From Pseudomonadota bacterium (lineage in GTDB: Bacteria > Pseudomonadota > Gammaproteobacteria > Burkholderiales > Rhodocyclaceae), in assembly GCA_018241665.1 (NCBI GenBank), contig JAFEDK010000018.1, forward strand, positions 1-35,227: a stretch of 35,227 nt of DNA, given 5' to 3'. A program made the position numbers and the translations under genes. Every line of letters begins with the position of its first letter. Position 1 is the stretch's first letter. Below, piece after piece: positions 1-35,227 of this stretch. Under the pieces are notes generated by a model. That model made no database searches. It saw nothing but the letters and a program-made list of their open reading frames with translations, and was not told the DNA's origin.

Positions 1-73
1 CCTGTGGGGGCGAATCCATTCGCCCGCAACCGGCTAAATGAAGTCCGAGGGCGAATGAGTTCGCCCCCACAGG
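1..73. repeat. REPIN-like pair of inverted REP palindromes
   Basis: The sequence CCTGTGGGGGCGAA at 1-14 is repeated as its exact reverse complement at 60-73. Each end is itself a palindrome: 4-28 pairs GTGGGGGCGAAT with ATTCGCCCGCA (one mismatch), and 47-70 pairs GGGCGAA with TTCGCCC. Two REP units in opposite orientation about 60 bp apart is the layout of a REPIN, mobilised in trans by RAYT transposases. No RAYT gene is in the window. A third copy of the palindrome lies at 9049-9074. It sits downstream of the thioesterase gene, so it may also shape the 3' end of that transcript. Confidence 0.75.
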
Positions 74-74
74 C

Positions 75-140
75 AAGCCCCACAGGCAAGCCCCACACGC
101 AAGCCCCACAGGCAAGCCCCACAGGCACAAGCCCACAGGC
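75..140. repeat. 13-bp tandem repeat, about five copies
   Basis: The unit AAGCCCCACAGGC is repeated head to tail at 75-87, 88-100 (one change, CACACGC), 101-113 and 114-126, with a degenerate 14-nt copy at 127-140. The unit resembles the outer arm of the adjacent REP element (GCCCCCACAGGC at 63-74), so the array probably grew by slippage from the REP end. It lies just past the stop of the thioesterase gene. No coding role is visible. Confidence 0.8.
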
Positions 141-163
141 GGAGGCGTCTCTCTGCCAGCGGG

Positions 164-655
164 CTAACCTGCTTGTGCACCGCCGCGGGCCTGTGAGAAC
201 TGCTTCTCCAGGTCCTGCCGGATGCGTTTGCGGGCTTCCGCCGCCGCATGCCGCCGCCTTTCGTCCGGCGAGAACGGACGGAAGGACGGCACCGCGACGG
301 GCTTGCGCTCTTCATCGACGGCGACCATCGTGAAGAAGCAGCTGTTGGCATGCCGCACTTCCTGGGTGCGGATGTTCTCCGCGACGACCTTGATGCCGAC
401 CTCCATCGACGAGGTGCCGGTGTGGTTGATGGAAGCCAGGAAGGTCACGAGTTCGCCCACGTGGATGGGTTGCCTGAACATCACCTGATCCACCGACAGG
501 GTCACGACGTAGCGGCCGGCATAGCGGCTGGCGCAGGCGTAGGCGACCTGGTCCAGGAACTTCAGGATCGTGCCGCCGTGCACGTTGCCGGCGAAATTGG
601 CCATGTCCGGCGTCATCAGCACCGTCATCGTCAACTGGTGGGCGGGTAATTCCAT
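164..655 (-). CDS. Acyl-CoA thioesterase, hotdog fold (YciA/BACH-like)
   Basis: A 163-residue protein expected to hydrolyse acyl-CoA thioesters in the cytoplasm. The region 'MANFAGNVHGGTILKFLDQVA' near residues 18-38 carries the N-x-x-G-x-x-x-G-G pattern of YciA/BACH-type hotdog thioesterases. 'VDQVMFRQPIHVGELV' and 'SSMEVGIKV' are the next conserved strands of the single hotdog domain. The C-terminal ~35 residues are charged and helical and lie outside the core fold. The start at 655 is preceded by a GGAGAG ribosome site. The next gene upstream (RraA-like) is only 43 bp away on the same strand, so the two may be co-transcribed. Substrate cannot be read from sequence. Confidence 0.88.
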   Translation of the reverse strand: MELPAHQLTMTVLMTPDMANFAGNVHGGTILKFLDQVAYACASRYAGRYVVTLSVDQVMFRQPIHVGELVTFLASINHTGTSSMEVGIKVVAENIRTQEVRHANSCFFTMVAVDEERKPVAVPSFRPFSPDERRRHAAAEARKRIRQDLEKQFSQARGGAQAG

Positions 656-698
656 TGTCTCTCCTCGGGATTGTCGTTATGGGGTGGCGCTGCGGGGT

Positions 699-1199
699 TC
701 AGGCTTTGGCGGCGAAATCCGTTTCGCCCCACACCGCGGCCCGGACGATGACGACGCCGTCCTCGTCCACCACGACCCGGTCGCCCGGCTGGCAGGTGAC
801 GCCGCCCAGGTCGGCGATGACGCCGGCCGAGCCCCGGCCCTGGCGGTCGGACTTGCGCGGCACGGCCCTCAGCGCGACGAGGCCGAGCTCGATCTCTGCA
901 TTGCGGGCGGCGTCCCGCACCGCACCGTAGATCACCACGCCTTCCCAGCCGTTCTGCGCGGCGGTCTGGCCGCTCTGGTCGCCCCACACCGCGCAGCGGG
1001 TGCTGCCGCCGGCGTCCACGACGAGGACCTTGCCGCGGCCGGGCGTGGTGATCAGCTCCTTGACGCGGGAGCTGTCCTCGAAGCATTTGACGGTGACGGC
1101 TTCGCCCGAGAACTGGCGGCGTGCGCCGAAATGATGGAAGTGCGGGGGCGGTACGAAGGCCTGGGTACCGAGGGCGTCGCAGATGTCGGTGGTGTTCAT
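699..1199 (-). CDS. rraA: RraA-family protein (RNase E regulator or related aldolase/decarboxylase)
   Basis: A 166-residue protein of the RraA/MenG-like fold. It follows the short RraA form closely: 'TTDICDAL' at the N terminus, 'VTVKCFED' near 35-42, 'GRGKVLVVDAGGSTR' near 54-68, 'GWEGVVIYGAVRD' near 84-96. Short RraA proteins bind RNase E and inhibit it. Related class II aldolases (HMG/CHA aldolase) use a glycine loop plus an Arg-Asp pair for metal and substrate binding, and also decarboxylate oxaloacetate. Here the Arg95-Asp96 pair is present, whereas E. coli RraA, from memory, has VRQ. A catalytic role therefore stays open, especially beside an aconitase-like gene 22 bp upstream. The length (aldolases are usually ~210-230 residues) favours RraA. 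Confidence 0.75.
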   Translation of the reverse strand: MNTTDICDALGTQAFVPPPHFHHFGARRQFSGEAVTVKCFEDSSRVKELITTPGRGKVLVVDAGGSTRCAVWGDQSGQTAAQNGWEGVVIYGAVRDAARNAEIELGLVALRAVPRKSDRQGRGSAGVIADLGGVTCQPGDRVVVDEDGVVIVRAAVWGETDFAAKA

Positions 1200-1221
1200 G
1201 CTGTGTCTCTCTGGAAATGAC

Positions 1222-3852
1222 TTAGTGGTTCGCCCGGTGGGCGGCGAGGGTCTGCTTGAGAATGCGCGGGATCACGCCGCCGTCCTTCAGCAATTCGACT
1301 TCGAGCTGGGTCTCGACGGCGGCGGTGGCTTCGATCGTCTGCTGGCGGCCATCGACGCGCAGGATGCGGACCGTTACCGGCGCGCGCGGCGCGATGGCGG
1401 AAGCGGGGGCGTCCACATGGATGCGGTCGCCCGGCTGCAGCGCCAGGCTGGCCGGATTCACCCCGGCCGGGAAGCGCAGCGGCAGGATGCCCATGCCGAT
1501 CAGGTTGGAGCGGTGGATGCGCTCGAAGCTGACCGCCAGCACGGACCGGATGCCCAGCAGGCGCTGGCCCTTGGCGGCCCAATCGCGCGACGAGCCGGTG
1601 CCATAGCGCTCGCCGGCGACCAGGACGACGGATTCTCCCGCGGCGCGGTAGCGGGCGGCGGCGTCCCAGATCGGCATCACGTCGCCGCTGGGGACGTGCA
1701 GCGTGTGGGCCACCGGCATGCCCGGCTGCAGCAGATTGACCAGGGACTTGCTGTGGAAGGCGGCGCGCAGCATCAACTCCCAGTTGCCGCGCCGGGACGC
1801 GAAGACGTTCAGGTCGTCCCGCGCCTCGCCGCGCTCGACGAGGAAATCCGCTACAAGGCTGTCGGCGGGGATGGCGCTGGCCGGGGAGATGTGGTCGGTG
1901 GTCACGTCGTCGCCGACGACCAGCAGCGGAAAGGCGGCGTACTCGCCGAGCAGGCTGCCCTGCTCCGCCGATGCGAAGGGCGGCCGGCGCAGCGCGGTGG
2001 AGGCCGGGTTCCACGGGAAGCGCTCCGTGGCCGGGGCTTCCAGCGCGCGCCACAGGGGGTTCTCGCGGGCGACGGCGAAGGCGCGCGGAAAGTCGGCGGG
2101 TTGCACGGCCTCGGCGACGAGCGCGGCGATCTCCTCGCGGCCCGGCCACAGCTCGTGGAGATGCACTGCGCGGCCATCAGCGGCGATCTGCACCGGTTCG
2201 CGGCTGAGGTCGCATTCGGCGTTGCCGGCCAGCGCGAAGGCTACCACCAGCGGCGGCGACATCAGGAAGCCGAGATCCAGGTCCGGGTGGATGCGGCCGG
2301 GGAAGTTGCGGTTGCCGGACAGCACTGCGACCGGGTGGATGCGCCCGGCGTCGCGCGCCCTGCGGATCTCCTCGGGCAGCCCGCCGGAGTTGCCAATGCA
2401 GGTGGTGCAGCCGAAGCCGACGATGTCGAAGCCGACCGCCGCCAGATCGTCGATGAGCCCGGCGCGGGCCAGGTAATCCGCGGCGGCCGGCGATCCCGGC
2501 GCCAGCGAGGTCTTGACCCACGACGGCACGCGCAGGCCCAGCTTGCGCGCCTTGCGGGCCAGCAGGCCGGCGGCGATCAGCAGGGCCGGGTCGGAGGTGT
2601 TGGTGCAACTGGTGATGGCGGCGACTGCCACCGGATGACGGGGCATCCGCCCGACCGTGCTGGTTGGCTGGAAGTGGAGGCTTTCCAGCGCGGCGCGCGC
2701 CTCGCCGTAGGCGAGCAGATCCTGCGGCCGGCGCGGACCGGCGATGTGCAGGCCGACCGCGTCCAGATCGATATCGAGCATCCGCGTGTAGCGGGGTTCG
2801 GCCGCGGGGTTGAACCACAGGCCGGTGCGGCGCGCGTAGACGCCAACCCGCTCGACGGCGTCGGCGTCGCGGCCCGTGCTGTGCAGGTAGGCCAGCGTCG
2901 CGTCGTCGATGGGGAAGTAGCCAGTGGTGGCGCCGTACTCCGGGGCCATGTTGGCGACCACTGCGCGCTCGCCAGCACTCAGCGTGGACACGCCGGGGCC
3001 GAAGAACTCGACGAACTCGCCGGCAACTCTCATCGCGCGCAGGCGCTGAGTCACCGTCAGGGCCAGGTCCGTGGCGGTGGCGCCGGCGCGTAGCGCGCCG
3101 GTCAGGCGCACGCCGATCACTTCGGGGATGCGCAGCATGGTCGGCATGCCGAACATCACCGACTCGGCCTCCAGCCCGCCGACGCCCCAGCCGAGCACGC
3201 CGATGCCGTTGATCATCGGCGTGTGGCTGTCGGTGCCGATCATCACGTCGGGGATCAGCCACGGCTGGCCGTCGCGTTCTTCGGTGGTGACGACCGTCGC
3301 CAGTTGCTCCAGGTTGATGGTGTGCATGATGCCGGTGCCCGGCGGGTTGATGCGCACGCCGTGCAGCGCCTTCGAGGCCCAGCGCAGGAAGCGGTAGCGC
3401 TCCTGGTTGCGGCGGATCTCGTGCTGCATGTTGATGGTGGGCGCGTCGCCCTGCGCGAAGGCTTCGACGGCCAGGGAGTGGTCCACCGAGACCTCCACCG
3501 GCAGCGTCGGGTTGAGCGCGGACGGGGGCAGGCCGGCTTCGGCCAGCGCGTCGCGCATCGCGGCGATGTCCACCAAGGCTGGCGTGCTGGTGGTGTCGTG
3601 CATCAGCAGGCGGCTGGGCTGGAAGGCGATTTCCGCCTCGCTGCTGCCGTGGTTCAGCCACTCGACAATGGCCGCGATGGCGGCCTGCCGCTCGGCACCC
3701 TGCATGTTGCGAACGACGTTTTCGAGGAGCAGGCGCAGCACGACGGGCAGCTGCTCCAGTTGGTCGCCGAGCAAGGCCGGCAGGTCGACGAATGCCAGGC
3801 GCGTGCTGCCGAATTCGAGGTGGCCGATGGGAGGTTCTGCGAAGGTGTTCAC
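1222..3852 (-). CDS. acnA: Aconitase-superfamily hydratase (AcnA-like, divergent)
   Basis: An 876-residue Fe-S hydro-lyase expected to interconvert citrate-like tricarboxylates. The three [4Fe-4S] cysteine ligands are visible: Cys416 in 'SCTNTS', Cys482 and Cys485 in 'GCTTCIGNSG'. 'DSHTPMINGIGVLGWGVGG' (~208-226) and the swivel-domain motif 'ERYGTGSSRDWAAKG' near residue 770 complete the active site. 'GPGVSTLSAGERA' and 'MAPEYGATTGYFPID' are AcnA-type, while 'HDTTSTPALV' and 'GTGIMHTINLE' recall AcnD (2-methylcitrate dehydratase). It is thus a divergent paralog that may not be the housekeeping aconitase. Neighbours are an RraA-like protein, an organic-anion MFS permease and a lactonase, which suggests a dedicated carboxylate pathway. 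No prpB, prpC or prpF is nearby. Confidence 0.9.
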   Translation of the reverse strand: MNTFAEPPIGHLEFGSTRLAFVDLPALLGDQLEQLPVVLRLLLENVVRNMQGAERQAAIAAIVEWLNHGSSEAEIAFQPSRLLMHDTTSTPALVDIAAMRDALAEAGLPPSALNPTLPVEVSVDHSLAVEAFAQGDAPTINMQHEIRRNQERYRFLRWASKALHGVRINPPGTGIMHTINLEQLATVVTTEERDGQPWLIPDVMIGTDSHTPMINGIGVLGWGVGGLEAESVMFGMPTMLRIPEVIGVRLTGALRAGATATDLALTVTQRLRAMRVAGEFVEFFGPGVSTLSAGERAVVANMAPEYGATTGYFPIDDATLAYLHSTGRDADAVERVGVYARRTGLWFNPAAEPRYTRMLDIDLDAVGLHIAGPRRPQDLLAYGEARAALESLHFQPTSTVGRMPRHPVAVAAITSCTNTSDPALLIAAGLLARKARKLGLRVPSWVKTSLAPGSPAAADYLARAGLIDDLAAVGFDIVGFGCTTCIGNSGGLPEEIRRARDAGRIHPVAVLSGNRNFPGRIHPDLDLGFLMSPPLVVAFALAGNAECDLSREPVQIAADGRAVHLHELWPGREEIAALVAEAVQPADFPRAFAVARENPLWRALEAPATERFPWNPASTALRRPPFASAEQGSLLGEYAAFPLLVVGDDVTTDHISPASAIPADSLVADFLVERGEARDDLNVFASRRGNWELMLRAAFHSKSLVNLLQPGMPVAHTLHVPSGDVMPIWDAAARYRAAGESVVLVAGERYGTGSSRDWAAKGQRLLGIRSVLAVSFERIHRSNLIGMGILPLRFPAGVNPASLALQPGDRIHVDAPASAIAPRAPVTVRILRVDGRQQTIEATAAVETQLEVELLKDGGVIPRILKQTLAAHRANH

Positions 3853-3878
3853 TTTATGTCCTTGGAGAAGAACGGTAT

Positions 3879-5213
3879 TCAGTTCGACGAGCCTTCACCG
3901 AGAGGCGCATTCGCCGCCGCGGGTTCGGGGTTGTGCACCCGCATGAAGACGGTCATCAGGAAGGCCAGCAACAGCAGGCCGGACAGGAAGCTCAACGCGC
4001 TGGCGGCGCCCTGGCCTGCGCCGTTGCTCTTGATGACGCCGATCATGTAGGGGCCGACGAAGCCGCCGAGGTTGCCGATGGAGTTGATGACGGCGATCGA
4101 TACGGAGGCGGTCTCCCGCGACAGAAAGAGGGTGGGCAGGGCCCAGAACGGCGACTTGAAGCTGTACAGGCCGGCCAGCGCGACGGTGATCAGGGCCATG
4201 GCGACGACGGGGCTGTCGATCGCGCCGGCGCAGGCGAGGGCGGAGGTGGACACCGCCAGCGGGATCGCCGTGTGGAATTTCCGTTCGTTGCGCAGATCGG
4301 AGCTCTTCGACCAGACGATCATCGCCAACGTGGCGACGATGTAGGGCACCATTGCCACCAGGCCGATCTCGGAGGTCGTCAGCGACTTGGACAGACCTTT
4401 GATGATCTGCGGCATCCAGTAGCCGATACCGAGGCTGCCGCACTGATAGACGAAGTAGATGAAGGCCAGGTACAGCACCTTGCCGTTGCGGATCGCCTGG
4501 GCAATGCTCAGGTGCTTGACGTTCTTGCGGGACGAACGGTCGCGGGCCAGCTCGCTCTCGAGCCAATCCTTCTCTTCCTGGCTGAGCCAGTCCGCGTCCT
4601 TTGGGCGGTCGGTCAGGCGCAGGTAGCAGACGACGCCGAAGATGATCGCCGGCACGCCCTCAAGGAACAGCATCCAGCGCCAGCCGCTCCAGCCGAGCCA
4701 GTGGATGTTGTCCATGATCCAGGTGCTCAGCGGTGCGCCGATGATGTAGGAGACCGGAATGGCGGCGGTGAACAGCGCGACGGTGGTGGCCAGCTCCTTC
4801 GAGCGGAACCAGTAGGTCAGGTAGACGATGATCCCCGGAAAGAAGCCGGCCTCGGCCACGCCGAGCAGGAAGCGCAGGATGTAGAGGTGTGTCGGTGTCT
4901 GCACGAAGGCCGACAGCGCGGCGAGCACGCCCCAGCTCACGAGAATCCGCGCGATCCAAACCCGTGGCCCGTACTTGTTCATCATCACGTTGCTGGGCAC
5001 TTCGAAAAGGAAGTAGCCGATGAAGAAGATGCCGGAGATGAAGCCGAAGGCCTCGCTGCTGAGGGCCAGTTCGGCGTTCATCTGCAGCGCGGCGTAGCCG
5101 ATGTTGGCGCGGTCGAGGTAGGAAATGATGTACAGCAGGAAAACGAAGGGGACGATCCGCATCGTGATCTTGCGGACGATGGCCTTCTCTTGCGTGGCCG
5201 CGAGCTGTTTCAT
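3879..5213 (-). CDS. MFS transporter, anion:cation symporter (ACS) family
   Basis: A 444-residue inner-membrane permease with about 12 hydrophobic segments. 'YLDRANIGYAALQM' in the first helix is the signature of the ACS family (tartrate, phthalate, glucarate and 4-hydroxyphenylacetate carriers), followed by 'FEVPSNVMMNKYGPRVWIARI' and 'LLGVAEAGFFPGIIVYLTYWF'. The central loop 'LRLTDRPKDADWLSQEEKDWL' is also typical. The longer open frame begins 49 codons upstream, but ATG 5213 has an AGGAGA site 5 nt before it and fits the family N terminus. It lies 26 bp upstream of the aconitase-like gene, so it probably imports that enzyme's substrate or a precursor. Carboxylate specificity is inferred from the family. 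Confidence 0.9.
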   Translation of the reverse strand: MKQLAATQEKAIVRKITMRIVPFVFLLYIISYLDRANIGYAALQMNAELALSSEAFGFISGIFFIGYFLFEVPSNVMMNKYGPRVWIARILVSWGVLAALSAFVQTPTHLYILRFLLGVAEAGFFPGIIVYLTYWFRSKELATTVALFTAAIPVSYIIGAPLSTWIMDNIHWLGWSGWRWMLFLEGVPAIIFGVVCYLRLTDRPKDADWLSQEEKDWLESELARDRSSRKNVKHLSIAQAIRNGKVLYLAFIYFVYQCGSLGIGYWMPQIIKGLSKSLTTSEIGLVAMVPYIVATLAMIVWSKSSDLRNERKFHTAIPLAVSTSALACAGAIDSPVVAMALITVALAGLYSFKSPFWALPTLFLSRETASVSIAVINSIGNLGGFVGPYMIGVIKSNGAGQGAASALSFLSGLLLLAFLMTVFMRVHNPEPAAANAPLGEGSSN

Positions 5214-5323
5214 GAATGTCTCCTGTCGCCGGTCGCAATGCGCCGACGGCTTATTTGTGAGCGTAGATGGGGTCTGCGCGTTTTGTGGCGTGTGGCGGCC
5301 GGATAGGGCTGACCAGATCGGAT

Positions 5324-6376
5324 CTATTTCGAAAAGACCATGCACACCGGGCTGCCGCAATTGACCGGGCGGCCGGCCGGCGAAAGGCGCCGGCTTTCCG
5401 GATCGATCGTCATGGCCACGATCGAGTGGCTGTCCTCGTTGAGCGCGAAGACGTATTGCCCGTCGGGCGTGAAGGTGAAGAAGCGCGGCGTGCGTCCCCC
5501 GGTCCTGTCGGCGCCGAGAAATCGCAGTAGCCCGGTCGTTTGATCGACGCGGAACACCGCAATGCTGTCGTCGCCGCGATTGGACGCATAAAGGGCGCGC
5601 CCGTCGTCGCTGATCGCAATCGCCGCCGCCCGGCTGTTGCCGGTGAAGGTGTCGGGCAGGCAGGAGCGCACCTGCAGCGCCGTCAGCGCGCCGGTTTCTC
5701 CGTCGTAGCGATAGGCGGCGACGGTGGAGTCCAGTTCATTGATGACGTAGGCGACCGGCAGGGCCGGATGAAAGACCAGGTTGCGCGGGCCGGCGCCGTC
5801 GCGGGTGCTGACGAAGGGCTGGGCAGCGGGGCGCAGCCGGCTGTTTTCGAAGCGGAAGCTGAAGATCCGGTCGAGCCCCTTGTCGGGCACGAGCACGAAG
5901 TGCCCGGCGTGGTCGAAGGGATTGAAATGCGGCTTGGCCTGGGTCTGTTCGATACGGTGCGGGCCGAGCGGGCCGCTCAGTGGCACGAGCTGGGAGAGCG
6001 GCTGCAGGCTGCCGTCGGCCGCCAGCGGCAGGACGGCGAGGCTGGCGCCGATATGATTCGCCACCACCATGAATTGCCCGCTGGGGTCGAGGGCCAGGTG
6101 CACCGGATTCCTGCCGCCGGTGCTCTGGCGGTTCAGAAGGTGCAATTGGCCGCTTTGGCGATCGACGCGAAATGCGCTGATTTCGCTCTCGTCGCCATGG
6201 ACGGAATAGAGAACCGATCCGTCCGAATTGAGAGTGAGATAAGACGGATTGACCAGATCGCCCACGACCTGAATGAGTTCAAGCGCGGCCGAGCGGGGCT
6301 CGAAGCGGAAGACGCTGATTCCATCTCCCTGCGCATTACGCTCGCGGGTGGTTCGACTACCTACATACGCATACAT
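5324..6376 (-). CDS. Beta-propeller lactonase family protein
   Basis: A 350-residue protein of the seven-bladed propeller lactonase family (PF10282; E. coli Pgl/YbhE and fungal 3-carboxy-cis,cis-muconate lactonizing enzyme). Repeating blades are visible: 'NPSYLTLNSDGSVLYSVHG', 'NPVHLALDPSGQFMVVANH', 'KPHFNPFDHAGHFVLVPDKG', 'GPRNLVFHPALPVAYVINEL', 'AAIAISDDGRALYASNRG' and 'TPRFFTFTPDGQYVFALNED'. No signal peptide is seen, so it should be cytoplasmic. It is the first gene of the leftward block, 110 bp before the MFS permease. It could act on a phosphogluconolactone, but the neighbours favour a lactone of a carboxylic acid. The start lacks a strong Shine-Dalgarno. Confidence 0.85.
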   Translation of the reverse strand: MYAYVGSRTTRERNAQGDGISVFRFEPRSAALELIQVVGDLVNPSYLTLNSDGSVLYSVHGDESEISAFRVDRQSGQLHLLNRQSTGGRNPVHLALDPSGQFMVVANHIGASLAVLPLAADGSLQPLSQLVPLSGPLGPHRIEQTQAKPHFNPFDHAGHFVLVPDKGLDRIFSFRFENSRLRPAAQPFVSTRDGAGPRNLVFHPALPVAYVINELDSTVAAYRYDGETGALTALQVRSCLPDTFTGNSRAAAIAISDDGRALYASNRGDDSIAVFRVDQTTGLLRFLGADRTGGRTPRFFTFTPDGQYVFALNEDSHSIVAMTIDPESRRLSPAGRPVNCGSPVCMVFSK

Positions 6377-6401
6377 TTTCTTACCCCGGAAAATGACTGA
6401 T

Positions 6402-6417
6402 GGAGCATAAGTGCTCC
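6402..6417. promoter_or_regulatory. Palindrome GGAGCA-TAAG-TGCTCC upstream of lactonase gene
   Basis: A perfect 6-bp inverted repeat with a 4-bp spacer, 26 bp before the lactonase start on the minus strand. Its position in the 5' region suggests an operator or an mRNA leader hairpin. It does not match the TTCTCC-type dyads beside the LysR gene. Confidence 0.4.
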
Positions 6418-6446
6418 AAACTGCGTGAGCTGCTTTTGTAGAAGTC

Positions 6447-6466
6447 CTATTGATCTTCTATTGATC
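6447..6466. promoter_or_regulatory. Direct repeat CTATTGATC, 11-bp period
   Basis: CTATTGATC occurs at 6447-6455 and 6458-6466, separated by TT. The 11-bp period places both copies on one face of the helix, as expected for a protein binding site or activator half-sites. It lies 71-90 bp upstream of the lactonase start, in the promoter-proximal region of the leftward block. Confidence 0.4.
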
Positions 6467-6547
6467 GGCCGGAGTGGCGACGTCAAGGCAAAGCATCAGC
6501 ACAATTCGATGCTATACGCCGCCTCGGCCAATGAAAATTGAGCGATG

Positions 6548-6586
6548 GCCAAGCCAGCGTTCTCCAAACGAGAACGCTGGCTTGGC
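6548..6586 (-). terminator. Perfect 17-bp hairpin after the LysR gene; also contains a TTCTCC dyad
   Basis: GCCAAGCCAGCGTTCTC (6548-6564) pairs perfectly with its complement at 6570-6586 around the loop CAAAC. It begins 9 bp past the LysR stop on the minus strand and is followed there by a modest T-rich run (CTCAATTTTCATT), consistent with a rho-independent terminator. The top of the stem, TTCTCCAAACGAGAA (6560-6574), matches the pattern TTCTCC-N4-GAGAA also found at 7540-7554 upstream of the same LysR gene, so it may also be a regulator binding site for the lactonase block. Confidence 0.7.
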
Positions 6587-6595
6587 TGGCCAGGT

Positions 6596-7480
6596 TCAGG
6601 ACTGGACCAGGTGATCGATGAGGGCGCGGGTCGTCAGCGGCAGGCTGTCCAGTTCGCGGGCAACGATGACGAGCTGGCGTTTGGACCACGCGTCGTTCAG
6701 GCCGACGACCTTAAGGCGTTCGCTTGCCGCGCGCGACTCCAGTACCTGGGCCGGCAGCAGCGCCACGCCGAGCCCGGCCTCCACCAGCAGGCACATGCAT
6801 TCAAAGCTGCTGACCTGGATGCGCGGCTCCAGCACGACATTGGCGGCCTGCGCAGCGCGGGAAATGAGCTGCCACAAGGTGCTTTCGGCGTGCGGGCCGA
6901 CGAAATCGGACGACAGCGCATCGGCGAAATCAACGCAGTCGTGCTGCGCCAGCGGGTGCCCGACTGGCACGCCCAGCGCCAGCCGGTCGGTGTGATAGGG
7001 GATCGAATGCAGGCCGCCGATGGGCGTGTGGTCGCCGAGGATGCCGATATCCGCGCTGCCATCGGACACGGCGCGGACGATGGCGCCGCCGGTGCGCTCC
7101 TCGATCTGCAGGCGCACCTTCGGAAAGCGCGCCATGAAGGACTGCAGCTCGGGGGGCAGGAACTCGACCAACGCCGAGGTGCTGGCGTGCAGGCGCACCA
7201 CGCCCTTCAGGCCACCGGCGTATTCGCACAGCTCGCCGTGCATGCGGTCGACGAGCTGCAGCATCTGGCGCGCGTAGTGCAGCAGGGACTGGCCGGCCGG
7301 GGTCAGGCTGACGCCCCGCGCATGGCGCACCAGCAGTGGTGAGCCGGTGAGGTCTTCCAGCTCCGCAATGCGTTTGCTGATCGCCGAGACGGCAAGGTGC
7401 TGCTGGTCGGCCGCCCGCGTGATGTTCCCGGTATCAGCAACGGCGACGAAGATTTCAAGACTGGTCAGGTCGTAACGCAT
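6596..7480 (-). CDS. LysR-family transcriptional regulator
   Basis: A 294-residue DNA-binding regulator. Residues 1-60 form the winged helix-turn-helix ('LTSLEIFVAVADTGNITRAA', 'LAVSAISKRIAELEDLTGSPLLVR'). The remainder is the effector-binding domain ('VRLHASTSALVEFLPPELQSF', 'DIGILGDHTPIGGL', 'LLVEAGLGVALLPAQVL'). The open frame extends 32 codons upstream, but ATG 7480 has an AGGAAG site and fits the family start. It sits between the lactonase block and the divergent porin gene and probably controls both. Dyads of the T-N11-A type lie 60 bp upstream (7540-7554) and just past its end (6560-6574). The inducer is unknown, presumably the carboxylate or a pathway intermediate. Confidence 0.92.
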   Translation of the reverse strand: MRYDLTSLEIFVAVADTGNITRAADQQHLAVSAISKRIAELEDLTGSPLLVRHARGVSLTPAGQSLLHYARQMLQLVDRMHGELCEYAGGLKGVVRLHASTSALVEFLPPELQSFMARFPKVRLQIEERTGGAIVRAVSDGSADIGILGDHTPIGGLHSIPYHTDRLALGVPVGHPLAQHDCVDFADALSSDFVGPHAESTLWQLISRAAQAANVVLEPRIQVSSFECMCLLVEAGLGVALLPAQVLESRAASERLKVVGLNDAWSKRQLVIVARELDSLPLTTRALIDHLVQS

Positions 7481-7539
7481 GGAGCTTCCTTTCGACAAGT
7501 CTTGCGCCAGGCGGCTTTCGGGTTTGCACTGGGCGAGCC

Positions 7540-7554
7540 TTCTCCGAATGAGAA
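7540..7554. promoter_or_regulatory. Putative LysR operator TTCTC-CGAAT-GAGAA
   Basis: A perfect 5-bp inverted repeat (CTTCTC/GAGAAG if extended to 7539-7555) in the 183-bp region between the LysR gene and the divergent porin gene. The core TCTCCGAATGAGA fits the T-N11-A LysR box. The same core recurs at 6560-6574 at the other end of the LysR gene, which makes chance less likely. Confidence 0.6.
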
Positions 7555-7663
7555 GACTCCATTGCCCAAATTTCAATTTTCAGAAAGCCGCCGTCGCTCC
7601 TAAGCTCGGGCCGTGTTTGGAAAATAAGAACGAATTGCCAGACCAAATATACACGGAGCGAAG

Positions 7664-9034
7664 ATGAAGAGACAAACCCATATCAGAGCGCTTTGCCTAT
7701 TGGCGGGCGCTGCCGCGAGCAGCGGTGCCGCCCTGGCCGCCGAGCCTGAACACTTTCTGGAAATCGTCGGGCGACTGAATGCCTTTACGGACCGGAATCA
7801 GGCTTTTCCGACTTCCAGCGTGCCGAATCCGAGCCATGCCAAATACGACCAGACGGCCCTCGGTGTTCAGGTGAATTACCGCTCGCCGTTCTACCTGAAT
7901 TTCATCGGCGTGGATGCCTCTTATTACGGCGTGGCCAAGCTCGGCGATTCGGGCGTGCCGACAAGCAATATTCTGGACGTCGGCAACAATGGAAAGCTCG
8001 CCGACCAGTTTGGCACCCTGGCCGTGGCGGCGGTCAAGATGAAGTTCGGCGAAACAGCGGGGCTCAAGCTCGGCCGCCAGCTTCAGGACAGCCTGCTGCT
8101 GAAATCGACCTCGACCCGCGCGGTGCCCGATACTTATTCGGGTATTTCCGCCTTCGTGAAGCACTTGCCGGGCCTGGTGGCCTATGCGGCGGCCTATGAT
8201 CAATGGCGCTCCCGCAGCAGCGGCGATTTCGTCCGTTTCCGGACCGAAACGACGGCGGCCGGCGTGGCCAATCGCATCGATTACATTGCGGTATTGGGCG
8301 CGACGTACAAACAGGGGCCATTCACGCTTACCGGTGAATACCTGAACGCCAAGGATTATTTGTCCAAGCTGGGCCTGGTCGGCGCCTATTCGATTCCGCT
8401 GCAGGCCAGCAATCTCAAGCTGTCGGGCGGCATCCTTGCCAGCCGCGATGCGGGCAGCCTGTTCGTGTGTGGTGCCGAGCGGGAAATGGACTGTACGGGC
8501 ACCAAGCGCATCCAGAACGACGGCAAGGGCGTCTTCGTCGACGCGGAATGGAAACGGGGCAATTTCACCCTCGGCGGCGCGGTCGCGAAATTCGACGGTT
8601 TCTGGATCGAGGATAACTTTGCGGTCAATGCAACGAAAGCCGGCGCCCTGACCCAGGACCACGGTACGAATCCTTTTCCGACCTCGTCGCTGCTGGGGCC
8701 AGACCTGACCAACAACGGCGAGACGGTGGGCTCGATCAGGCTCGGCTACGACTGGAAGGACTACGTCCGCGGGCTGAGCACCGCCTTCAAGTACGCCCAT
8801 GGCTCCGGCGCGAAGAGCAGCAACCTGTCGAACACCGCGCTGGGCTCCGAATCATACCGCCAGCTCGACGTGGCCTACGCGCTGCCGTATCTGAAGGGGC
8901 TGGCGGCGCGCTACATCTACCTCAACTACGATTCCCACATCGACAACGGTTCGCCATCCGCGACGATCAAGGGGATGCCGCGGCAGGACTGGATCCAGCA
9001 GCGTTTCTATATCGACTACACCTATCGGTTCTGA
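7664..9034 (+). CDS. OprD-family outer-membrane porin
   Basis: A 456-residue outer-membrane beta-barrel. Residues 1-25 are a signal peptide (positive start, hydrophobic core, 'AALAA' cleavage region). The body alternates polar and hydrophobic residues in strands such as 'GLKLGRQLQDSLLLKSTSTRAVPDTYSG', and ends in 'QRFYIDYTYRF' with the terminal Phe required for barrel assembly. OprD/OpdK-type porins admit carboxylates and amino acids. Divergence from the LysR gene suggests uptake of the same substrate handled by the MFS permease and the aconitase-like enzyme. A single Cys pair (near residues 268 and 276, 'CGAEREMDC') is probably a disulphide in an external loop. The ribosome site is CGGAG before ATG 7664. 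Confidence 0.87.
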   Translation: MKRQTHIRALCLLAGAAASSGAALAAEPEHFLEIVGRLNAFTDRNQAFPTSSVPNPSHAKYDQTALGVQVNYRSPFYLNFIGVDASYYGVAKLGDSGVPTSNILDVGNNGKLADQFGTLAVAAVKMKFGETAGLKLGRQLQDSLLLKSTSTRAVPDTYSGISAFVKHLPGLVAYAAAYDQWRSRSSGDFVRFRTETTAAGVANRIDYIAVLGATYKQGPFTLTGEYLNAKDYLSKLGLVGAYSIPLQASNLKLSGGILASRDAGSLFVCGAEREMDCTGTKRIQNDGKGVFVDAEWKRGNFTLGGAVAKFDGFWIEDNFAVNATKAGALTQDHGTNPFPTSSLLGPDLTNNGETVGSIRLGYDWKDYVRGLSTAFKYAHGSGAKSSNLSNTALGSESYRQLDVAYALPYLKGLAARYIYLNYDSHIDNGSPSATIKGMPRQDWIQQRFYIDYTYRF

Positions 9035-9041
9035 GGGCACC

Positions 9042-9082
9042 GGATCCCGTGGGGGCGAATTCATTCGCCCCCACAAGGATCC
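9042..9082. repeat. REP-like palindrome between convergent genes
   Basis: GTGGGGGCGAAT (9049-9060) and ATTCGCCCCCAC (9063-9074) form a perfect 12-bp stem around TC, flanked by two GGATCC copies (9042-9047 and 9077-9082) that extend the symmetry. The core is the same as the palindromes at 1-73. It lies between the convergent porin and response-regulator genes and could act as a bidirectional terminator or mRNA 3' stabiliser. It lacks a T-tract. Confidence 0.75.
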
Positions 9083-9088
9083 GCTTGC

Positions 9089-10252
9089 CTAATCCTTGCC
9101 GGCGCGGATATTGGCGAGCAGGCCGCCCAGTTGGGAGTCGAAATCCAGCCCCCTGTCGAAGGCCGTCATCGTCTGCTCGATCCCCTTGGAAAGTATCGTC
9201 AGCATCTGCTCTTCCTGAACGTCCGACAGGCCGAGGTACATCAGCTCCTTGGCGAAGAACTGGTTCAGATCGTGCAGGCTCAGGCGGGTTTCCGCCTGCA
9301 GCGTCCGGTACTGCTCGCGTAGCGTGACGATGGCGTGCTCGACGCCGGCGGCGGTGTCCTGCAGCAGGGCTGTCCGGGTCCGGATCTCGGTATCGCGCAG
9401 CAGGGCCAGCATGCTTGCCTCGCAGCCCTCGGCAATGATGGCCAGGTGGTCGCGCAGGCGCCCGCAGCGCTCCTCGTCCTCGATCGGGAAGTTATTGACG
9501 AGGATGGAAACGTGCGGATAGTTGATGACGAGCTTGCGGCGGAACTGGAAGATGCGTTCCATCTTGCGGACCTGCTCGAACACCGATTCCTCGAGCGGGG
9601 CGGCGCTTCCGGAGGGGACGAAGGTCTTGGCGCGGCCGGGCGCACCGAGCTGCACGTGGGCATCCAGCTCGTAGTCGCGCAGGGCGGCGATGGTCAGCCG
9701 GGCCAGTTCGGCCATGTCGGTGCAGGCCAGGCCGCTGCGCAGGAACTGCAGCGCCACGCCGCTCTCGCCCAGGTTGGTGAGAAAGGACATGGCCATCTTT
9801 TGCATCGAGTCCTTTTCGGACTGCACGCGCTTCCGCTCGGCGACCAGCGTGACCAGCGCCCGCACCTTGCTCAGTACCTCTTCCGGTGCCGGCGGCTTGG
9901 CGATGAAATCGTCGCCACCCGACTCATAGGCCTTGAGGCGTTCTTCCAGCGTGTCATGGCCGGAGAAGAAGATGACCACCGGCTGCTCGGTGGGCGAAGA
10001 CCACGCCTCGAGCGAACGCAGCTGGCGGCAGGTTTCATAGCCGTCGATGCCACTCATCTGGATATCCAGCAGCACCACGTCAGGGGCGAAACGGATGACG
10101 TGGTCCAAGCAGGCTTCGCCGGATGGCAGGGTGCAGGTCTCGAATTCGTCTTCGAGCAGGGTTTCGAGCAGGCTGGCGGAAATATCGTCGTCATCGACGA
10201 TCATCACGCGTGCCCGCGGTGCCGGATTGTCTTCGAACAGGTCCTCACTCAT
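9089..10252 (-). CDS. Response regulator with unrecognised C-terminal region (RR-B)
   Basis: A 387-residue protein. Residues ~14-130 are a receiver: acidic 'VDDDD' near 19-23, phospho-acceptor Asp63 in 'LLDIQMSGIDGYE', and Lys in 'FIAKPPAPEE'. A coiled-coil-like linker follows ('LVAERKRVQSEKDSMQKM'), then about 250 residues matching no output domain I recognise. It contains 'VINYPHVSILVNNFPIEDEERCGRLRDHLA' and ends in a helical 'LGLSDVQEEQMLTILSKGIEQ' region. The same order occurs in the receiver protein at 15444-16574, so the two are paralogs. The middle section could be a divergent GAF-like fold. Start ATG 10252 overlaps the HD-GYP stop by 4 nt (ATGA), so the genes are translationally coupled. 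It probably receives phosphate from the adjacent hybrid kinase. Confidence 0.85.
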   Translation of the reverse strand: MSEDLFEDNPAPRARVMIVDDDDISASLLETLLEDEFETCTLPSGEACLDHVIRFAPDVVLLDIQMSGIDGYETCRQLRSLEAWSSPTEQPVVIFFSGHDTLEERLKAYESGGDDFIAKPPAPEEVLSKVRALVTLVAERKRVQSEKDSMQKMAMSFLTNLGESGVALQFLRSGLACTDMAELARLTIAALRDYELDAHVQLGAPGRAKTFVPSGSAAPLEESVFEQVRKMERIFQFRRKLVINYPHVSILVNNFPIEDEERCGRLRDHLAIIAEGCEASMLALLRDTEIRTRTALLQDTAAGVEHAIVTLREQYRTLQAETRLSLHDLNQFFAKELMYLGLSDVQEEQMLTILSKGIEQTMTAFDRGLDFDSQLGGLLANIRAGKD

Positions 10253-11253
10253 GTTTGCTTTTCCGTGGCGTTTTCTCGTGCATCCCACAACGCCTTGATC
10301 TCGAGGAGTTGTGGGAGGATTTTGGTGAATATCCCGACCAGACGCGGCTCGAAGTGGGTCCCGGCGTTTTCCTCGACGAACCTTATCACGCGCTCTATTG
10401 GCCACGCATCCTTGTATGGCCGCTTCATGGTCAGGGCGTCAAAGACGTCGGCCAGCGCGACTATCCGAGCCGATTCGGGGATCGCAGTGCCGGCGAGGCC
10501 ATCGGGGTAGCCGCCGCCGTCCCATTTCTCGTGGTGGCGCAGGGCGAGTTCGGCCGCCAGCTGGAAGACCGGCGCCTTGCTCTTGGCGAGGATCTCGTGG
10601 CCGATGGTGGTGTGGGTGCGCATGATGACCCATTCGTCGGCGTCGAGCTTGCCGGGCTTGCGCAGGATGGCCCCCGGAATGCCGATCTTGCCGGTGTCGT
10701 GCATGGGCGCCGCGAGCTCCAGCAATATGCAGGCTTCCTCGTTCCAGCCCGCTGCAGCGGCAATCGCCCGGGCGTAGGCGGCCATCCGCCAGATGTGTAG
10801 GCCGGTGTCCGTGTCGTTGAAGTGCCCGGCCTCGCCGAGCATGCTGATGGCGTCCCGATGGCTCTGTTCGAGCTCGGAGGCGCGTACCAGGTTGAGCTGG
10901 TTTGCGACCCGCACCTGGACGATCGCCGGGTGGATGGGTTTGGTGATGTAATCCACTGCGCCGACCTGGAAGCCGTAGGTTTCGTCCGGGGTTTCCGACA
11001 GGCTGGTGACGAAGATGACCGGGATGGCCGCGGTCTGCGGATCGGCCTTCAGCTGGCGGCAGGCTTCGTAGCCGTCCATGCCAGGCATCTGGATGTCCAG
11101 CAGGATCAGGGCGGGATTGTGCCGGCGGGCAGCGGCAAGCGCATCGGTGCCGCAGGTGGCGAACACCAGCTTGTAGTTGGCCCTGAGCGCCTGGCGCATG
11201 GCGTCCAGGTTCAGCGGCTCGTCGTCGACGACGAGAATGGGTCCGACGGACAT
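10249..11253 (-). CDS. REC-HD-GYP response regulator (cyclic-di-GMP phosphodiesterase)
   Basis: A 334-residue two-domain regulator expected to hydrolyse cyclic-di-GMP under phosphorelay control. The receiver (1-120) has acidic 'VVDDE' at 8-12, phospho-acceptor Asp53 in 'LLDIQMPGMDGYE' and Lys105 in 'YITKPIHP'. The HD-GYP domain (~140-325) has the catalytic His185-Asp186 in 'MHDTGKIGIP', 'THTTIGHEIL' near 213-222, 'HHEKWDGGGYPDGL' near 240-253 carrying the GYP signature, and 'DVFDALTMKRPYK'. All metal-binding motifs look intact. Its start overlaps the hybrid kinase stop by one base (TGATG) and its stop overlaps the next receiver gene, so the three form one transcription unit. Confidence 0.95.
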   Translation of the reverse strand: MSVGPILVVDDEPLNLDAMRQALRANYKLVFATCGTDALAAARRHNPALILLDIQMPGMDGYEACRQLKADPQTAAIPVIFVTSLSETPDETYGFQVGAVDYITKPIHPAIVQVRVANQLNLVRASELEQSHRDAISMLGEAGHFNDTDTGLHIWRMAAYARAIAAAAGWNEEACILLELAAPMHDTGKIGIPGAILRKPGKLDADEWVIMRTHTTIGHEILAKSKAPVFQLAAELALRHHEKWDGGGYPDGLAGTAIPESARIVALADVFDALTMKRPYKDAWPIERVIRFVEENAGTHFEPRLVGIFTKILPQLLEIKALWDARENATEKQT

Positions 11254-14200
11254 CAGCGGTCTCCGTGGATCATGCCGGGACCTTGGGCCAGCGCGCCGAG
11301 CGCTTTTTCGGCGCCGCGGAAGTCGTAGCGGGACAGGGCGTCGGTCAGCGCCTTCAACTGGTCCTCCGCTACATGAGACTTGAGTTGGGTGAGGAAAGGT
11401 TCAACCGCGTCAGGATTGTCGCCCTGCAGTGCCTGCCGTATCTGCTCCAGCAGGGGGCCCAGATCGGCCGTCGGGACCAGCGGCTTGCTCGTCGAGCCGG
11501 CGCTCGCCGGGGCGGCAGCGGTGATCTGCGCGAGGGTGAGTGCCAGGGCGTCCCTGAAGGCCTCGAAGGCTGTGCCACAGTCTTCACCCTGCTTGAGCTG
11601 GAGTTCGAGTGTCCGGGCCGCATCGGCCAGCATTTCGAGCCCGATGTTGGCGGCGGCGCCCCGGAGCTTATGGACCAGCGCAGTCCTGCCGGCAATGTCG
11701 GCGGCTTCCAGTCGCGTCATGGCGTCGCCAAACTGGTCGACGAATTTCTGCAGGAAGCGCTGGTGTTTCTCCCGGCTTCCCCACAGGGATGCGCCGCGCT
11801 CGAAGGAGATGACGGGCAGCGCCTGATCCGCCTGGACTTTGCTGCCTGCGCCGTCGAGCGGAGGCGCAGGCTCGGGCGTTGCGACGGCAGGTGCGTCGTG
11901 GCTCGATGATGCCGGCGTCGTGGCGGAGCCCAGCCAGCGGAGCAGGGTCCGGCGGAGAATGGGAGGCTCGACCGGCTTGGGGACGAAATCGCTCATGCCT
12001 GCGTCCTCGCAGCGCTTGCGGTCATCCTCGAAGGCGTTGGCGGTCATGGCGATGATGGGAACAGTGTCGAGGCCCTGAATGGCGCGTATCCGTTGCGTCG
12101 CCTCCAGGCCGTCCATGACCGGCATCTGCATGTCCATCAGGATCAGGTCATAGGCCTTGTGTTGCGCCATTTCGACGGCTTCCATGCCGTTGTTGGCGAC
12201 GTCCGCGGTGAGTCCGAACTCGGCCAGGATCTCGCGTGCGACATCCTGATTGAGTTCATTGTCCTCGACGACCAGAATCCGCGCGTTGGCGCGCAGCGGG
12301 GCATCGTCCGGCAGTTCGGCGGCCGCGCGCAGCATGTCCGGCGAGCCAAGCGCCAGTCGCGCGGTAAACCAGAAGGTACTGCCGACGCCCGGCTGGCTGC
12401 GTACGCCGGCGTCGCCATCCATCAGCATCGCGAGCTTGCGCGAGATGACCAGCCCGAGCCCCGTGCCGCCGTATTTGCGCGAGGTCGAGGTGTCGGCCTG
12501 GCTGAAGGCCTGGAAAAGGCGCGATTGCTGCTCGGGGGAAATGCCGATGCCCGCATCCTCCACCTCGAAACGCAGGATGGCATGCCCGTCCTGCAGGGTG
12601 TCCAGGCCGGCTCTGATGACGATGCTGCCGCGGTCGCTGAACTTCACCGCGTTGTTGATGAAATTGATGAGGATCTGCCCAAGCCGCAGCGCGTCGCCCA
12701 TGACGATCATGTCGTTCAGGCGGCCATCGATCTCCTGGCGCAGGCTCAGGCCCTTTTCCTCGGCCAGCATGGCCAGCATGCTGTGGGCGTGGTCCACCAC
12801 GGTCGGTACGCGGAAGGCCTGGCTTTGCAGGTGTATCTGCTCGGCCTCGATCTTGGACAGGTCCAGGATGTCGTTGATGATGGCCAGCAGGTGACGCCCG
12901 GAGGTAACGACTTCGTCCAGCTTGGCGGCGTGCTCAGTGCCGGCGAAGGGCTTCTTCAGCAGCTGGGAGAAGCCGATGATCACGTTGAGCGGCGTCCGGA
13001 TCTCATGGGACATGTTGGCGAGGAAGGTGCTCTTTGCGCGGTTGGCGTCCTCCGCTTCCTCGACCCGCTTTTCAAGCTGCAGGTTGAGTTCCTTGATGGT
13101 CCGCGAACGGTCTTCGACCAGGTTCTCCAGGTGGTCCCGGTAATTGGCCAGTGATATTTCGGCATACTTGCGCTCGATCGCCAGGGAGACCAGGGTGGAG
13201 ACTTGGCTGATCAGCTGGATGTCGTTGGTGCTCGGCAGGGAAGGGCTGCGGTGATAGATGGCGAAGGTGCCGAGTACCTGCTGGCCGGAGTCCTTGATGG
13301 GTTCGGACCAGCATGACACGAGCCCGGCCTGGGCCGCGATGTCCCGATATTTCAGCCAGAACGGGTGGGTCTGGATATCCTCGACGATCACCCGCTGGCC
13401 GGAATGGGCGGCCGTGCCCCACGCACCTTCGCCGGGGGCAATCGGCAGGCCGTCGATGGCCTTCATGTAGAAGCCGGGCAGATTTGCAGCGGCGCAGTGC
13501 AACAGCTGACCACCGTCCGGGCCGATCAGCAGGATGCTGCACAGGGCGGTCGGATCGATTTTCTCGATACCCCGCACTATGGCGTCGAGGATCTTTTCCA
13601 GCGGTGCGCCTTCGATGAGGAGCTGGAGCGCATTGCTACGGAATTTCTCGAGTTCCTCGGCGCGATTGCGTTCGGTGAAGTCCGCGATGTTGGCCAGCGC
13701 ATAATCCCGGTTGTTATCACGAAAATGGCTCAGGCCGACCTCGATGGGGAACAGGTCGCCATTCTTGCGCTTGCCATGCAGGGCGTTGCCCCGGCCCATC
13801 TTGCGGTTGAAGGGGTGGTGGAAGTAGGCGGCCAGAAAGGCGGCGTGGGCGTCGCGCCGATCGTCGGGCAGCAGCACGGCGAGGGATTGCCCGATCAGCT
13901 CGTCGTGGGCATAGCCGAAGATGCGGCCGAGCTCCCGGTTGGCCATCACGATCCGGCTATTGACGTCCACCACCGCAAGACCGTTGGAGTTGGCTTCAAA
14001 AACGACCTTGAAGTTTTGCTGGGCCTGGTAGAGCCGCTGGGTGGCGCGGGCCTCCTCGCGGGCGATCTGCTCGGCGTTGTGGGATGCATTGCGCAGCGCG
14101 TTCGAAATGACGAGCCGGCGGCACCCGATCACAAAGAGGATCAGCAGCAGCAGGCTGCCGACACCGATCTGCGACCACACCTCCCAGCGTACCTGGGCAA

Positions 14201-15179
14201 GATCCTCCTGTGGCAGGCGGCTCACCACCTTCCAGGCGTTGCGGGTTTCGACCCGTCCTTCATAGGTTCTGGAGAGGCTGCTGGTGGACCAGGTCCAGAT
14301 GTCGTCACCGATGAACTGCTGCCCGCTTTCCGCTGCGGCAATGGCCCGCCACGCTTCCGGGTAACGGTTGTTGAAGGAATAGGGGCGCTTCAGGATGAAG
14401 CCCCATTCTTCGGAGGGATCGGGGCTGCGCAGCCAGTGGCCCTCGCCGTTGAGCAGCTGCAGGCGGGAGGCGAGCGGCGCGGCGCTCTTGACGAAGGCCT
14501 CGATGTTGCTGCCGGCAGCGAGGTTGATCATCAGGAAGCCACGCGCCTTGCCGTGCTCGTCGAACACGCGCTGGGCCACCCGCAGGGTGGGGGTGTAGGG
14601 CTCGACGATGCGAGCGCCGTCCATCAGCAGGTCCAGCGGGGAGATGTAAATCAGGTTGCCCTGCATCTCCATGATGTCCTTGAAGAAATAGCGGTTCCGC
14701 TTGTTCTGCAGTTGCGTATGCGGAACGGGCCTGCCCTCCATGCCGTTCAGGTCGACACGAACCTGCTCCTGCCCCTCCTGATCAATCCAGCGTACCGAGC
14801 TGTAACCAGGGTTGCGGGTGAGCAGGGTCACGAAAGCCTCCTGCATCTGCGCGAGGCTTGCCGAGGACGGCGCCAGGTAGGCATTGCGGATGGGGGTCTC
14901 GGTCGCCAGGCTGCGAATATGGCTGAGGGGAACCGCGAGGTCGTCTTCGAGCCGGCGACGGGCAACAGATACGTGTTCCTGCTCGTGGGCAAGAAGTGGC
15001 GTTATTGCAACCCGTTCCGACGAGCGTCCAAGCAGCCAGGCGCCACCGATAACGATCAGCGCCGCCGGCAGGAAAATGTACAGGAACTGGACCAGCAGAT
15101 CCCGCCTGTCTATTTCGCCATTATCCTTGAGGCTACCGGGGATGAAAAAATTGAAACTAATACGGGCCTCCTGATTCAT
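11253..15179 (-). CDS. Hybrid sensor histidine kinase with PAS, GAF, receiver and Hpt domains
   Basis: A 1308-residue membrane kinase holding a full phosphorelay. Order: TM helix ~30-50; periplasmic sensor ~55-335, probably double-Cache; TM helix ~338-353; linker helix; PAS ~385-505 ('ANSNGLAVVDVNSRIVMANRELGRIFGY'); GAF ~515-670; coiled coil; HisKA with His725 in 'MSHEIRTPLN'; HATPase with N-box Asn843, G1 'DAGIGI' and G2 'GGTGLGL'; receiver ~965-1085 with Asp1016; Hpt with His1170 in 'HKLRGAAANIG'. The phosphate path should be His725, Asp1016, His1170, then a receiver in the adjacent response regulators. No convincing Shine-Dalgarno precedes the ATG. A 264-bp gap with hairpins separates it from the upstream receiver gene. 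The ligand is unknown. Confidence 0.95.
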   Translation of the reverse strand: MNQEARISFNFFIPGSLKDNGEIDRRDLLVQFLYIFLPAALIVIGGAWLLGRSSERVAITPLLAHEQEHVSVARRRLEDDLAVPLSHIRSLATETPIRNAYLAPSSASLAQMQEAFVTLLTRNPGYSSVRWIDQEGQEQVRVDLNGMEGRPVPHTQLQNKRNRYFFKDIMEMQGNLIYISPLDLLMDGARIVEPYTPTLRVAQRVFDEHGKARGFLMINLAAGSNIEAFVKSAAPLASRLQLLNGEGHWLRSPDPSEEWGFILKRPYSFNNRYPEAWRAIAAAESGQQFIGDDIWTWSTSSLSRTYEGRVETRNAWKVVSRLPQEDLAQVRWEVWSQIGVGSLLLLILFVIGCRRLVISNALRNASHNAEQIAREEARATQRLYQAQQNFKVVFEANSNGLAVVDVNSRIVMANRELGRIFGYAHDELIGQSLAVLLPDDRRDAHAAFLAAYFHHPFNRKMGRGNALHGKRKNGDLFPIEVGLSHFRDNNRDYALANIADFTERNRAEELEKFRSNALQLLIEGAPLEKILDAIVRGIEKIDPTALCSILLIGPDGGQLLHCAAANLPGFYMKAIDGLPIAPGEGAWGTAAHSGQRVIVEDIQTHPFWLKYRDIAAQAGLVSCWSEPIKDSGQQVLGTFAIYHRSPSLPSTNDIQLISQVSTLVSLAIERKYAEISLANYRDHLENLVEDRSRTIKELNLQLEKRVEEAEDANRAKSTFLANMSHEIRTPLNVIIGFSQLLKKPFAGTEHAAKLDEVVTSGRHLLAIINDILDLSKIEAEQIHLQSQAFRVPTVVDHAHSMLAMLAEEKGLSLRQEIDGRLNDMIVMGDALRLGQILINFINNAVKFSDRGSIVIRAGLDTLQDGHAILRFEVEDAGIGISPEQQSRLFQAFSQADTSTSRKYGGTGLGLVISRKLAMLMDGDAGVRSQPGVGSTFWFTARLALGSPDMLRAAAELPDDAPLRANARILVVEDNELNQDVAREILAEFGLTADVANNGMEAVEMAQHKAYDLILMDMQMPVMDGLEATQRIRAIQGLDTVPIIAMTANAFEDDRKRCEDAGMSDFVPKPVEPPILRRTLLRWLGSATTPASSSHDAPAVATPEPAPPLDGAGSKVQADQALPVISFERGASLWGSREKHQRFLQKFVDQFGDAMTRLEAADIAGRTALVHKLRGAAANIGLEMLADAARTLELQLKQGEDCGTAFEAFRDALALTLAQITAAAPASAGSTSKPLVPTADLGPLLEQIRQALQGDNPDAVEPFLTQLKSHVAEDQLKALTDALSRYDFRGAEKALGALAQGPGMIHGDR

Positions 15180-15252
15180 TCGAAGAATATCGATGAATTT
15201 TTTTGTTCATGATATTCCCTAGCAATGCCGGAGGATAGTGAAACGGCGCACA

Positions 15253-15287
15253 CCCTTCAGGAAGGGCGGCCGCAATAAGCCTATTGC
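15253..15287 (-). promoter_or_regulatory. Two small hairpins upstream of the hybrid kinase
   Basis: CCCTTC-AG-GAAGGG (15253-15266) and GCAATA-AGCC-TATTGC (15272-15287) are perfect inverted repeats in the 264-bp space between the receiver gene at 15444 and the kinase start at 15179. They could attenuate read-through from the upstream gene or be operators. No T-tract follows on the minus strand, so simple intrinsic termination is not supported. Nothing else was recognised in this spacer. Confidence 0.35.
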
Positions 15288-15443
15288 CCGTGAATTGTGT
15301 GACTAAGGGATTTCCCTGTTGAATGGCGGGTTTTCACCGAATCTGTCGCTTCGGCGAAATTCCCGCTTTATGAATAGTGTTATTGGCGGCCAGGCAAATG
15401 GGCCAGGCCGAAATGCAACGGCCCCAGATGGCCGTGCCGCGGC

Positions 15444-16574
15444 TCAGTGGCCGTTGCCGGCAGATCTGAGCAGACGCCCGACGAACTCGCGGAATTCCAG
15501 GTCGATGTCGGCCGCACGGTCGAAATACCGGTGCAGATCATCCTGCGCAGCCTTGAACAGATCGTCCAGGTAGGCTCGCTGGATGTCTGTCAGGCTCATG
15601 CTGTCGAGGGCGCGCTCCAGATTCTCCAGAGGCTCGACGAGCAGGTGCTGTGCCTGGGACAGGTTGTCGCGGCCCTGTTCTGCGATCTGTGCCAGCGTTT
15701 GCCCCAGCGTGGCGAGAAGCGGGCCGCCGCCATCGCCTGCCGGGCCCTGCGGGGCGTTCAGGGCATCCAGGTCGCGGATGCGCAGGTCGGCGCATTCGGC
15801 CAGGGCGGACAAGTGCTCGCGCAGGCTGGCGCGGCGGTCCGGTTCGTCCGTTGGCAGGTTGTGAATCAGGATCGCGATGCGCGGATAGGTGACCAGAGCG
15901 CGGCTGCCGAACTCGAAGAGATGCCCCGCATCCCGCCGGGTGGCGAGCACTGACGCCGCGAGGGGCGAGAGGGGGCCGTCGGTGGTGCGATCGATCTGTC
16001 CTTTGGGCGTGACGACGCGGACCGCACCGTTCAGATCCCAGGCGTTGAGGATGCCGATGAACAGTTCGGTCACGCCTTCGTGGTTGCCCTGCGCGGCAAG
16101 CTTGCGCAGCGCATCGACCACCAGGCCCAGGTCGCCGACCTTGCTGAAGGCTCTTTGCACCAGCACCCGCGCACTGTTCGACTGGCGGGACAGGGTGCGG
16201 ATGGCCTGCCGGTGGGCGACGATGCCGCCCAGTTTGTGACGCAGTTCGTGGGCGGCCACCGGCTTCAGCAGATAGTCGTCGCCACCCGCCTCGTAGGCCG
16301 CGATGCGGTCGTCGGCGGTGTCGTGAGCCGACACGAAGACGACCGTCATGGCTTCGCCGTCTGGCTGCTGACGCAAGGCCCTGCAGGTATCGTAGCCGTC
16401 GAGGCCGGGCATGCCGATATCGAGAAGCGCGATATCGAAACCACCCGTGCTTGCCAGGAAAGCATCGCCACTCTCAAAGGTCTCGACGCTGTAGTCCTTC
16501 TCCAACAGCTTGCTCAGAATGAAGCGTTGGGGAGCATTGTCGTCGACAACCGCGATGCGAATCTTTTCATCCAT
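15444..16574 (-). CDS. Response regulator with unrecognised C-terminal region (RR-A), paralog of RR-B
   Basis: A 375-residue protein. The N-terminal receiver has acidic 'VVDDN', the phospho-acceptor Asp in 'ALLDIGMPGLDGYD' and Lys in 'YLLKPVAAHE'. The rest parallels the receiver protein at 9089-10252: 'EFGSRALVTYPRIAILIHNLP' matches 'FRRKLVINYPHVSILVNNFP', 'DRRASLREHLSALAE' matches 'ERCGRLRDHLAIIAE', and both end in a helical 'L(S/T)D(I/V)Q' segment. This output region is unknown to me and has no DNA-binding, GGDEF, EAL or HD motif. ATG 16574 is preferred (AGG seven bases upstream). An in-frame ATG at 16619 adds 15 residues but lacks a ribosome site. It is the first gene of the leftward signalling block. 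Confidence 0.83.
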   Translation of the reverse strand: MDEKIRIAVVDDNAPQRFILSKLLEKDYSVETFESGDAFLASTGGFDIALLDIGMPGLDGYDTCRALRQQPDGEAMTVVFVSAHDTADDRIAAYEAGGDDYLLKPVAAHELRHKLGGIVAHRQAIRTLSRQSNSARVLVQRAFSKVGDLGLVVDALRKLAAQGNHEGVTELFIGILNAWDLNGAVRVVTPKGQIDRTTDGPLSPLAASVLATRRDAGHLFEFGSRALVTYPRIAILIHNLPTDEPDRRASLREHLSALAECADLRIRDLDALNAPQGPAGDGGGPLLATLGQTLAQIAEQGRDNLSQAQHLLVEPLENLERALDSMSLTDIQRAYLDDLFKAAQDDLHRYFDRAADIDLEFREFVGRLLRSAGNGH

Positions 16575-17151
16575 GGCGCTACCTGGCTCCTCAAGCCTTG
16601 TTTTCAGATTGACGGACATTGGCCGTGTTGGCTGCGCCCGATCAGCGATATCTGCAGTGCCGCCCTGGTCAGTCGCGGCGGAGCCGGAAGGTTAGCACGT
16701 CAAGCCGTCGGATCGGGACGGCGGGAGTCGATTTCATGAAATGAATCCGGTCGATGGAAAGGCCCAGGAATGAATAAGGCCGGGCCGGGTATTCATTCGC
16801 GGGGACCATGATTGCCAGCCATCGGCGCCGAAATGAAAGCGCGAAATTGACGCCCTACGCCTTGAGCCGGTTGACCAGGGACCGCTCCAGCATGCACATT
16901 TGTCATGTCCATCGGCCGGAGCGTGGCGGCAGCCGTTGATCTGCGTAATGGACAAGGCTTTTCCGCAATGCACCAGCCGGTGAGAATTATTTAACGACGG
17001 ACGCCATTGATGCCGGGAATCGGCACGGCGCCCTTTGACGTCGATCAAACGGCAGGGGTTTGGCGGACATCTGAAATCCTGGGAGGCGAAATGGCGCAAC
17101 CTGCAGTGTCTTTCGCTTTTTTTCATTATTGGGGCTGCGTGGGTCTGATCG
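16575..17151. other. Divergent intergenic region, no gene supported
   Basis: About 580 bp between RR-A (minus) and the globin-coupled HD-GYP gene (plus). The open frames here, including one of 130 codons on the minus strand at 16734-17126, have no recognisable domain or ribosome site and atypical composition (many Arg, Ser, Cys). A perfect 12-bp palindrome ATTTCATGAAAT lies at 16731-16742. The last 60 bp before 17152 contain a T-rich run, which may be part of a rightward promoter, but no clear -35/-10 pair was found. Confidence 0.5.
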
Positions 17152-18273
17152 ATGCAAATGAAGTTGAATCAGTGGTTCGAACTCCTTTCGGTCGATGAAA
17201 GCGTTGCGGACGTCCTTCGGGAATTTCTTCCCCTCATCGAAACGCACATCGACCAGATTCTGGATGTGCTTTACGCACGTTTGCGCGCCTGTTCGGCGTC
17301 GGCACCCGCCTTCCGCAGCGAGGAGGCGCTTGTCCGGGCCCGCCGAAGCCAGAAGGAACACTGGCTGAAGCACGTCTTTGCCGGCAACTTCGACGACAAC
17401 TACCTGGAGGCCGCCCGGCGGATAGGCCGTACCCATCACCAGTTGGGTGTCGATCTGCGGCTTTACATGGGGGCCTATGCGATCGTCCTCAACGAGCTGA
17501 CCCGCATCGTCGAGGAGGTCATTCCCGGCGGCAAGGATGCACGGCTGCGCTACCTGGAAGCCGTGACCAATGTGGTTTTCACGGACATGGGACTTGCCAC
17601 TTATGTCTACTACGACACCATGCTGTCCCACGTGGAGGAGATGGCCCACCAGCTGAACATGAGCCTGGCGCGTGCCGGCGAGTACCGGGACAACGAAACC
17701 GGCGAACATATCGTCCGCATGAGCCGCATGTGCGAGGCCGTTGCGCTGTCCTATGGCAAGGATGCCCGCTGGGCGGAAATGCTGCGGGTGGCAAGCCCGC
17801 TGCACGACGTGGGCAAGATCGGCGTGCCCGACAGCATCCTGCTGAAGCCGGGCCGCCTGACTTCCGACGAACTGGTCGTGATGCGCCAGCATCCGGAAAT
17901 TGGCGGGGACATCATTCCCGAGCATCCGGCCGAGGTGATCGGGATGGCCCGCCGGATTGCCCTGACGCACCATGAAAAATGGGATGGCACGGGCTATCCC
18001 GTCGGCTTGCGGGGCGGCGAGATTCCCCTTGAAGGGCGGATCGCCGCGATCTGCGATGTTTACGATGCGCTGATCTCCAGGCGCCCCTACAAGCCGGCCT
18101 GGTCCACCGAGGAAGCCCTTGGGCACATCCTGGCCAACAGCGGCACGCATTTCGATCCGGACGTGGTGCGCAGCTTCCTGGCCTGTTTGCCACGCATCGA
18201 TGAAATCCAGCGCCTGTACGCCGACACGGAAGGGGCCGCCACCCGGCCCGAGACGGGATCCGTCTGCTGTTGA
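17152..18273 (+). CDS. Globin-coupled HD-GYP phosphodiesterase (haem oxygen sensor)
   Basis: A 373-residue cytoplasmic sensor-effector. Residues ~8-155 are a protoglobin/globin-coupled-sensor domain. 'IGRTHHQLGVDLRLYMGAY' (91-109) fits the proximal-haem pattern H-x3-G-[VL] with His95 as probable iron ligand. A short helix (~157-175) links it to the HD-GYP domain: 'NETGEHIVRMSRM', catalytic His218-Asp219 in 'LHDVGKIGVPDSIL', 'MRQHPEIGGDII', 'HHEKWDGTGYPVGL' (273-286) and 'DVYDALISRRPYK'. All expected motifs are intact, so it should hydrolyse cyclic-di-GMP in response to O2, CO or NO. Globin sensors are more often fused to GGDEF or methyl-accepting domains. The start is either ATG 17152 or 17158, both with weak ribosome sites. 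It is divergent from the phosphorelay block. Confidence 0.92.
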   Translation: MQMKLNQWFELLSVDESVADVLREFLPLIETHIDQILDVLYARLRACSASAPAFRSEEALVRARRSQKEHWLKHVFAGNFDDNYLEAARRIGRTHHQLGVDLRLYMGAYAIVLNELTRIVEEVIPGGKDARLRYLEAVTNVVFTDMGLATYVYYDTMLSHVEEMAHQLNMSLARAGEYRDNETGEHIVRMSRMCEAVALSYGKDARWAEMLRVASPLHDVGKIGVPDSILLKPGRLTSDELVVMRQHPEIGGDIIPEHPAEVIGMARRIALTHHEKWDGTGYPVGLRGGEIPLEGRIAAICDVYDALISRRPYKPAWSTEEALGHILANSGTHFDPDVVRSFLACLPRIDEIQRLYADTEGAATRPETGSVCC

Positions 18274-18290
18274 CTCCGGCCGGGCCGGAG
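18274..18290. terminator. GC-rich inverted repeat after the globin-HD-GYP gene
   Basis: CTCCGGCC-G-GGCCGGAG begins directly after the stop codon. It could end or stabilise the transcript, but no T-tract follows (TAGCTTCC), so intrinsic termination is uncertain. Confidence 0.4.
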
Positions 18291-18408
18291 TAGCTTCCAC
18301 CGGCCGGATGGAGAATAGCCGCCGCATATCGTCATAATCAGGCAAAGCAAATGGTGTCTCCATGGGCCGCTGCTAAGCTGACTATCAGGCGGAACTTGTC
18401 CGTTGTAG

Positions 18409-20643
<2,235 letters not shown>

Positions 20644-20662
20644 GTCAGTGCTGCATTGGAGG

Positions 20663-20699
20663 TGGGGGAATGGCCAAGTCTGGCAATTCCCCCATTTTT
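20663..20699 (+). terminator. Rho-independent terminator of katG
   Basis: TGGGGGAAT (20663-20671) pairs with ATTCCCCCA (20686-20694). The stem continues inside as GCCA-AGTC-TGGC with one mismatch, and TTTTTC follows. This is a strong intrinsic terminator 19 bp past the katG stop. It also separates katG from the convergent PEP-CTERM gene, whose stop is at 20701. Confidence 0.9.
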
Positions 20700-20700
20700 C

Positions 20701-21867
20701 TTATTGCCGTCTTTTCCGGATACTGGCAAATGTGGCGAGGCCCAAGGCGGCCAAGGTCATTGTGCCGGGTTCGGGCACCGTGTTGGTCCCGGGGACGGAT
20801 GGTGCGACAGGGGCAGAAACGGGTGTCGCAAACACGATATTGAACTGGGGATCGAGGCTGACACCTTGGTCAATAATCCCGATGGTGTAGAAACCCGGTC
20901 CCAGGTAGCTGCTGATGTTGTTTTCCCAGTTGTTGCTGCTGTCCGCGACAACGTGGATCAGATTCGCCAGTGAATTCGGATTGCATTGGGTGCCATCGCA
21001 CAATTCGAATCCATAGCTCGGTGGCGCTGCCAATATGCCTGCATCGGGAACACCGACAAAGGCCTGGAAGTTGCCCCCATTCCAATGGAAGGTGTAATAG
21101 GAGCTGCCAGGATAATTACCACCGATCTGCCCGGAAATGGAACCTGTGGCAGAAGTCAGCCCCAGGGGATTGGAGGCTGTCCCTCCCTGCATCCCGTTCT
21201 GGTTGCTGGCGGCCGTGTTGATGATGCTGAAGTTGGAAAAGGTTGTCGTGACGGGGACATTCATATTCGGGGTGCCATAGGACGTTAGATCGAAGCCCAA
21301 CGGAGCCGCGACATTCGACCCATACAAGGTGAGGGCATTCACGAATCCGCCGCCACCCTCGGAAAACGCCGCACTCAAGACATTGCCGGAGCGTGTGATC
21401 TGCATGACGACGGGACTGTCTGGATTGCTGGTGGTATAGGCCTCGGTGTGCACATTTCCGAACCCGTAGCCGTAGTCGGAGTAGCGGGATCCGGCTACTC
21501 CGGCCCAGTTGTTGAGGCCAACGCCGGCATACCCTCCAGGGAAGTCGGCATAGAACCCGGCTCCCGCGAATGCGCTTGTCGTTGCCGTGACCGTCGCCGT
21601 GAAGTCTCCGCTGGTTGGCAGCCAGATCGTGTTATGAGTGCTCTCGTAATTGGGTAGATTGGGATTGCCGACGATGGTGAGATTGTTCGTGGACGAGATG
21701 ACGGTAAACCCGGGCAGCGTTTGTCCATCTACCCAGGCGCTTGGTCCCTGGTAGCCGGGGGTCAGTGCGGTCAGGTTGATAGGTGCGGCGTCAGCACGGG
21801 CATTCGTACCATAGCCGGAGATTGCAAGCAGGATGGCCGAAGCGAGGCCAAGTTGTTTGATAGCCAC
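20701..21867 (-). CDS. PEP-CTERM sorting-domain secreted protein
   Basis: A 388-residue exported protein. From GTG 21867 (GGGAG site 6 bases upstream) it has a signal peptide, 'IKQLGLASAILLAISGYG', cleaved near 'NARA-DA'. The body is rich in Gly, Asn, Ser and Thr with predicted beta structure and only two cysteines ('ELCDGTQC'). The last ~25 residues are a PEP-CTERM tripartite signal: 'VPEPGT', a hydrophobic helix 'MTLAALGLATFAS' and basic 'RKRRQ'. Exosortase (EpsH/XrtA) recognises this signal in EPS- and floc-forming bacteria. No exosortase is in the window. The open frame continues 30 codons upstream, but that extension is not signal-like. The function of the body is unknown. Confidence 0.9.
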   Translation of the reverse strand: MAIKQLGLASAILLAISGYGTNARADAAPINLTALTPGYQGPSAWVDGQTLPGFTVISSTNNLTIVGNPNLPNYESTHNTIWLPTSGDFTATVTATTSAFAGAGFYADFPGGYAGVGLNNWAGVAGSRYSDYGYGFGNVHTEAYTTSNPDSPVVMQITRSGNVLSAAFSEGGGGFVNALTLYGSNVAAPLGFDLTSYGTPNMNVPVTTTFSNFSIINTAASNQNGMQGGTASNPLGLTSATGSISGQIGGNYPGSSYYTFHWNGGNFQAFVGVPDAGILAAPPSYGFELCDGTQCNPNSLANLIHVVADSSNNWENNISSYLGPGFYTIGIIDQGVSLDPQFNIVFATPVSAPVAPSVPGTNTVPEPGTMTLAALGLATFASIRKRRQ

Positions 21868-22271
21868 AGAAGACTCCCTGAGTCGTTTTCCCGCGAGTCG
21901 TGACAATGATGCGCAAGGGCGTCCCAAGGGGGCGGGAGGCAATGCTTTAGGATTCACATGCCCTACGCCATCTATACGTACGACGACTGTTGTGGATATT
22001 TTGAATGGTTAGCCTCCGTATCCCAATATGAATACTGGACGTGCAAATTGAATATTCAAGGCGAAGAATAATAAAGTTTGTTTCTTGTGTACTGCATGGA
22101 CTCGATGGCCACACGCCATCTGCCTCATGTGGCGATTGGTCACGCTGGCGCCTATGGTGATTTATGGCCGGACAACAAGGCGCATCGCCGTTGCCGGTCA
22201 ATCCCGCCCGCGCCCGGCCTCATCGGCAGCAGGCAGAACACCAACCTGTTCTACGCTGCAAGGAGATCCCC
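21868..22271. other. Divergent intergenic region with AT-rich core
   Basis: About 400 bp between the PEP-CTERM gene (minus) and the FMN reductase gene (plus). The stretch 21960-22085 is distinctly AT-rich compared with its surroundings and holds the perfect palindrome TTGAATATTCAA (22048-22059), with an imperfect one, CCAATATGAATACTGG, at 22023-22038. It probably contains the promoters of both genes. No coding sequence is supported. Confidence 0.5.
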
Positions 22272-22844
22272 ATGAGCACGTACAAGGTCGGCTATTTTGT
22301 CGGCAGTCTGTCGAGCACCTCGATCAACCGGCTGCTGGCCAAGGCCTTGGCGCGTCTGGCGCCGCCGGAGCTGGAGCTGACCGAGATCCCGATCCGCGAG
22401 CTGCCGCTGTACAGCCAGGACTACGATGCGGATTTTCCGCCGGTTGCCTGCGGTTTCAAGAAAGCCATCACCGATTCCGACGCGATTCTCTTCGTGACGC
22501 CGGAATTCAACCGCTCGATTCCCGGTGGCCTGAAGAACGCCATCGACTGGGCGAGCCGGCCATGGGGCAACAATTCCTTCGCCCGCAAGCCCGCCGCGGT
22601 GATCGGCGCCTCGCCCGGCGCCATTGGCACGGCGGTGGCACAGCAGAGCCTGCGCGGGGTGCTGTGTTTCTGCAATGCACCACTGATGAACACCGTCGAG
22701 GCCTACATCCAGTTCAAGCCCGGCCTCATCACCGAAGACGGGCAGGTGACGGACCCGTCCACCGAACAGTTCCTGAGCAACTACATGAAGGAATTCCACG
22801 CCTTCATCGTGCGGGTGCTGACGGTACTGCCGCGAAGCAGTTGA
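22272..22844 (+). CDS. NADPH-dependent FMN reductase family protein
   Basis: A 190-residue flavodoxin-like oxidoreductase. 'GSLSSTSINRLLAKALA' near residue 10 is the FMN-phosphate loop. 'FVTPEFNRSIPGGLKNAIDWASR' near 76-98 is the family signature of NADPH-dependent FMN/quinone/azo reductases (ChrR, YieF type). 'GASPGAIGTAVAQQSLR' is the third conserved loop. It should reduce quinones, chromate or flavin in the cytoplasm; the true substrate is not readable. ATG 22272 has an AGGAGA site, and the upstream in-frame extension is unsupported. The gene stands alone and converges with the SnoaL-like gene 42 bp away. Confidence 0.92.
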   Translation: MSTYKVGYFVGSLSSTSINRLLAKALARLAPPELELTEIPIRELPLYSQDYDADFPPVACGFKKAITDSDAILFVTPEFNRSIPGGLKNAIDWASRPWGNNSFARKPAAVIGASPGAIGTAVAQQSLRGVLCFCNAPLMNTVEAYIQFKPGLITEDGQVTDPSTEQFLSNYMKEFHAFIVRVLTVLPRSS

Positions 22845-22886
22845 ACCACGCGGTGTCGCCGGGCGGGGGGGCGTCGACGTCTGACC

Positions 22887-23312
22887 TCAGCCCGCCGCCA
22901 GGGCCTTCCGCAGCCAGCGCATGAGGCTGCCGATGACCGGCAGTTTCATGTACAACTCCTCGCCCGTATCCCAGTAGTCCCGGTGGTAATCAATCTTCCC
23001 ATCGCTGCCGAACTTGAGATGCGATGCACCGCGAATGACCTGCACCTCACCTCGTCCCCACAGGCGAGCACGGTAGGCAAATTCCCACATCAGCATGGCG
23101 CCGTGGGCGTCGCGCGTGTGTCCGGTGACGATGAAGCGCGGCTCATCCACTTGCTGGAACATGTGCGTGAAGATGTGCTGGATGGCCTCGGTGCCACGCA
23201 CCTCGTTGAACGGATCCTTGAAATAGGCATCGGCGCTGTAAAACTCGGCAAGACGCCCGACGTTTTCCGGCGTCAGCCCATGGTAGAGGGTGATCAGGCG
23301 GTCGAGATCCAT
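22887..23312 (-). CDS. SnoaL/NTF2-like protein
   Basis: A 141-residue single-domain protein with the cone-shaped NTF2-like fold (SnoaL-like family). 'LAEFYSADAYFKDPFNEVRGTEAIQHIFTHMF' and 'GKIDYHRDYWDTGEEL' are typical. 'HRDYWD' recalls the conserved C-terminal motif of limonene-epoxide-hydrolase and ketosteroid-isomerase relatives. No signal peptide is present, although the C-terminal 'PVIGSLMRWLRKAL' is amphipathic. It is the last gene of the eight-gene operon, with a one-base gap after the SDR stop (TGATATG). It may act on the SDR product; this is inference from position. Confidence 0.85.
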   Translation of the reverse strand: MDLDRLITLYHGLTPENVGRLAEFYSADAYFKDPFNEVRGTEAIQHIFTHMFQQVDEPRFIVTGHTRDAHGAMLMWEFAYRARLWGRGEVQVIRGASHLKFGSDGKIDYHRDYWDTGEELYMKLPVIGSLMRWLRKALAAG

Positions 23313-23313
23313 A

Positions 23314-24069
23314 TCAGGTTCCAGTGAGGCGGCGGATCAACGGGAAGTACCAGCGATAGGGCAGCAGCGACAGCAGCTTCAGCACGCGGGTGAAGCGCTT
23401 GGGGAAATGGATCTCGAAGTTCCCCGTCCGCAAGCCATCCATCGCGGCGTTGGCCGCCTGCTCGGGCGTCAGCAGTGCCGGCATGGTGAAATCGTTGCGG
23501 TCGGTCAGGCGAGTCTGCACGAAGCCGGGGTTGATCAGCCAGACGCCGATGCCTTGCGGCGCCAACTCAAGGTGCAAGCACTCGGCAAAATGGATCAGGG
23601 CGGCCTTGCCCGGTCCGTAGCACAGGGCCTTTGGCAAGCCGCGGTAGCCTGCCACGCTGGCCACGAAGGCGATCCCGCCACCGGCTTGCAGGGTGGGAAG
23701 CACGGTTGTGGCGAGGCGCATCGCGCCGTTGAAATTCACGGCGACCACCTGCTCGGCGCGCGCCAGATCGAAGTCGCTGGCGCGCATCGGCACATAGTCG
23801 CCGGCCAGGTACACCACCAGGTCGACACCGCCCCAGGCCGCCAGCAGCGCCCCATGCGCGCGGGCGAGGCTGGCCGCGTCGGTTGCGTCGCAGGGGAGTA
23901 GCAGGGCCGCATCGATGTCCAGCGCCCGCAACTTGTCCGCCGAACGTGCCGACAATGCCAGTCGTGCGCCGCGCCGGGCGAGTTCCCTGGCCATTGCAGC
24001 GCCGATGCCGCTCGAGGCGCCGACCAGCCAGACGCGTCGACCTTGCCAGTCCGAGATTGCCGGGTTCAT
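23314..24069 (-). CDS. Short-chain dehydrogenase/reductase (SDR)
   Basis: A 251-residue oxidoreductase. 'VWLVGASSGIGAAMA' (13-27) is the dinucleotide-binding G-x3-G-x-G, and 'LAGDYV' replaces the usual NNAG. Catalytic residues are Ser in 'VASVAG' and Tyr/Lys in 'CYGPGKAAL', and 'INPGFVQTRLT' follows. The C-terminal tail 'RVLKLLSLLPYRWYFPLIRRLTGT' is hydrophobic and basic, suggesting membrane association. ATG 24069 is preferred. A GTG at 24090, directly after the lipoprotein stop, is possible. SDRs are recurrent partners of Cfa/DUF1365 genes in light- or singlet-oxygen-induced clusters, where lipid substrates are suspected. Confidence 0.93.
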   Translation of the reverse strand: MNPAISDWQGRRVWLVGASSGIGAAMARELARRGARLALSARSADKLRALDIDAALLLPCDATDAASLARAHGALLAAWGGVDLVVYLAGDYVPMRASDFDLARAEQVVAVNFNGAMRLATTVLPTLQAGGGIAFVASVAGYRGLPKALCYGPGKAALIHFAECLHLELAPQGIGVWLINPGFVQTRLTDRNDFTMPALLTPEQAANAAMDGLRTGNFEIHFPKRFTRVLKLLSLLPYRWYFPLIRRLTGT

Positions 24070-24091
24070 CGCGATCTTCGCTCCCGTCACC

Positions 24092-24616
24092 TCAACGCTT
24101 GGCGAAGCTCAGCGTCACTTCGCCGAGCCTGAAGCCCCACTTCGACATGTAGGAGCGGTTGAGCATCACCTTGTCGTCCATCAGGAACATCCAGTCGTCG
24201 AAGTCGACGTGGTAAGTCTTGCCATCCACCGGCAGTGCCAGCACGTAGCGCCAGCGCAGTGCATTGCCGGCCACTTCGCCGACTGCCTCGCCGATCACGT
24301 CGTCGGCGGTGCCGCGATAGCTGCCGTCCGGCTGGCGCTTGAGCGTCCACACCCGCCGCGACGTCGTGCCGTCGGACCATTGGAAATGCTCGTCGAGAAC
24401 TCCGGTGTCGCCGTCCCAGCTGGCTTCGATGACGGCGTGGAAGCGCTTCTTTACCTCGCCAGAGCGCCCCTGGAAGACGCCCCAGGCGTCCAGGGTGCCA
24501 TTGAGGTAGTGCTGCAAATCGAGCGCCGGTTGTTCGGCCCGGTATTGCTCGACACCGTTTGATGCGCACGCGGTCAGGCCGACGGAGAGCAGGGCGGTAG
24601 TCAGCAGTTTCATCAT
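24092..24616 (-). CDS. DUF3833 family lipoprotein
   Basis: A 174-residue protein with a lipoprotein signal: 'MMKLLTTALLSVGLTAC', lipobox 'LTAC' and lipidated Cys17. The mature part has the repeated beta-strand pattern of DUF3833 ('YLNGTLDAWGVFQGRSGEV', 'DGTTSRRVWTLKRQPDGSYRGTADDVIGEA', 'FDDWMFLMDDKVMLNRSYMSKWGF'). It should be anchored in the inner or outer membrane facing the periplasm. It could be a lipid-binding barrel, but no function is established to my knowledge. Its ATG overlaps the transporter stop by four bases, so translation is coupled. Confidence 0.88.
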   Translation of the reverse strand: MMKLLTTALLSVGLTACASNGVEQYRAEQPALDLQHYLNGTLDAWGVFQGRSGEVKKRFHAVIEASWDGDTGVLDEHFQWSDGTTSRRVWTLKRQPDGSYRGTADDVIGEAVGEVAGNALRWRYVLALPVDGKTYHVDFDDWMFLMDDKVMLNRSYMSKWGFRLGEVTLSFAKR

Positions 24617-25833
24617 CGGATCTCCAGTGAGTCGCGCCAGCGCCAGAGCAAGCTGGCGGCCAGCAACTTGAAGCCGAGTGGCAGCAGGGCGTAAGCAAAG
24701 CTCAGCGCCCCCAGTCCATCTGAGCTACCCGGCCGATAATCGAGCACAGCCAGCAGTGGCAAGGCCAGACCGGCGGCCAGCGCGAGGTTGAGTTTGGCGA
24801 TCAGGTTCCACAGCCCGAAACAGGCGCCGGCCTGTCCCTGGCGCTCGCCCAGATCGGCGGCAATGGCGGCCGGCAGGGCCAGGTCGGCTCCCAGTGCCAG
24901 GCCGGATGCGAGGCAGATCACAGTGAAGGCCGCGATGTCTCCGGTGCCAAGTAACGCTGTACCGGCAAAGGCGCCCATGGCTACGACCATGGACAGACCC
25001 CACGCCCTTACTCGTCCGCAGCGGGCGGCCAACCTGACCCACAGAGGCAAGGAGGCGGCCCCGGCGACGAAATAGAGCGCAAGCAATGGACCGCTCGCTT
25101 TGGCGGCGCCCAGCACGTCGGCAACGAAGAACAGGAACAGCGTTGCGGGCAGCGCCGCGGCAATGCCGTTGACGATGAAGACGCCAAGCAGACGGCGGAA
25201 GGCCAGCTCGCCAAGGACGCGCCTCATGCTCTCGCCCAGTGAGGCGCCCGAGTTGGCGTTGCGCATCCCAACCCCAACTCGGGAAAAGGTTGTGGCGGCG
25301 GCAAGGAGCAACAAGGGGGGCAGGATCCAGGACAGACGTTCAGTACCGACGCTCACGTCGTTCGCCAGCAGCCCCGGCAGAGCGGCTGCGAGCATCACGC
25401 CGACCAGGCCGAAGCCCTCCCGCGCCGCCGTCAGCCGCGTTCGCAGCGCCGAATCTCCACCTAGCGCCGCCCCCCAGGCCTGGTAGGCCACCGAGGCGGC
25501 GGAGAAGCCCAGATAAGTCAGCCCCAGCGAACCGAGCAACCACAGGGCGGGTGAGGAGGGTTGTGGATTGAGCAAGGCGACAAAGCCGAGCGTGAAGGGC
25601 AGCAAGGCAAATGCCAGCATGCGGCGGCGTGGCCAGCGGTCGGCCAGCCAGCCCAGCCATGGGTCGACAAGGGCGTCGAGCAGGCGTGCCCCGAGCAGGA
25701 TGGCGCCAAGCAGCGCCAGATCCAAGCCGGTCGTCTCGACGTAATAACGGGGCACATGCACGTAGATTGGCAGCGCGGCGAACGCCAGGGGGAGACCGAG
25801 TGCCCCATAAGCCAACACCGCGCCGTTCGACAT
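24613..25833 (-). CDS. MFS transporter, GPH-like
   Basis: A 406-residue inner-membrane protein with about 12 hydrophobic helices. 'LLDALVDPWLGWLADRWPRRR' near 51-71 matches the D-x2-x-DP-x-x-G-x-x-x-D-R signature of the glycoside-pentoside-hexuronide/LtaA-like MFS branch. Related 'MFS' genes occur beside Cfa, DUF1365 and DUF3833 genes in other proteobacteria. A role in moving a lipid or lipid precursor is plausible but inferred. One base separates it from the chalcone-isomerase-like stop, and it overlaps the lipoprotein start by four bases. Confidence 0.9.
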   Translation of the reverse strand: MSNGAVLAYGALGLPLAFAALPIYVHVPRYYVETTGLDLALLGAILLGARLLDALVDPWLGWLADRWPRRRMLAFALLPFTLGFVALLNPQPSSPALWLLGSLGLTYLGFSAASVAYQAWGAALGGDSALRTRLTAAREGFGLVGVMLAAALPGLLANDVSVGTERLSWILPPLLLLAAATTFSRVGVGMRNANSGASLGESMRRVLGELAFRRLLGVFIVNGIAAALPATLFLFFVADVLGAAKASGPLLALYFVAGAASLPLWVRLAARCGRVRAWGLSMVVAMGAFAGTALLGTGDIAAFTVICLASGLALGADLALPAAIAADLGERQGQAGACFGLWNLIAKLNLALAAGLALPLLAVLDYRPGSSDGLGALSFAYALLPLGFKLLAASLLWRWRDSLEIR

Positions 25834-25834
25834 C

Positions 25835-26386
25835 TCAACTTTCCTTGCGTTGGAGCAGGGCGGCGCGCAGATCCGGGGCGCTTGTCCGTGCGTCGAGCCA
25901 GATGGCGAAGAAAGCTTCGGCGAAGCCCGGCGCGCTCATGGTGCCGAGCAGGCGATCCTCCTGATAGAAGCGGGCCCCGTCGGCGCTGTAAAGACCGAGC
26001 AAATGATCACCAGGCTTAACGTCGGGGAAGATGTGCTGCAGCTGTTCGCCCCAGCGTTTCAGCTGGGTTTCGTTGCTGACGAAGCGGCGCATCTCCTTGA
26101 TGCTGGCTTCAGCGATGGCCTTGCCTTCGATGTTGCGCTTGTAGTCAAGGCGCAGGGCGAGTGGTGGGCGCTGCGGGTCGTCACCGGCCCACAGGGTGGC
26201 TTCGTAAACCAGGAAGCCAAAACGGCGGTATTCACCGCTGCCCCAGCGCTTCAGGCCGGCCAGGGCTTCGACCTTGGCTCGGGCTGCCGGGAATACGCCA
26301 AGCAACGGGCTCGCCGCCAGCGCGAGCAGCAGCCGACGGCGCCGCGCGTCGCGATCAGCGGTGGGCGAGCTCGAACTGGACGACAT
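25835..26386 (-). CDS. Chalcone-isomerase-like domain protein, exported
   Basis: A 183-residue protein. The N terminus 'RDARRRRLLLALAASPLLGVFPAARA' is a signal peptide with an arginine cluster, possibly Tat-type, though the strict twin-arginine motif is incomplete. The mature domain ('YRRFGFLVYEATLWA', 'LALRLDYKRNIEGKAIAEASIKEMRRF', 'GDHLLGLYSADGARFYQEDRLLGTM', 'AFFAIWLDART') fits the bacterial chalcone-isomerase-like family, related in plants to fatty-acid-binding FAP proteins. Binding of a fatty acid or lipid in the periplasm fits the operon. The start overlaps the Cfa-like gene by 32 bases and no Shine-Dalgarno is obvious, so translation probably depends on coupling. Confidence 0.83.
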   Translation of the reverse strand: MSSSSSSPTADRDARRRRLLLALAASPLLGVFPAARAKVEALAGLKRWGSGEYRRFGFLVYEATLWAGDDPQRPPLALRLDYKRNIEGKAIAEASIKEMRRFVSNETQLKRWGEQLQHIFPDVKPGDHLLGLYSADGARFYQEDRLLGTMSAPGFAEAFFAIWLDARTSAPDLRAALLQRKES

Positions 26387-27551
26387 TGATGTTTCGGGCC
26401 AGGAAGCCAGCCTCGCAGTAGTGAAGGTAGAACCGCCACAGACGGCGGAAGTCTTCGTCGAAGCCCAGCGTGGCGATCTGTGCCCAGTTGGCCTCGAAGG
26501 CGGCGCGCCACTCGGCCAGGGTGCGGGCGTAATCGAGCCCGAAGGCGAATTCACCCGTGACTTGCAGGCCCTGCCGTTCGGCGGCCTTCCGGAAGGCGCT
26601 GCGAGACGGCAGCATGCCGCCGGGAAAGATGTACTGCTGAATGAAGTCGGTGCCGCGTCGATAGGTGGCGAACAGGTCGTCGCGAATCGTGATGCTCTGA
26701 ACCACCGCGCGGCCGTCCTTCTTGAGCGCCTGGGCGAGGGTGGCGAAGTAGCTTGGCCACCATTTCTCACCGACCGCCTCGAACATCTCGATGGAGACGA
26801 TGTGGTCGAAGCGCTCCCGGGTGTCACGGTAGTCCTGCAGGCGCAGGTCCGCTTGCGGCACGCGCTTTCGAGCCCACTCGAGCTGGGCTGGCGACAGGGT
26901 CAGCCCGGTGACCTGCAGACCGTTGTTGATGGCCATCTCGGCGAAGCCACCCCAGCCGCAGCCGATTTCAAGCACGCTGTCGCCCGGACTCGCCCGCAGG
27001 CGGTCGAGAATGCGGCGGTACTTGGCCCGCTGGGCGGTGAGCAGGGAGCCGTCGTCCTGCGCCCGGTAGAGCGCCGACGAGTAGCTCATGCTCGGGTCGA
27101 GCCACAGGCGGTAGAAATCGTTGCCCAGGTCGTAGTGGGCCATGATGTTGCGCTTGCTGCCGGCGCGGCTGTTGCGGTTGAACCAGTGACGTACCCGCGC
27201 GGCCAGCAGTTGCCGCCAGGAACCATAGATTGCCTTGGCGAGCGCGCCCCGGTTGCGGGCGAGCAGCGTGAGCAGGGCGGTGACGTCCGGCGAGTCCCAT
27301 TGGCCGTCCAGGTAGGCCTCGGCCAGCCCGATGTCTCCGCGGGCGAGCACCCGCCCGAACATGGCCTCGTCGTGTACCTGCAGGCTCTGGCTGCTGTCAC
27401 CCTCGCCGAACAGGGCGCGGGAGCCGTCCGGCAGGCGGACTTCGAGCAGGCCGCCGGTCAGCTTCTCCAGCAGTTTGAAGACCGTGCGGGTATCGCGGGC
27501 CAATGCTTGGGTGCCGCGCAGGGGGAGGGCGTAGTCGAGGGTCTGGGTCAT
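26355..27551 (-). CDS. Cyclopropane-fatty-acid synthase family SAM methyltransferase
   Basis: A 398-residue methyltransferase. Residues 1-120 are the N-terminal lipid-interacting region ('LARGDIGLAEAYLDGQWDSPDV'). 'HYDLGNDFYRLWLDPSMSYS' (139-158) is the Cfa substrate-side signature, and 'VLEIGCGWGGFAEMA' (193-207) is SAM motif I. 'IVSIEMFEAVGEKWW' and 'DFIQQYIFPGG' are the conserved bicarbonate/active-site segments. It should methylate double bonds of phospholipid acyl chains at the inner membrane. In a cluster with an FAD enzyme and DUF1365 it may instead make methyl- or furan-type fatty acids, as known for UfaM-type enzymes. ATG 27551 overlaps the DUF1365 stop by four bases. Confidence 0.94.
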   Translation of the reverse strand: MTQTLDYALPLRGTQALARDTRTVFKLLEKLTGGLLEVRLPDGSRALFGEGDSSQSLQVHDEAMFGRVLARGDIGLAEAYLDGQWDSPDVTALLTLLARNRGALAKAIYGSWRQLLAARVRHWFNRNSRAGSKRNIMAHYDLGNDFYRLWLDPSMSYSSALYRAQDDGSLLTAQRAKYRRILDRLRASPGDSVLEIGCGWGGFAEMAINNGLQVTGLTLSPAQLEWARKRVPQADLRLQDYRDTRERFDHIVSIEMFEAVGEKWWPSYFATLAQALKKDGRAVVQSITIRDDLFATYRRGTDFIQQYIFPGGMLPSRSAFRKAAERQGLQVTGEFAFGLDYARTLAEWRAAFEANWAQIATLGFDEDFRRLWRFYLHYCEAGFLARNINVVQFELAHR

Positions 27552-28312
27552 TTGGATGATTCCTGTACGGATCTGGGAATGGGCGTCGTCCCTCGGAAGG
27601 GCACCCTTTTGAACCACAGCCTGAGCGCCTGCCAATGGATGCGGGCGATGACGCCGAGGGTCAGGAAGGGCATGCGCAGGAAGGCCGAGAGCAGCGCACC
27701 GGCCGACCAGGGGACGGGCTTGCCGGAGAGGGCAGTGAGCAGCAGCTCGCCCTCTGCATCGTCGTAATCGATGCGCGCCACTTGAACGCTGCGCTGGCGC
27801 AGGAACCTGAAGCGGTAGCCGCCTTCGACGTCATTGAAGGGCGAGACGTGGAAGCACTTTCCGGCGTTCAATTCTTCGCCGTCACGCAGTGCTTCGCCGT
27901 GACGATGCAACAGATAGCTGTGAGTGCCGCCGAAGGTGTTGTTGACCTCGGCCAGGACGGCGATCAGCTGGCCCGTTCCATCGTGGCAAAACCAGAAGCT
28001 GACCGGGTTGAACACGTAGCCCAGCACCCGCGGGAAGGTTTGCAGCGTGATCTCTCCATCGCCAGGCAAACCGTGCTCGGCGAGCACGCCTTCTATCCAT
28101 GGCAGCAGGGGGCTGCCGTCACGGGGGCCGTGGTCCTTGCTGTGGAAGCTCAGCAGGTTGGGTTTGTCCAGCGAGAAGATGGTGCATGCCGCCGAGGCCA
28201 GATCGCGTACCGGTAGCTGCACGTAGAACACGGGATAGACGAAGGCATTGACCGCCGGGCGCAGGCGGCGATGCATTACGTGGCCAAGGCAGATTTGCGG
28301 GCGTGCGTTCAT
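27548..28312 (-). CDS. DUF1365 family protein
   Basis: A 254-residue protein of the DUF1365 family, almost always found beside Cfa-type methyltransferases and FAD-dependent amine-oxidase-like proteins. Hallmarks are 'GHVMHRRLRPAVNAFVYPVFY' at the N terminus, 'LPWIEGVLAEHG', 'LQTFPRVLGYVFNPVSFWFCHD', 'VLAEVNNTFGGTHSYLL' and 'KCFHVSPFNDVEGGYRF'. A hydrophobic C-terminal stretch ('LSAFLRMPFLTLGVIARIHWQAL') suggests membrane contact. Its reaction is not established. ATG 28312 is chosen because the family motif starts there. It lies 22 bp after the FAD enzyme stop. Confidence 0.93.
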   Translation of the reverse strand: MNARPQICLGHVMHRRLRPAVNAFVYPVFYVQLPVRDLASAACTIFSLDKPNLLSFHSKDHGPRDGSPLLPWIEGVLAEHGLPGDGEITLQTFPRVLGYVFNPVSFWFCHDGTGQLIAVLAEVNNTFGGTHSYLLHRHGEALRDGEELNAGKCFHVSPFNDVEGGYRFRFLRQRSVQVARIDYDDAEGELLLTALSGKPVPWSAGALLSAFLRMPFLTLGVIARIHWQALRLWFKRVPFRGTTPIPRSVQESSK

Positions 28313-28334
28313 GGGCGGCTTGGGCAGGCGTTCC

Positions 28335-29669
28335 CTAGACGGTTTCCGCTTCGTGGGGCCGGTGGATTGCCTTGTCTTGCCAGGGCGCGCTGACGCCCAG
28401 GCCGTTGGCAACCCGCAGCGCGGACCTCAGGCCGTCCTCGTGAAAACCGTAGCTGCCCCAGGCGCCAGCCAGCCAGATACCGCCTTCGCCCTGCACCTTG
28501 CCCAGTCGTTGTTGCGCTGCAATGGCGGTCCCATCAAAGATCGGATGGGCATAGTCGAATTCGGCGATAACTTTGGCGGGGTCCGGCTCGCGGGCCGGAT
28601 TCAGTGTCACCACTACCGGCGTGGAGAATGGCAGCGGCTGCAGCTTGTTGATCAGGTAGGACACGCCGACAGGCTGCGCAGCTGCGTCGGCGCCTGTCGC
28701 CGCCTTGCCGCCGAAGTAGTTCCACGCCGACCACAGCTTGCGGTCGCGCGGCAGCAGGGCCGGGTCGGTGTGCAGCACGGCGCGGTTCGGCTGGTAGCCG
28801 ATGGCGGACAGCACGTCGCGCTGTCCGTCGCTCGCCGTCATGCCGAGGATGGAGAGCGCCTGGTCGCTGTGGCAGGCCAGCACGACCTGGTCGAAACCTT
28901 CGCTGCCGCCCGCATGGACCACGCGCAACCCGTCGGCCGTGCGTGTAATCGCATGAACCGGGCAACCGATCCGCACGTCGTTCAACTGGGTGGCGATCTT
29001 CCTGACGTACTCGCGCCCACCACCCTGCACGGTGCGCCACAGGGGACGATCGAAGATCTGCAGCAAACCATGGTTCTGGCAGAAGTGGATGAAGGTGGCG
29101 AGCGGCATGTCGAGCATCTGGCCGGTCGGGCAGGACCAGATCGCCGCGGCCATGGGCAGCAAGTACCAATTGGAGAAGGCGTCCGAATACCTGCCGTCGC
29201 GCAGGAAATCGCGGAGGCTCCGCGTGGTGTCCGGATGGGTTGCCAGCCAGGCGGTGCTTTCGCGGTTGAAACGGAGGATGTCGGACAGCATGGACCAGAA
29301 CTGGCGTCGCACCAGGTTGCGCTTCTGACCGAAGAGGGTTGCCAGGCTGCTGCCGGCCCATTCCAGATCCGGCGTCTCCAGGCTGACCGAGAAGGACATT
29401 TCGGTCTCGACGCTCTCGACGCCAAGCAATTCGAACAGCGCGATCAGATTGGGGTAGGTCTTTTCGTTGAACACCAGGAAGCCCGTGTCGACCGGGTGCG
29501 TCTTGCCTTCGAGCCTTACATCGACCGTGTTGGTGTGGCCGCCTAGATAATTGCCTGCCTCGAACACCGTGACGTCGTACTGGCGTGACAGCAGCCAGGC
29601 GGTTGCCAGGCCGGAAATCCCGGCTCCGACCACTGCAATACGCTGTCTCGAATGGGTTCTGGCATTCAT
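28335..29669 (-). CDS. FAD-dependent amine-oxidase-like oxidoreductase (NAD(P)-binding Rossmann type)
   Basis: A 444-residue flavoprotein. 'RIAVVGAGISGLATAWLLSRQYDVTVFEAG' begins at residue 10 with the ADP-binding G-x-G-x-x-G at 15-20, followed by 'YLGGHTNTV'. 'GGGREYVRKIA' and the C-terminal FAD loop 'GIWLAGAWGSYGFHEDGLRSAL' place it in the FAD/amine-oxidase/desaturase superfamily. Homologs head Cfa-DUF1365 clusters in many proteobacteria. They are proposed to oxidise or desaturate acyl chains, but the reaction here is not known. ATG 29669 has a GGAGAAG site. A longer frame reaching 29801 runs through the promoter and operator and is rejected. It is the first gene of the operon, with a leader of about 110 bases. 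Confidence 0.92.
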   Translation of the reverse strand: MNARTHSRQRIAVVGAGISGLATAWLLSRQYDVTVFEAGNYLGGHTNTVDVRLEGKTHPVDTGFLVFNEKTYPNLIALFELLGVESVETEMSFSVSLETPDLEWAGSSLATLFGQKRNLVRRQFWSMLSDILRFNRESTAWLATHPDTTRSLRDFLRDGRYSDAFSNWYLLPMAAAIWSCPTGQMLDMPLATFIHFCQNHGLLQIFDRPLWRTVQGGGREYVRKIATQLNDVRIGCPVHAITRTADGLRVVHAGGSEGFDQVVLACHSDQALSILGMTASDGQRDVLSAIGYQPNRAVLHTDPALLPRDRKLWSAWNYFGGKAATGADAAAQPVGVSYLINKLQPLPFSTPVVVTLNPAREPDPAKVIAEFDYAHPIFDGTAIAAQQRLGKVQGEGGIWLAGAWGSYGFHEDGLRSALRVANGLGVSAPWQDKAIHRPHEAETV

Positions 29670-29755
29670 GCGCTTCTCCGGATTACTCGCTTCCACCGCC
29701 TGGTCCACCGGATTCGCGGTAGCTGCTTTGGTGGAGAACATACGTCTATGCTCTG

Positions 29756-29770
29756 TTTGTCCTAGACAAA
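29756..29770. promoter_or_regulatory. Operator O1, TTTGT-CCTAG-ACAAA
   Basis: A perfect 5-bp inverted repeat with a 5-bp spacer, located about +10 to +24 relative to the predicted leftward start site. The identical arms and spacing recur at 29830-29844. Further half-sites TTTGT at 29771-29775 and 29778-29782 and ACAAA at 29798-29802 fill the interval. This fits a multi-subunit CarH/LitR tetramer binding across the region and blocking transcription of the lipid operon in the dark. Confidence 0.7.
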
Positions 29771-29786
29771 TTTGTGCTTTGTTCGT

Positions 29787-29815
29787 AAGGTAGTGAGACA
29801 AAGAGCAGCTGTCAA
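29787..29815 (-). promoter_or_regulatory. Leftward promoter of the eight-gene operon
   Basis: On the minus strand, TTGACA (29810-29815) is a perfect -35 box followed, after exactly 17 bp, by TACCTT (29787-29792), a 3-of-6 match to the -10 box. Transcription would begin near 29780, upstream of operator O1 and about 110 bases before the FAD-enzyme start. The ACAAA half-site at 29798-29802 lies inside the spacer. Confidence 0.6.
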
Positions 29816-29829
29816 CGGTTTTTATAGTG

Positions 29830-29844
29830 TTTGTTCAGGACAAA
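29830..29844. promoter_or_regulatory. Operator O2, TTTGT-TCAGG-ACAAA, overlapping the regulator's ribosome site
   Basis: A perfect inverted repeat identical in arms and spacing to O1. It ends two bases before the MerR/CarH-like ATG at 29847, and its spacer and right arm contain the CAGGA Shine-Dalgarno. A possible -10 box, TATAGT, lies at 29823-29828 just upstream. Binding here should repress the regulator's own gene (autoregulation). Confidence 0.7.
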
Positions 29845-29846
29845 TT

Positions 29847-30758
29847 ATGAATTCCCCGAGCTATACCATTGCTGCTGTCGAGCGTGACACCGGGCTATCC
29901 AAAGATGTCCTGCGCATGTGGGAGCGGCGTTACGGCTTTCCTGTTCCGGAGCGGGATGGACACGGTGAGCGTCTTTATCCGGCTGCACAGGTTGAACGCT
30001 TGTGTGCGATAAAACGCCTGATGGATCAGGGGTATAGGCCTGGAAAGCTGATCGCCATGCCGGTGGAAGAGCTCAGTTCCCTGGCGCCTCGCCGCGGTGC
30101 TCAGGCTCGCACGAAGGGGGCTACGGTCGATGAGCCGGGGCAGGAAGAGTTGCTCACGCTGCTCCGGCAGCACGATGCCAATGGCTTCGTTCAGGCCTTG
30201 CAGCAGCAGCTGGCTCGCCAGGGCTTGCAGCGTTTTGTTCAGGACATCGTTGCGCCGTTGACACAGCAGGTTGGCGATGCCTGGGAGGACGGAAACTTCG
30301 AAGTGTTCGAAGAGCACCTCTTCACGGAGCTGACCAAGCGCGTGCTACGCCAGGCAGTCGCCAGCCTGCCGCAAGGGCGCGGCTCGCCGCGCGTGCTGTT
30401 GACCAGCGTGCCGGACGAGCAGCACATGCTCGGCCTGCTGATGGTCGAAGCCCTGCTGGCGCTTGAAGGGGCCGAGTGCATTCCGCTCGGCGCGCAAATG
30501 CCTGTGCTGGAGATCAGCCGAGCGGCGGCGGCGCATCGTGCCGACATCGTAGCCCTGTCGTTCTCGGTGGCCTTTCCCGCGCGGCAGCTTCCCAAGCTGC
30601 TTGAACCATTGCGCGCGGCGCTTCCGGCCGACATCGAGTTGTGGGTCGGAGGCAGTGGCGTCTTGCGCCTTAACCCTCCGGCCGGGGTCCGTCGCTTCTC
30701 CAGTCTGGACCAGGGTGTCGAGGCACTGGCGGCATGGCGGAGCGAGCACGCTGGGTAA
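29847..30758 (+). CDS. MerR-type, B12-binding light-responsive regulator (CarH/LitR family)
   Basis: A 303-residue repressor candidate. Residues ~6-75 are a MerR winged helix ('YTIAAVERDTGLSKDVLRMWERRYGFPVP'). A helical B12-cap domain follows (~97-175) with the signature W-x9-E-H (Trp146, Glu156, His157 in 'DAWEDGNFEVFEEHLF'). A Rossmann-type cobalamin-binding domain (~180-300) has E-x-H-x-x-G at Glu191-Gly196 with His193 as probable lower axial ligand, plus 'VALSFSV' and 'LWVGGSG'. In CarH these residues bind adenosylcobalamin, hold a DNA-bound tetramer in the dark, and release DNA when light breaks the Co-C bond. ATG 29847 places the ribosome site inside operator O2. It is divergent from the lipid operon it probably controls. 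Confidence 0.93.
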   Translation: MNSPSYTIAAVERDTGLSKDVLRMWERRYGFPVPERDGHGERLYPAAQVERLCAIKRLMDQGYRPGKLIAMPVEELSSLAPRRGAQARTKGATVDEPGQEELLTLLRQHDANGFVQALQQQLARQGLQRFVQDIVAPLTQQVGDAWEDGNFEVFEEHLFTELTKRVLRQAVASLPQGRGSPRVLLTSVPDEQHMLGLLMVEALLALEGAECIPLGAQMPVLEISRAAAAHRADIVALSFSVAFPARQLPKLLEPLRAALPADIELWVGGSGVLRLNPPAGVRRFSSLDQGVEALAAWRSEHAG

Positions 30759-30798
30759 AAGGTCTTTACTCCTGGCGGTGGGGCGGGGCGGGTATGTT

Positions 30799-31728
30799 TC
30801 AGCTTTCGGGCTGCGCGGTGGTGTCGTCCAGCAGGCCCACAAGCGTGTCGCGCAGCCAGGTCACCGCGGGGTCGGCGTGGTTGCGCGGGTGCCAGGCCAG
30901 ACGCAGGCCGAATCCCCGGTCGTCGAAGGGCAGGTCGAAGGTGTCGAGCACGTCGGCAAAGCGGCTCCTCAGCATCGACGGCAGTGTGCACACGTAATCC
31001 GAGTTGCGCAGGATTTCCGGTACCAGCATGAACTTCTCGACGGACACCACCACGTTGCGGTGGCGTCCCCGCTCGGCCAGCGTTTCGTCGATGTAGCCGC
31101 TGAAGTGCCCGCCGAATTCAGTGACCAGAACGTGCCGCAGGGCGCAGTATGCGTCCATGTCGAGGCTTGCCGTGCCGCGCGGGTGGCTCTTCCGCTGCGC
31201 CATCACGAAGGAGCCATGGAGCAGGGGTCGGACCCTCATCGATAAGGGTAGGAGGCGCTCGGAGGCGATCAGCACATCGACCTCCCCACCTTCCATCTGC
31301 GCCGCGATCAGGCCGGCATCGGGGTTGCGGAAGGCGATGCGTACGCCGGGCCCCGCGCAGGATGCGAGCTTCTCGATGAGCGGCAGTCCGAGTACCACCA
31401 TGGCGGTATCGTTGGCGGCAATCTGGAAGGTGCGCTCATCCGTGAGGGGGTCGAAGCTTGGCCGGTACTGCACGACCGATTCCAGGTCCTTGAGCACGGA
31501 ATGCAGGATCGGTCCCAGGGCCAGCGCGCGGGCGGTGGGCGTCATCCCGCGGCCTGCCTCGGCGGGCAGCAGCAGCGGATCACCGAAGATCTGGCGCAGG
31601 CGCGCCAACTGGGCCGACAGCGCCGGCTGGCTGAGGTGCAGGCGACGGGCGGCGCGGGTCACGTTGCATTCGGCCAGCAGCGCATCCAGGGAAACCAGCA
31701 GGTTCAGGTCGATCTGGCGTAGATCCAC
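30799..31728 (-). CDS. LysR-family regulator, NodD/LinR-like
   Basis: A 309-residue regulator. 'DLRQIDLNLLVSLDALLAECNVTRAARRLHLSQPALSAQLARLRQIFGDPLL' is the N-terminal helix-turn-helix of the NodD/NahR/SyrM branch, which begins with this DLR-x-x-DLN-L motif. The effector domain follows ('RTFQIAANDTAMVVLGLPLIEKL', 'VDVLIASERLLPLSMRVRPLL'). The start is taken as GTG 31728 directly before DLRQ. An in-frame ATG at 31806 would add 26 residues overlapping the promoter region and is less likely. It is divergent from the ABM-domain gene with an inverted repeat between them, so it probably controls that gene. The inducer is unknown, often an aromatic compound in this branch. Confidence 0.9.
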   Translation of the reverse strand: MDLRQIDLNLLVSLDALLAECNVTRAARRLHLSQPALSAQLARLRQIFGDPLLLPAEAGRGMTPTARALALGPILHSVLKDLESVVQYRPSFDPLTDERTFQIAANDTAMVVLGLPLIEKLASCAGPGVRIAFRNPDAGLIAAQMEGGEVDVLIASERLLPLSMRVRPLLHGSFVMAQRKSHPRGTASLDMDAYCALRHVLVTEFGGHFSGYIDETLAERGRHRNVVVSVEKFMLVPEILRNSDYVCTLPSMLRSRFADVLDTFDLPFDDRGFGLRLAWHPRNHADPAVTWLRDTLVGLLDDTTAQPES

Positions 31729-31760
31729 GATGGGGTATCTGTATGGTGGATTGGTCGAAT

Positions 31761-31790
31761 ACGGATAATCGATTTCAACTATATATCCGT
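31761..31790. promoter_or_regulatory. Inverted repeat ACGGATA-N16-TATCCGT in LysR/ABM divergent region
   Basis: Perfect 7-bp arms at 31761-31767 and 31784-31790 flank an AT-rich core (including AATCGATT and ACTATATA). The site lies between the NodD-like LysR gene and the ABM-domain gene, as expected for a LysR binding region that overlaps the promoter(s). Confidence 0.5.
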
Positions 31791-31845
31791 GGCCTCCATA
31801 CTCCAATCAACGCGTTCAACGCCACGCACATAAAGGGAGGAAGCC

Positions 31846-32427
31846 ATGCAAGCCAACGCCAGCAAGACCCAGCCGGATACCGCGAACCCCGTCATCCGCA
31901 TTGCCCGCCGCCACATCCGGCCGGGAAACGAGGCTGCATATGAAGCGCTCGTCGGAGAGATGTTCCAGCAGATGCAGGCCTGCAAGGGCTTCCTTGGCGC
32001 GGAACTGATCCCGGCCAACGGATTGGACGGTGAGCATCAGGTCATCATCCGCTTCTCGTCGGAAGACGCGCTCGCCAACTGGGATGACAGCGCGGCGCGC
32101 TCGGAGCTGCTGGCCCGGATGGCCAAGCTGGCCGACACCGACCCGGAGTATCGCCGTCTTTCCGGACTGGAGGCCTGGTTTACCCCCGCCGTCGTGCCCG
32201 CCACGATGCATCCGCCGCGGGCACGCATGGCGCTGGTGACCTGGATGGGCATCTTCCCGACGGTGTCGCTGGTCCTGTGGCTGATCGAACCGCTGCTGCG
32301 TCCGTATCTGCCGTTTCTGCCCAAGGTTGCCTTGCTCACCGGGCTCATCGTCGTGACGATGACCTGGGTGGTGATGCCGCGGCTTACCAGGATGATGCGT
32401 GGGTTTCTGAATCGGCAGCCAAGCTAG
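31846..32427 (+). CDS. Antibiotic biosynthesis monooxygenase (ABM) domain protein with membrane anchor
   Basis: A 193-residue protein. Residues ~15-110 are a ferredoxin-like ABM domain ('PVIRIARRHIRPGNEAAYEALVGEMFQQMQACKGFLGAELI', 'HQVIIRFSSEDALANWDDSAAR'). The C terminus has two hydrophobic helices ('MALVTWMGIFPTVSLVLWLI' and 'VALLTGLIVVTMTWVVMPRL'), so the domain is tethered to the inner membrane. ABM domains act as cofactor-free monooxygenases on quinol-type substrates, but many members have no known activity. A GGGAGG site precedes ATG 31846. Its expression is probably set by the divergent NodD-like regulator. Confidence 0.9.
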   Translation: MQANASKTQPDTANPVIRIARRHIRPGNEAAYEALVGEMFQQMQACKGFLGAELIPANGLDGEHQVIIRFSSEDALANWDDSAARSELLARMAKLADTDPEYRRLSGLEAWFTPAVVPATMHPPRARMALVTWMGIFPTVSLVLWLIEPLLRPYLPFLPKVALLTGLIVVTMTWVVMPRLTRMMRGFLNRQPS

Positions 32428-32638
32428 ACGGCGTATGAGATATGGGACTCTGAGGTTGCGCTGCTACGGAGGTGCAGGTATGTTCTGCCTACCGTTGCTT
32501 GGCGGAAATTCAGGCTAATAAAAAAAGAGCCTTTTCAACGTCTTGCCGCAAGCGCGATCCAGGCGTGTTCCATGTGCTCTAGTATTGGACTGTGCCTGGG
32601 TTCCTGGCCGTTTACTCTGAGTTTAAAAGCGTATCCCT
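32428..32638. other. Intergenic region before the deacetylase locus
   Basis: Contains a weak hairpin AGGCT (32512-32516)/AGCCT (32528-32532) with an A-rich loop followed by TTTTC, which might end the ABM transcript. Otherwise no clear promoter or coding sequence is seen. The region is richer in A and T than the genes on either side. Confidence 0.4.
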
Positions 32639-33601
32639 GTGCTCGACGTATTTTTCACCGCGGATGTTGAGATCTGGTGCGATGGGTGGGATGACATCGA
32701 CAAGAAGTTCCCTGCAGCTTTCAGGAAATACGTCATCGGGCCCACGCCCCGCGGCGATTTTGGTCTGCCTTATCAGCTGAAGGTTCTCGCAGACCATGGT
32801 TTACTTGGTACGTTCTTCGTTGAGCCGCTGTTCTCGACACGCTTCGGAAGCCACGCACTTGAGGAAATCGTTGGTTTCATCCGCGAAGCGGGTCAGGAAA
32901 TCCAGTTGCATCTGCACCCTGAGTGGGTAGACGAATCAATCGAACCGCTCATTGCCAATGCGTCGCGGAAACGCCAGCATCTGTTTCAATACACACTGGA
33001 AGAGCAGATACAACTCATCAAATCGGGGGCGGCCCTGCTCAGCAAGGCAGGGGCACCCGAGATCAACGCGTTTCGGGCTGGCAGTTTCGGATTTAACCGG
33101 GACACCCTGCGCGCCTTGGCAGCCAACGGTATCGGGTTCGACAGCAGCTACAATGCCACGCTCTTCGGCCCCGACAGTGGCGTGTCGCCGGGGGTGTTGC
33201 TGCACGAGCCCATGGAGTGCGAAAGCGTAATCGAGTATCCGATGACGGTTTTCCAGGACGGCCTAGGGGCGCTACGCCACGTTCAACTGACCGCCTGCTC
33301 TTCCGGTGAAATAGAAGCGATGCTTTGGCAGGCGCTGGAAGTCGGCCGCAAATCGTTCGTGATCCTGTTTCACAACTTCGAACTGCTCTCTCCATCCAAG
33401 TCGACGGCGGATCAGGTCGTGATCCGGCGCTTCCGGCGGCTTTGCGAATTTCTCGAACGAAACCGGGATTGTTTCCGCACCACTGGTTTTCACGGGTTGG
33501 AACCGAAGATGGTGACGACCCAGCCCATGCCGCTGAAATCAAACTTCTGGCATGTGACCACCAGAATTCTTGAGCAAATCTATCGTAGGAAGTATCGATG
33601 A
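32639..33601 (+). CDS. Polysaccharide-deacetylase-like protein (NodB-type fold)
   Basis: A 320-residue protein resembling the NodB/WalW-type deacetylases of surface-glycan clusters. 'FFTADVEIW' (5-13) carries the catalytic/metal Asp. 'EIQLHLHPEW' (87-96) offers metal-binding His91 and His93, and 'INAFRAGSFGFN' (142-153) is the conserved R-A-G motif. 'FVILFHNFEL' near 240-250 supplies the late His. No signal peptide is seen, so it acts in the cytoplasm or is soluble. The start GTG 32639 is chosen because the beta-strand begins directly there; the ribosome site is poor. Its stop overlaps the next gene by ATGA. It probably deacetylates a sugar or glycan precursor. Confidence 0.85.
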   Translation: MLDVFFTADVEIWCDGWDDIDKKFPAAFRKYVIGPTPRGDFGLPYQLKVLADHGLLGTFFVEPLFSTRFGSHALEEIVGFIREAGQEIQLHLHPEWVDESIEPLIANASRKRQHLFQYTLEEQIQLIKSGAALLSKAGAPEINAFRAGSFGFNRDTLRALAANGIGFDSSYNATLFGPDSGVSPGVLLHEPMECESVIEYPMTVFQDGLGALRHVQLTACSSGEIEAMLWQALEVGRKSFVILFHNFELLSPSKSTADQVVIRRFRRLCEFLERNRDCFRTTGFHGLEPKMVTTQPMPLKSNFWHVTTRILEQIYRRKYR

Positions 33602-34536
33602 GTTGTTGGAAACTTCGGAGTGTGCCGTTCAAGTATCAGCTAAGTGACTGGACTCTATTGAGTATCCCGCTGAACCTGCAGTGCAGGTCGGTGCCACTTT
33701 TCGGCGAGCCGGCGACTCAGGCGATTCAGATACCACCGTCGAGCGAACTGGAGCAGGGTAGTCAGGGCTTCATGATCCGGGCTCTGCCCGTTGTCGATGA
33801 ACTCCCGAAGCTGAGCCGGCAGGATGGTTACCTGTGCTACGTTCCCCTTCAGTATGAGCACTGCTATATCGATCTGACTCTCACGCTCGAGACTTATCAG
33901 AAAAAGTTCTCGTCCAAGACAAGATCCACGATCAATCGCAAGATCCGGAAATACGCCGAGCACTGCGGCGGTACGATCAATTGGCGGAAGTTCGAAACGC
34001 CGGAGCAGGTTCGTGAGTTCTTCACGCTGGCGCGCAGTGTTTCGAAGCTCAGCTATCAGGAGCGCCTGCTGGACGCTGGCCTGCCGGATTCCGAAGCGTT
34101 CATCCAGCAGGCCGAGGTGCTTGCCGCCGAGAATCGCTTGCGTGCCTACATCCTCTTCGATGGCGAGCGGCCTGTCTCATACCTTTATTGCCCGGTTGAG
34201 CAGGGCGTATTGATTTACGCTTATCTGGGATACGACCCGGAATACATGAAGCTTTCCGTCGGCACGGTGCTGCAGTGGCTCGCACTGGAGTCGCTATTTG
34301 GCGAAGCCTGCTTCACAGCCTTCGACTTCACCGAGGGACAGTCGGATCACAAGCGGTTGTTTGCCACGCACCAGACGAAGCGTGCAAATGTGTTTCTCGT
34401 CAAGGCATCACTGCGGAGCCAACTCATCATTCATTCGCATCTCAGAATGGATCAATTTTCCGGCTGGTTGGGTGTGACCTTGGACCGACTGGGCGTGCGA
34501 GCCAAGGTCAAGCGCTTGCTACGGTTCGGCAGATGA
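33598..34536 (+). CDS. GNAT/FemAB-like acyltransferase
   Basis: A 312-residue protein with a GNAT-type acyltransferase fold of the CelD/BcsL and FemAB-related type (acetyltransferase_6). 'YQKKFSSKTRSTINRKIRKYAEHCGG' (~101-126) is the signature helix-turn. 'LRAYILFDGERPVSYLYCPVEQGVLIYAYLGYDPEYMKLSVGTVLQWLALE' covers the acyl-CoA-binding strands, and 'AFDFTEGQSDHKRLFATHQ' is the conserved late motif. It is expected to acylate a sugar or peptide in surface polysaccharide assembly. No membrane segment is seen. It overlaps the genes on both sides by ATGA, indicating a single operon. Confidence 0.85.
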   Translation: MSCWKLRSVPFKYQLSDWTLLSIPLNLQCRSVPLFGEPATQAIQIPPSSELEQGSQGFMIRALPVVDELPKLSRQDGYLCYVPLQYEHCYIDLTLTLETYQKKFSSKTRSTINRKIRKYAEHCGGTINWRKFETPEQVREFFTLARSVSKLSYQERLLDAGLPDSEAFIQQAEVLAAENRLRAYILFDGERPVSYLYCPVEQGVLIYAYLGYDPEYMKLSVGTVLQWLALESLFGEACFTAFDFTEGQSDHKRLFATHQTKRANVFLVKASLRSQLIIHSHLRMDQFSGWLGVTLDRLGVRAKVKRLLRFGR

Positions 34537-35120
34537 TGCAGGCGGTGCTGGGCATGGTGAAAGAACTGGCAAAGAAGATCGGTCGATTGATACTCGGTGA
34601 GTATTCGGCCTACTATGTTTATTCAAGCCAGGATAAGTCCGGCGCGCCTCCCGGCCTTGAGTTGAGTTCCAGTCGTCGTATTCGGCCCGTCGACAAAAAT
34701 GCAGTCGAAACAAGCGGAGAAGCGCTGATTCGCGATCAGGCGTTCTACCTGGGCTCGGAAGCGCTTGCTTATGCGAGCTACCTCGACGATCGCATCGTAG
34801 GCCTGTGCATCTATTGGTACGGAGAGCGCTATCGAAAGCGCAATTTCTGGCCGCTGCAGAGCAGGGAGGCCAAGCTCGTTCAAATCGTCACGGTTCCTGG
34901 ACAACGCGGTGCCGGCATCGCGACCGAGCTTATCGCCTTCTCCTGCATGGATGTGCTTGCAAAGGGGTTTGACAAGACCTACGCGCGCATCTGGCACTCC
35001 AATACACCGTCGATTCGCGCCTTTGAACGCGCCGGTTGGTCGCGCCGTGCCTTGGTACTCGAGTTGAACCCACTGCGCCGAAAGCAGCCGATACGAATGC
35101 AGTTCGAAACCAAAGCGTAA
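34533..35120 (+). CDS. GNAT family N-acetyltransferase
   Basis: A 195-residue protein with an acetyl-CoA-binding GNAT core in the C-terminal half: 'AKLVQIVTVPGQRGAGIATELIAFSCMDVLAKGF' has the R/Q-x-x-G-x-G/A motif A, and 'RIWHSNTPSIRAFERAGW' is motif B. The N-terminal ~40 residues ('LAKKIGRLILGEYSAYYVYSS') look like the small hydrophobic lead seen in GNATs of polysaccharide/PEP-CTERM loci. ATG 34533 overlaps the previous stop; ATG 34536 and 34554 are alternatives. It probably acetylates a sugar nucleotide or lipid-linked glycan. The last 107 bases of the window hold no supported gene. Confidence 0.85.
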   Translation: MMQAVLGMVKELAKKIGRLILGEYSAYYVYSSQDKSGAPPGLELSSSRRIRPVDKNAVETSGEALIRDQAFYLGSEALAYASYLDDRIVGLCIYWYGERYRKRNFWPLQSREAKLVQIVTVPGQRGAGIATELIAFSCMDVLAKGFDKTYARIWHSNTPSIRAFERAGWSRRALVLELNPLRRKQPIRMQFETKA

Positions 35121-35227
35121 TCGTCTCCTGCCCGGCAAATGGATGCCGTCACCGCTTGAAATAATGTGCTCAAGCTGTTGATGCTGGCCGAAGTGCGATT
35201 TCCTGTTGACGCTCGTTGAAAACGGAC

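Follow-up and report, generated by a model that had tools for sequence, protein, structure and literature searches.

A CarH/LitR-like regulator and a conserved 15-bp operator candidate may connect a predicted furan fatty acid operon with photolyase genes in a Rhodocyclaceae bacterium

The window, by which we mean the whole 35,227-nucleotide stretch of Rhodocyclaceae DNA that was analysed, carries eight neighbouring genes on the minus strand and, divergent from them, a regulator gene of the MerR type (Table 1). With the ORF starts chosen here, the intergenic distances from the FAD gene to the SnoaL-like gene are +22, -4, -32, +1, -4, +1 and +1 bp. The start codons were picked among the alternatives of each ORF, and 29669 for the FAD gene and 24069 for the SDR gene are alternatives. 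All gene names are backed by Pfam matches above the cut-off, the chalcone-isomerase-like (CHI-like) one just barely (Chalcone_3, in a profile search). ORFs, starts and Pfam matches bear out the arrangement described in an earlier note on this DNA, namely eight minus-strand genes with these spacings and a divergent regulator with MerR and B12-binding domains. A consensus scan showed no sigma-70 promoter.

Table 1. Genes and candidate operators of the locus, in window coordinates.
Feature	Position	Strand	Evidence or context
SnoaL-like protein	22887..23312	-	SnoaL_2 53.3 bits
Short-chain dehydrogenase/reductase (SDR)	23314..24090	-	adh_short 128.7 bits
DUF3833 lipoprotein, predicted lipocalin/calycin-like barrel	24092..24616	-	PF12915 236.4 bits
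MFS transporter, GPH-type	24613..25833	-	MFS_2 165.8 bits
Chalcone-isomerase-like (CHI-like) protein	25835..26386	-	Chalcone_3 32.1 bits, cut-off 27
Cfa/UfaM-like SAM-dependent fatty acyl methyltransferase	26355..27551	-	CMAS 271 bits
DUF1365 protein, UfaO family (furan-ring monooxygenase)	27548..28312	-	PF07103 253.6 bits
UfaD-like FAD amine-oxidase-type oxidoreductase, 468 aa	28335..29741	-	Amino_oxidase 71.3 bits, NAD_binding_8 58.6 bits
Candidate operator, FAD-side copy TTTGTCCTAGACAAA	29756..29770	.	14 bp before chosen FAD start; conserved in relatives
Candidate operator, regulator-side copy TTTGTTCAGGACAAA	29830..29844	.	2 bp before MerR start; conserved in relatives
CarH/LitR-like MerR regulator, two B12-binding domains	29847..30758	+	MerR_1, B12-binding_2 and B12-binding over cut-off

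The earlier note had proposed a neighbourhood search for the full eight-gene order. This order is intact in 51 of 80 related loci, and in 45 of the 60 loci with enough flanking sequence, so the set is not a chance assembly. In 32 of 59 relatives a glutathione peroxidase gene lies between the MerR and FAD genes; it is absent from the window.

Equated by protein family, the FAD, DUF1365 and Cfa-like genes would correspond to UfaD, UfaO and UfaM. These three proteins suffice for the production of furan fatty acids, and UfaO contains DUF1365 (PMC7380195). Pfam matches and loci show an FAD amine-oxidase-type, a DUF1365 and a CMAS-type protein encoded together, a trio of the UfaD/UfaO/UfaM type which supports the earlier reading of the operon as modifying acyl chains. 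DUF1365 had been described as a recurrent neighbour of such sets; it is indeed present in the set, but it is more than a neighbour, being the UfaO family, to which the furan-ring step belongs. One comparable case is Halomonas sp. YLGW01, in which ufaM, ufaD and ufaO are consecutive and whose UfaM yields a methylated intermediate in E. coli (PMC12089945).

The same light regulon might instead serve a Cfa-like/FAD pair that yields a cyclopropane or another methylated chain and not a furan fatty acid, which we regard as rather unlikely. The bicarbonate-site residues C139, E239, H266, I268 and Y317 (E. coli numbering) were taken from PMC3132707 and their positions aligned by eye. Among 90 Cfa-like sequences, including that of the window, E239, I268 and Y317 are always kept, the C139 position is occupied by Ser in 56 and by Ala in 34, and the H266 position by Gln in all 90. 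A canonical cyclopropane synthase was rejected, with two of the five residues altered in every one of these sequences. Cyclopropane was nevertheless kept as a rival product because plant enzymes with like changes still make it: the cotton enzymes have an N-terminal FAD-oxidase domain, similar substitutions at the bicarbonate site (H266Q in GhCPS1, C139S in GhCPS1 and 2) and a cyclopropane product (PMC3132707). Moreover, the Cfa-like enzyme could be the only Cfa of the genome, since the one other CMAS match there is partial and scores 39 bits. On the other hand, this enzyme stays below the NCBIfam Cfa equivalog cut-off (285.4 versus 400 bits), and in all 77 loci with the three genes their order is FAD-DUF1365-Cfa, with DUF1365 between the other two. 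A further argument for the furan product comes from Arabidopsis, where AT3G23510 combines similarity to UfaM with similarity to UfaD, and where the UfaO-like protein, AT1G30130, is separate and has DUF1365 (PMC10940516).

The predicted model of the DUF1365 protein (pLDDT 86.9) has no match in the PDB at E<=0.001, the best being a nitrobindin mutant (6.8e-3, TM-scores 0.30/0.43), and no PDB sequence relative was found at E<=0.1. Its residues H14, H131, H155, H226 and C109 are invariant in the alignment of DUF1365 relatives. A plasmid search returned 92 records with DUF1365 relatives.

The regulator combines a MerR helix-turn-helix with B12-binding_2 and B12-binding domains, which is the Pfam architecture of class I CarH/LitR proteins. 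It can be aligned with the T. thermophilus CarH/LitR structures, and a genome search at E<=0.001 found no second regulator of this kind. The second B12 domain is present (37.7 bits versus a cut-off of 32.1), so this is not the class II LitR state, in which B12-binding_2 alone is kept. The W-x9-EH motif and the lower-ligand His, which align with CarH, are kept in all 75 regulator sequences, and G143, W146, E156, H157, H193, G196 and G215 are invariant among them. A published four-part photosensor signature consists of GxxW, EH, GxxH and GxxxP (PMC11796333). GxxW and EH are found in 75 of 75 sequences and GxxxP in 74, whereas the Gly of GxxH is found in 10 and is Asp in the window, so that the signature as a whole is incomplete. 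The genome also has genes for a corrinoid adenosyltransferase and of the CobS and CobT types. Judged from these sequences, adenosylcobalamin (AdoCbl) is the likely chromophore.

Some features would fit a regulator that is not a B12 light sensor, because no AdoCbl is bound in the cell, because a LOV partner is required as for class II LitR, or because the response is to redox state or cobalamin level. Besides the mostly replaced Gly of GxxH, these are the missing His at the CarH H132 position, absent in all 75 sequences, and a score below the NCBIfam CarH equivalog cut-off (127.8 versus 400 bits); furthermore, a comparable operon in Pseudomonas is governed by class II LitRs independently of B12 (PMC9758184). 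We give this reading about the same small chance as the cyclopropane one. Unlike class II LitR, the regulator has both B12 domains above the cut-off, the rest of the published signature is nearly invariant, and H132 also varies among other tested photoreceptors (PMC11796333). A response to something other than light is further opposed by the operator described below, which the operon has in common with photolyase genes.

An exact search of the 5.4-Mb genome for the 15-bp operator candidate TTTGTNNNNNACAAA gave four sites, and none for the reversed control. One pair lies between the regulator and the operon. The other pair stands at the beginning of a photolyase operon on another contig, whose products are two photolyase/cryptochrome proteins and a third protein related to photolyases. 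The two copies in the window are spaced 74 bp, and 25 of 26 close operator pairs in relatives are exactly 74 bp apart. No shuffled sequence matched the operator count, neither in 100 shuffles of the window nor in 200 of the photolyase region L084. Where a locus has both the MerR and the FAD gene (59 loci), 65 of the 68 sites fall between the two (margins of 50 bp), and the exact operator is missing from this gap in 20 of the 59. A stricter form of the operator gave 39 sites versus 1 for the control in 41 family genomes, and a loose form gave 65 versus 21 in the genus genomes. With one mismatch allowed, the operator is scarcely enriched in the source genome (23 sites versus 19 for the control).

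To follow the sites away from DUF1365, 20 genus regions were taken from the 65 forward sites, leaving out sites within ~5 kb of DUF1365, the G036 site (L128) and, with the exception of L172, sites that do not fit TTTGTCNNNGACAAA. In nine of these 20 regions the site stands directly before the FAD gene of the photolyase operon. Nothing recognisable lies near the site in three of them (L156, L163 and L172), and L166 was compared with the query proteins only. Among 30 operator regions from the family, 11 are without the expected genes (L108, L110, L112, L113, L114, L116, L118, L132, L133, L134 and L135). The recurrence of the operator-photolyase pairing in genus and family genomes is independent genome evidence that supports the light control proposed earlier. 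Since the operator also precedes DNA photorepair genes, both defences are probably switched on together in light.

As to the other genes, the earlier note suggested that the SDR, SnoaL-like, CHI-like and DUF3833 proteins might lengthen the pathway to a product not yet described. That these accessory genes keep their order beside the trio in 45 of the 60 loci with enough flanking sequence speaks for this idea, which we nonetheless find improbable. Single deletions of RSP1087, 1088 or 1089 in R. sphaeroides left the fatty-acid profile unaltered (PMC7380195), and CHI-like and MFS genes are jointly missing from 8 of 65 loci, being co-present or co-absent in 64 of the 65. Moreover, DUF3833 resembles a binding protein in its predicted structure. 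Its AF2 model (pLDDT 91.4) is an antiparallel up-and-down beta barrel, as in lipocalins and calycins, with 22 PDB matches at E<=0.001; among the matches listed, the TM-scores by query length are 0.32-0.65 and several are designed barrels. Cys17 is conserved in 95% or more of 68 sequences. As a predicted lipocalin-like lipoprotein, DUF3833 is therefore suggestive of binding or transport, and together with the co-inherited CHI-like/MFS pair it suggests lipid handling. The CHI-like N-terminus, judged by eye, resembles a signal peptide.

Control of the operon by singlet oxygen, with an ECF sigma factor and ChrR as the main regulators and the MerR protein in a secondary place, is very improbable: in Shewanella the predicted targets of RpoE2-ChrR include a cfa/phrB operon and a photolyase-related gene with an SDR, a periplasmic glutathione peroxidase there is reported to be RpoE2-dependent (PMC4336711), the source genome has three Cupin_7 matches (one over the Pfam cut-off, 31.9 versus 27 bits) and ChrR is matched at least weakly in 16 of 41 family genomes, but the ChrR model reaches only 22.1 bits in the source genome (cut-off 124.5), passes the cut-off in one of the 41, a genome without an operator site, and TGATC/GATCA is absent from both strands of 29700-29850.

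Several known systems share parts of this arrangement. In the Shewanella regulon a cfa/phrB operon, a periplasmic glutathione peroxidase, a photolyase-related gene and an SDR come under one regulator, with the difference that an ECF sigma/anti-sigma pair acts there on TGATC promoters (PMC4336711) and a candidate MerR operator is found here. R. sphaeroides RSP1087-1091 together with ufaM share the UfaD (FAD), UfaO (DUF1365) and UfaM (SAM methylase) functions. That operon has five genes, including one of 245 aa and one of 186 aa, as opposed to eight here; its ufaM (RSP2144) lies outside the operon, whereas the Cfa-like gene is inside here; and levels go up there on loss of chrR, whereas the adjoining regulator here is MerR-B12 (PMC7380195). 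Pseudomonas mendocina PME6650-6610 is a light-induced operon that combines SDR, FAD oxidoreductase and UfaM; a LitR/CarH-family gene and phrB lie nearby, and a repressor model is given for it. Its class II LitR has no working second B12 domain, in contrast to the two above cut-off here, and it works with a short LOV protein and with T(G/A)TACA boxes in place of the present operator; the photolyases here are on another contig (PMC9758184). Published work has already described the induction of such a cluster by light in Pseudomonas (PMC9758184) and, in Vibrio, that of a Cfa gene by blue light. In Halomonas the three ufa genes adjoin as here, and the available part of that paper mentions no light regulator (PMC12089945). 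Class I CarH/LitR proteins share the domain order and the conserved motifs described above, and differ in H132, the GxxH Gly and the equivalog score; their best-known targets are carotenoid genes, compared with the lipid and photolyase genes predicted here. Among the papers listed in literature searches, none appeared from its entry to deal with furan fatty acid genes under an AdoCbl-type regulator. New here are the 15-bp operator and its sharing with the photolyase operon.

Taking these observations together, we consider it fairly probable that a CarH/LitR-like repressor, released by light from 15-bp operators, controls both a furan-lipid operon and a photolyase operon. In the dark the MerR repressor, most likely in its AdoCbl-bound form, would occupy the two operators between its own gene and the operon, and light would free it from them. 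The Cfa-like enzyme would then methylate a cis-unsaturated acyl chain (the UfaM step), the FAD enzyme would desaturate the methylated chain (UfaD), and the DUF1365 protein would insert oxygen and close the furan ring (UfaO), giving furan fatty acids in the membrane. For DUF3833 and the CHI-like/MFS pair, binding or transport of the modified lipids is the probable role. The same repressor would govern the distant photolyase operon, so that membrane protection and DNA photorepair would rise together.

A known stress programme thus seems to be coupled here to another sensor, because similar sets are run by sigma-E/ChrR or by class II LitR with LOV and no ChrR above cut-off is found here. A broader and speculative proposal is that in Rhodocyclaceae one AdoCbl switch and one 15-bp operator command furan lipids and photorepair, replacing both sigma-E/ChrR and LOV/LitR, and that furan lipids reach the outer membrane by a periplasmic route made up of the CHI-like, MFS and DUF3833 proteins; we would not expect all of it to hold.

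The trio offers a natural set for studying DUF1365/UfaO, which inserts oxygen and had no known cofactor when it was named, and DUF3833 gains a structural idea from its predicted model. The result is a concrete and testable regulon, defined by its operator, its targets and the residues of its sensor, in bacteria that are not known to be photosynthetic. Its host is a Zoogloea-like water bacterium, in which genes predicted to make sunlight-protective furan lipids stand beside a regulator that resembles a vitamin-B12 light sensor, and this suggests that a known photo-oxidative gene set has come under a sensor of a third type.

The eight minus-strand genes of the earlier note (FAD, DUF1365, Cfa-like, CHI-like, MFS, DUF3833, SDR and SnoaL) form a real and conserved operon. 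Their order, strand and spacings were borne out by ORF and start analysis, and each name has a Pfam match above the cut-off, the CHI-like one being weak. A neighbourhood search of the kind the note had proposed found all eight genes in the same order in 51 of 80 named loci, and a regulator (MerR) gene was likewise detected in 45 of these 51. Among the 60 loci having enough flank, 45 hold the complete operon and the 15 incomplete ones include eight that lack both CHI-like and MFS. Since the nearest DUF1365 loci come from a Zoogloea sp. (L002, 85% identity), an unclassified MAG (L003, 86%), Dechloromonas, Azonexus and relatives, the host is probably a Zoogloea.

Two near-palindromes in the divergent MerR-FAD region were spotted by reading the sequence. 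Exact TTTGTNNNNNACAAA sites, the predicted operator, occur four times in the 5.43-Mb genome, compared to 0 for the reversed control and about 0.4 to 1.3 expected from base composition alone. With one mismatch allowed there are 23 genome sites versus 19 for the control, and inexact copies therefore weigh little. The two exact sites outside the window are at the start of the photolyase operon on L084, another contig of the same genome, with a one-mismatch third site between them; one L084 site abuts an ATG. A consensus scan of window positions 22600-31000 found no sigma-70 promoter.

Features in the window and in related regions (L numbers denote fetched regions)
Feature	Region	Strand	Position	Description
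Operator copies	window		29756 and 29830	exact matches to TTTGTNNNNNACAAA
Photolyase operon	L084	+		FAD/NAD(P)-binding oxidoreductase, two photolyase/cryptochrome proteins, photolyase-related DPRP protein
Photolyase operon neighbours	L084	opposite	7345-9968	SDR, DUF3429 and ABC1-kinase genes; divergent from the photolyase operon across the common operator
Sorting-signal protein	window		20701-21957	PEP-CTERM-like sorting signal at its end (by eye)
320-aa protein	window		32639-33601	no Pfam match found at E<=0.001
DUF1365 gene	L042		9995-10765	adjoins the same regulator type
DUF1365 gene	L040		10001-10723	adjoins the same regulator type
Gap between regulator and FAD gene	L004		7275-8669	here and in relatives, the operator pair next to the regulator often retains its 74-bp spacing

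Where a named locus has a MerR as well as an FAD gene (59 loci), 65 of 68 sites fall within the MerR-FAD interval (margins 50 bp); at least one site is present in 39 of these loci and none in 20. The reversed control matched once over all 80 loci (1.41 Mb). Of the site pairs less than 300 bp apart, 25 out of 26 have a 74-bp spacing. The stricter TTTGTCNNNGACAAA gave 39 sites versus 1 control match across 41 family genomes and is present in 20 of them. The 36 sites beyond our own genome correspond to 30 fetched regions, where MerR or furan-operon genes adjoin the site in 16, the photolyase group in three and neither in 11. With the loose pattern, 23 genus genomes contained 65 sites versus 21 control matches; 20 of the 23 have DUF1365, with a site within about 3.3 kb in 14 of these 20.

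Among 20 additional genus regions, whose sites we selected ourselves, the site lies directly 5' of the photolyase-operon FAD gene in nine, 5' of MerR together with glutathione peroxidase and folE2 in one, near a DUF3429 gene in three (L155 by Pfam; L157 and L170 by likeness), beside an ABC1-kinase-like gene in one and by a CBS/VIT1-like pair in two (the last two named by eye). The other four showed no recognisable gene by the site, L166 having been searched with query proteins only. L161 and L164 carry two operator copies, 125 bp apart, between CBS-domain-like and VIT1-like membrane genes (by eye). The light control of the operon inferred by the earlier note is well supported by this genome evidence, namely a predicted operator which is common to the operon and the photolyase genes and recurs in relatives.

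The regulator is the sole match of its kind in the genome at E<=0.001 and is alignable with CarH/LitR structures. Across 75 regulator sequences no variation is seen in GxxW, EH, the lower-ligand His or the Gly of GxxxP; the Pro of GxxxP is found in 74 and the Gly of GxxH is retained in 10. None of the 75 has a His at the H132 position, which is described as differing among other tested photoreceptors (PMC11796333). The protein is below the NCBIfam CarH cut-off, and we infer that it works like CarH, not assigning it as a CarH equivalog. AdoCbl is probably available in the cell, because a corrinoid adenosyltransferase, CobS and a CobT-type enzyme are encoded, and AdoCbl sensing by the regulator is likely.

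In Rhodobacter sphaeroides a methylated furan fatty acid is reported to arise from cis-vaccenate through UfaM, UfaD (RSP1091) and UfaO (RSP1090), where UfaO carries DUF1365, O2 is the source of the ring oxygen and the cofactor is given as not known (PMC7380195). All three enzyme kinds are adjacent in the window, as are ufaM, ufaD and ufaO in Halomonas (PMC12089945), and the FAD-DUF1365-Cfa order is kept in all 77 loci with the three genes. Furan chemistry is likely. The Cfa-like protein is below the NCBIfam Cfa equivalog cut-off, and in 90 sequences including the window C139 is changed to S or A and H266 to Q, with E239, I268 and Y317 retained (E. coli numbering, alignment positions matched by eye). 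The same kind of changes is described in plant FAD-fused enzymes, two of which produce cyclopropane (PMC3132707), so the product of the window enzyme is inferred. One other CMAS match, partial and of 39 bits, was detected in the genome. No FAD or Cfa-like gene was detected within the 20.7-kb loci L042 and L040, whose DUF1365 genes accompany a regulator of the same type, which suggests further substrates for DUF1365.

The lipobox-like Cys of DUF3833 is conserved in at least 95% of 68 sequences. Its confident predicted model (pLDDT 91.4) resembles lipocalin-like barrels, with 22 PDB matches at E<=0.001 that include the fatty-acid-binding-like Ycf58, nitrobindin and several designed barrels. Of 65 loci, 56 carry CHI-like together with MFS, eight carry neither and in one the two are split. 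The joint absences (L003, L044-L046, L051, L054, L072, L076) comprise six from Chromobacterium plus L003 and L072, and look independent. As the two genes are missing together while the other operon genes persist, they look like one cassette. A lipid-handling role is presumed for DUF3833 and CHI-like/MFS. We take RSP1087, 1088 and 1089 to be the SDR, DUF3833 and MFS of R. sphaeroides. Their deletion is reported to leave the fatty-acid profile unchanged (PMC7380195), and the new product of an extended pathway, suggested by the earlier note, found no support.

A light-induced nine-gene operon of Pseudomonas mendocina, including an SDR, an FAD protein and UfaM, is described as repressed by a class II LitR and relieved by a LOV protein, and B12 as not required by the P. 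putida homologues (PMC9758184). In Shewanella, RpoE2-type promoters are described for a cfa/phrB operon and for the genes of a periplasmic glutathione peroxidase, of a photolyase-related protein and of an SDR (PMC4336711). In Vibrio cholerae, blue light raises expression of a Cfa gene, and knocking out ChrR and MerR together leaves the cells light-blind (PMC5241685). The MerR-FAD gap of relatives adds to the likeness with these systems, with glutathione peroxidase in 32 of 59 loci, folE2 in 23 and both in 19. ChrR is above the cut-off in one of 41 family genomes, which has no operator, and a weak match is found in 16 of 41. In our own genome the ChrR model match is below the cut-off. The gene programme is thus an already known one, and its wiring here appears to be different.
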